DNA from: Chloroflexota bacterium
GTDB taxonomy: Bacteria > Chloroflexota > Anaerolineae > UBA7937 > B3-Chlor
Reading direction: 5' to 3'
Length of the DNA: 42,728 nt
Assembly: GCA_030613785.1 (NCBI GenBank)
Contig: JAUWLF010000027.1
Location: 1-42,728 of the forward strand
A model generated the notes under the pieces. That model saw only the letters and a list, made by a program, of their open reading frames with translations. It did no database searches and had not been told where the DNA came from. Below are positions 1 through 42,728 of this stretch, piece after piece. How positions within the stretch are numbered: position 1 is the first letter of the stretch; every line of letters starts with the position of its first letter. The position numbers and the translations under genes are program-made.

Positions 1-293
1 CCTTTTCCACGCAGGGTATACTCCAGGTGGATCTTGCGGTAGGTCCATGGTGGATCAGGATCCTGTTCGCCAGTCACCTCGATGTTCAGGCCGGTGAGTT
101 TCTGCCTTCGTTTCCTGAGTATGGAGACGACATCCACACCCGTGCATCCTCCGAGGCCCACCAGCAGGAGCTCTGAAGGCTTCATACCTGTCGCGGTTTC
201 CTCGTCCTGAGGAGACATGACGACACTGTGCTTAGTGCTATCTGTGCCTACGAACTCTCCTCTTCCGGTCCACCTTATCTCGGCTCGTGCCAC
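1..293 (-). CDS. OsmC-like protein (partial, 3' end outside window)
   Basis: Reading the minus strand from 293 toward 1 gives an open frame that runs off the window. It has the OsmC layout: an early RWTG and F-V-G-T-D segment, then GMKPSELLL, then G-G-C-T-G-V-D-V-V with the reactive cysteine, then an amphipathic basic stretch and a beta-rich region. OsmC/Ohr-fold proteins are known as thiol peroxidases of the cytoplasm; the YhfA-like subgroup, which this resembles most, has no proven substrate. I chose the GTG at 291-293 because GGAGG lies 5 nt upstream and the conserved fold begins just after it. An ATG at 336-338 in the same frame would add 15 residues but has no visible ribosome site. The second conserved cysteine lies beyond the edge. 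Confidence 0.75.
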   Translation of the reverse strand, partial: MARAEIRWTGRGEFVGTDSTKHSVVMSPQDEETATGMKPSELLLVGLGGCTGVDVVSILRKRRQKLTGLNIEVTGEQDPDPPWTYRKIHLEYTLRGK

Positions 294-410
294 TGTCTCC
301 TCCAGGTCTGTTCGGTGAGTTCCACTCCACTCGGCCATGCAAAGCGCTGCGCGGGAAATGGGAACAACGTACTATAGACTAGTACATCGTAACCAAAGTT
401 CTGGTAATCC

Positions 411-512
411 TGTCATTGCGAGCGGAGCGAAGCAATCTCCAGTTACCCATAAGAAGTCACTTGTTCAGCACAGTAGGAGATTGCTTCGTCGCTAGCGCTC
501 CTCGCAATGACA
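411..512. repeat. Dispersed palindromic repeat (GTCATTGCGAG type)
   Basis: Two inverted arms face each other. The left begins TGTCATTGCGAG and reads on to GAAGCAATCTCC; the right begins GGAGATTGCTTC and ends CTCGCAATGACA. About 35 nt of unrelated sequence separates them. A relative occurs at 33880-33982. Elements of this type are dispersed in many bacterial genomes. Here it lies past the 3' end of the minus-strand gene at 548-1099 and could act as its terminator; that role is inferred. Confidence 0.7.
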
Positions 513-547
513 ACATAGCGAAACTTGGGTTCCAGTGTACTAGATCG

Positions 548-1099
548 CTACCTACCCGTGTGGTAGAAGATCCGGACCCCGTACAGATCGAGCCTGCTGT
601 CGTCCGAGATCACCACGTCGAGATAGGCCCCGTTGGCCGGATTCACCACACTGGAGCTGATACTGGTTGTGGTCCAGGTGCGGGGATTATTGACGCTATC
701 GGCAAAAGCGTAGCCCGTGTCGATGTATGCCATCTGGGTCTTACTGCCAACGGACGGTTTGGTCCGCTCCAGCCACATCATTATCCGGCCGGTGGTGTTG
801 TTGTCGTACGCAAACAACTGGACCTTCTCCACCGTCACCCAATACGGGGCTGGGAACTGCACCGGAGCCACCAAGATAGTATTGGACCCATTGACCAGCG
901 AGGTCACAAAGTTGCCACCATTGAAGAAGGCATACGTGTTGTTCGCCGGATAGAAGTCCGCCGCGCCTATGATCAACTGCCTGGTACCGCTTGCGGCCTG
1001 AGCTCTCTCATTCGGCCTGGCCCCCGCCACTCCCACCAGCACGGCCATCAACAGCACACCCAACATCACCGGCATCCACCAACTCTTTCCGCTTTTCAT
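548..1099 (-). CDS. Small secreted beta-rich protein, copy 1
   Basis: 183 residues. The N-terminus has a basic start (MKSGKS), a hydrophobic core (about residues 8-25) and an A-G-A-R / Q-A-A-S region suited to signal-peptidase cleavage, so export is expected. The mature part is rich in Asn, Thr, Tyr and aromatic residues, shows alternating beta-strand patterns (V-E-K-V-Q-L-F-A-Y-D-N-N), and ends in L-Y-G-V-R-I-F-Y-H. This resembles jelly-roll-type exported proteins of unknown function seen in Chloroflexota. The ATG at 1097-1099 is preceded by AGGAGAG. Two more copies lie upstream on the same strand with a period of about 1.22 kb, each with its own promoter. I do not recognise a precise function. 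Confidence 0.8.
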   Translation of the reverse strand: MKSGKSWWMPVMLGVLLMAVLVGVAGARPNERAQAASGTRQLIIGAADFYPANNTYAFFNGGNFVTSLVNGSNTILVAPVQFPAPYWVTVEKVQLFAYDNNTTGRIMMWLERTKPSVGSKTQMAYIDTGYAFADSVNNPRTWTTTSISSSVVNPANGAYLDVVISDDSRLDLYGVRIFYHTGR

Positions 1100-1406
1100 C
1101 TTTCTCTCCTTTCAAGTGATTGTCTTGCCCATATTCCTCCTGCCAACCCTCGCTCCTTACCGCCTCCCACCTCCCTTCCATAGATGCACTTGATCTCCAG
1201 TTGTGATGTGACGATTCGTGCCCTCTAGAAATGGCAAAACGCGCTTTCTTCCCTCTCGTTCCGGGACCGAAAGCGCGATTCTCCACTGGCGATGCCTCCT
1301 TGAACTGGGGCTCTGCTTTCCCCACTTGGGCACTGCGGCCGCCAACTGTGTGCGCGCGTCTATGTCTGCTCCACCCTCAGATAAGCAACATGGCGATTGC
1401 CTCTCT
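1100..1406 (-). promoter_or_regulatory. Long conserved 5' leader of small secreted gene, copy 1
   Basis: About 300 nt lie between the promoter and the start codon. On the minus strand the leader contains a hairpin with arms CGCGCTTTC and GAAAGCGCG enclosing CCCGGAACGAGAGGG, then a TTTTGCCATTTCTAGAGGG stretch. The same block precedes copies 2 (near 2440-2530) and 3 (near 3680-3760). Conservation of a long untranslated leader suggests a structured RNA or operator. I could not match it to a known riboswitch. Confidence 0.5.
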
Positions 1407-1435
1407 ATAATACCACAATCCTCATGTCCTGTCAA
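1407..1435 (-). promoter_or_regulatory. Promoter of small secreted gene, copy 1
   Basis: On the minus strand TTGACA (1430-1435) and TATTAT (1407-1412) are separated by exactly 17 bp. Copies 2 and 3 have equivalent boxes at the same relative place. Confidence 0.8.
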
Positions 1436-1453
1436 GGAATCCACTGTGCGGCC

Positions 1454-1499
1454 ATGGGACTGGCTCGGCCCGTCGGGCTGAGGGTGCAGGAGAGGTTAG
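1454..1499 (+). pseudogene. Fossil of a PEP-CTERM gene 3' end (unit 1)
   Basis: The plus strand reads M-G-L-A-R-P-V-G-L-R-V-Q-E-R, a degraded version of the M-G-L-A-G-Y-A-G-L-R-M-R-R-K tail that ends the intact beta-helix proteins at 4283-12210. The frame is shifted near the end. No upstream coding part remains. It sits back to back with the minus-strand promoter of copy 1. Confidence 0.6.
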
Positions 1500-1517
1500 G
1501 GATGTGCTGCCGCCGGA

Positions 1518-1600
1518 CGCATCCTGAGCGCCGCCCTGAGTCTGCCAAAGGGTATCTGGTGACTGGCGCAAAGCACCCTATCGAAGGGGGCGTTGCTGTG
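1518..1600. repeat. REP-like fragment (CCTGAG...AAGGG type)
   Basis: The segment carries CGCCGCCCTGAG followed by TGCCAAAGGGTA. Near-identical segments lie at about 2740-2820 and, more rearranged, at 28575-28740. It resembles the dispersed CCTGAGC...GTCGAAGGG elements of many bacterial genomes. No gene is visible here. Confidence 0.5.
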
Positions 1601-1715
1601 GACAGAGGGGCGTTTCTGCTGGCGCTGGGGCCCTACGAACGCTGACCGTGCAGGTCAAAACGATGCCGTGGCAACGTAGACACGTAGCGTGGCCAATTGC
1701 AGGCAGAGCCCACCT

Positions 1716-1741
1716 GCGGTCAACGCAGGCTCACTGACCGC
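1716..1741 (-). terminator. Hairpin downstream of small secreted gene, copy 2
   Basis: Arms GCGGTCA and TGACCGC enclose a 12-nt loop just past the stop codon of the minus-strand gene at 1774-2322. The same hairpin lies at 2937-2962 behind copy 3. There is no strong T-run, so terminator function is only likely. Confidence 0.45.
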
Positions 1742-1773
1742 CAAGCAGATCCCTGTTGCAGAATGCTAGATCG

Positions 1774-2322
1774 CTACCTACCCGTGTGGTAGAAGATCCT
1801 GACGCCGTACAGACGGAGGTTGGTGTCGTCCGAAATGCTCACCGAGAGATAGGTCCCGTGGGCCGGATTCACCACACTGGGGCTGATACTGGTGTCCGTC
1901 CAGGTCCGGGGATTGGTGGGGTCCGTGAAAGCAAGACCCGTGGAGATGTAGGCCATCAGCGTCCGAGTGCCAACGGACGGCTTGGTGCGGTACAGGGCCA
2001 TCTCTATGCGGTCGGTGCTGTTGTTGTCGTAGGCAAACAACTGCACCTTCTCCACCGTCACATAATACGAGGCTGGGAACTGAACCGGAGCGATGAAGAC
2101 AACGTTGGACCCGTCAACCTTCGAGTACAGGTAGTAGCCGTTGCTAAAGAAGGCAGACGTGTTGTTGGTCGGATAGAAGTCGGCCGCTTGTATGATCAAC
2201 TGCCTGGTACCGCTCGCAGCCTGACTTCTCCCATTCGGCTTGGCCCCCGCCACTCCCACCAGCACGGTAATCAAGACCACTCCCAACAGCACTGGCATCC
2301 ACCAACTCTTTCCGCTTTTCAT
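1774..2322 (-). CDS. Small secreted beta-rich protein, copy 2
   Basis: 182 residues, clearly paralogous to copy 1 along the whole length: the same MKSGKSWWMP start, signal peptide, T-R-Q-L-I-I and A-A-D-F-Y-P motifs and the L-Y-G-V-R-I-F-Y-H end. Differences cluster in the middle (for example S-A-F-F-S-N-G-Y-Y-L-Y-S-K-V-D-G), as expected for a diverging surface protein. The ATG at 2320-2322 has an AGGAGAG ribosome site upstream. Its promoter is at 2627-2655. Function unknown; export to the surface or medium is inferred from the signal peptide. Confidence 0.8.
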   Translation of the reverse strand: MKSGKSWWMPVLLGVVLITVLVGVAGAKPNGRSQAASGTRQLIIQAADFYPTNNTSAFFSNGYYLYSKVDGSNVVFIAPVQFPASYYVTVEKVQLFAYDNNSTDRIEMALYRTKPSVGTRTLMAYISTGLAFTDPTNPRTWTDTSISPSVVNPAHGTYLSVSISDDTNLRLYGVRIFYHTGR

Positions 2323-2626
2323 CTTTCTCTCCTTTCAAGTGATCGTCTTGCCCGCATTTCTCCTGCCAACCCTCGGTCTTTGCCGCCTCCCACCTCCCTT
2401 CTGATGCACTTGATCTCCAGTTGTGATGTGACGATTCGTGCCCCCTAGAAATGGCAAAACGCGCTTTGTTCCCTCTCGTTCCGGGGTCGAAAGCGCGTTT
2501 CTCCACTGGCGATGCCTCCTCGAAACTGGCTCGCGCAGCTCTCTCTTGGGCGATCGTGCCCACAAGCGCTTGGGTGCGTCTCTGTATGCGTGGCGCTCAC
2601 ATTCGCAGCATGGCCAATACCTCTCT

Positions 2627-2655
2627 ATGATAGCAGAACCCTTGGCTCCTGTCAA
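2627..2655 (-). promoter_or_regulatory. Promoter of small secreted gene, copy 2
   Basis: On the minus strand TTGACA (2650-2655) and TATCAT (2627-2632) are 17 bp apart. The leader from here to the start codon repeats the hairpin block of copy 1. Confidence 0.78.
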
Positions 2656-2684
2656 GGTCAACGGTCCGTGCCGCTAGGGGTGTG

Positions 2685-2720
2685 GCCGGGTAGGCAGAGC
2701 TGAGGCTGCGGAAGAGGTAG
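2685..2720 (+). pseudogene. Fossil of a PEP-CTERM gene 3' end (unit 2)
   Basis: GCCGGGTAGGCAGAGCTGAG followed by a CTGCGGAAGAGG block and TAG matches the last codons of the intact PEP-CTERM genes (A-G-Y-A-G-L-R-M-R-K-R-stop). The Tyr codon has become TAG. It occupies the same relative position as the fossils at 1454 and 3909. Confidence 0.55.
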
Positions 2721-2936
2721 GGATGTGCTGCCGCCGGACGCATCTTGGGCGCCGCCCTGAGTTTGCCGAAGGGTACCTGGTGACCGGCACGAAGCAGCCC
2801 TATCGAAGGGCGCGTTGCGGCGGACAGACGCGCCTTTGTGCGGGCGCTAGAGCCCTACGAACGATGAACGTGCACGCCAACACGACCCGCTACGAAGGTA
2901 GACAAGTCGCGGGGGGATTGCAGGCACGGCCCACCT

Positions 2937-2962
2937 GCGGTCAGGCGAGGCTCACTGACCGC
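2937..2962 (-). terminator. Hairpin downstream of small secreted gene, copy 3
   Basis: The same GCGGTCA / TGACCGC stem as at 1716-1741, directly past the stop codon of the minus-strand gene at 2995. Confidence 0.45.
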
Positions 2963-2994
2963 CGAGCAGATCCCTGTTCCAGAATCCTAGATCG

Positions 2995-3546
2995 CTACCT
3001 ACCCGTGTGGTAGAAGATGCGGACGCCGTACAGACGGAGGTTGCTGTCGTCCGAAATCTGCACCCAGAGATAGGTCCCGTTCGCTGGATTCTTCACACAG
3101 GGGCTGATACTGGTGTCCGTCCAGGTACGCGGAACATTGACAGGGTCCGCAAAAGCATAGCCCGTGTCGATGTAGGCCATATCGGTCTGAGTGCCCACGG
3201 ACGGCTTGGTCCGCTTCAGCCACATCTTTATCTGGCCGGTGGTGTTGTTGTCGTACGCAAACAACTGGACCTTCTCCACCGTCACATAATACGGCGCTGG
3301 AAACTGGACCGGAGCACTGAAGTAAACGTTGTTCCCGTTGACGTACGACTCTAGGTAGTAGCCGTTGTTCCAGAAAGCATACGTGTTGTTGGTCGGATAG
3401 AAGTCGGCCGCTTGTATGATCAACTGCCTGGTACCGCTCGCGGCCTGAGCCCTCTCATTCGGCCTGGCCCCCGCCGCTCCCACCAGCACGGCCATCCACA
3501 GCACCCCCAACAGCACTGGCAGCCACCAACTCTTTCCGCTTTTCTT
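2995..3546 (-). pseudogene. Small secreted beta-rich protein, copy 3, start codon lost
   Basis: This copy aligns end to end with copies 1 and 2, but the codon matching their ATG is AAG (3544-3546) and the upstream AGGAGAG has become CGGATCG. The rest of the frame is open to the stop at 2995. The first usable in-frame start is GTG at 3514-3516, which would remove the basic N-terminal residues of the signal peptide and has no ribosome site. The promoter (3862-3890) and leader are intact, so the gene is probably transcribed but poorly or not translated. A recent loss is likely because no internal stop has accumulated. Confidence 0.7.
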
Positions 3547-3861
3547 CTTTCGATCCGTTCAAGTGATCTTCTTGCCCATATCTTGCCTGCTAACTCTCGC
3601 TCTTTGCCGCCTCCCACCTCCTTTCTGATGCACTTGAGGTGCATTAGACCCTGAGCCCTGGGGTGAAGACTTATGCCCTCTAGAAATGGCAAAACCCGCC
3701 TTCTTCCCTCTCGTTCCGGGATCGAAAGCGCGTTTCTCCACTGGCGATGCCTCCTCGAAAGTGGCTGGCGGAGCCCTCTCTTGAGCGATGGTGCCCACAA
3801 CCGCGTGGGTGTGTGTATGTATACCCCGTCGTCACATTGCCAGCATGGCCATTACCTCTCT

Positions 3862-3890
3862 ATAATACCACAATCCTCGTGTGCTGTCAA
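3862..3890 (-). promoter_or_regulatory. Promoter of small secreted gene, copy 3
   Basis: On the minus strand TTGACA (3885-3890) and TATTAT (3862-3867) are 17 bp apart, as in the other two copies. Confidence 0.78.
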
Positions 3891-3908
3891 GAAGTGCGTC
3901 GTGCGGCC

Positions 3909-3953
3909 ATGGGACTGGCTCGGCCCGTCGGGCTGAGGATGCGGAGGAAGTAG
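3909..3953 (+). pseudogene. Fossil of a PEP-CTERM gene 3' end (unit 3)
   Basis: The frame reads M-G-L-A-R-P-V-G-L-R-M-R-R-K-stop, the exact C-terminal basic tail of the intact genes except for R-P-V in place of G-Y-A. It is followed at once by the two-hairpin 3' end typical of the family (3961-4036). The rest of the coding region is gone, so this is the relic of a fifth family member. Confidence 0.7.
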
Positions 3954-4000
3954 GCAAACCTGCCGAAGGTGCCAAGCCTTCGAGAGGATGTTTGTCAGAG

Positions 4001-4036
4001 AAGGGGCCATCGTCACTCAGACGGTGGCCCTTTTTG
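4001..4036 (+). terminator. Terminator hairpin of the PEP-CTERM fossil
   Basis: GGGGCCATCGTC and GACGGTGGCCC form a stem followed by TTTTTGCG. The same hairpin follows each intact PEP-CTERM gene downstream. Confidence 0.75.
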
Positions 4037-4129
4037 CGTCGGCGCGCCTGAGACGTGGCCACGCGGCCTGCCGTGGGGCGATAGCTCCCCGCGAATCTTG
4101 GCGTCTGTCTCGAACCCCTCGACGAAGGC

Positions 4130-4158
4130 TTGACGCCTGTGCGGAATTGTGCTATAAT
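4130..4158 (+). promoter_or_regulatory. Promoter of PEP-CTERM beta-helix gene 1
   Basis: TTGACG (4130-4135), 17-bp spacer, TATAAT (4153-4158). The three following paralogs have matching promoters. Confidence 0.82.
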
Positions 4159-4282
4159 GTGGTCGATAACGTTGGAGGCACAGCGACCGTCCTGCGGTTC
4201 GCCCCGGAACGGGATAGCCCTGTCCACCTGTGCGGACCGTTGGCCAAAGCGGCTCGCCTAGTAGACTCTAGGAGGAGAAACA
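4159..4282 (+). promoter_or_regulatory. Conserved leader of PEP-CTERM gene 1
   Basis: About 120 nt between promoter and start are shared by all four paralogs. Fixed parts are TGCGGTT-GCCCCGGAACGG, GCGGACCGTTGGCCAAAGCG and the strong ribosome site CTAGGAGGAGAAAC. In copies 2 and 4 a CACAGC / GCTGTG stem encloses the CCCGGAACG part. No known riboswitch matched by eye; a structured regulatory leader is inferred. Confidence 0.5.
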
Positions 4283-6187
4283 ATGTCTAAGAAGAGATCC
4301 CGCAAGCTGTTACCCCTGGTTACCACTCTCGCCCTGATCGTGCCCCTATTACTCGCTCTCGCCGCGCCGGTGTCGGCAGCGACCCTGGATGTCTCCAAGG
4401 ATGATCCAGCGTGTAGCGACGTCACCGGGGATCCCTACTGCACGATCCAGGCCGCGGTGGATGACGCTGGTGACGGCGATACAATCCATGTCTACCCTGC
4501 CGCCACCGCATACGACGAGAGCGTGATCCTGGACAACATGAGCGATCCGGGCGACCTGACCCTCAGAACGGTGAACGCCGGGGGTGGCTACGCGCCGCAC
4601 ACAGCCACCGTGGACGGAGGGGGTACCGGCGATGCTCTCCGGACCAATGGCATCCTCCCCGGCGACCTCACCATAGAGGGCTTCGTCGTTCTGTCGGACA
4701 ACGACGATGGCATTGACGTCCAAGTGAACAGCAGTGTGGTCATCCGGGATGTGATCGCTAATGGGACTGGGTCTTACGGCGTTAGGGTGCAAGGCGCGAG
4801 TGGGAACGTGACCATTGAGGACTGCACCGCCAATGGCAATGTCGACAACGGCTTCGACATTTACGATGTAGGCGGCAACTTGACAGTCAGGCGCTGCACC
4901 GCCAACGACAATGGTCAAGAGAACTTCGAGATTGAGAAAATAGGCGGGAACGTGACGATCAGTGACGCCACCGCCCACAGAGCCGCGACCGACGAGGGGG
5001 GCATCGACGGCGAGGATGTAGGCGGAAACGTGAAAATCACCGACTCCACCGCGAACGACAATCCTGAGGTCAACATCGAGATCGTCGCAGTAGACGGGGA
5101 CGTGACAGTCAAGCGCTGCACCGCCAATCGGAGTGCCGACGGCGAGGGGATACTAATCGGCGAGTTCGAAGTAGAAAATGCGCGTGACCATGGAATAGTC
5201 GGGAACGTGACCATCGAGGACTGCACCGCCAACGACAATGACGGGGTTGGCATCGAGGTCACGAACACCGGTGGCAATGTGAGGATAGAGGATTGTACCG
5301 CCAACGGGAACGGGAGCGATGGGATCTACCTACAATCAGAGGAATTGGACACTTCCTCGGCACCCGATGACGATGATGAATTGCAGGCCGATGTGGACGT
5401 CGAAGAGGACGACGGTCCAGACGATGTGGAGAACCAGGGCGCTACCCCTAGCGCCAACGGGGGCAATGTGACTATCACCAACTGCACCGCCAACGACAAC
5501 GACCAGTCTGGGTTCGACCCCGAGGGCGTCGAGGGCACCGTGACCATCAAGGCCTGCATCGCCCGCGACAACGACTCCGGAGTCGACCTGGATGACCTGG
5601 AACACGCCGACGCGGTCTTGGTGAACGGTAACATCATCTGCGGCAACGAGTGCGGCGTGGGCCTGTGGGGCGACGTCGCAGACTTGAACCTCGAAGGCAA
5701 CTGGTGGGGCTGCGACGGAGGCCCCGAGGCAGCAGGTTGCGACCCCATCTGCCAGGATGACAGTATCCAGGTGGACTACACCCCGTGGATCGACTCCGTC
5801 ACCGCCAGCGCGCCAGCCTCGGTGACGGCCGGCCAGCCGGCCATAGTCAGCTTCCAGTTCTCGGGCGGGCCGCCAGCGGTCTACCTGGGTGAAGGGCCGG
5901 GAGACCTGCGTGGCCCTGCACCATTCACAGTGAGCACCGATAACGGCACGGTCACCGGGGGGTTCATCAACGCGCCCCATGGTGTGATGGAGGTAACCCT
6001 GGTGCCGCAGACGGAAGGCACCGCCACCGTGACGGTGGTTGGACCCTGCGGGCTCGATGAGCAGATCGTCCTCGGTGTCCAGGCGGCTGGTGCGGACTTC
6101 GTCCCGGAGCCTGGGAGCGTTGTTCTGCTCGCTAGCGGCCTGATGGGACTTGCCGGATACGCAGGGCTGAGGATGCGGAGGAAGTAA
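4283..6187 (+). CDS. PEP-CTERM parallel beta-helix surface protein 1
   Basis: 634 residues. An N-terminal signal peptide (basic MSKKRSRK, hydrophobic core to about residue 32, V-S-A-A site) leads into a T-I-Q-A-A-V-D-D-A...D-T-I-H-V-Y-P segment typical of right-handed beta-helix proteins. About ten rungs of roughly 20-25 residues follow, each with G-N-V-T-I-x-D-C-T-A-N. An acidic insert (about 350-385) breaks the helix. Next are a conserved G-N-W-W-G-C motif with clustered Cys, an Ig-like beta domain (about 505-600), and a PEP-CTERM tail: V-P-E-P-G, a hydrophobic segment, then R-M-R-R-K. PEP-CTERM tails are known exosortase sorting signals; no exosortase is in the window. A surface or matrix role is inferred. 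Four paralogs lie in tandem. Confidence 0.88.
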   Translation: MSKKRSRKLLPLVTTLALIVPLLLALAAPVSAATLDVSKDDPACSDVTGDPYCTIQAAVDDAGDGDTIHVYPAATAYDESVILDNMSDPGDLTLRTVNAGGGYAPHTATVDGGGTGDALRTNGILPGDLTIEGFVVLSDNDDGIDVQVNSSVVIRDVIANGTGSYGVRVQGASGNVTIEDCTANGNVDNGFDIYDVGGNLTVRRCTANDNGQENFEIEKIGGNVTISDATAHRAATDEGGIDGEDVGGNVKITDSTANDNPEVNIEIVAVDGDVTVKRCTANRSADGEGILIGEFEVENARDHGIVGNVTIEDCTANDNDGVGIEVTNTGGNVRIEDCTANGNGSDGIYLQSEELDTSSAPDDDDELQADVDVEEDDGPDDVENQGATPSANGGNVTITNCTANDNDQSGFDPEGVEGTVTIKACIARDNDSGVDLDDLEHADAVLVNGNIICGNECGVGLWGDVADLNLEGNWWGCDGGPEAAGCDPICQDDSIQVDYTPWIDSVTASAPASVTAGQPAIVSFQFSGGPPAVYLGEGPGDLRGPAPFTVSTDNGTVTGGFINAPHGVMEVTLVPQTEGTATVTVVGPCGLDEQIVLGVQAAGADFVPEPGSVVLLASGLMGLAGYAGLRMRRK

Positions 6188-6192
6188 GCAAA

Positions 6193-6268
6193 CCTCCCGA
6201 AGGTTTGGAACCTTCGGGAGGGTGTTTCTGAGAGCAGGGGCCATCGTCACTGAGACGGTGGCCCTTTC
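6193..6268 (+). terminator. Two-hairpin terminator of PEP-CTERM gene 1
   Basis: First stem CCTCCCGAAGG / CCTTCGGGAGG (6193-6221). Second stem GGGGCCATCGTC / GACGGTGGCCC followed by TTTC (6237-6268). The pair follows all four paralogs. Confidence 0.8.
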
Positions 6269-6337
6269 TGCTTTCGGTGGCAAGGAACCTAGGCGTTCGC
6301 TGGCTCCTGTCGTTCGTTTCCAATCGCTCAGCCAGAC

Positions 6338-6366
6338 TTGACACGTGTGTAAGATTGGGGTATGAT
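6338..6366 (+). promoter_or_regulatory. Promoter of PEP-CTERM gene 2
   Basis: TTGACA (6338-6343), 17-bp spacer, TATGAT (6361-6366). The conserved leader runs from 6367 to 6490. Confidence 0.82.
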
Positions 6367-6490
6367 GTGTGCGAATGCATCGGAAGCACAGCCACCGCGC
6401 TGCGGTTGGCCCCGGAACGGAATAGCGCTGTGCACCCGTGCGGACCGTTGGCCAAAGCGGCTCGCGTAGTAGACTCTAGGAGGAGAAACC

Positions 6491-8368
6491 ATGTCTAGGA
6501 GAAGATTCCGCAAGCTGTTACCCCTGGTTTCCACACTCGGCCTGATCTTGCCGCTACTCTTCGCTCTCGCCGCACCGGTGTCGGCCGCGGGGACCATCCG
6601 CGTGGACGGCGACGCGGCCGGCTGCGTGAATAGCTCCGGTCAGGGCAATCCCTATGTCGTCGTCTACTGCAAGATCCAGGATGCGGTGTCCGATGCCAGC
6701 CCTGGAGACACCATTCACGTCTACCCGCGCATTGGACCCTACAACGAGAGCGTGAACCTGAGCGACATGGACCCCGAGGGAAACCTGACCCTCGTCACGG
6801 TGAACAACGCGGGCATCCCTACGCCAGGCACGGTGACGGTTGACAATCCGGGTGACGCTCCAGAGATCCACACTGGGGATCCTCCCTTCAACGGAGACGT
6901 GACCATCGATGGTTTCGTGCTCCGTTCGCTGTACGGTGCGATAGATCTGTGGGTGGGCGGTTCGGTCCCCGCGCCTGGAGCAGGAGAAGGCGGGCTTGGG
7001 CCCGCCTTGACCCGGGACGTGGTGATTCGCAACGTGGATGCCAGCGAGACAGGAGAGGATGGCATCGAGGTGAGGGCCGAAGGAGATGTGACCATTACCG
7101 ACTGCACCACGAACGGCAACAATGGGGCCGGCATCCACGTGTTCAAGACCTGGGGAGACGTGACCATCACCAACTGTACGGCCAACCAGAACGTCTGCTC
7201 ACCCGTAAAGCTCGGCGGAGTTACGCCCGTATGCGAGGCACATGGCATCGCAGTGGTCGGAGCTGGTGGCAAGGTCACCATCACCAACTGCACTACTCTG
7301 GGCAACGGGGGTCGCGGCATTCACGTCGCATCCGCGGTAACGAACGGCGAGCCCGCTCCCAGTTCCGTACCGTCCCCTGCCAAGGTGACCATCACCAAAT
7401 GCACGGCCAACAACAATGAATGGGACGGCATACGCGTCTTTCGCACCTTCGGTGACGTGGTGATCACCGATTGTACGGCCAACGAAAATGGGGAGGACGG
7501 CATCAGGGTTGGAGGATTCCCGTTTCCGTCTGCCGGCCCGCAAGTGGCCATCGCAGTGGGCAACGTCACCATCACCAACTGCACCGCCAACGGTAATGAG
7601 GACGGCTTCGATCTAGCCAACGGCAATGAGGACGCCTTCGATCTAGCCAACGGCATCCCGGGGACAGCGACCATCCAGGCGTGCATTGCACGGGACAACA
7701 GGGACGACGGAGTTGAACTGGGGGCATTTGGCCCGGCGGGCGTGGACCTTGTCGACGGAGTTGTGTTGGTGAATGGGAATATCATCTGCGGGAACGAGTG
7801 CGGCGTCTATCTGTCGGGCGGTAACACCTTTCTGGGCAATGGCGCTGGCATGAACTTCGAGGGCAACTGGTGGGGCTGCCCCGGTGGCCCTGACGGCGGC
7901 CTCGGGTGCGACCCCATCTGCCAATATGACTCCATACTCGTTGACTTCACGCCTTGGATCAAGAGCATCAGTGGCAGTGCGACAGTGGACCCCGTGGTGG
8001 CCGGCCAACCGACGGTCGTCACCTTCCAGTTCTCCGGGGGACCGCCCCCGGTCTACCTGGGCAAGGGGCCGGGAGACCGGCGAGGTCCTGCACCATTCAC
8101 TGTGAGCACGGATAACGGCACCCTCGACGGCAAGGGGGCTTCTATTGGGGCCTTCATCAACCAGCCCGACGGCGTCCTCAAGGTGACGCTCGTACCGCAC
8201 AGAGCAGGCACGGCCAGGGTGACGGTGCAAGGGCCCTGCGGCTTGACTGAGACCAGGGTCTTGGCGGTGGAGTCTGAGTTCGTCCCTGAGCCGGGGAGTG
8301 TGGTTCTGCTCGCCAGCGGACTGATGGGGCTGGCCGGATACGCGGGGCTGAGGATGCGGAAGAAGTAA
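6491..8368 (+). CDS. PEP-CTERM parallel beta-helix surface protein 2
   Basis: 625 residues with the same plan as gene 1: signal peptide, a cysteine-containing K-I-Q-D-A-V...D-T-I-H-V-Y-P entry, beta-helix rungs with V-T-I-T-N/D-C-T, the G-N-W-W-G-C motif, an Ig-like beta domain and a V-P-E-P-G tail ending in R-M-R-K-K. It is the most divergent of the four. It lacks the acidic insert and has longer, proline-rich loops between rungs (for example P-A-P-G-A-G-E-G-G). A short tandem duplication at 7603-7652 repeats F-D-L-A-N-G-N-E-D. The start ATG follows AGGAGGAGAAACC. Its own promoter and terminator make it a single-gene unit. Role inferred: exported surface or matrix protein. Confidence 0.87.
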   Translation: MSRRRFRKLLPLVSTLGLILPLLFALAAPVSAAGTIRVDGDAAGCVNSSGQGNPYVVVYCKIQDAVSDASPGDTIHVYPRIGPYNESVNLSDMDPEGNLTLVTVNNAGIPTPGTVTVDNPGDAPEIHTGDPPFNGDVTIDGFVLRSLYGAIDLWVGGSVPAPGAGEGGLGPALTRDVVIRNVDASETGEDGIEVRAEGDVTITDCTTNGNNGAGIHVFKTWGDVTITNCTANQNVCSPVKLGGVTPVCEAHGIAVVGAGGKVTITNCTTLGNGGRGIHVASAVTNGEPAPSSVPSPAKVTITKCTANNNEWDGIRVFRTFGDVVITDCTANENGEDGIRVGGFPFPSAGPQVAIAVGNVTITNCTANGNEDGFDLANGNEDAFDLANGIPGTATIQACIARDNRDDGVELGAFGPAGVDLVDGVVLVNGNIICGNECGVYLSGGNTFLGNGAGMNFEGNWWGCPGGPDGGLGCDPICQYDSILVDFTPWIKSISGSATVDPVVAGQPTVVTFQFSGGPPPVYLGKGPGDRRGPAPFTVSTDNGTLDGKGASIGAFINQPDGVLKVTLVPHRAGTARVTVQGPCGLTETRVLAVESEFVPEPGSVVLLASGLMGLAGYAGLRMRKK

Positions 8369-8373
8369 GCAAA

Positions 8374-8450
8374 CCTTCCGAAGGTTTGGAACCTTCGGGA
8401 GAGTGTACCTGAGAGCAGGGGCCATCGTCACTCAGACGGTGGCCCTTTCT
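8374..8450 (+). terminator. Two-hairpin terminator of PEP-CTERM gene 2
   Basis: CCTTCCGAAGG / CCTTCGGGAG stem, then GGGGCCATCGTC / GACGGTGGCCC followed by TTTC. Confidence 0.78.
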
Positions 8451-8518
8451 GCTTTCGTGGGCCTGGAACGTAGGCGTTCGCTGGCTCCTGTCGTTCGTTT
8501 CCAATCGCTCAGCCAGAG

Positions 8519-8547
8519 TTGACACGGCTGCGAGATTGGGGTATAAT
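8519..8547 (+). promoter_or_regulatory. Promoter of PEP-CTERM gene 3
   Basis: TTGACA (8519-8524), 17-bp spacer, TATAAT (8542-8547). The leader (8548-8661) is shortened by about 10 nt relative to the others, removing one arm of the outer stem. Confidence 0.82.
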
Positions 8548-8661
8548 GTGTGCGAAGCCGTCGGAAGCAGAGCGACCGACCTGCGGTTGGCCCCGGAACG
8601 GGATAGCGGTGCGGACCGTTGGCCAAAGCGGCTCCCGTAGTAGACTCTAGGAGGAGAAACC

Positions 8662-10023
8662 ATGTCTAAGAAGAGATTCCGCAAACTACTACCCCTGGTA
8701 TCCACACTCGCCCTGATGCTGCCTCTGTTGCTCGCTCTCGCATCACCGGTGTCGGCAGCCACCATCACCGTGTGCGCCAGTGGCTGCGACTACACCACTA
8801 TTCAGGCGGCGGTCGACGCCGCAAATGACGGCGATGTGATCGACGTCTACCCGGGCACCTACAACGAGAGCGTGGATCTGAACGGGATGACTCCAGAGGG
8901 CGACATCACCATCAGGAGCGTCAACTCCGGGGGCACTCCGACTGCCGGCGCGGCCACCGTGAACGGTGGTGCTGCCGGCCCGGCCTTCGAGACATCGTCA
9001 ACCTTCTCCGGAGACGTGACCATAGACGGCTTCATCGTTGAGTCGACCAGTGACGATGGCATCAATGTCAAAGTGAACAGCGACGTGGTCATTCGCGACG
9101 TGATCGCCGATTCAACGGACGACGACGGCATCCAGGTGGATGCGGCGAGTGGGAACGTGACCATCGAGGACTGCACCGCCAATCACAACGAGGAGCAGGG
9201 CATCCGGGTCAGAGACACGGGTGGGAACGTCACCATCACCGGCTGCACCGCCAATGACAATGACGAAGACGGCATCTGGGTCTACGACGTAGCCGGGGAC
9301 GTCCTAATCAGCAACTGCACGGCCAACGGGAATGGGGAGGACGGCTTCAACCCCATGGAGGTCAAGGGCACCGTGACCATCAAGGCCTGCATCGCCCGCG
9401 ATAACGACTCAGGAGTCGACCTGGATCATCTGGAAGACGCCGACGCGGTGCTGGTGAACGGTAACATCATTTGCGGCAACGCCGCGTGCGGCGTGGACAA
9501 TCTGGACGGCATCGCAGACTTGAACCTCGAAGGCAACTGGTGGGGCTGCGACGGAGGCCCCGAGGCAGCAGGTTGCGACCCCGTCTGCCAGGAGGACAGT
9601 ATCCCGGTGGACTACACGCCGTGGATCGATACCATCACCGCCAGCGCGCCAGCCTCGGTGATCGTCGGCGAGCCCGCCATAGTCAGCTTCCAGTTCTCGG
9701 GCGGGCCGCCAGCGGTCTACCTGGGCGAGGGTCCGGGAGACCTGCGTGGCCCTGCGCCGTTCACCGTGAGCACCGATAACGGCACGGTCACCGGGGGGTT
9801 CATCAACGCGCCCGATGGTGTGATGGAGGTAACCCTGGTGCCGCAGACGGAAGGCACCGCCACCGTGACGGTGGTTGGACCCTGCGGGCTAGATGAGCAG
9901 ATCGTCCTCGGTGTCCAGGCTGCTGCTGCGGACTTCGTGCCGGAGCCTGGGAGCGTGATGTTGCTCGCCAGCGGCCTGATGGGGCTGGCCGGATACGCTG
10001 GCCTGAGGATGCGGAAGAGGTAA
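8662..10023 (+). CDS. PEP-CTERM parallel beta-helix surface protein 3 (short form)
   Basis: 453 residues, the shortest paralog. It has the signal peptide, an entry with C-A-S-G-C-D-Y-T-T-I-Q-A-A-V-D-A-A and D-V-Y-P-G-T-Y, only about six beta-helix rungs, the G-N-W-W-G-C cluster, the Ig-like beta domain and a V-P-E-P-G tail ending in R-M-R-K-R. The acidic insert and several rungs of genes 1 and 4 are absent, which fits loss or gain of whole rungs by recombination between repeats. Its first 130 residues are nearly identical to those of gene 4. Cell-surface location is inferred from the signal peptide and sorting tail. Confidence 0.87.
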   Translation: MSKKRFRKLLPLVSTLALMLPLLLALASPVSAATITVCASGCDYTTIQAAVDAANDGDVIDVYPGTYNESVDLNGMTPEGDITIRSVNSGGTPTAGAATVNGGAAGPAFETSSTFSGDVTIDGFIVESTSDDGINVKVNSDVVIRDVIADSTDDDGIQVDAASGNVTIEDCTANHNEEQGIRVRDTGGNVTITGCTANDNDEDGIWVYDVAGDVLISNCTANGNGEDGFNPMEVKGTVTIKACIARDNDSGVDLDHLEDADAVLVNGNIICGNAACGVDNLDGIADLNLEGNWWGCDGGPEAAGCDPVCQEDSIPVDYTPWIDTITASAPASVIVGEPAIVSFQFSGGPPAVYLGEGPGDLRGPAPFTVSTDNGTVTGGFINAPDGVMEVTLVPQTEGTATVTVVGPCGLDEQIVLGVQAAAADFVPEPGSVMLLASGLMGLAGYAGLRMRKR

Positions 10024-10028
10024 GCAAA

Positions 10029-10104
10029 CCTCCCGAAGGTCCCGAACCTTCGGGAGGATCTTTGTGAGAGCAGGGGCCATCGTCTTTCAGACGGTGGCCC
10101 TTTC
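10029..10104 (+). terminator. Two-hairpin terminator of PEP-CTERM gene 3
   Basis: CCTCCCGAAGGT / ACCTTCGGGAGG stem, then the GGGGCCATCGTC / GACGGTGGCCC hairpin with TTTC. Confidence 0.8.
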
Positions 10105-10173
10105 TGCTTTCGGTGGCATGGAACGTAGGCGTTCGCTGGGTCCTGTCGTTCGTTTCCAATCGCTCAGCCAGAC

Positions 10174-10202
10174 TTGACACGTGTGCGAAATTGGGGTATG
10201 AT
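10174..10202 (+). promoter_or_regulatory. Promoter of PEP-CTERM gene 4
   Basis: TTGACA (10174-10179), 17-bp spacer, TATGAT (10197-10202). The conserved leader runs from 10203 to 10326. Confidence 0.82.
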
Positions 10203-10326
10203 GTCTGCGAATGCGTCAGAAACACAGCGACCGTGCTGCGGTTGGCCTCGTAACGGAATAGCGCTGTGCACGTGCGCGGACCGTTGGCCAAAGCGGCTCG
10301 CGTAGTACACTCTAGGAGGAGAAACC

Positions 10327-12210
10327 ATGTCTAAGACAAGATTCCGCAAGCTGATACCCCTGGTTACCACACTCGCCCTGATCGTACCTCTGTTGCTCGC
10401 TCTCGCCGCGCCGGTGTCGGCGGCCACCATCACCGTGTGCGCCAGTGGGTGCGACTACACCACTATTCAGGCGGCGGTGGACGCCGCAAATGACGGCGAT
10501 GTGATCGACGTCTACCCGGGGACCTACAACGAGAGCGTGGATCTGAACGGGATGAGCCCCGACGGCGACATCACCATCAGGAGCGTCAACTCCGGGGGCA
10601 CCCCGACTGCCGGCACGGCCACCGTGAACGGTGGTGCTGCTGGCCCGGCCTTTGAGACTACTTCAACCTTCTCCGGAGACGTGACCATAGACGGCTTCAT
10701 CGTCAAGTCGACGAATGACGATGGCATCGATGTCGGAGTGAACAGCGACGTGGTCATTCGCGACGTGACCGCCAATGCCACCGGCGAATCCGGCATCGAA
10801 GTGGATGAGGCGAGTGGGAACGTGACCATCGAGGATTGCACCGCCAATGACAATGATGGCAACGGCTTCTACATTTACGATGTAGGCGGCAACTTGACAG
10901 TCAGGCGCTGCACCGCCAACGACAATGGTCAAGAGAACTTCGAGATTGAGAAAATAGGCGGGAACGTGACGATCATTGAGGCCACCGCCCACAGAGCCGC
11001 GTTCGACGAGGGGGGCATCGACGTCGAGGATGTAGGCGGGAACGTTAAGATCACCGACTCCACCGCGAACGACAATCCTGAGGTCAACATTGAAGTCGTC
11101 GCTGTAGACGGGGACGTGACAGTCAAGCGCTGCACCGCCAATGGGAGTGCCGACGGCGAGGGGATACTAATCGGCGAGTTCGAAGTAGAAAATGCGCGTG
11201 ACCATGGAATAGTCGGGAACGTGACCATCGAGGACTGCACCGCCAACGACAATGACGGGGTTGGCATCGAAGTCTCGAACATCGGTGGCAATGTGAGGAT
11301 AGACGATTGTACCGCCAACGGCAACGGGAGCGATGGGATCTACCTACTACAATCAGAGGATTTGGACACTTCCTCGGGATCCGATGACGATCATGAATTG
11401 CAGGCCGATGTGGACGTCGAAGAGGACGACGATGCGGACGATGTGGAGAAACAGGGCGTTACCCCTAGCGCCAACGGCGGCAATGTGACTATCACCAACT
11501 GCACCGCCAACGAAAACGAGCAGTCTGGGTTCGACCCCGAGGGCGTCGAGGGCACCGTGACCATCAAGGCCTGCATCGCCCGCGACAACGACTCCGGAGT
11601 CGACCTGGATGACATGAGAGACGCCGACGCGGTGCTGCTGAACGGTAATATCATCTGCGGCAACGAGTGCGGCGTGGGCCTGTGGAGCGACATCGCAGAC
11701 TTGAACCTCGAAGGCAACTGGTGGGGCTGCGACGGAGGCCCCGAGGCAGCAGGTTGCGACCCCATCTGCCAGCGTGACAGTATCCCGGTGGGTCCCTTCG
11801 TCACGCCGTGGATCGACACCGTCACCGCCAGCGCGCCAGCCTCGGTGATCGTCGGCGAGCCGGCCATAGTCAGCTTCCAGTTCTCGGGCGGGCCGCCAGC
11901 GGTCTACCTGGGCAAGGGTCCCGGAGACCTGCGTGGCCCTGCACCATTCACCGTGACCACTGACAATGGCACGGTCACCGGGGGATTCATCAACGCGCCC
12001 CATGGTGTGATGGAGGTAACCCTGGTGCCGGACCATGACGGCAGCGCCACCGTGACGGTGGTTGGACCCTGCGGGCTAGATGAGCAGATCGTCCTCGGTG
12101 TCCAGGCTGCTGCTGCGGACTTCGTGCCGGAGCCTGGGAGCGTAGTTCTGCTCGCCAGCGGACTGATGGGACTTGCCGGATACGCAGGGCTGAGGATGCG
12201 GAAGAAGTAA
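10327..12210 (+). CDS. PEP-CTERM parallel beta-helix surface protein 4 (mosaic)
   Basis: 627 residues with the family layout. The first 130 residues match gene 3 almost exactly (C-A-S-G-C-D-Y entry, D-V-Y-P-G-T-Y-N-E-S-V-D-L-N-G-M). From about residue 180 on, the rungs match gene 1, including Y-D-V-G-G-N-L-T-V-R-R-C-T-A-N, the Q-E-N-F-E-I-E-K segment and the acidic insert with D-T-S-S. The gene therefore looks like a recombinant of genes 3 and 1. The Ig-like domain and PEP-CTERM tail (R-M-R-K-K) follow. The ribosome site is AGGAGGAGAAACC. No partner gene overlaps it; it has its own promoter and terminator. Confidence 0.88.
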   Translation: MSKTRFRKLIPLVTTLALIVPLLLALAAPVSAATITVCASGCDYTTIQAAVDAANDGDVIDVYPGTYNESVDLNGMSPDGDITIRSVNSGGTPTAGTATVNGGAAGPAFETTSTFSGDVTIDGFIVKSTNDDGIDVGVNSDVVIRDVTANATGESGIEVDEASGNVTIEDCTANDNDGNGFYIYDVGGNLTVRRCTANDNGQENFEIEKIGGNVTIIEATAHRAAFDEGGIDVEDVGGNVKITDSTANDNPEVNIEVVAVDGDVTVKRCTANGSADGEGILIGEFEVENARDHGIVGNVTIEDCTANDNDGVGIEVSNIGGNVRIDDCTANGNGSDGIYLLQSEDLDTSSGSDDDHELQADVDVEEDDDADDVEKQGVTPSANGGNVTITNCTANENEQSGFDPEGVEGTVTIKACIARDNDSGVDLDDMRDADAVLLNGNIICGNECGVGLWSDIADLNLEGNWWGCDGGPEAAGCDPICQRDSIPVGPFVTPWIDTVTASAPASVIVGEPAIVSFQFSGGPPAVYLGKGPGDLRGPAPFTVTTDNGTVTGGFINAPHGVMEVTLVPDHDGSATVTVVGPCGLDEQIVLGVQAAAADFVPEPGSVVLLASGLMGLAGYAGLRMRKK

Positions 12211-12214
12211 GCAA

Positions 12215-12292
12215 ACCTCCCAAAGGTTTTGAACCTTCGGGAGGATGTACCTGAGAACAGGGGCCATCGTCGCTCAGACGGTGGCCCTTTTT
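12215..12292 (+). terminator. Two-hairpin terminator of PEP-CTERM gene 4
   Basis: CCTCCCAAAGG / CCTTCGGGAGG stem with one mismatch, then GGGGCCATCGTC / GACGGTGGCCC followed by TTTTTG at 12260-12292. Confidence 0.8.
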
Positions 12293-12429
12293 GCTTCCCC
12301 ACACCTGGAACGGACCAGCACGTCATGCCGTGCCCCTACACGTGTGCTCGTGCGTAGCCACCCACATCCTCGTCGCGTGCTGGCACCCAGCCCGCTGCCA
12401 TCTCAAACCTTAAAGATCCCCTTTGGGGC

Positions 12430-12458
12430 TTGACAAAGGGTAGGATTTGTGTTATTAT
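12430..12458 (+). promoter_or_regulatory. Promoter of small gene at 12487
   Basis: TTGACA (12430-12435), 17-bp spacer, TATTAT (12453-12458), 28 nt before the start codon. Confidence 0.8.
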
Positions 12459-12486
12459 TAGCACATCTGTTCTATTCGCAGGGTGA

Positions 12487-12696
12487 ATGATGTCTGATAC
12501 GCAGTTCATAGACAAGATCCGCAAGTTGAAGGTTCACGAGCGCGCTGTACGGGAGCCTTCCCAGGTGAGGTCGGAGCTCACCCGGGTCTTCCCCTCTCTC
12601 CAACGCCTGCTGAGCGTTCTGGAGGAGGTACCCGACGACGCGGAACTGGAAGTGACCCGCCAGAAGGCCAAATACATCCTGCGTATCAGACAGTAA
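12487..12696 (+). CDS. Small hypothetical protein
   Basis: 69 residues, charged and mostly helical by composition (I-D-K-I-R-K-L-K-V-H-E-R, L-Q-R-L-L-S-V-L-E-E-V). No membrane segment and no motif I recognise. ATG codons at 12487 and 12490 are both possible; the ribosome site (AGGGTGA) is weak. A clear sigma-70-type promoter lies 28 nt upstream, so it is probably a real, independently transcribed gene. It separates the surface-protein region from the phage-like module. Function unknown. Confidence 0.6.
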   Translation: MMSDTQFIDKIRKLKVHERAVREPSQVRSELTRVFPSLQRLLSVLEEVPDDAELEVTRQKAKYILRIRQ

Positions 12697-12700
12697 CTAA

Positions 12701-12744
12701 CCGACGCTCCGGGCCGACGCTCCGGGCCGACGCTTTAGCGTCGG
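12701..12744 (+). terminator. Repeat and hairpin after the small gene
   Basis: Two direct copies of CCGACGCTCCGGG precede the palindrome CCGACGCTTTAGCGTCGG (12727-12744). A stem-loop terminator without a strong T-run is likely. Confidence 0.5.
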
Positions 12745-12828
12745 GTAACACACAAACAAACAACAACATAGCCCACACCAAGCGGGGAAGAGGCTAGGGC
12801 CTCACCGCTCCTGAAACGAACACCGTAA

Positions 12829-12888
12829 AGGAGTTCAGGGACCCACTTTCGACACACAGTCGAAGGTGGACCCCAGGGCTCCTTTTTT
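12829..12888 (+). terminator. Strong intrinsic terminator
   Basis: A long, slightly imperfect stem pairs AGGAG...CCCACTTTCGAC with GTCGAAGGTGG...CTCCT around an ACACA loop, followed by six T. It isolates the phage-like module from upstream transcription. A small RNA ending here (from about 12780) cannot be excluded, but no promoter for one is visible. Confidence 0.75.
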
Positions 12889-12915
12889 CGTTAGGGGCAG
12901 AGTCAACAGGCAGGG

Positions 12916-13239
12916 ATGATGAGTGTGGAGATGGGACAAAGCCTGATCTTGCTAACCTTCGGACTCGTAGCACTGCTCAGCGGTACGGCCTGCTACTACT
13001 TCTCCCTCTTCAGGCCAAGACGCCCAGGCGTGATCGCCCTGATTCTGCTGACCGCCTTCATCTTCTGGCAGGACCTGTTGTGGGGCAGCATATTCCTGGT
13101 GGCCATGATGCAGCATCGCCTGGTCACCTTCGAGATGCTGATCAGAGGACTGTTATGGCCGGTGTTGCTGGTGGGGCTGCTGGGCACCCTGGGAACCGGA
13201 CTTCTGTTCCTCTTGATCGTGAGGAGGGAACTCAGATGA
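12916..13239 (+). CDS. Small membrane protein at the start of the phage-like module
   Basis: 107 residues with three hydrophobic segments (about 10-30, 38-58, 80-102) separated by short basic loops (F-R-P-R-R-P; ending in V-R-R-E-L-R). Its size and topology suit a holin-like or other small phage membrane protein, but no family is recognised. It starts at ATG-ATG after a CAGGG ribosome site. Its TGA overlaps the ATG of the next gene (ATGA), which suggests translational coupling. Confidence 0.55.
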   Translation: MMSVEMGQSLILLTFGLVALLSGTACYYFSLFRPRRPGVIALILLTAFIFWQDLLWGSIFLVAMMQHRLVTFEMLIRGLLWPVLLVGLLGTLGTGLLFLLIVRRELR

Positions 13240-13373
13240 CACTTGCCAGAGGATTGGCTGTGCGACTGTACGGGCTGGTGTTTCGCTTGTTGATCGTCGT
13301 GGTGCCTCAGGCCGGTGAACTGGATGTTATCCTGGACATACTGGATGGAGAGAACGATGAGCGGATTCTATGA
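13236..13373 (+). CDS. 45-residue coupled small protein
   Basis: The ATG overlaps the preceding stop (ATGA), with GGAGGG 8 nt upstream. The product begins MTLARGLAVRLYGLV, has a hydrophobic stretch (L-L-I-V-V-V-P) and ends in an acidic tail (D-I-L-D-G-E-N-D-E-R). Overlap with neighbours on both sides supports a real gene. Function unknown. Confidence 0.5.
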   Translation: MTLARGLAVRLYGLVFRLLIVVVPQAGELDVILDILDGENDERIL

Positions 13374-13659
13374 CAACATATTCTCCGACGAGGAGCTACT
13401 GGACGTCGGTCGGCTAGCCACGGCCGGTGATGTCTCTGTGGATCAGGAAATCGGCATGCTGCGAATCGCGATGAGACGCGTTCTCGAAGCGCCCATAGAT
13501 CCCGCCAGGGCCCTGCAACTCCTAGGGCGCGCGTGCGGTCAACTGGCCACACTGATGCGCGCCAAGAGGGCCCTGTCCGGTGAGGCGGCCGATAGCCTGG
13601 CAGGCGCCTTTGCCAAGGCCCTGGATGAATTGTCTACGGAGCTGGGGATTGATCTCTAG
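13357..13659 (+). CDS. Small helical phage protein next to packaging/head genes
   Basis: 100 residues from the ATG at 13357, chosen because GGAG lies 6 nt upstream; a longer frame to 13315 lacks a site. After the N-terminal segment S-G-F-Y-D-N-I-F come helices with R-R-V-L-E-A, a P-A-R-A-L-Q-L-L-G-R-A segment and L-A-T-L-M-R-A-K-R-A-L. Small proteins of this type often sit upstream of portal or terminase genes in prophages of environmental bacteria. A small-terminase-like role is a guess. It overlaps the previous frame by 17 nt. Confidence 0.5.
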   Translation: MSGFYDNIFSDEELLDVGRLATAGDVSVDQEIGMLRIAMRRVLEAPIDPARALQLLGRACGQLATLMRAKRALSGEAADSLAGAFAKALDELSTELGIDL

Positions 13660-13756
13660 TAGCGGTAGGGGGCCGAAGTCAGCCGAGGTCGCACTGGAGA
13701 GATAGGCTCGCAGGGACTGAAGCCCCCACCGTTTTCCATCAGGAGTGTGAGGTGTA

Positions 13757-14011
13757 ATGCAACCCAACGGAGAGGGAGTCAAGAGGCTGAAAGAGGTTCT
13801 GCGCAGATATCGCAGCACCCGGGCCAAAGGGGTCACTGTGGATCAGAGGCCGGGCTGCGTGTACGGGATGCTGACCAGAGAAGAACTGGATGAGCTGACC
13901 AAGCAGATGGAGGAGTTGAGGACCACATTGAACAAGATCTACGTCTCTGTACTTCTGATGCTCATCGGGCTGGTCGTCAACATCATGCTGGACAGATTGG
14001 GGGTGCTATGA
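13757..14011 (+). CDS. Small coiled-coil membrane protein upstream of portal
   Basis: 84 residues. A basic N-terminal half (V-K-R-L-K-E-V-L-R-R-Y) is followed by a short coiled coil (E-E-L-D-E-L-T-K-Q-M-E-E-L) and one C-terminal membrane segment (V-S-V-L-L-M-L-I-G-L-V-V-N-I-M-L). This fits a tail-anchored protein, perhaps holin- or spanin-related. Its TGA overlaps the portal ATG (ATGA), so the two are probably coupled. Confidence 0.55.
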   Translation: MQPNGEGVKRLKEVLRRYRSTRAKGVTVDQRPGCVYGMLTREELDELTKQMEELRTTLNKIYVSVLLMLIGLVVNIMLDRLGVL

Positions 14012-15381
14012 ACTGGTCTTTCGACCCTTCGTCATGGCTCAAGACAAGTGCAGCCTTCGGCCCGATCAGGACGAGGCTGGCGGAGCGGATCTTCGGTGAC
14101 GTGATCGACTCTCGGGTGCGGTCTGCGGTCAAGGTGGTGGACAACAAGTGGTGGGACCAAGTTGGCGGGGGTAGCGGTGGGCCTCAAGACAAGAAGTGGT
14201 GGGAGTTACGGGACGACTTCGAGGATGCATTGAAGGCGTGGAGGGCAAACCCTCTGGCTTTCCGCATCGTGGCGCTCACGACTGACTACGTGGTCGGGAA
14301 CGGGGTGCAGGTGTCGTCGCCTGTGAAGTACGTGGACAAGTTCGTCGGCGACTTCTGGAATCATCGTCAAAACAAGATGGCCATGCGCATCTATCAGTGG
14401 TGCGACGAGCTTACCAGGTCTGGCGAGCTTTACGTGGCGCTGTTCACCAATCCTGCGGATGGCATGAGCTACGTCCGGACGATACCTGCGGTGAAGATCA
14501 ACGAGATCGAGACCGACGCCGACGACCTGGAAAAGGAGTTACGGTACCACGAGCTACGGCATGATGATCCTGTCAACGGCAAGTGGTGGTCGTCTTGGGG
14601 CTCGGCGAAGGACGACGTGGGGACTCCGGTGGTGCTGCACTACGCCATCAATCGCGCTGTAGGCTGCGTGCGAGGTCAAGGTGATCTGGTGGCGATCCTG
14701 GGGTGGCTGCGGCGCTACAAGGAATGGCTGGAAGATCGGGTGCGAGTGAACCGGTACAAAAACGCCTTTCTTTGGCACGTGCACCTGGACGGTGCAGGGC
14801 GTGGCGACGTGGAGGCAAAGCAGACTCAATACTCGAAGCCTCCATCTCCTGGGTCGGTGATCGTGACTGACGAAACTGAGACGTGGACGCCTGTCCAGCC
14901 AAAGATAAATGCGGAGGACGTCAAGGACGATGGAAGGGCGCTGCGGTTGATGATCGCTGCGGGCGCTGGCATCCCGCTGCACTACCTGGCAGAGAGTGAG
15001 AGCGCTACCAGGGCAACCGCAAAGGAGATGACGGGGCCGACGGTGCGTCACTACGAGCACCGGCAGTTGTTCTTCTGCGATCTGCTGCTGGACGTGATTG
15101 AGAAGGCAGCGTACAGGTCGAAGGTGGCCGGTGGTATGGATCACCATCCGCGGGCTGGTCTTCAGTTGTCTTACACGGTGGCAGATCTGCGAGAAGAGGA
15201 CAGTCTGAGCGTGGCGGAGGCGGGCAAGACGATCATGGAGTACCTGGCCGGCATGAAGTTGCAGGGGTGGATCACTGACCGGAAGGCGATGGAGCTTGCG
15301 TACAAGTTCGTCGGCGAGGTAGTGGATGTGGAGGCGTTGATGAAGGAGCTTGCTAGCGAGGGCATAGGGGTGGCAGAGTGA
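14008..15381 (+). CDS. Phage portal protein
   Basis: 457 residues. After a W-W-containing lead-in come segments typical of tailed-phage portal proteins: a P-L-A-F-R-I-V-A-L-T-T-D-Y-V-V-G-N-G helix early on, D-E-L-T-R-S-G-E-L-Y-V-A-L in the wing, and a late A-A-G-A-G-I-P-L-H-Y-L-A-E-S-E-S-A-T-R-A-T segment, the region that lines the channel. The portal forms the ring at the unique capsid vertex through which DNA passes. It starts at an ATG overlapping the previous stop and ends at a TGA overlapping the next gene's GTG. A terminase (21044) and capsid (15874) on the same strand support the call. Confidence 0.85.
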   Translation: MNWSFDPSSWLKTSAAFGPIRTRLAERIFGDVIDSRVRSAVKVVDNKWWDQVGGGSGGPQDKKWWELRDDFEDALKAWRANPLAFRIVALTTDYVVGNGVQVSSPVKYVDKFVGDFWNHRQNKMAMRIYQWCDELTRSGELYVALFTNPADGMSYVRTIPAVKINEIETDADDLEKELRYHELRHDDPVNGKWWSSWGSAKDDVGTPVVLHYAINRAVGCVRGQGDLVAILGWLRRYKEWLEDRVRVNRYKNAFLWHVHLDGAGRGDVEAKQTQYSKPPSPGSVIVTDETETWTPVQPKINAEDVKDDGRALRLMIAAGAGIPLHYLAESESATRATAKEMTGPTVRHYEHRQLFFCDLLLDVIEKAAYRSKVAGGMDHHPRAGLQLSYTVADLREEDSLSVAEAGKTIMEYLAGMKLQGWITDRKAMELAYKFVGEVVDVEALMKELASEGIGVAE

Positions 15382-15506
15382 GATTATTTTTGGTCTTGTC
15401 ATTCTTTTTCATCATTCTTTGGTCTTATTATTCTGACGATGTGGTGACAGGTGAGAGCTGGCTACTGGCCAGTGTTGTCGCCAAAGAGAGGGGGGTCTCA
15501 AGGTGA
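15378..15506 (+). CDS. 42-residue single-span membrane protein
   Basis: A GTG at 15378 overlaps the portal stop, and the frame ends in a TGA that overlaps the GTG of the zinc-finger gene at 15503. The product is M-R-L-F-L-V-L-S-F-F-F-I-I-L-W-S-Y-Y followed by a short polar tail, so one membrane helix. Its 5' half is very T-rich, unlike the GC-rich neighbours. The overlaps at both ends argue for a real coupled gene, too short for most annotation. The palindromic element at 15442-15484 lies inside it, which is the main argument against. Confidence 0.45.
   Translation: MRLFLVLSFFFIILWSYYSDDVVTGESWLLASVVAKERGVSR
15442..15484. repeat. Palindromic phage-module element, 43 bp (copy a)
   Basis: TGGTGACAG at the left and TTGTCGCCAA at the right are inverted arms around a CTGGCTACTGGCCAG inner palindrome. 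It lies just before the ribosome site of the zinc-finger gene. Confidence 0.7.
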
Positions 15507-15781
15507 AGTGCGAGGTTTGCGGCAAGGCGTTCAAGACACGGTCGGGGCTACGGCGGCACGTGAAGTCGGTGCATGGTGACAAAGCTCCTGGCGAGGTCGG
15601 GCCGACCGTTGGGGGCCAGAGTCCTTCGGTGAAGGAGGCTGCGGAGGGAGCGGTCTTGCGGGAGGCGTGCAAGGCGCTGGGTATCAAGTCGAAGGACGTG
15701 ATGGCCTGGAAGGTGTACGAAGACAAGGTGGTCATCATTGAGGGGCCGACGGGGTGGAAGCGGGTGTGGAAGAGGGAGTGA
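15503..15781 (+). CDS. C2H2 zinc-finger-like small phage protein
   Basis: 92 residues. The N-terminus is a clear C2H2 finger: C3-x2-C6 and H19-x4-H24 with K-A-F and S-G-L-R-R-H between. Such fingers are rare in bacteria but occur in some phage and bacterial DNA-binding proteins. The rest has an alpha-helical middle and a beta-rich end (K-D-V-M-A-W-K-V-Y-E-D-K-V-V-I-I-E-G-P-T-G-W). The GTG start follows GGGGGGTCTCAAG. Its place between portal and capsid genes suggests a structural, scaffold or regulatory role, but nothing in the sequence decides. It is also a candidate for a protein binding the palindromic elements of this module; that is speculation. Confidence 0.65.
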   Translation: MKCEVCGKAFKTRSGLRRHVKSVHGDKAPGEVGPTVGGQSPSVKEAAEGAVLREACKALGIKSKDVMAWKVYEDKVVIIEGPTGWKRVWKRE

Positions 15782-15873
15782 GAGAGCGGAGGGTAGGCGT
15801 CCTGGGAGCGCAGCGGAGCGTAGCGTACCAGGTCGCCGTAGCGCAGCGGTGGATGACGACGGGTAGGGGGTAG

Positions 15874-17652
15874 ATGATGGGTGGTGAAAAGGTGCTCGAG
15901 GACCGTGCAAGACTGGCGTTGGACGTCGACCTGGGTGTAGACGGTGCCGTCGGGCGTTACGAAGTGACGTTGATCAAGGCTGGCGACACTCTGCATGGTT
16001 GGCGGTTCCCTGCGCCTGTGCTGGCGGCCGCCGTAGGCCAGTTCGAGGGTGCAAGCTGTTTCGTGGACCACGTGGCCTTTCTACAGTCTGGCCAGAGCGT
16101 GCGGGACCTGGTCGGTGTGATAGCGGAGGTGGGCTGGGATGCGGATGCTGGGGAGCGTGGAGGACTGAGGGGGCGTCTGCATCTGAGCAACGCGCCGGCT
16201 GCGGACTGGATGGAGGTCTTGGTAGACCAGATCATAGAGGATCGCGGCAACGGTCTCCCTGTGCCGAACGTGGGTCTGAGTGCCGACATCTTCTGCGGGT
16301 ACATCTTGGAGGGACGGACGCGGGTAGCGACTGAGGTTCGGTTCGTGTACTCCATCGACGTGGTTTTCTATCCCGCCGCTGGCGGGTCGTTTGATCGTGT
16401 CCTCAATTCAATTAAAGGGGGTGCAACAATGGGAGAGGACAAAGTGAAAGAGGATGGCAAGGTTCAGGATTCGGTTGCCGTGCTGGAAGCACCTGGCTCC
16501 GGTGAAGACCGAGTGATCGCGACTGAGATTCCGCCTGCGGGTGGGGTCCAAGCGGCCGACACTGTTAAGGCGGTGGAGGCGGCAACGGCTGCGGATGCAG
16601 CGGCTCAGCAGGCAGAGGCTTTGCTGCGGAGCCAGTGTCAAACGGTGCTGGAGGGTGCGCTGACGTGGTGTAACCTCCCTCAGCCAATGAAGGATGCTGT
16701 CAGGTCTCAGTTCAGCGGCCGGGTCTTTGCACCCGAGACGCTGGACGCCGAGATCGAGCGGTACCGGACGATGCTGGCGGGCATGTTGGAGGACAAGGTG
16801 GTCGTAGGTGCTGGCGAGGCGCTGGACGGTGCGCAGGTGAGCGGGATGCTGACGAGCATGGATCGGATTCAGCTTGCCTTCGAGCGACTGATGGGGTTGG
16901 AGATCCCGGACTCCAATTCCGACGTGGCACGGCTGTCTGGCATCCGCGAGATGTACCTGATGATGACCGGGGATTACGACTTCTACGGCCGTTTCTTCCC
17001 TGAGCGGGTGCAGTTGTCGAACGTGACCACAGCCTCAATGACGAGTGTGGTCAAGAACGTGCTCAACAAGCTGCTACTGCGTGCTTACAACGTGCGTCCT
17101 CGGTGGTGGTCTCCGATCGCCTACGAGGAGGACTTTGGCACACTGAACCAGATCACGTGGATCAAGTCTGGCGGCATAGGGAACCTTCCGACGGTGTCGG
17201 AAGGTGCTGCCTATACGGAGCTCGACTGGTCGGACAATGAGGAGACGGCCGACTTCCTCAAGAAGGGTGGCTACATCGGGATCACGTTGGAGATGATGGA
17301 TCGTGACGACGTGGGTGCCGTCCGGAGGATACCACGTGAGATCGGCAACGCTGCCTGGCGGACGTTATCTGGTCTGGTCTCGGCGTTGTTCACGGCCAAC
17401 GCTGGTGTTGGGCCGACGATGGCGGACTCAGTGGCGTTGTTCGATGCGGGTGGCCACACGAATCTGCTGACTACGGCTCTCAGTGCGGCGCAGTGGGACG
17501 TAGTGATCCAGGCGATCTTCCAGCAAACGGAGCCGACGTCTTCGGCGGTGCTGGGTATTCGGCCTCAGTTCTTGCTGGTGCCGATCGAGCTTGAGCGGAC
17601 GGCGATGACGATCCTCGAACAGCCTTGGAGTGATGCTGACAACAAGCACTAA
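15874..17652 (+). CDS. Fused capsid maturation protease and major capsid protein, truncated by in-frame TAA
   Basis: 592 residues up to the TAA. Residues 1-185 look like a prohead protease: G-R-Y-E-V-T-L-I-K-A-G, C-F-V-D-H with a candidate catalytic His, V-G-L-S-A-D-I with a candidate Ser, then S-I-D-V-V-F-Y-P-A-A-G-G. A Glu/Ala-rich helical linker (about 186-300) resembles a scaffold or delta domain. Residues 300-592 match an HK97-fold/Mu gpT-like major capsid protein (R-P-R-W-W-S-P-I-A-Y-E-E-D-F; G-Y-I-G-I-T-L-E-M-M-D-R-D-D). Protease-capsid fusion is known in some phages. The reading frame continues past the TAA with the normal capsid C-terminus (17653-17916), so the product shown is incomplete unless the stop is suppressed or is a sequence error. 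Confidence 0.82.
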   Translation: MMGGEKVLEDRARLALDVDLGVDGAVGRYEVTLIKAGDTLHGWRFPAPVLAAAVGQFEGASCFVDHVAFLQSGQSVRDLVGVIAEVGWDADAGERGGLRGRLHLSNAPAADWMEVLVDQIIEDRGNGLPVPNVGLSADIFCGYILEGRTRVATEVRFVYSIDVVFYPAAGGSFDRVLNSIKGGATMGEDKVKEDGKVQDSVAVLEAPGSGEDRVIATEIPPAGGVQAADTVKAVEAATAADAAAQQAEALLRSQCQTVLEGALTWCNLPQPMKDAVRSQFSGRVFAPETLDAEIERYRTMLAGMLEDKVVVGAGEALDGAQVSGMLTSMDRIQLAFERLMGLEIPDSNSDVARLSGIREMYLMMTGDYDFYGRFFPERVQLSNVTTASMTSVVKNVLNKLLLRAYNVRPRWWSPIAYEEDFGTLNQITWIKSGGIGNLPTVSEGAAYTELDWSDNEETADFLKKGGYIGITLEMMDRDDVGAVRRIPREIGNAAWRTLSGLVSALFTANAGVGPTMADSVALFDAGGHTNLLTTALSAAQWDVVIQAIFQQTEPTSSAVLGIRPQFLLVPIELERTAMTILEQPWSDADNKH

Positions 17653-17916
17653 CTAGAGCCTCGCTATGCGAGCTCGCGGGTGGTGACGGTTCCTGAGTGG
17701 ACTGATGCCAACGACTGGGCTGCGGCGTGCGCGCCAGAGGACTGCCCTGGCGTGTGCATCGGGTACCGGTATGGGCGTGCTCCTGAGCTATTCGTGGCAG
17801 ACGATCAGACTGTGGGGTCGATGTTCACGAGCGACGAAATGCGTATCAAGTGCAGGTTCTTCGTGGCGGTTGGCGTAGCTGACTACCGTCCTCTGCACAA
17901 GAGCAACGTAGCGTAG
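17653..17916 (+). pseudogene. Detached C-terminus of the major capsid protein
   Basis: The same frame as the capsid gene stays open for 87 codons after its TAA and reads L-E-P-R-Y-A-S-S-R-V-V-T-V-P-E-W-T-D, then N-D-W-A-A, G-S-M-F-T-S-D-E-M-R-I-K and finally D-Y-R-P-L-H-K-S-N-V. These are the conserved closing motifs of the same capsid family (V-V-T-V-P-x-W-T-D-x-N-D-W and the L-H-K-S-N-V end). A GTG at 17680 could start a 78-residue product but has no good ribosome site. TAA could derive from a Tyr codon by one base change. Confidence 0.75.
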
Positions 17917-17945
17917 ACAAGTAGGGGGGTGGATGGGTGGTGTGT

Positions 17946-17986
17946 CTCACCCCCACCCCAACCCTCCCCCATCAAGGGGGAGGGGG
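17946..17986. repeat. REP-like C-rich/G-rich palindrome
   Basis: CCCTCCCCCATCAAGGGGGA and flanks form a strong hairpin of the type dispersed in many bacterial genomes. It sits between the capsid end and the next palindromic element. Confidence 0.6.
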
Positions 17987-17992
17987 CCTGGG

Positions 17993-18045
17993 TGGTGACA
18001 GGTGGTGACTGGATCGGATCCGAGCTGAACGGATTCTGTCACCAA
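17993..18045. repeat. Palindromic phage-module element, 53 bp (copy b)
   Basis: Arms TGGTGACAG and CTGTCACCAA enclose an inner CGGATCCG palindrome. Followed by GAGAGGGGAGG and the GTG of the gene at 18065. Confidence 0.75.
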
Positions 18046-18064
18046 AGAGAGGGGAGGTTGGACT

Positions 18065-18529
18065 GTGAAATCGAGGTTGGTGGTTACGGCTGTGGCGCTG
18101 GTGGTGCTGCTGGCGGTTGCGCTGCTAGTGGCTCGGCCGGCGGGTGCTGTCGGTGCGGTGACGCCTCCGAGTGAGGGGGCACGGTTGACACCGGAGTTCG
18201 TGGTCAGCCTGGTAGCGGGTGCTCTGGCTCTGGCCTTGGAGGTCGTGCCTGGACTGAAAGAGTGGTGGTCGAAGCTGACGTGGGAGGCGAAGCGGTTTGC
18301 GTGGTTGATTGGCTGCGTGGTCGTGGGCATCGGACCTTGGGTGTTGGGGTGTATCGCTCAACAGTTCGGCCTCGACCTGACAGCGATAGTGATGGTGGCC
18401 ACATGCAGTGCGGACTCTTTCGTGCAGGGCCTCCAGATCGCTTTTCTGGCCTACTTTGCTAGCCAGTCTGTCCATGGGCTCAGCGTGGCGGGCCTCAAAG
18501 CGGCCGGGGTCTACCACCGGATGGCGTAA
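18065..18529 (+). CDS. Multi-span membrane protein, holin-like
   Basis: 154 residues with about four hydrophobic segments: an N-terminal signal-like helix (V-V-T-A-V-A-L-V-V-L-L-A-V-A-L-L-V), then V-V-S-L-V-A-G-A-L-A-L-A-L, then A-W-L-I-G-C-V-V-V-G-I, and a last one near A-F-L-A-Y-F-A-S. Conserved W-W and charged residues lie between (K-E-W-W-S-K-L-T-W-E-A-K-R). Several phage holin families have this size and topology, and lysis genes are present downstream, so holin is the best guess. The GTG start is preceded by GGGGAGG. No family-specific motif proves it. Confidence 0.55.
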   Translation: MKSRLVVTAVALVVLLAVALLVARPAGAVGAVTPPSEGARLTPEFVVSLVAGALALALEVVPGLKEWWSKLTWEAKRFAWLIGCVVVGIGPWVLGCIAQQFGLDLTAIVMVATCSADSFVQGLQIAFLAYFASQSVHGLSVAGLKAAGVYHRMA

Positions 18530-18564
18530 GGCAGCAAGTACAAGAGACTGTAGGAGGTCTGAAC

Positions 18565-18939
18565 ATGGCGAACGAAGTAATGCGGGTGATGTGCTTTCAG
18601 AAGGATCCGCTGGTTGATACCGACGGGGTGATCGACTTCTCGGCACTGGAGGACATGACCATCGTCGGTGTGTCGTTGTGTGCGACGGTGTTCACAGGGA
18701 CGCCGACGGGATTCACGATCGACATACAGGACGATGGCACGGACGTGATCGCGGCGCTGGCGGCGAACACGGCACTGACGCCTGGGACGTGGAAGTCCGT
18801 GCACATGGGAGGCACGGAGGATGCCGTGCACATTGCAGCCGGCAGCGAGGTCGAGGTCGACCTGAATCTCACCGGTGGGTCTACGCCGACGGCGGCATTT
18901 ACGCTGGTGATCTGGTACCTGGGTGGTGCACAGGGGTAG
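18565..18939 (+). CDS. Phage structural (decoration- or fibre-like) protein
   Basis: 124 residues, beta-rich, with no signal peptide. Motifs such as G-V-I-D-F-S-A-L-E-D-M-T-I-V-G-V-S-L and A-G-S-E-V-E-V-D-L-N-L-T resemble small virion beta-sandwich proteins. It follows GTAGGAGGTCTGAAC, a good ribosome site, and lies among head and neck genes. A capsid-decoration or spike-accessory role is inferred only from fold type and position. Confidence 0.5.
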   Translation: MANEVMRVMCFQKDPLVDTDGVIDFSALEDMTIVGVSLCATVFTGTPTGFTIDIQDDGTDVIAALAANTALTPGTWKSVHMGGTEDAVHIAAGSEVEVDLNLTGGSTPTAAFTLVIWYLGGAQG

Positions 18940-18945
18940 TGTGAT

Positions 18946-18967
18946 GGGCAGGTACTGGGACCTGCCC
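18946..18967. repeat. Hairpin after the structural gene
   Basis: GGGCAGGT / ACCTGCCC stem with a 6-nt loop, 6 nt past the stop codon at 18939. No T-run follows. It may be a dispersed repeat or a weak terminator. Confidence 0.45.
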
Positions 18968-19106
18968 CTACGACGGGAATTGATCATGGTCGCTAGACCG
19001 TGGTCGTGCGAGCGTGGCAAGTTGGCGAGCTTGCTCTGCTCGCAGTTACCTCCGATGGGAGGCTGGGGCCTGGGGGTGGTGCCCTTGGTCCCGCCTCCTC
19101 CACTAG

Positions 19107-19148
19107 TGGTGACAGATGGATCTCCAGGATCCGGAGAATCTGTCACCA
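19107..19148. repeat. Palindromic phage-module element (copy c)
   Basis: TGGTGACAGAT and ATCTGTCACCA form 11-bp inverted arms around CTCCAGGATCCGGAG. The ribosome site GAGGAAAG and the GTG at 19161 follow. Confidence 0.75.
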
Positions 19149-19160
19149 GCGAGGAAAGCG

Positions 19161-19829
19161 GTGGAGATTCACCGAGGCATAGTGCGAGCGTACGACTCGA
19201 CGAATCATCAGGCAGACGTGATGATCTACGGGTCAATGAGCCGGGTGGTGCTGAGTGTACCGGTGTCTCACAGCATCGGTGCCGAACTGATGACGGTCGG
19301 TGCAGACTGCGGAGTGGTGTTCTTCGCGCCTGGCGATAGCGGGGTGGTGATGTGCACCTTCACCGGTGCACCTGATCCTTGGATTACCTCTGCGCTGATC
19401 AAGGACGGCGAGATCGAGGTAGCTGATCTGGCTTTCTCTCGGCCGATGGTGCAGGCGGTCTCGACGGTGTCGACGCAGGTACTGACGACGTCGAATGTGA
19501 TCTACAGCACGTTGCAATTAACGATCGTGGTGCCGACTGGTGAGACCTACAAGTATTTCTTGCAGGCGAACGTCGAGTTTGGCTGCTCGTCGTACACCAA
19601 CTGGAATCTGGACATGCTGCGGCTGGGGGCTGGGGGGGCGCTGGTCGGTGGGATACAGTCGATGAGAACGCAGTCGGCGACGTCTCGTAGCTCGGTTAGC
19701 TGCGCCTGGGCTGGGACGCTGAGTGCCGGCAGCAAGACGGTGGAGGCGATCGTTCTCAAGTCGCTGGCTCGCAACACAGAGAATGCCTATCGAGGTCATC
19801 TAGTGGTGACCTATTGGCAATCAGCATAG
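19161..19829 (+). CDS. Phage spike/baseplate-like protein
   Basis: 222 residues from GTG 19161. I prefer this over the ATG at 19116, which falls inside the palindromic element and has no ribosome site; GAGG lies 6 nt before the GTG. The N-terminal 80 residues have the pattern of an OB-fold spike base (G-I-V-R-A-Y-D-S-T-N-H-Q-A-D-V, then V-P-V-S-H-S-I, C-G-V-V-F-F-A-P-G-D-S-G-V-V). The remainder is a beta-sandwich-like domain (L-T-I-V-V-P-T-G-E-T-Y-K-Y-F) ending in H-L-V-V-T-Y-W. This fits a tail spike or virion surface protein. The assignment is by pattern, not by a specific family. Confidence 0.55.
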   Translation: MEIHRGIVRAYDSTNHQADVMIYGSMSRVVLSVPVSHSIGAELMTVGADCGVVFFAPGDSGVVMCTFTGAPDPWITSALIKDGEIEVADLAFSRPMVQAVSTVSTQVLTTSNVIYSTLQLTIVVPTGETYKYFLQANVEFGCSSYTNWNLDMLRLGAGGALVGGIQSMRTQSATSRSSVSCAWAGTLSAGSKTVEAIVLKSLARNTENAYRGHLVVTYWQSA

Positions 19830-19839
19830 GGAGGGTATC

Positions 19840-20109
19840 ATGGCTGCGATTAACGCTTACTCGTATCTGGCGGCGAGCGGTCTGGTGAAGACGGGACCTG
19901 GTGTGCTGCACTCGATCACGTTGTCGGCTGCTGCTGCCACGGTGACGGCGACGGTGTACGACGAAGTGGCGGGGTCTGGCGACGTGATGCTGGTCTTGAC
20001 CTCGATCGTGAACGACAGCAAGTGTGCTGTCCTGGACGTGGCCTTTGGTGTGGGCTGCTACGTGGTGCTGGCAGGGACGGGTGCGAAAGCGACGGTGGCT
20101 TTCCGATGA
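19840..20109 (+). CDS. Small virion-type beta protein
   Basis: 89 residues: Y-S-Y-L-A-A-S-G-L-V-K-T-G-P-G-V-L-H-S-I-T-L, then alternating hydrophobic strands (T-V-T-A-T-V-Y-D) and F-G-V-G-C-Y-V-V-L-A-G-T-G near the end. Short proteins with this L-H-S-I-x-L strand pattern are common next to tail or neck genes in phages. The ATG has GGGAGGG upstream. Its stop overlaps the start of the neck protein gene (ATGA). Confidence 0.55.
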   Translation: MAAINAYSYLAASGLVKTGPGVLHSITLSAAAATVTATVYDEVAGSGDVMLVLTSIVNDSKCAVLDVAFGVGCYVVLAGTGAKATVAFR

Positions 20110-20762
20110 GCAATCTGGCGACGTTGCGGGACCTGGTGGAGTTGGACTTGGACGACTCGGCGAACGATGTGTGGGCGACGGCTGACATTGACCGCGCCAT
20201 CAAGCGTGCCCTGGTGCAGTACAGCGAGGTCAATCCTCAGCAGATCGTGGGGACGATCACCTTGGCGGCGGACGGTCGCGAGATTAGCCTCTCGACTTTG
20301 ACGGGTCTCTCGCGGGTGGTCAAGGTCTGGTACCCGTACACGTCAACCGATCCAGAAGACCCTCCTAGCTGGGTGCGGTGGGAAACGTGGGCTGGGACTC
20401 TGTACATCGCCTCTGGTGCGGAGCCAGCGAACGGTGACAAGGTGCGGGTCTATTACCACAAGCTCCAGACCATCGACGATCTGAGTGGTGCAAGCGCCAC
20501 GACGGTCTCGATAGAGGACGAAGAGGTCATAGTCTTGGGTGCCGGTGCTTACGCTGCGTTGCAGCAAGGGCGCTCGGCTGTGGCGGCTGCCGGCGTCTCG
20601 ACTGAGACTCCGGAGCACTGGATGAGATGGGGTCTGAACCGGATGGATGCGTTCTATGATGCGCTGCGCGCTGTGCGTACCAGGGAGCTACGGAAGATCG
20701 ACAAGCGGGTGCCGATGCACGTGGACGGTTGGGAGCGTGGCGACTATCGGGACGGGATATAG
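20106..20762 (+). CDS. Head-tail connector (neck/adaptor) protein
   Basis: 218 residues from the ATG overlapping the previous stop. The start, T-L-R-D-L-V-E-L-D-L-D-D-S-A-N-D-V-W-A-T-A-D-I-D-R-A-I, is typical of phage adaptor proteins: a helix beginning a D-L-D-D...W-x-x-x-x-I-x-x-A-I pattern. A beta region with V-V-K-V-W-Y-P follows, then a closing helical part (M-D-A-F-Y-D-A-L-R-A-V-R). Such adaptors bind below the portal and close the DNA channel. Coupling with the preceding gene and nearness to the terminase support the call. Confidence 0.65.
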   Translation: MSNLATLRDLVELDLDDSANDVWATADIDRAIKRALVQYSEVNPQQIVGTITLAADGREISLSTLTGLSRVVKVWYPYTSTDPEDPPSWVRWETWAGTLYIASGAEPANGDKVRVYYHKLQTIDDLSGASATTVSIEDEEVIVLGAGAYAALQQGRSAVAAAGVSTETPEHWMRWGLNRMDAFYDALRAVRTRELRKIDKRVPMHVDGWERGDYRDGI

Positions 20763-20779
20763 GAAAGAGGGTGGAAGTG

Positions 20780-20893
20780 ATGGCAGACGAGAAGGAACCG
20801 AAGTGCCCTGGTAGCAAGATTCGGTCGAAGGGCAAGGGCAAGGGGCTGGGGCATGGCCAGGGCAAAGGGCCAGTGGGTAAGCCAAAGCCGTAG
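20780..20893 (+). CDS. 37-residue Lys/Gly-rich peptide
   Basis: ATG at 20780 after GAGGGTGGAAGTG. The product is M-A-D-E-K-E-P-K-C-P-G-S-K-I-R-S-K followed by K-G repeats, ending in V-G-K-P-K-P. It is strongly basic and low in complexity. The tight spacing to the neck gene (17 nt) favours a real small gene; the bias could also come from GC-rich sequence. Confidence 0.4.
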   Translation: MADEKEPKCPGSKIRSKGKGKGLGHGQGKGPVGKPKP

Positions 20894-20986
20894 CAGCGGC
20901 GCAAGCGCTCCTGCGACAGCCGAAGGCTGGAGCGGATCGCACCGTGAGGGGGTGTCAGACCCCGAACGGCAGAGCGAGCGCCGCGA

Positions 20987-21029
20987 TGGTGACAGGGATC
21001 CAGGATCTGGAGCTGAGGTCTGTCACCAA
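20987..21029. repeat. Palindromic phage-module element, 43 bp (copy d)
   Basis: Perfect 9-bp arms TGGTGACAG / CTGTCACCA around CCAGGATCTGG. It is directly followed by GGGAAGGGGG and the terminase ATG. Confidence 0.78.
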
Positions 21030-21043
21030 GGGAAGGGGGTAAC

Positions 21044-22555
21044 ATGGCAAAGGCAGTGATGCCGATAGCGTACGTGGTGAAGAAGTTCCTCTCGGATATT
21101 CGATGGTTCTCCAAGCTGGTGATCGGTCGTCCTCTACGTGAGTATCAACTGGCCCCTGCGTACGCGATCCTGGACTCTGTGCTGAACCAACGAGGCATGT
21201 CTTTCGCGGTGGTCTTTTCGCGGCAAGCCGGCAAGAATGAGGTCTCCGCTCAGCTAGAAGCCTACCTGCTCAACCTCTACCAACGCAAAGGCGGCTACAT
21301 CGTCAAGGCGGCGCCGACCTACAAGCCCCAACTGATCAACTCCAAGCTGCGGCTCGAAGAGTGCCTGGACAACGACTGGAATCGTGGCCAGGTTCGCGGC
21401 AAAGAGGGGTACATGATCTTCCTGGGCAAAGCTGGCTGCGTCTTCCTGTCGGCGGACCCTTCAAGTAGTGTGGTCGGTGCGACGGCGTCGATCATGTTGG
21501 AGTGCGACGAAGCGCAGGACGTCGACGAAGACAAGTGGGAGGTCGACTTCACTCCGATGGCTGCCTCGACGAACGCGACACGGGTGTTCTACGGAACCGT
21601 CTGGACGTCGAAAACGATGCTGGCGAAGATATGCCGGCGTCTGCTGGTCGACGAAGAGAGCGACGGCCGGCAGCGCGTCTTTTACGTGGACTGGGAGGCC
21701 GTCGCGAACGAGGTCCCACAGTACGGCGAGTACGTGAAGCAGGAGATTCGCCGCAAGGGACGTCACCACCCCATGATCAAAACGCAGTACTACCTGGAAG
21801 AAATCGACTCTGAGGGGAGGATGTTCGACGACCGTCGGCAAGCGCTGATGCAGGGGAGCCACGAGCGCTTGACGTTGCCCATAGAGAAGGCAATCTACGC
21901 TGCGACGTTGGACGTGGCTGGCGAGGACGAAGAGATGACTGGCGACGAGCTACGGGCTACGAAGCCTCGGAAGGACTCGACGGTGGCCACGATCTTCGAG
22001 GTCGATCTGCGGACGATGAAAGACCCTCTCCTGGCTGCGCCGTCCTACAAGGTGGTGGACGTCTTCATGGACACCGGGACGAAGCACACCCACCTGTACG
22101 GCAAGCTGCGGGCTTACTTCGAGCACTGGCAAGTTCGGCGGATCGTTGCGGACGCCTCTGGCGTTGGCGCTGGCCTGGTGTCGTTCCTCTCCAGCCGGCA
22201 AGCCTTCGGTGCGCGTGTGATCCCTTTCCAGTTCTCGCCTCCAAAACGGAAGAGTGACCTCGGTTGGGACTTCCTGACGGTGGTGGAGACGGGACGGTTC
22301 AAGATGTACCGCGACGACGGCTCGGAGGACTGGCGGGACTTCTGGCTGCAAGTGGACGAATGCCGCTATGAGGTGTCAGAAGGCGAAGAGAAGCGCATGA
22401 AGTGGGGCGTTGTGGACGCGAAGATACACGACGACCGTGTAATCTCGGCTGCGCTGGTTGCAGAGCTTGACAAGCTGAAATGGAGTCTACCAGGCAAGTC
22501 CGTGATCATCGAGGCCGACGACGTCCTGGACGAGATCGACGCTGGCAAGTTCTAG
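21044..22555 (+). CDS. Phage terminase large subunit
   Basis: 503 residues. The ATPase part has a Walker-A-like S-R-Q-A-G-K-N-E (59-66) and a Walker B M-L-E-C-D-E-A-Q-D (151-159). The nuclease part has its first acidic residue in A-T-L-D-V-A-G-E-D-E (D290), a middle A-D-A-S-G-V-G segment near 370, and a late D-D-R-V-I-S-A-A-L-V segment. Large terminase cuts the DNA concatemer and pumps it into the prohead through the portal. It lies downstream of portal, capsid and neck genes, the reverse of the common terminase-portal-capsid order. The ATG is preceded by GGGAAGGGGGTAAC. No obvious small subunit lies beside it. Confidence 0.9.
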   Translation: MAKAVMPIAYVVKKFLSDIRWFSKLVIGRPLREYQLAPAYAILDSVLNQRGMSFAVVFSRQAGKNEVSAQLEAYLLNLYQRKGGYIVKAAPTYKPQLINSKLRLEECLDNDWNRGQVRGKEGYMIFLGKAGCVFLSADPSSSVVGATASIMLECDEAQDVDEDKWEVDFTPMAASTNATRVFYGTVWTSKTMLAKICRRLLVDEESDGRQRVFYVDWEAVANEVPQYGEYVKQEIRRKGRHHPMIKTQYYLEEIDSEGRMFDDRRQALMQGSHERLTLPIEKAIYAATLDVAGEDEEMTGDELRATKPRKDSTVATIFEVDLRTMKDPLLAAPSYKVVDVFMDTGTKHTHLYGKLRAYFEHWQVRRIVADASGVGAGLVSFLSSRQAFGARVIPFQFSPPKRKSDLGWDFLTVVETGRFKMYRDDGSEDWRDFWLQVDECRYEVSEGEEKRMKWGVVDAKIHDDRVISAALVAELDKLKWSLPGKSVIIEADDVLDEIDAGKF

Positions 22556-22564
22556 GAGGCGGCT

Positions 22565-23053
22565 ATGATGGACACGTGGCGTGTGGTGCTGATCGCGTTG
22601 ACGATGATCATGGAGGCTCGCGGTCAGCCAGAGCTTGGAAAAGCGATGGTGGCCCAGGTGATCATGAATCGAGGGGGCCAGGAGATGGTAGAACAGGTGG
22701 TCTTTGCACCTGGACAGTTCGCGGTGTGGGCACCCGACAGGTTGGGACCTGGTCACTCGCTGCGGCTGGCGGTGCTGGTGTGTCACTCGATCGGGGCTTT
22801 TCCGGATGATCCTTGGTGTGTGGAGCGGTTCATGGAGGGGTGCTGTCCTGACTGGCGGGGATTGACGATCGGCGACGCCGAGTATTGGGAGGGAGTGCTG
22901 GGGATCGCGGTCTTCGTTTATGCTGGCGAGTGGGATGTTCCTCCGGAGCTTGCTGACAAGACTCACTTCGATAATCCGAAGTTCTGGCCAGAGGGTTTAC
23001 CACCCTGGCTACAAGATTGCGTGGAGGTAGGCGATCATGTCTTCTGCAAGTGA
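22565..23053 (+). CDS. Cell wall hydrolase, SleB-like
   Basis: 162 residues. It begins with a short hydrophobic stretch and the family signature I-M-E-A-R-G-Q-P-E-L-G-K-A-M-V-A-Q-V-I-M-N-R, in which Glu17 is the likely catalytic acid. F-A-P-G-Q-F-A-V-W and late aromatic motifs follow (H-F-D-N-P-K-F-W-P). SleB/CwlJ-type enzymes are known lytic transglycosylases of peptidoglycan; in a phage this serves release or entry. The start has GGAGG 7 nt upstream and follows the terminase by 9 nt. The last codons overlap the next small gene. Confidence 0.78.
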   Translation: MMDTWRVVLIALTMIMEARGQPELGKAMVAQVIMNRGGQEMVEQVVFAPGQFAVWAPDRLGPGHSLRLAVLVCHSIGAFPDDPWCVERFMEGCCPDWRGLTIGDAEYWEGVLGIAVFVYAGEWDVPPELADKTHFDNPKFWPEGLPPWLQDCVEVGDHVFCK

Positions 23054-23204
23054 TGTGAGATGGAAGTACCTTGGAGATGCGGGACGGGGGCTGCTGTATG
23101 GCCTCTGCCTGGGGCTGGTGATCACTTTGGCAGTCGGTTCTCTCGGTGTAGTGGTGGGTCACTACTGCCTGGTGCCGGTGCCGCCTGGGTGGTGTCCTTG
23201 GTGA
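23037..23204 (+). CDS. 55-residue single-span membrane protein (holin candidate)
   Basis: ATG at 23037, inside the end of the hydrolase gene, with GGAGG about 9 nt upstream. The product has a polar start (M-S-S-A-S-D-V-R-W-K-Y), a long glycine-rich membrane helix (L-L-Y-G-L-C-L-G-L-V-I-T-L-A-V-G-S-L-G-V) and a Pro/Trp-rich end (P-V-P-P-G-W-C-P-W). Overlap with a muralytic enzyme is typical of a lysis cassette, so a holin or holin-like role is likely but unproven. Confidence 0.55.
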   Translation: MSSASDVRWKYLGDAGRGLLYGLCLGLVITLAVGSLGVVVGHYCLVPVPPGWCPW

Positions 23205-23300
23205 CAGGAGGACGTCGGCGCCAGCTGAGCTCTGTATCCAAAGTCGACGCGCCGCGATCCGGAGATGCGGCGACGGCTCTGCGGCGCGGCGCGGCGCGGA

Positions 23301-23350
23301 GGACGGGGGGCCGCCTGGATTATTGTTGCGTCTTATTCGGCCCCCCGTCC
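23301..23350. repeat. 13-bp perfect hairpin
   Basis: GGACGGGGGGCCG (23301-23313) and CGGCCCCCCGTCC (23338-23350) enclose a 24-nt A/T-richer loop. It is the first of three large folded elements in a 516-bp stretch without a gene. Confidence 0.65.
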
Positions 23351-23366
23351 GGAGTGCCGTTAGTGA

Positions 23367-23495
23367 GCTCGCCCGCTCTACATAAAAGATTTATGTCGAG
23401 GCGAGCGGAGGGGATGCCGGCGGGCGCAGCCCGTCGGCACCCTTCGCACTATGCGGCATAGTGCGAAGGGCCTCCGCGAGCCGTAGCGGGCGAGC
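23367..23495. ncRNA. Candidate multi-branched structured element
   Basis: Outer arms GCTCGCCCGCT (23367-23377) and AGCGGGCGAGC (23485-23495) pair perfectly. Inside lie ACATAAA-AGA-TTTATGT, a CGGAGG / CCTCCG closing stem, GCCGGCGGGC-GCA-GCCCGTCGGC with one mismatch, and a 31-nt perfect palindrome (23440-23470; arms CCCTTCGCACTATGC and its complement). That is at least five nested stems in 129 bp with no reading frame of note. An RNA or a DNA cruciform element is possible. No promoter was found, so transcription would come from the lysis genes upstream. Confidence 0.5.
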
Positions 23496-23507
23496 GAACG
23501 GAAGGCG

Positions 23508-23550
23508 TGGTGACAGGGCCTGGCCATCGATGCCGGCGGTCTGTCTGCAA
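23508..23550. repeat. Palindromic phage-module element, 43 bp (copy e1)
   Basis: TGGTGACAG left arm, degenerate CTGTCTGCAA right arm, inner GGCCATCGATGCC palindrome. Confidence 0.6.
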
Positions 23551-23560
23551 GGTGAGCGTA

Positions 23561-23655
23561 GGTCATCCGGCGGGCTTGCGTCAGCAATCCCGCGCCGAGC
23601 GGAGGGCTGCGAGCGTCAGCGAGCATCCCGTGAGCGAAGGCGGTACCGGATGACC
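23561..23655. repeat. Long inverted-repeat element
   Basis: GGTCATCCGG (23561-23570) and CCGGATGACC (23646-23655) are perfect 10-bp arms. Inside is a second stem-loop (TTGC-GTCA-GCAA). It sits between two palindromic elements as if inserted there. Confidence 0.55.
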
Positions 23656-23662
23656 GGAGCGA

Positions 23663-23705
23663 TGGCGACAACGATCGTGACCCGGGCGCCGCGATCTGTC
23701 GCCAA
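23663..23705. repeat. Palindromic phage-module element, 43 bp (copy e2)
   Basis: TGGCGACA and TGTCGCCA arms with compensating T-to-C and A-to-G changes that keep the pairing. The inner part holds CGATCG. The ribosome site and start of the lysin gene follow. Confidence 0.7.
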
Positions 23706-23720
23706 TGAATGGAGGATGGC

Positions 23721-25787
23721 ATGGCTATTCTGAGGCCTGGGCTACACTTTCACAACGCGAGCGGGATTACTCCGGCCGACGTCGACATTGTGCGGCGCTG
23801 GTCGCCTCTGAGCCTCTTGGAGGCGATGGACGGCGTGGTCAATGACCAGGTGGTGCTGCTGCGGGACTGTTGGTTCATGGCGGGGTGTCCTCCGCTGGTG
23901 TTGCGGCGGTACTACGAGCCGCGACGTGGAGGACCCAACGTGTGGGGTGCCCATGCGATGGAGAGCGTGATCCTGGCCAAGAAGTGCGTGGCTGCCGGCA
24001 TTCCCGTCGAGAAGCTGATCCTGAAGCCCTTCAACGAACCGAACATGCCGTCCTGGGCAAATTGGGAGGGGTTCGGCGACAAAGAGGCCGACATAGTCCG
24101 GTACAACGAGGCGCTGCTGCTGTTCATCGGGATAGCGAAGAGGGAGTTACCAGGGATTCGGATCGGTGGGCCTCACCTGACGGGCGGCAATCGGGACGTG
24201 CGCTTTCCGAGTGACCCTGTGGGCGTGTACTACTATCACGGAGCGACGGGCCTGTTCAAGGCGAGCCGATGCAGCGATGCCCTGGAGGCGCTGGACGTCC
24301 ATTTCGTGCACACCTACGGCATGCAACCTGGCCAGTATTCCGACCGCGCTCACGGTTTGCGGTTTCTCGAGTACGAGAAGTACCTCAAGGGCAAGGACAT
24401 CTACATCGTCGAAGGTGCCTATGGCATCTCCTCCGGTCAAGCTGCTGACCAGAACACGGTGCGCGCTCAAGAGACCGCTGCTTACCTGCGGCTGCTGGGG
24501 GAGAAGTACCCTCAAGTGAAGGGGATCGCGCTGTGGATCGGCGGCGATCCTGGTGTGGGCTGGTTTGCGTTCTGTCACAGCAACGGGCCGAACCCTGAAT
24601 CTCACAGACCCGTCGTGTACGCGGTCGAGGCTGCCTGCCACGAAGGGGAACCTGAGCCTCCGCCTCCTGAGCCTCCTGCGCCTCCTGAGCCATCCGGTTA
24701 TGTTGACTTCGACGGTTTGAGTGACCGGATGGTGTTGATGGTGAGAGTGCTGCCTGCGTCGAATGAGGACGCGCCTCACTGGAAGGTGGAGCGGATCGAG
24801 GTACAGCCAGAGGCCGATCACCAGAGCATGTTCGCGGTGCTGCCGGTGGGTAGCAAGGCGATCGTGCAGTTCTCGTGGGCTGGTGGTCAAGAAACGGCAA
24901 GTGCGAAGGCAGATGCCTTGGCACCGATGGGTGCAAGGGAGTGGGCCGCCTCGATGCCGATGTTCGAGCCTTGGGGGGCGTACAGCGTCGCAGTGGTCGG
25001 CAACAGCGAGAAGGTGACGGGGCTTGGTCTCTATGCGGACGACCTCAACGTAGACTACAAGGGGCATCATCCGGTGGTGGTGAAGTTCAGGCGAGCGGAA
25101 GGAGTGGAGCCTGAGCCTCCCGCTCCACCACCACCGGTGCCGCCTCCATTACCGCCTCCGCCGCCTCCTCCTGATCCTGGCGAAGACGTCTACAAGCTGA
25201 TGAAGGCGTTCCCTCGTGCTGGAATCGCTCACGTGGTTGATTTGCGTGACGAAATAGAATCCTTCTCGGACATGGTGGCGCTAAGAAAGCGGTGGCGGCT
25301 ATTTGACGTCATCCGGCTGGCTGTGGTGCACCACAGCGGTTCGGACTTCAAGGGCCAGACACCTCTCTCCATCGCGAGGTACAGGGTGGAGGAGAAGGGG
25401 GATCCGACGATCCCGTATCACTTCTGCGTGGACTTCGATGGCCGGCTGTCGTTCACGGCGCGCCTCTGCTACAGTCTGCCTAACAGCGGCAAGTCTGTTG
25501 CCAATGAGGAATCGGTCTCGGTGTGTGTGCTCGGTGACTACCGCAAGAATGAGATGCGGCCGACGCTCGCTCAGTTGGACACCCTGCGCCGTCTGATCTG
25601 GTACGTGCTACCTGAGTTCCTGGGTGGCGATTGGGGGCGCTATCGTGGGTTCTACGTCATCCCTCATGGGCGTCTGGTGGCTACGGAGTGTCCTGGCGAG
25701 AATCTGGTGAGGTCGCTGGTGTGGTTGGGGATGTGGCCAGAGCTAGGCTTTTTTCGGGGGAAGCCGGCTGGTGACCGGTTGCTTTGA
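23721..25787 (+). CDS. Modular phage lysin: glycoside-hydrolase-like barrel, beta domain and amidase
   Basis: 688 residues from the ATG at 23721, with GGAGG 5 nt upstream; an earlier in-frame ATG at 23709 overlaps that site. Residues 1-310 look like a clan-A-type TIM barrel: K-P-F-N-E-P with Glu106 as likely acid/base and Y-I-V-E-G-A-Y-G with Glu231 as likely nucleophile. A Pro-rich linker (about 312-324) leads to a beta-sandwich-like domain (about 328-460). A second linker (about 463-486) with a nine-proline stretch leads to an N-acetylmuramoyl-L-alanine amidase of the Ami_2/PGRP type: V-V-H-H-S-G (His537/538), P-Y-H-F, H649 and C657 as zinc ligands. Two catalytic modules in one chain suggest an endolysin or virion-associated wall enzyme. 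Confidence 0.8.
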   Translation: MAILRPGLHFHNASGITPADVDIVRRWSPLSLLEAMDGVVNDQVVLLRDCWFMAGCPPLVLRRYYEPRRGGPNVWGAHAMESVILAKKCVAAGIPVEKLILKPFNEPNMPSWANWEGFGDKEADIVRYNEALLLFIGIAKRELPGIRIGGPHLTGGNRDVRFPSDPVGVYYYHGATGLFKASRCSDALEALDVHFVHTYGMQPGQYSDRAHGLRFLEYEKYLKGKDIYIVEGAYGISSGQAADQNTVRAQETAAYLRLLGEKYPQVKGIALWIGGDPGVGWFAFCHSNGPNPESHRPVVYAVEAACHEGEPEPPPPEPPAPPEPSGYVDFDGLSDRMVLMVRVLPASNEDAPHWKVERIEVQPEADHQSMFAVLPVGSKAIVQFSWAGGQETASAKADALAPMGAREWAASMPMFEPWGAYSVAVVGNSEKVTGLGLYADDLNVDYKGHHPVVVKFRRAEGVEPEPPAPPPPVPPPLPPPPPPPDPGEDVYKLMKAFPRAGIAHVVDLRDEIESFSDMVALRKRWRLFDVIRLAVVHHSGSDFKGQTPLSIARYRVEEKGDPTIPYHFCVDFDGRLSFTARLCYSLPNSGKSVANEESVSVCVLGDYRKNEMRPTLAQLDTLRRLIWYVLPEFLGGDWGRYRGFYVIPHGRLVATECPGENLVRSLVWLGMWPELGFFRGKPAGDRLL

Positions 25788-25866
25788 TAACGAGTGGGAG
25801 GCAAAGGCGTGGAGGCTGGCTGTGGAGAGAGATCACGGGCTGGCGACGTCGCTGGACTGGCAGGAA

Positions 25867-26358
25867 TGGTGACAGATGGGGATGGCCAGGGGTGATCATG
25901 CTGTCACCAAGTGAGGGCTGGGGTGGTGACAGTCGATGCTGGGCCCAGCGATCACGGTGGCACCAATGGTGACAGCGCCACGTGGCCCGGGCAACGATCG
26001 TGACACCAATGCTGGTGACAGGATTGGAGGTGGCCAGATGCCGGTGTGTCTCCAAAGTGGTGACATTTTGGTGGCATCGATGGAGCGGTTCTGTGTCCAA
26101 AGTGGCGACAGTGATGGCCACGACGTCGGTGGCTTTTGTCTCCAAGATGGTGACAGCGACGCCGCTGATCAGTTGCCGGTGTGTCTCCAAGATGGCGACA
26201 GGTTTTTTTGCTCGAGGGACGGGATTGTGCCCAAAGGGGCGAGGCTGGACTGGCGACAACAGAGCTCCCGATCGGGACCGCGGCGGCAAGGTTTTGTCTC
26301 CAAGATGGTGACAGGGGTGGTCTGGCTCCGATCTGCTGGAGACGGATTCTGTCACCAA
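25867..26358. repeat. Array of ten palindromic elements before the tail gene
   Basis: Units start at 25867, 25924, 25967, 26013, 26058, 26103, 26148, 26193, 26251 and 26306. Each has a TGG(T/C)GACA left arm and a TGTCnCCAA-type right arm. Six are exactly 43 bp, two 53, one 44 and one 42, with a common period of 45. Inner parts differ but most carry their own palindrome: GCTGGGCCCAGC, GCCACGTGGC, CATCGATG, TGATCA, CTCGAG, CCCGATCGGG. The joints between units are themselves palindromic (TGTCTCCAAGATGGTGACAG). The last unit is followed by AAGGGAGGGTGTGAG and the tail gene ATG. Solo copies lie only in the phage module. Confidence 0.8.
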
Positions 26359-26371
26359 GGGAGGGTGTGAG

Positions 26372-28513
26372 ATGAAGAGTCTAACGGCGACGTTACTGGC
26401 AGCGCAGAAGAAGACGAGGGCAAAGCCTTACGTCTCCGTGCTCCTATGGGACAACCTGGGGGCCGATCTGCGGCTGACCTGGTCTCAGTTGTACAGCGAT
26501 GCTGTGAATGACCGCCCGATGGCCATGTGCATCGCTGGTGACAATTCTATCGTGCGGGCCTATTCGCAGGGTGTGGGCAACCTCAAGTGGCAGCGGATTA
26601 CGGACCCGACGGTCGAGGCTCAATGGAACACCTGGACTGACGCCTCGACTCAGTGCTCTCACATGAATCAGATCTACCTCGTGGCGCAGACGTCTGGGGC
26701 CTACGTGTGGCTGTTCTATATCTCGCGGTCTGACCTGATCCTGTACTGCCGCGAAAGCAGCGACTACGGCGCGTCCTGGGGTGCGGCGGCGACGGTGAAG
26801 ACGGTCAGTGCCGGCAGCGAGTTGGAGAGCGTCTGCGCTGCGGTGAGCACGGGCACGGATCTGATCTGTTTCTTCTCGACGGGTGTGGCTGGTGCATACG
26901 ATGTGAGGCTATGGAGAGTCAAGCGGACGTCGGGGTCCTGGGGATCGGCGACGGTGTGGACAAACTCTCCGGTCTACAGGGTGCGGGGCATGACGTGCCA
27001 CAAGACAGACGACTACAATATGGTCTTCGGGGCCGAGCAAGCGGGCACGGAGTTCGGGTTCGAGACGGCGTCGCCTCGGGTGTGGTGCCTCTATAAGGTG
27101 GTGTATGGGAACGGCTACAATGTGGCCTCGGACACGTGGTCGGCGTCGGAGATCGTCGAGCGGGCCGATGCCGGCACGGCCTTTGCCTCTGCGTGGCCGT
27201 CTCTGACCTACGTGGACCTTCACCGGATGTTGTTCACGGGCTACCTGGTCGGCGAGGACTATTCGCGAGTGATGCGGATGCGTGGGTTCTATGGGGACGA
27301 GTTCATGAACACGGAGTGGACTGATCCGTTTCCGTTCAAGGCCGAAGGCGGTCCCTTCGGCATGGTCACGGCGTACAGGCCGAACGGTGATGGCTACGTG
27401 TACGCTTGCTGCTCGAACGCTGCCTATCGCGCCTCGGCTGCTGGCGACGCACAGGTGGACGTGAGCTCGCGGGTGGTGAAGTACAGGGCTGTCGACCGGT
27501 GGACGGGCCACAAGGGGTCCGGTGTCTCGATCGACTACGGCCAGATGATCGCGCCGGAGATCTACGCCGAGATCTGGCTGGACAACAGCGATGGAGGTCT
27601 CAACACGCTGGGGTCTGGCGCGTTCGCTTGTTTCAAGCGAGGGGCGCAGGTGGTTCTTCGTCGTGGCTACAAGACGACTGACGGGAATGAGTACTCGCCC
27701 TGGCCGGGGCTGTGGCTGGAGGATTACGAGTACGTGGTGGACTTTCGCGGCAAGTCCTACCTGGTGATGTACTGCATCGGACCTTGGGGGCAGTTCTCAG
27801 GGATGGCTGCTCAGCGGCAGTACCATTGGGAGGACGACGACGAGACGGTGGCAGCGATCGCGACGAGGGTGTTCGCGTTGGCGGGGTTCCGGTTGACTGA
27901 GCACGCTGGCGAGGCGTCGTCTGAAATCTCGACGCTGAAACCGTCGATACTGATTCACCCTGGCCAGGACTTGCGGGGTGCTGCGCTAGGCGTCTTGTCG
28001 AAGGTCTCGGACTTCGTGTTCTGGGAGCAAACGACGGCGTACCTCAAGGAATTGAGGGACGACGAGGCGAGCGATTACACCTATGCCGACTCTGGCGAGC
28101 ATGTGATCATCGCTGGGCGCTACGGCATCCGGACGCCTGCTTACAATCACATCGAGGTCTTTTCGGGGCTGAGTCCGACGGGGATCCCGATCTTCGGCGA
28201 CGAGGTCGACTATGACGAGGTCGACCTGATTGGCCATCGTCTGCAGAAGGTGTTCGACTATGCCTATGATACGAATGCGGAGTGCGATGCTCGGTCGGTG
28301 TCTCAATTGCGGAAGCACGACGCCACGAAGAAGCGAGGCGAGATCGTGACTCTGCCGAACGTGGGGCTGGTGTTGCTGGACGCGGTGACGATCACCGACA
28401 GCCGAGCGGGTATCTCCTCGGAGGTCTACAGGGTGCGAGGGATCGAGGAAACCTATGACACGACCAAGCATCCGATGATCTATCGGCAGAAGGTGACGCT
28501 GGGTTCTCGGTAG
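26372..28513 (+). CDS. Phage tail/baseplate-hub protein with sialidase-like repeats
   Basis: 713 residues, no signal peptide. The first 350 residues contain repeats with S-x-D-x-G-x-x-W patterns (D-Y-G-A-S-W-G) and aromatic strands, typical of BNR/beta-propeller folds. The second half resembles tail hub or fibre-base proteins: W-L-E-D-Y-E-Y-V-V-D, then L-K-E-L-R-D-D-E-A, then D-A-V-T-I-T-D-S-R-A-G-I-S-S-E-V-Y-R-V-R and a closing Q-K-V-T-L-G-S-R. Host binding is inferred. The gene is directly preceded by the ten-unit palindromic array. Its last 20-48 codons recur at 30140, 31080, 34667 and 37224, which marks this 3' end as a site of repeated recombination. Confidence 0.7.
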   Translation: MKSLTATLLAAQKKTRAKPYVSVLLWDNLGADLRLTWSQLYSDAVNDRPMAMCIAGDNSIVRAYSQGVGNLKWQRITDPTVEAQWNTWTDASTQCSHMNQIYLVAQTSGAYVWLFYISRSDLILYCRESSDYGASWGAAATVKTVSAGSELESVCAAVSTGTDLICFFSTGVAGAYDVRLWRVKRTSGSWGSATVWTNSPVYRVRGMTCHKTDDYNMVFGAEQAGTEFGFETASPRVWCLYKVVYGNGYNVASDTWSASEIVERADAGTAFASAWPSLTYVDLHRMLFTGYLVGEDYSRVMRMRGFYGDEFMNTEWTDPFPFKAEGGPFGMVTAYRPNGDGYVYACCSNAAYRASAAGDAQVDVSSRVVKYRAVDRWTGHKGSGVSIDYGQMIAPEIYAEIWLDNSDGGLNTLGSGAFACFKRGAQVVLRRGYKTTDGNEYSPWPGLWLEDYEYVVDFRGKSYLVMYCIGPWGQFSGMAAQRQYHWEDDDETVAAIATRVFALAGFRLTEHAGEASSEISTLKPSILIHPGQDLRGAALGVLSKVSDFVFWEQTTAYLKELRDDEASDYTYADSGEHVIIAGRYGIRTPAYNHIEVFSGLSPTGIPIFGDEVDYDEVDLIGHRLQKVFDYAYDTNAECDARSVSQLRKHDATKKRGEIVTLPNVGLVLLDAVTITDSRAGISSEVYRVRGIEETYDTTKHPMIYRQKVTLGSR

Positions 28514-28848
28514 GCGAGCGGCGCGAGCGGCCGTGGGGTTCGCTCTCTCATCCACGACACCGCGGCACCTCGGACGCTGAGCGCCGCCCTGAGCTTGCCG
28601 AAGGGTAGAGCCGCTCACCTTGAGTAGTCCTGAGTAGGTGCGAAGCACCGTACCGAAGCACGTATCGAAGGGGGTAGCAGCGGGCCGAAGCAGTACCTGT
28701 CCTGAGCACGATGGAAGGGTCGAAGGGCGCGCTGAAGCAGGCCACCGGCGCCAACCCCCGTGTCCCTCGATACGCGATCCACGTTGTTCCGGGCTGCTCA
28801 GGATGGTGGAACAACCTCTGCCCGGTACCCACGTTCCGCCGTCAGCCT
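28514..28848. other. Non-coding stretch with REP-like fragments
   Basis: No gene seen. The stretch carries several fragments of the CCTGAG...CGAAGGG type (near 28577-28606, 28625-28675, 28695-28725), rearranged relative to 1518 and 2740. The promoter of the next cassette follows. Confidence 0.5.
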
Positions 28849-28877
28849 CTGTCACTTGCGGCAAAATCTGATATAAT
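28849..28877 (+). promoter_or_regulatory. Promoter of the DUF4258/YgiT pair
   Basis: CTGTCA (28849-28854), 17-bp spacer, TATAAT (28872-28877). The segment GGCAAAATCTGATATAAT resembles those at about 29658 and 39085 before other cargo genes. Confidence 0.65.
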
Positions 28878-28910
28878 CAGTGTAGCCGTTGGTCCCTCAA
28901 GGGAGCGTGA

Positions 28911-29228
28911 ATGGACATAGCGCATATCATCGAAGCGATCCGAGCAGGTCGAGTTCGGATCACAGACCACGCAGACGAGGAAGCACACTATGATCAGCTC
29001 ACCTTCGATGAGATATCCTCCTCAGTTCTTGATGGCGAGATCATTGAGCATTATCCGGAGGACCAACCATATCCAAGTTGTCTGATTTATGGGAGCACGT
29101 TCCGCCGCGATCCAGTGCACACCGTGTGGGCGTACAGCGAGCAGACCCACTGGGCGGCGCTGATAACCGTCTATCGTCCTGACCCCGATCGATGGATCGA
29201 CTGGCGGGAAAGGAAAGACAAGAAATGA
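28911..29228 (+). CDS. DUF4258-type protein, likely toxin of a TA-like pair
   Basis: 105 residues. The family pattern is clear: I-x-x-A-I-R-A-G-R-V-R-I-T-D-H-A-D-E-E, then L-T-F-D-E-I-x-x-S-V-L-D-G-E-I-I-E-H-Y-P, P-S-C-L-I-Y-G, H-T-V-W-A-Y and L-I-T-V-Y-R-P-D-P. DUF4258 proteins have a small RelE/BrnT-like fold and are widely found beside zinc-finger antitoxin-like partners. The stop overlaps the start of a YgiT-type gene (ATGA), as expected for such a pair. RNase activity is inferred from the family, not shown. This is the one complete toxin-antitoxin-like pair in the island. Confidence 0.75.
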   Translation: MDIAHIIEAIRAGRVRITDHADEEAHYDQLTFDEISSSVLDGEIIEHYPEDQPYPSCLIYGSTFRRDPVHTVWAYSEQTHWAALITVYRPDPDRWIDWRERKDKK

Positions 29229-29467
29229 GGCCCTTTCAAGAGTGCCCCGTATGCGGTGGTCAACTCGTAGAGAAGGAGGTCGAGAAACTCCTGCGCGGAG
29301 GCGTGCACACTGCCGTCTTGAAGGTCCGCGCCGAAGTCTGCCTTCGTTGCGGCGAGCGCCTGTACTCAGAGCAAACCGTCAGGCGATTTGAAGAAATCAG
29401 AGCCAAGCTCGAGCGGCAGGAAACGGCGGAGTTCGAAGTCATGGGCCAATCGTTTCAAGTGACGTGA
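29225..29467 (+). CDS. YgiT-type zinc-finger protein (antitoxin-like)
   Basis: 80 residues from the ATG overlapping the previous stop. Two Cys pairs, C-P-V-C-G-G near the start and C-L-R-C-G-E in the middle, form the zinc site of the YgiT/MqsA N-terminal family. The rest is helical (V-R-R-F-E-E-I-R-A-K-L-E-R). There is no C-terminal HTH as in full MqsA. It likely pairs with and regulates the DUF4258 protein. Confidence 0.75.
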   Translation: MRPFQECPVCGGQLVEKEVEKLLRGGVHTAVLKVRAEVCLRCGERLYSEQTVRRFEEIRAKLERQETAEFEVMGQSFQVT

Positions 29468-29518
29468 CGGCAGAAGCCAGCCAGGCAGAAGCCCCGTCGA
29501 ATCATGCCTCCACGCGCG

Positions 29519-29595
29519 CCAGGAAATCAATTTCCTGGCTCAACCCAAGAAGTCCCTACGGGACTTTTTGACTGTAGCGCGCAAATCCATTCCCG
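29519..29595. repeat. Triple-hairpin repeat, partial copy
   Basis: CCAGGAAATCAATTTCCTGG and AGTCCCTACGGGACTTTTT hairpins followed by a degraded third stem. Full copies occur at 32755-32923 and in tandem at 34044-34653. Confidence 0.7.
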
Positions 29596-29714
29596 ACCGC
29601 CGCCGCTCGCCTGACGCCTGGCAACAGCTCCTCCCAACTACGCCATGCCACTTATGGCAAACTCTGCTATCTGTAATGAAGGTGAGTAAGACCACGGCTG
29701 CACAGCGGTGCGAG

Positions 29715-29921
29715 ATGAGACAAGTGATAATCTACCCCGGCGAGGACGGCTATTGGGTGGCTGAATGTCCAAGCTTGCCTGGGTGCGTTAGGCAGGGAAG
29801 GACAAAAGGAGAAGCGGTCGCTAACATCAGGGAAGCGATCCAGGTGTACGTTGCGGCCCTGAAAGAGGACGATCTTCCGGTCCCAGAGGAGCGCTTTAAA
29901 ACGCTGGTTGTGGCCGTATGA
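29715..29921 (+). CDS. HicB-like antitoxin
   Basis: 68 residues from ATG 29715; an in-frame ATG at 29676 would add 13. The HicB core is typical: Y-P-G-E-D-G-Y-W-V-A-E-C-P-S-L-P-G-C-V-R-Q-G-R-T-K-x-E-A-V-A-N-I-R-E-A-I. HicB proteins sequester the HicA mRNA interferase. Four bases overlap with a following ATG that begins M-T-K-L-P-S, the usual HicA start, but that frame stops after 7 codons. So the antitoxin survives without its toxin. A second, slightly shorter HicB lies at 36578. Confidence 0.75.
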   Translation: MRQVIIYPGEDGYWVAECPSLPGCVRQGRTKGEAVANIREAIQVYVAALKEDDLPVPEERFKTLVVAV

Positions 29922-29941
29922 CCAAGTTGCCGAGTTCTTGA
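29918..29941 (+). pseudogene. HicA toxin remnant (first codons only)
   Basis: ATG at 29918 overlaps the HicB stop and reads M-T-K-L-P-S-S-stop. M-T-K-L-P is a very common HicA N-terminus. No other HicA sequence follows in any frame, so about 55 residues are gone. Confidence 0.55.
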
Positions 29942-30139
29942 AGTTGTTGTGATCTAGGCCGCACGCTCGAGGCTAACCCTACAACTCCCCCTTTCTTCCC
30001 CTCACACCTCGAGAGCCTATCGCCCCCCGTCCCCCTTCAACGCCCACCCTGCACAAGGAACTCGCACCACACACCGCCTCTGCGAAAGTGAGGTCCCACC
30101 ACATGTCTCATCCTACCTTCCCAGTGTAGTTCCCCTAAA

Positions 30140-30257
30140 CGATGATCCCGTGTGGATCTCGGCTGAGATCTACCATGTGCGAGCGATCGAAGAGACGTAC
30201 GATACGCACAAGAGGCCGCCTATCTACGCGCGGAAGCTGACGTTGGGCGCGCGATGA
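30140..30257 (+). pseudogene. Orphan 3' end of the tail gene (fragment 1)
   Basis: The frame reads D-D-P-V-W-I-S-A-E-I-Y-H-V-R-A-I-E-E-T-Y-D and ends in R-K-L-T-L-G-A-R-stop, matching the last 36-40 codons of the tail gene at 26372-28513. No start codon or upstream coding part is present. Confidence 0.75.
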
Positions 30258-30294
30258 GGCCTGATGTGTCGTGTTATTCTGAGGACAACAGCGC

Positions 30295-30323
30295 TTGCCA
30301 CAGGTATCAGACCATGATACAAT
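30295..30323 (+). promoter_or_regulatory. Promoter of the membrane protein gene at 30375
   Basis: TTGCCA (30295-30300), 17-bp spacer, TACAAT (30318-30323). Confidence 0.7.
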
Positions 30324-30374
30324 TCGTTTGCGTGACGTTGTGCTACATTATCAATGCTATCGGGAGGGTAGACC

Positions 30375-31034
30375 ATGCCACAGGTGACCTGGATTGATCT
30401 ACCGGCCCTGCTGACTGATGTCGTCGCGAACTTCGTTGCCAACGTGTGCGCAGGTATCCTGTTTGTCATCTTCGCAGCAGCCGTGCTGTGGTTGGCCGAC
30501 AGGGAACTAGGCATCCTCGGGCGAGCGCGCGAGCGCAAAGAGCGACGGCTGCGAGACATGCGCAGGGCCGTACGACAGCTGGAGTTGCTCAGCGAGGAAG
30601 TCTCCTCGCTGCTAGAGAAGATACCGAAATGGCGTGACGACTTGACCAACACGCGCTGGGGACAGGTGTTCATCATCTCCACTCCGGCCTGGGACTCGGC
30701 TCAGTTGAGCGGTGAGTTGGCGAGACTCGTCGAGCCCGAGCTATTGGAGGGCCTGGTGCAGTTCTATGACGGGCTGGCCTGCACCGAGCGTTGGTTGCCT
30801 CTGCTGGCGCAAAGCTGGCTGGTGTCCGAGAACGAGATCGACAGCCCGGAAGGCAAACGCACTGCGCTCATTGCTATGGCGGTCGGAGGGCTGGCCCAGG
30901 CGGGGGAGGTCGGTCACACCTTGATGTGGCGCGTGGAGTCGGAGATTACAAGGCTGAATAGCAAGCTCCCTAGGGTAGCAAAGGATGCTCACGCCAGGAA
31001 CAGCGAGACGGCGGCCGCCAAGCCCGAGGGATAA
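30375..31034 (+). CDS. Single-span membrane protein, cargo family A, member 1
   Basis: 219 residues: a membrane helix near 22-41 (V-A-N-V-C-A-G-I-L-F-V-I-F-A-A-A-V-L-W-L), a basic coiled-coil part (R-A-R-E-R-K-E-R-R-L-R-D-M-R-R-A), and a soluble domain with W-G...P-x-W-D...S-G-E-L-x-x-L-V-x-P-E-L-L...Q-F-Y (residues 95-131). The same motif order is in the gene at 38361, so both belong to one family. I do not recognise it. Its place among toxin-antitoxin and restriction genes suggests a defence or exclusion role, by association only. Its last 46 codons recur at 37054 and its last 12 at 32706. The ATG follows GGGAGGGTAGACC. Confidence 0.6.
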   Translation: MPQVTWIDLPALLTDVVANFVANVCAGILFVIFAAAVLWLADRELGILGRARERKERRLRDMRRAVRQLELLSEEVSSLLEKIPKWRDDLTNTRWGQVFIISTPAWDSAQLSGELARLVEPELLEGLVQFYDGLACTERWLPLLAQSWLVSENEIDSPEGKRTALIAMAVGGLAQAGEVGHTLMWRVESEITRLNSKLPRVAKDAHARNSETAAAKPEG

Positions 31035-31079
31035 CCGCTTCCTGCCCAAGGCTGGCCTGTAGCTGTTTCACGTGGTGCC

Positions 31080-31151
31080 GTGAAAGATGATCGGGCAGGT
31101 ATCTCGTCGGTCCTCTATTACAGGGGCAAGGTGACTTTGCGGGCGAGGTGA
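31080..31151 (+). pseudogene. Orphan 3' end of the tail gene (fragment 2)
   Basis: V-K-D-D-R-A-G-I-S-S-V-L-Y followed by Y-R-G-K-V-T-L-R-A-R-stop matches the tail end with an internal deletion of about 19 codons (R-V-R-G...I-Y lost). Confidence 0.65.
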
Positions 31152-31261
31152 ACAACGGGGATTGTTGACATCATCAACATCTAACATGATTAGGTGGGGC
31201 GAAGCTCTGTTCCACGACACTTGTGGTCAAGAATGAGCGAGAGGTGAAGGGAGGATGTCCG

Positions 31262-31537
31262 ATGTCGAAGGGCGATGAACTTTGGGAAAAGAGGGGGAAG
31301 CTGCTCAAGTACCTGTATGGGAAAGGGGCGATTGATCCCGATTGTGCCGCTGACATGGGCAAGGTGGGCGAAGCCATCGGTGTGGACTCGGAAACCCTCG
31401 ACCGGCTGGTCGGGAGTCTGCTGCACGAGCAGCTAGTCGATGGCATGGACGATGACACGGCCGATTCAGGCCGCAGGGTCTTCTTAACGGGCGCCGGTTT
31501 CAGCGAGGCGAGGGGGATAGTAGTCTCCGAAGAATAG
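31262..31537 (+). CDS. Small winged-helix-like protein
   Basis: 91 residues from the ATG at 31262 with GGAGG 7 nt upstream. M-S-K-G-D-E-L-W-E-K-R-G-K-L-L-K-Y-L-Y is followed by a helix-turn-helix-like part (G-K-V-G-E-A-I-G-V-D-S-E-T-L-D-R-L-V-G-S-L) and a beta-like wing (R-R-V-F-L-T-G-A-G). It may bind DNA. The last 7 codons lie in sequence that, on the other strand, is the cut end of the AbiEii gene, so the C-terminus may be a product of recombination. The 50 bp around its start resemble those of the gene at 34892. Confidence 0.5.
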   Translation: MSKGDELWEKRGKLLKYLYGKGAIDPDCAADMGKVGEAIGVDSETLDRLVGSLLHEQLVDGMDDDTADSGRRVFLTGAGFSEARGIVVSEE

Positions 31538-31702
31538 CTTCTTGAGCGCTGTGCCTCTCTTGAATACCAGAGCGTCAGTCAGGTCCGGGCGCGAGGATAC
31601 GCCCGCCAAGACATAGCTGAGAGCGTAATCCTTCTCGACCACATCCGGCGGTACGCCGTGCTGCCGTGCCGCTTCTTGAATGCGGGAGCGCAGCGTTCTC
31701 AC
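31484..31702 (-). pseudogene. Truncated AbiEii-type nucleotidyltransferase toxin
   Basis: 72 codons remain of a protein usually near 300 residues. The N-terminus is typical (V-V-E-K-D-Y-A-L-S-Y-V-L, V-F-K-R-G-T-A-L-K-K-L-F-F-G-D-Y-Y). AbiEii proteins continue here with S-E-D-L-D-F, which holds the catalytic Asp pair, but this copy runs into unrelated sequence at about 31517 and stops. It cannot be active. The ATG overlaps the AbiEi stop as in intact operons. Confidence 0.75.
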
Positions 31703-32550
31703 GACTCCCTCGCTATCGGAAGGTTGTCCTGAATCATCCAGCGGCGGTCACACGGGCCACGGCGGGGACGAGAGGGATCGAGCGCGTGGTACCGGCTCGC
31801 GCGCATCTTCAGGAGCGGCTGGAGGATGGATTCCCGAGTGCCGGCCTGCTCGAGCGCCCACCCGAGACGCTTGGCCACGGAGATTGTGCCGTACTGGCGC
31901 GCATATCGCACGAGCTTGCTTGCATCAAGGTTGTCGACATGGTTGTGTGCTATGCTGAACGCCTCGCCTATTCCACCGAAGATCCGTGGTGAGATGAAGG
32001 TCTCCAGGACTGTCCGCTCCCGGTCTGCGATGCGGACCCTTGAGTGCTCATCGACCCAGACCTCCTCGGTTCCGAAGAAGTGCTCCCTCTTGACGGAAAC
32101 ATACTCATAGCGGACCCCAGCGATCTCCCACGCGTGGCGACGCCTGCCCTTGCCATGGGAGCCCCGCATGCTGGGAGTCACCACCTTCTTAGGGGTGAAC
32201 GCTGTGACAACCCGGGGTACCTGGTCCGTAAGGCCGTGGTAACTAAGAGCAGACCAGTGACTGATCGCCGACGGCGTCACCAGACGAGTGGCGATCACAA
32301 AGGGATGAACCCCAACCTGCCCGGGCGCTATTTCGGATGCGGCGTACAGTCCGCGCCTGAGCCTTGTGAGCAACCCGTTGTGCACCATTCGGGCCAGGAG
32401 GAAGCGAACATATCCTTGAGGAACCCCCGCACGCGGGGCAACATCCCTAGCTTCGGCGGTTGAGAAGACGAGCTTTCCTTCCTCGGCCAGGGCTCTGAGC
32501 AGTCTGAGGGCGTGCGTACCGGTACGTCTGGTCGGCGAATCAGTAGCCAT
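31699..32550 (-). CDS. abiEi: AbiEi-type antitoxin / transcription regulator
   Basis: 283 residues from the ATG at 32548-32550, with AGGAG 7 nt upstream; a longer frame to 32598 would cross the promoter. The N-terminal 75 residues form a winged-helix domain (L-R-L-L-R-A-L-A-E-E-G-K-L-V-F-S-T, then R-F-L-L-A-R-M-V-H-N-G-L-L-T-R-L-R-R-G-L-Y). The rest matches the AbiEi C-terminal domain (S-H-W-S-A-L-S-Y-H-G-L-T; A-D-R-E-R-T-V-L-E-T). AbiEi is known to counter the AbiEii toxin as a type IV antitoxin and to repress its own promoter through inverted repeats. Such repeats lie at 32576-32608. The partner toxin is cut short here. Confidence 0.8.
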   Translation of the reverse strand: MATDSPTRRTGTHALRLLRALAEEGKLVFSTAEARDVAPRAGVPQGYVRFLLARMVHNGLLTRLRRGLYAASEIAPGQVGVHPFVIATRLVTPSAISHWSALSYHGLTDQVPRVVTAFTPKKVVTPSMRGSHGKGRRRHAWEIAGVRYEYVSVKREHFFGTEEVWVDEHSRVRIADRERTVLETFISPRIFGGIGEAFSIAHNHVDNLDASKLVRYARQYGTISVAKRLGWALEQAGTRESILQPLLKMRASRYHALDPSRPRRGPCDRRWMIQDNLPIARES

Positions 32551-32569
32551 GAGATCACTCCTATTGCCA

Positions 32570-32598
32570 ATTATACTACGTAAGTGACAAGAAGTCAA
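32570..32598 (-). promoter_or_regulatory. Promoter of the AbiE operon
   Basis: On the minus strand TTGACT (32593-32598), 17-bp spacer, TATAAT (32570-32575), 20 nt before the start codon. Confidence 0.75.
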
Positions 32599-32608
32599 AC
32601 TTACGTAG
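32576..32608. promoter_or_regulatory. Inverted-repeat operator, likely bound by AbiEi
   Basis: CTACGTAAGT (32576-32585) and ACTTACGTAG (32599-32608) are perfect 10-bp inverted repeats. One arm touches the -10 box and the other overlaps the upstream edge of the -35 box, an arrangement suited to repression. Confidence 0.7.
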
Positions 32609-32705
32609 TTCGTCTGGCAATCACTCTACCGTTGGTGAGGGTTCCTGCCGTAGATACGGGGGCGTGAGGACTATGGGACTTCGCAGTACCATGAGACTGT
32701 GCACG

Positions 32706-32752
32706 CGGGACAGCGAGACGGTGGCCGCCAAGCCCGAGGGATAACCGCTTCC
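32706..32752 (+). pseudogene. Fragment of membrane gene 3' end
   Basis: GACAGCGAGACGGTGGCCGC and the bases up to the GATAACCGCTTCC region match the last 12 codons plus 3' flank of the gene at 30375-31034. It is joined directly to a triple-hairpin repeat. Confidence 0.6.
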
Positions 32753-32754
32753 CT

Positions 32755-32923
32755 TCGTGGATCGGGCCGCGGGAGACGGCGGACGTCGGACCCCTGGGGC
32801 AGTCGTTTCAAAGGGCCTGATTCGACGATGGCAGAAAGATCGCCAGGAAATGAATTTCCTGGCTCAACCCAGGAAGTCCCTACGGGACTTTTTGATTGTA
32901 GCGGGGGAATTCCATTCCCCCGC
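32755..32923. repeat. Triple-hairpin repeat, full copy
   Basis: A lead with GGACGTCGGACCCC and TTCGACGATGG is followed by three stems: CCAGGAAAT / ATTTCCTGG, AGTCCC-TAC-GGGACT with T5, and GCGGGGGAAT / ATTCCCCCGC. Confidence 0.72.
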
Positions 32924-33074
32924 TCTGTGATACGCTCATAGTACGATTCATTAGGAGTCATGGCTTCACCTCCGCGCATCTGTAAGGTTGTGGTAGGTGA
33001 TGAATTGTACCACGTCTTCAACCCAAGAGATGTCCGCAGGGTGCAAACCATGTTCCCGACGAGTTCTCTGGGGC

Positions 33075-33103
33075 TTGACACCGATTCAGAATTGTGCTAT
33101 ACT
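33075..33103 (+). promoter_or_regulatory. Promoter of the lone PEP-CTERM gene
   Basis: TTGACA (33075-33080), 17-bp spacer, TATACT (33098-33103). Confidence 0.8.
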
Positions 33104-33151
33104 ATGGACAACAGTACGGGACTGACTTCAGAAACAAAGGAGGAACAGGCA

Positions 33152-33760
33152 ATGAAGAACCATTGGCTAAGAGGCTTGTTGTTGGGTGTGAGCCTAGCGC
33201 TACTCCTGGGGGGCACTGTGGCGCTGGCTCAACAGCAGATCACTGCGACCGCCGACCAGGAGTGCCTGCCGTGCTGGCCCGGCCCCTGGGGCCCTGACGC
33301 CGAACAGGACCCGACAGAGGAATATGTTCTCCGGATCACCGTTGAGAATCTGGACGAAAACCAGCTATTGTGTGAGCAGTGGACGGCTCCCGGCGCGGCT
33401 CCGCACTACCCCGTCTGCAGTCCGGAGGACATTGGCGAAGGGACTGTGCTGTTCTCCGTTGCGGCGGGGTGCGATGCGGATATGTGCATCTGGTATGGAG
33501 ATCTTGAGGGTAAGCCGGATACGGATCCTTGCTTCGAGTTGGTGTTCGGCGAGTGGCGTGTGGACTTCTGGCAGCAGGACGGCGGGGAACCAGTCGTACC
33601 AGAGGTGATTCCGGCCTCGGTGAGTTTCGTCCTGGCAGAGACTTGCGTGGTGGAAGAGGTGGAAGAGTTCGTCCCCGAACCTGGGACCATAATGCTCCTG
33701 GGCAGCGGTCTGGCTGGGCTGGCAGGATACGCCACACTTCGGTGGAGGAGGAGAGAGTAG
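33152..33760 (+). CDS. PEP-CTERM secreted protein (non-beta-helix)
   Basis: 202 residues from the ATG at 33152, preceded by AAAGGAGGAACAGGC. The signal peptide (M-K-N-H-W-L-R-G-L-L-L-G-V-S-L-A-L-L-L) ends near V-A-L-A-Q. The acidic mature part has six or more Cys (C-L-P-C, C-E-Q-W, P-V-C, C-D-A-D-M-C), many Asp/Glu and no beta-helix repeat. The PEP-CTERM tail is V-P-E-P-G-T, a hydrophobic helix and R-W-R-R-R-E. It is unrelated to the 4-12 kb proteins except for this tail, so it probably uses the same sorting system. It sits between defence cassettes with its own promoter and terminator. Confidence 0.8.
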   Translation: MKNHWLRGLLLGVSLALLLGGTVALAQQQITATADQECLPCWPGPWGPDAEQDPTEEYVLRITVENLDENQLLCEQWTAPGAAPHYPVCSPEDIGEGTVLFSVAAGCDADMCIWYGDLEGKPDTDPCFELVFGEWRVDFWQQDGGEPVVPEVIPASVSFVLAETCVVEEVEEFVPEPGTIMLLGSGLAGLAGYATLRWRRRE

Positions 33761-33786
33761 CCGACCGACTACTACCAAGCTATTGA

Positions 33787-33815
33787 AGGGCTGTCCTCTC
33801 GAGGGATGGCCCTTT
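33787..33815 (+). terminator. Terminator of the lone PEP-CTERM gene
   Basis: AAGGGCTGTCC and GGGATGGCCC pair around a CTCGA loop, followed by TTTTC. Confidence 0.7.
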
Positions 33816-33879
33816 TCTTCTTCCTTCTGAGGTCATCCATGGTGCCCTCGCACCACTCATTGTGTGACAAACCGAACCT

Positions 33880-33982
33880 GTCATTGCGAGGAGCCCGCAG
33901 GGCGACGAAGCAATCCCCAAGGGGTGGGTTGCACATTGCTTCGCAGCTCCTTCACTCCGTTCAGGACATGGCTCGCAATGAC
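33880..33982. repeat. Dispersed palindromic repeat (GTCATTGCGAG type), second copy
   Basis: GTCATTGCGAG at the left and CTCGCAATGAC at the right enclose matching GACGAAGCAATC and ATTGCTTCGCAG parts. Same family as 411-512. Confidence 0.7.
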
Positions 33983-34043
33983 GGTGGGGCGTTCCTTTCG
34001 GACTTGACACCCACGGCATAATCCCTTCCCTTCGTGCATCGGG

Positions 34044-34653
34044 CGGCCTGAGACGCCGGACGTCGAACCCCTGGCGCAGTCCTTTCAAAGGGCGTGATTC
34101 GACGATGGCAGAAAGATCGCCAGGAAATGAATTTCCTGGCTCAAGCCAAGAAGTCCCATAGGGACTTTTCGATTGTAGCGGGGGAATTACATTCCCCCGC
34201 GAGCTGCACTTGACACCTCAGACCGAGTTCCCCACTGGAGGGTGTGGAAATACCCAGCATCCTCCTGCTGCGGCCTGAGACGCCGGACGTCGAACCCTTG
34301 GGCCAATCGTTTCAAAGGGCGTGATTCGACGATGGCGCAGAGATCGCCAGGAAATGAATTTCCTGGCTCAACCCAAGAAGTCCCGTAGGGACTTTTCTAT
34401 TGTAGCGGGGGAATTCCATTCCCCCGCGAGCTGCCTTTGACAACTCAGACCGGCTTCCCCACTGGAGGGTGTGGAAACGCCCAGCATCCTCGTGCTGCGG
34501 CCTGAGACGCCGGACGTCGAACCCCTGGCGCAGTCCTTTCAAAGGGCGTGATTCGACGATGGCGCAGAGATCGCCAGGAAATGAATTTCCTGGCTCAACC
34601 CAAGAAGTCGCACAGGGACTTTTCGATTGTAGCGGGGGAATTCCATTCCCCCG
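34044..34653. repeat. Tandem array of 227-bp triple-hairpin repeats
   Basis: Three units begin at about 34044, 34271 and 34498 (GGCCTGAGACGCCGGACGTC). Each holds GTCGAA...TTCGAC arms, the CCAGGAAAT / ATTTCCTGG stem, the AGTCCC...GGGACT stem with T4 and the GCGGGGGAA...TTCCCCCGC stem. The third unit is cut short where it meets a tail-gene fragment. No gene is present. Confidence 0.78.
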
Positions 34654-34666
34654 CTAGCTGCTCGCA

Positions 34667-34757
34667 GATCTGCAGGGTGCGAGGGATCGAAGAGAGCTAC
34701 GATGCCACGAAGCATCCGCTGATCTATCGTCAGAGGGTGACGTTGGGGGGGCGGTAG
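34667..34757 (+). pseudogene. Orphan 3' end of the tail gene (fragment 3)
   Basis: R-V-R-G-I-E-E-S-Y-D-A-T-K-H-P-L-I-Y, then R-Q-R-V-T-L-G-G-R-stop, matches the last 28 codons of the tail gene closely. It abuts the tandem repeat array directly. Confidence 0.78.
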
Positions 34758-34793
34758 CGAGTGGTCAGGATGGGTTGCGACTTGTAACAACGC

Positions 34794-34823
34794 TTGTAGA
34801 ATATTGACAGAAGGTGATACAAT
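34794..34823 (+). promoter_or_regulatory. Promoter of the HEPN-like gene
   Basis: TTGTAG (34794-34799), 18-bp spacer, TACAAT (34818-34823). The GTGATACAATT part resembles the -10 region at 30318. Confidence 0.5.
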
Positions 34824-34891
34824 TACGGCCGCGGGTCTCCCTCGCGGCGTTTTTGTTGGCAAGAGTGATGGAGAGAGAAGGGCGGTGTCGG

Positions 34892-35593
34892 ATGTCGAAT
34901 GGGGATGAGTTGGGTAAGGGGGACGCCCTTGCGGCGGCCGCGTTGCCGCAGCTCGATGACCTAGTTGGGCGGCATGGTCTCTTGATCGAGGACATAGGAG
35001 CGCACCGCCTGAGCTGCGCCGAGGCGGCTGGGTTCGTGACCGCTGCCTTGGCGGCGATCGACCGCATAGCAGGGCCGGACAGCCAGTTCGCAGTGCGCGC
35101 CAAGAAGGCGGCTGACGCGTACGCGTTTTGGCAGCCTGGGGAGATGGTGCAGATTGTCGGAGCTCATTTAGTCGAGGTGCGACACGCCGTGGTGTCGGGC
35201 TGGCTGGTGAGTATTCAGGAGTTGGTTCACGCTCAGGTGTTTGGGGATTTCCTCGAGATGGCGGGGTATCTGCTGGAGGAAGGGTACAAGGATCCTGCTG
35301 CGGTATTGACGGGTGGGGTGCTGGAGGGGCACTTACGCAAACTCTGTGTGAAGCATGAAATACCCATAGAAGTTCCCGGCAAGCGTGGTGTGCCCCGGCC
35401 CAAGCCAGCCGAGACCATGAACGCGGATCTGGGACGGAAGCCAGTGTATTCGAAGCTTGACCACAAGAGCGTGACGGCCTGGCTAGATCTGCGAAACGAC
35501 GCAGCGCACGGCCACTATCACAAGTACACGGATTCGCAGGTTGATCTGATGTTGCGGGGTGTCACGGACTTCCTCACACGGCATCCCGCCTAG
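34892..35593 (+). CDS. HEPN-domain-like protein (candidate RNase effector)
   Basis: 233 residues from ATG 34892; the longer frame to 34814 would overlap the promoter. The first half is helical (L-P-Q-L-D-D-L-V-G-R-H). The C-terminal 110 residues match a HEPN-type layout: L-E-E-G-Y-K-D-P-A-A-V-L-T-G-G-V-L-E-G-H-L-R-K-L, then W-L-D-L-R-N-D-A-A-H-G-H-Y (R201-x4-H206) and D-F-L-T-R-H. The R-x4-6-H motif is the known catalytic signature of HEPN RNases, common in toxins and abortive infection effectors. It sits alone in its cassette, without an obvious antitoxin. Role as a defence effector is inferred. Confidence 0.62.
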   Translation: MSNGDELGKGDALAAAALPQLDDLVGRHGLLIEDIGAHRLSCAEAAGFVTAALAAIDRIAGPDSQFAVRAKKAADAYAFWQPGEMVQIVGAHLVEVRHAVVSGWLVSIQELVHAQVFGDFLEMAGYLLEEGYKDPAAVLTGGVLEGHLRKLCVKHEIPIEVPGKRGVPRPKPAETMNADLGRKPVYSKLDHKSVTAWLDLRNDAAHGHYHKYTDSQVDLMLRGVTDFLTRHPA

Positions 35594-35671
35594 TAGTCCC
35601 TTGTTTCGGCGCGGCGGCGACACGGCGTTTGGTGAGGGCCGGTTGATGACCACACCCAGGGGGATTCTTTC

Positions 35672-36457
35672 ATGACGCTAGTGGTCAACGAGTTTCACAC
35701 TCTCGAGGGCTTGTCAAAGACATTAGTGGTGGCTGCCGCGGACCGGCGGCTTTCTAATCCTGATGGATCATACAGGTGCCATAGGAGGAAGCTTTTCGGC
35801 ATCCCCTATCTGCACGGCGCCATCTCTTACTTCGGGCTCGCAGAGGTTGTCCCGAGAGGTCGGAGCACTTATCTCGCTGATTGGCTGCCAGGTTTCATAC
35901 TAAAACAGTCGGGAGTGGTAGATCTGCAAACTTTTGTCCACAATCTATGGGACGAACTGCAGCGCGTGGCTCCGAACGATCTGCTGCGAAAGAACGCATC
36001 TGGATTTCACATCTGCGGCTACGACGCACGAGGTCTTCCCGACTTCTGGTATCTCTCCAACATAGGAAGCATGGAGAACCTCGTGTACACGGACATCAAG
36101 GGGGCATACGCGGCCCCTGCATCCCACTTCCTCCGACGAGATGCCAAGACCAAGTTTGGCTGGGACGGCACGGACCCTGCGACAGCCATCAACGATGCAC
36201 GCACATACTACAATGGGGATATCCGCGCACATGCGGCCCTGTGGGACATCCTTGATGCCAGCCTCGCAGCTCTCTTCCAGTTCCCGGACTTCAGGCGGCC
36301 GACGACCCCTCGTGGGTACGGCGAGTACGTGAAGTTCAAGTTCGAGGTCATCGCCTATGTGTATAAGAAGTGGGCGAAGAAAGAGATCATCGCTCCACCT
36401 ATAGACGTCATCGTACTGCATAATCTCGGTCGACAAATCGAGACAATTGAGCTGTGA
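35672..36457 (+). CDS. Hypothetical protein, possible Ntn-hydrolase fold
   Basis: 261 residues, soluble. The start T-L-V-V-N-E-F-H, then K-T-L-V-V-A-A-A-D-R-R-L-S, R-R-K-L-F-G-I-P-Y-L-H-G-A-I-S-Y-F-G-L-A, resembles the first strands of proteasome-like Ntn hydrolases: a T-x-V-x-x-A-D-R-R strand and an early Lys. I could not confirm a processed nucleophile; the chain would start at Met-Thr. The rest (G-F-H-I-C-G-Y-D; L-P-D-F-W-Y-L-S-N-I; Y-A-A-P-A-S-H-F-L) is well conserved in style but of unknown role. The ribosome site GGGGGA is moderate. It follows the HEPN gene by 78 bp and may share its transcript. Confidence 0.45.
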   Translation: MTLVVNEFHTLEGLSKTLVVAAADRRLSNPDGSYRCHRRKLFGIPYLHGAISYFGLAEVVPRGRSTYLADWLPGFILKQSGVVDLQTFVHNLWDELQRVAPNDLLRKNASGFHICGYDARGLPDFWYLSNIGSMENLVYTDIKGAYAAPASHFLRRDAKTKFGWDGTDPATAINDARTYYNGDIRAHAALWDILDASLAALFQFPDFRRPTTPRGYGEYVKFKFEVIAYVYKKWAKKEIIAPPIDVIVLHNLGRQIETIEL

Positions 36458-36577
36458 CCCAGAGACCGGGTGCGACGCCCGATCGCCAGATGGCCAGCCC
36501 AACGCCGGGCACCGGCACGCGTGTTCGTAGCTGCTCTGCAGCAGGCCATCATAAGAGGATGTGAGAGACTGTGCGAG

Positions 36578-36760
36578 ATGAGACAAGTGATTACCTACCC
36601 CGGCGAGGACGGATACCGGGTCCCTGAATGCCCAAGCCTGCCAGGGTGCGTGAGCCAGGGAAGGACAAAAGAAGAAGCAGTCGCGAACATCAGGAAAGCG
36701 ATCCAGGTGTACACTGCCACCCTCAGGCAGGATGGTCTTCCTGTGCCTGATATGGGTTGA
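36578..36760 (+). CDS. HicB-like antitoxin, second copy (shortened)
   Basis: 60 residues, nearly identical to the protein at 29715 over M-R-Q-V-I-x-Y-P-G-E-D-G-Y to R-K-A-I-Q-V-Y, but it ends at L-P-V-P-D-M-G, about 9 residues earlier. No HicA follows; the next gene is an unrelated RelB/Phd-type antitoxin. The GTGCGAG just before the ATG is shared by both copies, which points to a duplication of the cassette. Confidence 0.68.
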   Translation: MRQVITYPGEDGYRVPECPSLPGCVSQGRTKEEAVANIRKAIQVYTATLRQDGLPVPDMG

Positions 36761-36807
36761 GCCGCGTCCTACGCCCGCGCGCAGGAACTGAGGTTAGGAG
36801 CTGACCA

Positions 36808-36999
36808 ATGAGCTTGCCTCCAGAACAATATGTGATAGACTCGGACGGAAAGAAGACAGGGGTGATTCTTGCTCTCAGCCACTACGAACGCCTACTAGAG
36901 GACCTTCATGATCTAGCAGTAGTGGCCGAGCGCCGAGGGGAATACACCCTCACCTTCGAAGAGGTCAAACAGCGGCTCGAAGCGGATGGGATCATATAG
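36808..36999 (+). CDS. RelB/Phd-type antitoxin
   Basis: 63 residues: Y-V-I-D-S-D-G-K-K-T-G-V-I-L-A-L-S-H-Y-E-R-L-L-E-D-L-H-D-L, then a C-terminal tail with T-F-E-E-V-K-Q-R-L. This is the usual layout of small Phd/YefM-like or RelB-like antitoxins. The stop overlaps a frame that begins like a RelE toxin (14-nt overlap), as in intact pairs, but that toxin is cut after about 22 residues. Confidence 0.7.
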   Translation: MSLPPEQYVIDSDGKKTGVILALSHYERLLEDLHDLAVVAERRGEYTLTFEEVKQRLEADGII

Positions 37000-37198
37000 C
37001 ATCAAGCTCAAGAGGTCTGCTCAAAAAGACCTGCGGAGCCTGCCTCGACCGAGAGCGGCCCAAGCGGGCGAGGTCGGTCACACCTTGATGTGGCGCGTGG
37101 AACCGGAGATCACGAGGCTGAATAGCAAGCTCCCTAGGGTAGCAAAGGATGCTCACGCCAAGGACAGCGAGACGGTGGCCGCCAAGCCCGAGGGATAA
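36986..37198 (+). pseudogene. RelE toxin N-terminus fused to membrane-gene 3' end
   Basis: The frame starts M-G-S-Y-S-I-K-L-K-R-S-A-Q-K-D-L-R-S-L-P, a typical RelE/ParE start. At about 37055 it changes, in frame, to A-Q-A-G-E-V-G-H-T-L-M-W-R-V and ends in V-A-A-K-P-E-G. That is the last 46 residues of the membrane protein at 30375-31034. Catalytic RelE residues, which lie further on, are missing. This is a visible recombination joint. Confidence 0.72.
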
Positions 37199-37223
37199 CC
37201 GTTTCCTGCCCGAGGTTGGCCCG

Positions 37224-37367
37224 CCGCTGTTTCACGTGGTGACCGTGAACGATGATCGGGCGCGCATTTCCTCGGAGCTATATCGGGTGCGAGGCATGGA
37301 GCAAGTCTACGACGCGACCAAGAACCCGCTGGTCTACACGCAGCCGATGACGCCGGAGGCGAGGTGA
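37224..37367 (+). pseudogene. Orphan 3' end of the tail gene (fragment 4)
   Basis: P-P-L-F-H-V-V-T-V-N-D-D-R-A-R-I-S-S-E-L-Y, then R-V-R-G-M-E-Q-V-Y-D-A-T-K and P-M-T-P-E-A-R-stop, covers about 47 codons of the tail gene end, the longest fragment. It follows the membrane-gene 3' end with the same spacer as at 31034-31080. Confidence 0.75.
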
Positions 37368-37458
37368 GAATGGGGGGCGCTCTTGGAGCACGACATCACC
37401 GATTCCAATCCGTGGCCAAGTCTGCTGGGCTGTGTGGGTGCGAGGGCGGCGCGCGACC

Positions 37459-38184
37459 ATGAGTGCTGCAGGCTTTGATGCGAAGTACCGGCTCTTTAGG
37501 CACATAGACATCAGAACGCCAGACCTCGACTGGTTCGTCGCCTTGAACCCACAGGTATCCAGAATAGCCGATTTCGGATGCGGTACTGGGACGGAAACAC
37601 TCGCGCTCATGCAAGCGTTCGATGCAGCAGAGGCTATCGGGATCGACATGGACGCGCCACTGATCGCGCAGGCCACCGACTTCCTTGGGCACATCAAGAA
37701 CGCTGCGAAAATCGTGTCCATCCGAGCTGGGTACGGCAACGCAGAGCACCGGGAGTGGTGGGAGACGCGTATACCTGAGTTCGTCAAAGGGCTCGTGCTT
37801 GACCAGATTCCCGCCGGTTTCCGTGAAGGGGTTCGAGAAAGATCCGTCCGTTTCATCGAGGCAGATATCAGCAGACCAGTCGACGGTGTGCCATCTGACT
37901 ATTTCGATCTGGCATACTGCAACAAGGTTCTCTATCACATTCTGTGCGATGATGGGGACAGTAAGGTGCAATCGGCTGTCAGCCAAATGGCGCGAGTCGT
38001 GGCAGAGGCACGCTGGGTTGTAGCGGTTGAACCGGTATCTTGCGGACCTGAGGGTGGGCACACCGTCGATCTTACGCAGTTCTTCCTGAGGGCCGGACTG
38101 CGCGAGTGGCCAGCGGCGTATCGCGGGATAGAGCCGCAAGGGGTCCTACGTCGATACGTGTACAGGAAAGTCTCTGGAGCGTGA
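37459..38184 (+). CDS. Class I SAM-dependent methyltransferase
   Basis: 241 residues from the ATG at 37459 (a GTG at 37432 would add 9). Motif I is I-A-D-F-G-C-G-T-G-T-E (36-46), the acidic end of strand 2 is G-I-D-M-D (61-65), and a later F-D-L-A-Y-C-N-K-V-L-Y-H-I-L is the motif IV region. No DNA- or rRNA-specific target motif is seen, so the substrate is unknown. It follows tail fragment 4 by about 90 bp and precedes a second family-A membrane protein. Small-molecule, protein or nucleic-acid modification is all possible. Confidence 0.7.
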   Translation: MSAAGFDAKYRLFRHIDIRTPDLDWFVALNPQVSRIADFGCGTGTETLALMQAFDAAEAIGIDMDAPLIAQATDFLGHIKNAAKIVSIRAGYGNAEHREWWETRIPEFVKGLVLDQIPAGFREGVRERSVRFIEADISRPVDGVPSDYFDLAYCNKVLYHILCDDGDSKVQSAVSQMARVVAEARWVVAVEPVSCGPEGGHTVDLTQFFLRAGLREWPAAYRGIEPQGVLRRYVYRKVSGA

Positions 38185-38278
38185 AGCTGAGGGGATGCAA
38201 GGGCAAGACGGAGCCATTGTCAAGAGGACCGATAGGGTTTCGAGAGCCCGGTGAGAGGGGCGGCTCGGAGGGAGAGGT

Positions 38279-38344
38279 GTGATTGACGTGGAGACAGCCC
38301 TGAAGATCGTGCTTGGCGGGGCGGTGGCGTTGCTGCGAAGCTGA
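38279..38344 (+). CDS. Possible 21-residue leader peptide
   Basis: GTG at 38279 after GGAGGGAGAG reads I-D-V-E-T-A-L-K-I-V-L-G-G-A-V-A-L-L-R-S-stop. It ends 17 nt before the next gene. The strong ribosome site is the only support; hydrophobic content suggests a membrane peptide. Confidence 0.3.
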   Translation: MIDVETALKIVLGGAVALLRS

Positions 38345-38360
38345 AGGGGGTGAGGTGGAC

Positions 38361-38927
38361 ATGGAGTCGTGGTGTGGTCAGGTGCTGGTGAACGCGTTGG
38401 GGGAGTTGGTTGGTGGGACGGTGGTGGCAATCGTGTTCGGTGTCGTGGTCACGTATGTGGTTGGGCTGCGTCAGTGGGCTAGGCAGCAAGACGCCGAGAG
38501 GGAGGAGCGTATTCGGAGAGCGCTGACGTACTTGAGGCTGATCAGGAACGAGATCAGGGCAATGGTCAAGGCGCTCCCCGACTACCGTAATGCGTTGAAG
38601 AGTCAGAAATGGGGGACGGACGTTCCGCTCGTGGTGCCGGTCTGGGACGTGGTGAAACAGAGCGGGGAGCTCACGACGTTGGTGAAGCCTGAGCTGTTGA
38701 CGAGGACTGCACAGTTTTACGGGGCCATTGGGTACGCGAGTCGCTTGTTGGACTTCTTGATCATGGGCTGGTACACGGATGAAAGGGGCGTGCCGGACTT
38801 GGAGGGCAAGCAGGAGCAGTGCAGAGACGCGGTGGAGGACTATCTGCGGCAGGCGGAGGACCTGGCCGAAAAAGTGGTCCCGCAATACACCGAGGAGATT
38901 CGCAGGCTTGAAGAGCGGGTGGCGTAG
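38361..38927 (+). CDS. Single-span membrane protein, cargo family A, member 2
   Basis: 188 residues from ATG 38361, preceded by GGGGGTGAGGTGGAC. A membrane helix lies near 16-34 (L-V-G-G-T-V-V-A-I-V-F-G-V-V-V-T-Y-V-V). A charged coiled coil (R-Q-Q-D-A-E-R-E-E-R-I-R-R-A) follows, then W-G...V-P-V-W-D...S-G-E-L-x-x-L-V-x-P-E-L-L...Q-F-Y (84-120), the same motif as in the protein at 30375. Overall identity is low outside this block, so the two are old paralogs rather than a fresh copy. A strong terminator follows. Function unknown; the location beside a restriction-modification gene fits a defence or exclusion role. Confidence 0.6.
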   Translation: MESWCGQVLVNALGELVGGTVVAIVFGVVVTYVVGLRQWARQQDAEREERIRRALTYLRLIRNEIRAMVKALPDYRNALKSQKWGTDVPLVVPVWDVVKQSGELTTLVKPELLTRTAQFYGAIGYASRLLDFLIMGWYTDERGVPDLEGKQEQCRDAVEDYLRQAEDLAEKVVPQYTEEIRRLEERVA

Positions 38928-38954
38928 GCGACTCTGGACCTAAACGTGATGGTG

Positions 38955-38994
38955 ACACGGGCACTAACCGATGGGGGTAGTGCCCGTGTTTTTT
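38955..38994 (+). terminator. Intrinsic terminator
   Basis: ACACGGGCACTA and TAGTGCCCGTGT form a perfect 12-bp stem followed by six T. Confidence 0.88.
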
Positions 38995-39155
38995 GGTCAT
39001 CGGTTCCCGCGTGCGGCGGGAACTCCATTCCCGCGCTGGTTGCATTGCACACCTCACACACATTCCCGCTGCCACCCCTTTGCATTTGCCGCCAAATCTG
39101 CTATGATTGGCGCACCCGTCCTTTGGTCCCACGTACTGCTCGCCGGGGGTGACGA

Positions 39156-42100
39156 GTGACCAACCCCGATCCCTTCAGGACGTATCTGACTGAGCTGCGC
39201 AAGAGCCTTGCCACCGGTGGAGCCACCGAGCTCACCCACCGCTCCGCACTGGAGACCTTGCTCAACTCCGTTGGCTCTGGCACACGCGCAGTGCATGAGC
39301 ACTCGCGTGTCCAGTGCGGCGCTCCCGACTTCATCCTCGTCCGAGCCCAGACCCCCGTCGGCTACGTCGAGACCAAGGACATCGAGGCGAACCTCGACGC
39401 CGTGGAGCGGTCCGACCAACTGAAGCGCTACCTCCCTTCCCTCAGCAACCTCATCCTCACCGACTACCTGGAGTTCCGCTGGTACGTCGAGGGCGAGCAT
39501 CGGGAGACGGCCCGTCTGGCAAAGGTGACCCGCGATGGCAAGGTCAAGAGCTCAAAGGCTGGCATTGGTGCTGTCTCCGACCTCCTGGATAAGTTCTTCG
39601 CCCAGGAAGCCCCCATCCTGGGTCGCCCCAAGGACCTGGCCCAGCGCATGGCTAGCCTGGCCCGCATGATCCGCGAACTGATAGAGGAGACCTTCAAGCG
39701 GGAGGGCGAGGAGGGGAAGCTCCACGCCCAGTTGTCTGCCTTCCGCGAGACGCTGATCCCCGACCTCAGCCCCCAGCAGTTCGCCGACATGTACGCCCAG
39801 ACCATCACCTACGGCCTCTTCGCAGCGAGGGTCAGCAGCCGCGCCCCAGCGGACTTCACGCGGCAGCAGGCCGCCTGGAACCTGCCCAAGACCAACCCTT
39901 TCTTGCGGAAGCTGTTCAACGAGATCGCCGGACCAGACCTCCCAGATCCGATCGCCTGGGCTGTGGACGACCTGGCCCACCTGCTGGCCCGGGCGGACAT
40001 GTCTGAGATCCTGGAAGACTTCGGCAGGGCCACCCGGCAGCAAGATCCCGTGGTCCATTTCTACGAGACCTTCCTGGCGGCCTATGACCCCAGGATGCGC
40101 CAAAGAAGAGGCGTGTACTACACTCCAGAGCCGGTGGTCTCTTACATCGTCCGCTCCATAGACCACATCCTCAAGACCACCTTCGACCGTCCCTTGGGCC
40201 TGGCTGACGAGAGGGTGATGATCCTCGATCCGGCCTGTGGCACCGGCACCTTCCTCTACTTCGTGATCCAGGAGATCTACGACACCGTGACCAAGACGGT
40301 GGGCAAGGGTGCGTGGAACGCCTACGTGAGGGAGAAGCTGCTGCCGCGCATCTTCGGTTTCGAGTTGCTCATGGCCCCCTATGCCGTGGCCCACATGAAG
40401 CTGGGCATCCTCCTCCAGGAGACGGGGTACGACTTCTCTGGCGACGAGCGGCTGGGGATCTATCTCACCAACTCCTTGGAGGAGGCGATCACCAAGGCCG
40501 AAACGCTGGGCTTCGCCCGGTTCATCAGTGAGGAGGCAGACGCCGCCGCGGAGATCAAGAAAGAGAAGCCCATCATGGTCGTGCTGGGCAATCCCCCGTA
40601 CTCGGTGAGTTCGGCCAACAAGGGAGCCCACATCGAGCACTTGATGGACCGGTACAAGGAGGCCGTCCGGGACGAGCGACAGATAGCTCCTTTGTCGGAC
40701 GACTACATCAAGTTCATCCGGTTTGCCCACGACCGAATCGAGCGGACCGGGTATGGTGTGATCGGTATGATCACGAACCACTCCTACCTGTCTGGCCTCA
40801 TTCACCGAGGGATGCGTCAGGAATTGATGGATACCTTCTCGGAGATCTACGCTCTGGACCTTCATGGAAGCGCGAAACTGCGAGAGACCGCTCCAGAGGC
40901 TATGCAGGATGAGAACGTGTTTGACATCCAGCAGGGAGTGGCTATTGCCTTCTTCGTCAGGCCACGTGCGAAGAGCGATCACACCACGGTGCTCCATGCG
41001 GACCTTTGGGGCCCGCGCCGGGGCAAGGAAACGTACCTGGCCTCCAATGACATCAGTACCACCCAATGGGCACGGCTATCGCCTATGCCGCCGTACCGCT
41101 TTCTTGTGCCCAAGGATTTCGAATTGCAGGATGAGTATCTCAAGGCCCCCGGGCTTCGAGAGATTGCCCCGGCAAGGGTTTCCGGCGTTCAGACAAAGCG
41201 GGACAGATTCGCTCTCGATTTCGACGAACCAGTGCTGCGGCATCGGATCTCGATCTTCCGAGATGCTGACCTGCCAGATGGGGAAGTCGCAGAACGGTTT
41301 GGCCTAAAGGACATACGAGAGTGGACCGTTGCAGAAGCAAGGCGAGGACTTCGAGCGGACACTCTCTGGGAGGACCGATTCGTTCGCTCTCTGTACAGGC
41401 CGTTTGACGTTCGCCACCTGTTCTACAGCGACCATGTGATTGCCAGGCCACGATTCGCGGTCATGCGCCACATGCTTCAAGAGAACGTTGGGCTGATAAC
41501 CGTGCGCCAACTGGCGAGACAGCCCTTCAGTCATGTGTTCGTGACGCGGTACATAGGAGACGGCAACGCGATCTCACCGAGTTCGCGCGAATACAACTCC
41601 TATTTCCCCCTGTATCTATACCCTGCTCCCGAGAACGTCGAAGCGAGACTGTTCTCTCGCGACACGGCCACCCGCTCAGCCAACCTGTCATCCGACTTCA
41701 TCGCCACCGTCGCCGACAAGCTGCTCCTCGACTTCGTCCCCGACGGCAAGGGCGACCTGGAGAACACCTTCGGCCCCGAGGACATCTTCCACTACATGTA
41801 CGCCGTCTTTCACTCCCCCACCTACCGCGAGCGATACGCCGAGTTCCTCAAGATAGACTTCCCCCGCCTGCCCCTGACCTCGGACCTGGAGCTCTTCAGG
41901 GCCCTGGCCCGGAAGGGCGAGGAACTGGTGGCCCTGCACCTCATGGAGTCCCCCAGGCTGAACGACCTGATCACCAGATTCCATGGGGAAGACTCCAACG
42001 AGGTGGAGAAGGTGCGCTACGCCGAGACCAGCGAGGAGCGCCCCGGGCGGGTCTACATCAACAAGACGCAGTACTTCGAGGGCGTTGAGCCAGACGTGTG

Positions 42101-42275
42101 GGAGTTCCACATCGGCGGCTACCAGGTGCTGCACAAGTGGCTCAAAGACCGCAAAGGGCGCAAGCTATCCTTCGATGATCTGCTCCACTACCAGAAGATC
42201 GTCGTCGCCCTTGAGGAGACCATGCGGCTCATGGAGGAGATTGACTATTTGATTCCTGGTTGGCCGATCGAGTAA
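39156..42275 (+). CDS. Single-chain restriction-modification enzyme (type ISP/IIG-like)
   Basis: 1039 residues; the GTG start follows CGGGGGTGA. The N-terminal part has a PD-(D/E)xK-like site: G-A-P-D-F-I-L (D58) and Y-V-E-T-K (E72, K74). Helical connectors (150-310) lead to an adenine-N6 methyltransferase core: G-V-Y-Y-T-P-E (motif X), D-P-A-C-G-T-G-T-F (358-366, motif I) and N-P-P-Y-S (479-483, motif IV). The C-terminal third is a target-recognition region as in type ISP enzymes, but the helicase domain of classical type ISP is absent. It would both methylate and cut foreign DNA, with no separate partner. A promoter-like TTTGCA/TATGAT pair (17-bp spacer) lies at about 39080-39108. Confidence 0.82.
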   Translation: MTNPDPFRTYLTELRKSLATGGATELTHRSALETLLNSVGSGTRAVHEHSRVQCGAPDFILVRAQTPVGYVETKDIEANLDAVERSDQLKRYLPSLSNLILTDYLEFRWYVEGEHRETARLAKVTRDGKVKSSKAGIGAVSDLLDKFFAQEAPILGRPKDLAQRMASLARMIRELIEETFKREGEEGKLHAQLSAFRETLIPDLSPQQFADMYAQTITYGLFAARVSSRAPADFTRQQAAWNLPKTNPFLRKLFNEIAGPDLPDPIAWAVDDLAHLLARADMSEILEDFGRATRQQDPVVHFYETFLAAYDPRMRQRRGVYYTPEPVVSYIVRSIDHILKTTFDRPLGLADERVMILDPACGTGTFLYFVIQEIYDTVTKTVGKGAWNAYVREKLLPRIFGFELLMAPYAVAHMKLGILLQETGYDFSGDERLGIYLTNSLEEAITKAETLGFARFISEEADAAAEIKKEKPIMVVLGNPPYSVSSANKGAHIEHLMDRYKEAVRDERQIAPLSDDYIKFIRFAHDRIERTGYGVIGMITNHSYLSGLIHRGMRQELMDTFSEIYALDLHGSAKLRETAPEAMQDENVFDIQQGVAIAFFVRPRAKSDHTTVLHADLWGPRRGKETYLASNDISTTQWARLSPMPPYRFLVPKDFELQDEYLKAPGLREIAPARVSGVQTKRDRFALDFDEPVLRHRISIFRDADLPDGEVAERFGLKDIREWTVAEARRGLRADTLWEDRFVRSLYRPFDVRHLFYSDHVIARPRFAVMRHMLQENVGLITVRQLARQPFSHVFVTRYIGDGNAISPSSREYNSYFPLYLYPAPENVEARLFSRDTATRSANLSSDFIATVADKLLLDFVPDGKGDLENTFGPEDIFHYMYAVFHSPTYRERYAEFLKIDFPRLPLTSDLELFRALARKGEELVALHLMESPRLNDLITRFHGEDSNEVEKVRYAETSEERPGRVYINKTQYFEGVEPDVWEFHIGGYQVLHKWLKDRKGRKLSFDDLLHYQKIVVALEETMRLMEEIDYLIPGWPIE

Positions 42276-42324
42276 CGGCCCATCAGCGCCGGCAGACAAT
42301 AGAGGCAAGGCAGACTCAACCCTA

Positions 42325-42344
42325 GCGCGCCAGTGACGGCGCGC
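42325..42344. repeat. Short GC-rich hairpin
   Basis: GCGCGCC and GGCGCGC enclose a 6-nt loop between the restriction gene and the last gene. No T-run follows, so it is not a clear terminator. Confidence 0.45.
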
Positions 42345-42369
42345 CGAATTATGGAGAGGAGGAGCACTC

Positions 42370-42728
42370 ATGAGCGAAGCGAAGAGGTTTCTCACCGTCA
42401 TTGCGCTGACCATCGGTGTGGCGGTGCTCGTGTCGGCCACTGTGGGACTGGCAGTGGCCCGGGCGTCAGAGCCCCCAAGCCAGGTGGCTGCGCCCACTGC
42501 CCTGGGCAGCGCCTTCACCTACCAAGGCCAGCTCAAGGCCGGCGGCAATCCCGTAAACGACACCTGCGACATGGCCTTCCGTCTCTACGACGAGGCCAGC
42601 GACGGCAGCCAGGTTGGGACCGCCATCAGCACCACCGTTCCTATCACCGATGGCCTGTTCACCGTCCAACTGGACTTCGGCGGCTCGGCTTTCGACGGTG
42701 ACGCCCGATGGCTGGGGATCAAGGTCAA
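42370..42728 (+). CDS. Secreted Chloroflexota-type protein (partial, 3' end outside window)
   Basis: About 119 codons are visible. M-S-E-A-K-R-F-L-T-V-I-A-L-T-I-G-V-A-V-L-V is a signal peptide or anchor. The motifs F-T-Y-Q-G-Q-L-K-A-G-G, C-D-M-A-F-R-L-Y-D-E-A, G-L-F-T-V-Q-L-D-F-G and D-A-R-W-L-G-I-K-V follow. This N-terminal pattern is common in large exported proteins of Anaerolineae and some Planctomycetes, often with a repetitive or S74-type end; that part is not in the window. GAGGAGG lies 6 nt before the ATG. Confidence 0.7.
   Translation, partial: MSEAKRFLTVIALTIGVAVLVSATVGLAVARASEPPSQVAAPTALGSAFTYQGQLKAGGNPVNDTCDMAFRLYDEASDGSQVGTAISTTVPITDGLFTVQLDFGGSAFDGDARWLGIKV

Follow-up and report, generated by a model that had tools for sequence, protein, structure and literature searches.

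Operators dispersed over a replicon are familiar from the KorA and KorB systems of IncP plasmids, in which they constitute a plasmid-wide regulon. These operators and the iterons of the P4 alpha protein are single short palindromes or direct iterons, and they show neither the 42/52-bp spacing nor the variable palindromic core of the units analyzed here, which consist of two inverted 9-bp arms (TGG[T/C]GACAG on the left and CTGTC[A/G]CCA on the right) with 24 or 34 bp between them and palindromic centres. The GGTGAACAG-like iteron of P4 resembles an arm of these units.

Other likenesses are found in mycobacteriophages and in further plasmids. The ESAS of cluster K mycobacteriophages are inverted repeats that closely precede the start codons of numerous phage genes and are conserved within gene families (PMC3203893, PMC11373665, PMC12699233), and in 2011 their authors, as we do below, found little support for an mRNA hairpin (PMC3203893). 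ESAS differ, however, in having 17-bp repeats around a spacer of 4-13 bp, in being tied to a 13-bp SAS and, since 2024, to SigA-like promoters (PMC3203893, PMC11373665, PMC12699233), and in lying in the non-structural half of the genome, whereas the units of our window accompany structural genes. Allowing up to two mismatches, the window contains no match to the 13-bp SAS found by the start codon (GGGATAGGAGCCC), the flanks of the units carry no fixed 13-mer, and a scan confined to sigma-70-type promoters and to the array region (25780-26400) returned no site of the kind that ESAS contain in their repeat. Together with the deviating arm and spacer lengths, this led us to reject membership of the ESAS/SAS system. 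The stoperators of cluster A mycobacteriophages, whose repressor stops elongating RNA polymerase, are similar in that numerous binding sites are scattered along the genome in short gaps between genes, but they are described as asymmetric, orientation-dependent 13-bp sites bound by a monomer with two DNA-binding domains (PMC9283540); the units differ from them in having symmetric inverted arms in place of an asymmetric one-orientation site. KfrA of IncU/IncP plasmids is a plasmid-borne long-helix DNA-binding protein, a likeness to the protein family presented below, of which a KfrA_N fusion exists. In RA3, its operators are described as five 9-nt repeats (TGTATTGTA) confined to the surroundings of the kfrA promoter, unlike the units in both sequence and layout (PMC7783346). 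Finally, long intergenic direct repeats have been mentioned for PromA-like plasmids, the group that carries the units, in a passage without sequence, so that sameness with the units is not established (PMC4290620). The consulted sections of the literature on ESAS (PMC3203893, PMC11373665, PMC12699233), stoperators (PMC9283540), KfrA (PMC7783346) and PromA plasmids (PMC6232296, PMC7039861, PMC4290620) do not describe the element. Neither was a description found, in the literature searched, of a site with two levels, in which constant arms enclose a core that is variable, symmetric about the dyad and conserved by locus, although an earlier notice on pSB102 is possible.

The window is the whole 42,728-bp contig (C2) of a 4.29-Mb MAG (95% complete), and terminase comparison places it closest to named genomes of Chloroflexota, several of which belong to Anaerolineales or Anaerolineae. 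The ten-unit array that an initial annotation had placed in front of gene 26372 was recovered at 25867-26357 (Table 1) and comprises six units of 42 bp, one of 43 bp, one of 41 bp and two of 52 bp. Two size classes 10 bp apart thus exist as proposed, but the exact figures of 43 and 53 bp do not hold, as the arm-to-arm lengths are one less. Successive units start 57, 43, 46, 45, 45, 45, 45, 58 and 55 bp apart, and the joints between them, described as palindromic, are so imperfectly. We regard the array as a cluster of ten DNA-level two-arm sites, probably an operator cluster from which a small helix-sheet-helix protein would switch the downstream gene, a reading in which we have moderate confidence. 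For the product of that gene, earlier called a tail gene, neither PHROG nor Pfam gives a match at E ≤ 0.001. Its last ~53 residues recur as partial copies at 30099-30254, 30985-31077, 32710-32769, 34533-34754 and 37149-37364, and the copies are separated by moron-like genes, among them DUF4258 and HicB-like ones (28352-37367). This arrangement looks like serial module insertion at the 3′ end of gene 26372; the close relative G003 has one partial copy of this protein end, at 18112-18267.

Table 1. Units and adjoining genes in the window, with positions counted from its first nucleotide.
Feature	Positions	Strand	Remark
Single 42-bp unit, 20 bp before zinc-finger gene 15503	15442..15483	+	arms with 0 and 1 mismatch
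Single 52-bp unit 5′ of ORF 18065, inner part GGATCGGATCCGAGC	17993..18044	+	exact arms
Single 42-bp unit upstream of gene 19152	19107..19148	+	exact arms
Single 42-bp unit, 16 bp before terminase gene 21044	20987..21028	+	exact arms
Terminase large subunit gene, 3′ of single unit	21044..22555	+	phrog_2, E 4.4e-5 (weak); relatives found
Degenerate 42-bp unit	23199..23240	+	left arm exact, right arm 2 mismatches
Degenerate 42-bp unit, inner part CATCGATG	23508..23549	+	left arm exact, right arm 2 mismatches
Single 42-bp unit directly 5′ of amidase gene 23709	23663..23704	+	arms with 1 and 0 mismatches
Array unit 1, 43 bp	25867..25909	+	exact arms
Array unit 2, 42 bp, centre GCTGGGCCCAGC	25924..25965	+	centre conserved in G003
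Array unit 3, 42 bp	25967..26008	+	
Array unit 4, 42 bp, centre GTGGCCAG	26013..26054	+	
Array unit 5, 42 bp, centre CATCGATG	26058..26099	+	
Array unit 6, 42 bp	26103..26144	+	
Array unit 7, 42 bp, inner part CTGATCAG	26148..26189	+	
Array unit 8, 41 bp, degenerate, inner part CTCGAG	26193..26233	+	
Array unit 9, 52 bp, inner part CCCGATCGGG	26251..26302	+	
Array unit 10, 52 bp, ending 15 bp 5′ of start codon 26372	26306..26357	+	exact arms
Gene 3′ of array, 713 aa, without family match	26372..28513	+	

Beyond the array, seven more units, two of them degenerate and all absent from the initial annotation, lie 5′ of other structural genes (15442-23704). The structural block runs from the portal gene (14008) over the C2H2 zinc-finger gene (15503), the head/protease gene (15874), 18065, 19152, 20022, the terminase gene (21044), 22565 and the amidase gene (23709) to the 713-aa gene (26372). 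In the window and its relatives, many units stop 4-26 bp before the homology match of the next gene, with a purine-rich stretch in between, and others lie farther off. Elsewhere in the window, four large adjoining genes (4283, 6491, 8662 and 10327, spanning 4283-12210) may be paralogues; all four match the syntenic phage G010, and three weakly match PHROG tail spike/fibre or neck families. Near the contig end, a large Type ISP restriction-modification-like gene (39156-42275; Type_ISP_C, 1.1e-92) has a homologue in the related contig G016 C22. G010 itself (L108) has almost no units and carries GGATGCATCCTGAGC-TGTCGAAGG repeats in its intergenic regions (e.g., 4951-5140 and 10190-10380).

The array is not a product of chance, since exact TGGYGACAG/CTGTCRCCA arms with 20-40 bp between them occur at five sites in the MAG, all of them in the window contig, and the reversed-arm control at the same settings yields none. 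Across 26 record stretches, allowing up to two mismatches, 105 of the 116 arm pairs of 36-59 bp measure 41-43 bp (n = 84) or 51-53 bp (n = 21), compared to a reversed-arm count of 6. Out of 130 terminase-related loci, 12 have at least two units and seven have one, with unit-bearing loci reaching down to ~50% terminase identity; 67 of 110 lengths are 42 bp and 16 are 52 bp (reversed control: 9). More divergent relatives (G019, G022, G050, G055 and G073) carry no units. A portal-protein scan of IMG/VR, run without information on the element, returned eight contigs: seven had already come from the element scans, and the eighth, G013, has units as well. Among 400 genomes sampled from the phylum, only the MAG itself and two genomes with one site each contain the strict 41/42-bp pattern. 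Hits were expected by the initial annotation to cluster in related phage modules, and they do so in Chloroflexota phages; they are neither spread evenly nor free in their spacing. The scope suggested there, phages and Chloroflexota, was too narrow, as units also occur in an inovirus and in Proteobacteria plasmids. The inovirus, IMG/VR record 2731957639 (L114), is recognizable as such from its integrase, its replication protein and a protein I of the M13 type; it has seven units, six of which are 41 bp, and does not match the window proteins tested.

Different repeats occur in other phage contigs. The TGGTGACA/TGTCACCA loci in L010-L012, L020, L021, L024, L052, L057-L059 and others have 40/49-bp spacing, tandem arms and AT-rich centres, and are possibly replication iterons. 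CCTGTACCAGGGTACAGGGCCTTAGT is a 26-bp tandem palindromic repeat in two phage contigs (L246, 11483-11620; L251, 7924-7995).

The 10-bp difference between the size classes, together with the palindromic centre, also recalls the attB/attP geometry, and the units might be recombination sites, either serine-integrase-like att pairs of 42 and 52 bp or shuffling sites. We find this hardly credible: there are many sites per element with different centres, gene order is stable across phages, and an integrase-like match joins only some of the carriers (L114, L293, L288, L246 and L116).

The inner parts of the units have no positional consensus but are rich in palindromes of 6-12 bp built from a few words (GATC, AGCT, CCAGG, TGGCCA). 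The short palindromes pointed out in the initial annotation are indeed enriched over shuffles: 59 units of 42 bp contain 96 palindromes of 6 bp versus 28.1 expected (largest of 1000 shuffles: 48), and 96 non-redundant units contain 138 versus 45.4 (largest of 300 shuffles: 63), with 51 versus 11.9 at 8 bp and 21 versus 3.2 at 10 bp. They peak exactly at the dyad, where a 6-bp palindrome is centred in 21 of the 59 units, and positions 20 and 23 are complementary in 43 out of 65 cases (19.2 expected). The word excess over shuffling amounts to 62 versus 7.0 for GATC, 32 versus 7.0 for AGCT and 31 versus 8.5 for CCAGG; window frequencies predict 15.0 GATC, 6.2 AGCT and 7.2 GTAC, the last of which is absent from the inner parts. 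In nine units orthologous between the window and G003, the bases coincide at 64 of 73 positions up to 4 bp from the centre, at 52 of 72 between 4 and 8 bp from it, at 54 of 90 farther out and at 91 of 135 in the left flank. Because agreement is highest at the centre, the centre of each unit appears, from this sequence comparison, to be under selection site by site. A selfish REP- or MITE-like repeat that accumulates between genes without regulating them would explain the tandem arrays, the turnover between relatives and the spread over unrelated mobile elements, and a precedent could be seen in the other repeat that occupies the intergenic regions of G010. We give this possibility little credence, as the units have divergent inner sequences where a repeat would have copies, orthologous sites and their centres are conserved, and the strict pattern hardly occurs in the sampled Chloroflexota genomes.

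The inverted arms adjoin a purine-rich stretch and a start codon, an arrangement that would also suit transcribed RNA hairpins before ribosome-binding sites (attenuators, processing stems or protein-binding stems). At the three variable arm positions of the 96 units, however, there is no covariation (69 versus 68.5, 82 versus 82.1 and 56 versus 56.6 expected), nor is there any in the plasmids described below (74 versus 74.7 of 108), and the inner sequences of 78 units show no folding advantage over their shuffled versions (mean z −0.23). A 10-nt step is moreover unexpected for an RNA stem. An RNA hairpin leader, for which compensatory stem changes would be expected and were not found, was therefore dropped as very improbable; since the arms do not covary and the fold is unremarkable, the unit is a DNA element and not a hairpin. 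The 10-bp step corresponds to about one turn of DNA and would fit proteins bound on one face. The earlier suggestion of a protein reading one face of the DNA gains support here, as the step recurs in other phages and the arm positions that would pair in an RNA vary independently.

As to the identity of such a protein, the initial annotation nominated the zinc-finger protein encoded at 15503. This candidate is not supported: its homologues occur in G019 and G022, both of which lack units, and a comparison of the inovirus with the tailed phages points elsewhere. In this all-against-all comparison of open frames (E ≤ 1e-4), a single family of ~130 aa is common to L114 and the unit-bearing tailed phages G001, G004, G006, G011 and G014, with 25-49% identity; the remaining L114 matches are an integrase shared with L293 and a short frame overlapping the family gene. 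A family profile run over 342 loci detects only these six at E ≤ 1e-3, and a broader profile adds L225 (E 8.5e-7) and L232 (E 8.6e-4). Units accompany the family in seven virus records and in all 13 plasmids examined, the exception being L232, which combines a weak family member with one 53-bp unit with three arm mismatches. The family gene is itself preceded by a unit ending 16 bp (L114), 22 bp (L115) or 25 bp (L225) upstream. From this co-occurrence, the family is the likely candidate reader of the units.

Searches with five or six members against Pfam, NCBIfam and PHROG gave no match above the curated cut-off or clearly significant. The predicted structure (pLDDT 89.4) consists of a long helix, a three-stranded sheet and a second long helix, in which the conserved KYLYLIHP...R.REYIG strands form part of the sheet. 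Arm-DNA-bind_5 is matched by one of five members, at an E value of 1.7, and no Arm-DNA-binding/AP2-like or other known DNA-binding fold is among the structure matches listed for it. Scoring of 7,996 candidates yielded 77 homologues. One of them, P0010, has the family protein fused behind a KfrA_N domain. Several unit carriers do not have the family in the sequence at hand: no member was found in the window contig and its MAG (best E 0.18), in the unit-rich G003, G013, G016 C22 and further fragments, or in fragments of other viruses with similar units, such as L309 (HK97-type capsid) and L293 (Dit and Gp37-like proteins). In the window genome, G003, G013 and G016 C22, the gene for the binder may lie on DNA that is missing from the sequence, the binder may have diverged too far, or a different factor may take its place.

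Plasmids were retrieved with one family homologue, again without information on the element. Out of 47 records, stretches of 13 plasmids were examined: pSB102, pTer331, pSN0729-62, three from Pseudomonas and one each from Comamonas, Diaphorobacter, Agrobacterium, Aminobacter, Citrobacter, Variovorax and Acidovorax. All 13 contain units, between one (Aminobacter) and 18 of 42 bp each, and those from Acidovorax and Diaphorobacter additionally have units of 41 bp. In the first 11 plasmids, 108 of the 120 arm pairs of 30-65 bp are exactly 42 bp long. The units are mostly intergenic in pSB102 (11 out of 11, with 15% noncoding DNA) and pSN0729-62 (10 out of 11, with 14% noncoding DNA), and the nearest unit lies 0.8-2 kb from the family gene in nine of the 11 plasmids measured, compared to 5.1 kb in piece L106 of the tailed phage G006. 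Among 40 non-redundant plasmid cores, the words CCAGG (25 versus 4.0), ACCAGGT (11 versus 0.1), TGGCCA (9 versus 0.3) and GATC (15 versus 2.5) are in excess, while the palindrome excess is weaker than in the phages (6 bp: 45 versus 21.7; 10 bp: 6 versus 1.7, with one shuffle at 9).

The arms might instead be bound by a different trans factor, such as a KfrA-type protein, a repressor of plasmid or phage origin or a protein of the host, with the ~130-aa family as its partner or passenger. The fusion in P0010 fits this explanation, as do the unit-bearing phages without the family and the position of the family gene, which adjoins a gene annotated as 'DNA-binding protein' on CP080762 and pTer331 and an annotated KfrA gene on pSN0729-62. 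Yet none of six KfrA-positive plasmids without the family (checked to E 1) has units at 41-43 or 51-53 bp. By hand calculation, chance alone would give this 13/13 versus 0/6 split once in 27,132 cases, a figure to be read with the relatedness of the plasmids in mind, as they are not independent draws. The pSB102 stretch, moreover, has units and no gene annotated as kfrA. On these two grounds we discarded the KfrA operator system. It is reported that kfrA is not conserved among PromA plasmids (PMC6232296) and that the sequence bound by KfrA in RA3 is a different one (PMC7783346). Another trans factor is unlikely in our view, though to be taken seriously. The association in plasmids could also be with another backbone gene instead of the family, because PromA plasmids have many other genes in common.

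Dispersed two-arm operators of a mobile-element regulon are the best reading of the units from the sequence data. It rests on the fixed arms, their spacing of about three or four helical turns, the locus-by-locus conservation of the centre in close relatives, the lack of any sign of RNA pairing, the siting just before genes, the recurrence in unrelated phages and plasmids, and the association with one protein family. It is weakened by the unit carriers without the family, the distance between family gene and nearest unit in most plasmids measured, the other genes common to PromA plasmids, the smaller palindrome excess in plasmids, the negative sigma-70-type promoter scan of the array and the lack of a known DNA-binding fold among the structure matches listed. 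We predict that the small helix-sheet-helix protein holds the two inverted arms from the same side of the double helix, and its long helices would span the 33 or 43 bp between the arms. The palindromic centre may be read by a second subunit or a partner, which would give each site its own identity. By analogy with stoperators and the plasmid Kor operators, occupancy would then repress or gate transcription into the following gene or operon. The long helices, the KfrA link via the fusion and the accumulation of up to 18 units of 42 bp in one plasmid stretch would also suit centres of partition, handcuffing or segregation (parS-like clusters), at which a coiled-coil protein would act as a scaffold that pairs sites or molecules; the palindromic centres could in that case mark like-with-like pairing. 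The units, however, stand directly before genes, including those of phage structural modules, where partition sites need not be, and we hold such a role to be rather improbable.

If the operator reading is correct, a further step is conceivable, which we put forward tentatively. Tailed phages of Chloroflexota, an inovirus and conjugative plasmids of Proteobacteria might share one addressable operator code, in which the helix-sheet-helix protein would bind the TGGYGACAG arms and a palindromic word (GATC, AGCT, CCAGG, TGGCCA, CCGG or TCGA) would serve as gene address, steering one protein to different genes or joining like sites. Dispersed operators on mobile elements are known already, and what appears new, against the literature searched, is the two-level design of the site. 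Through one unannotated protein family, the element connects phages of a phylum that has scarcely been studied with conjugative plasmids of broad host range, and the role of the sites can be put to a direct test on named plasmids, for example pTer331 and pSB102.
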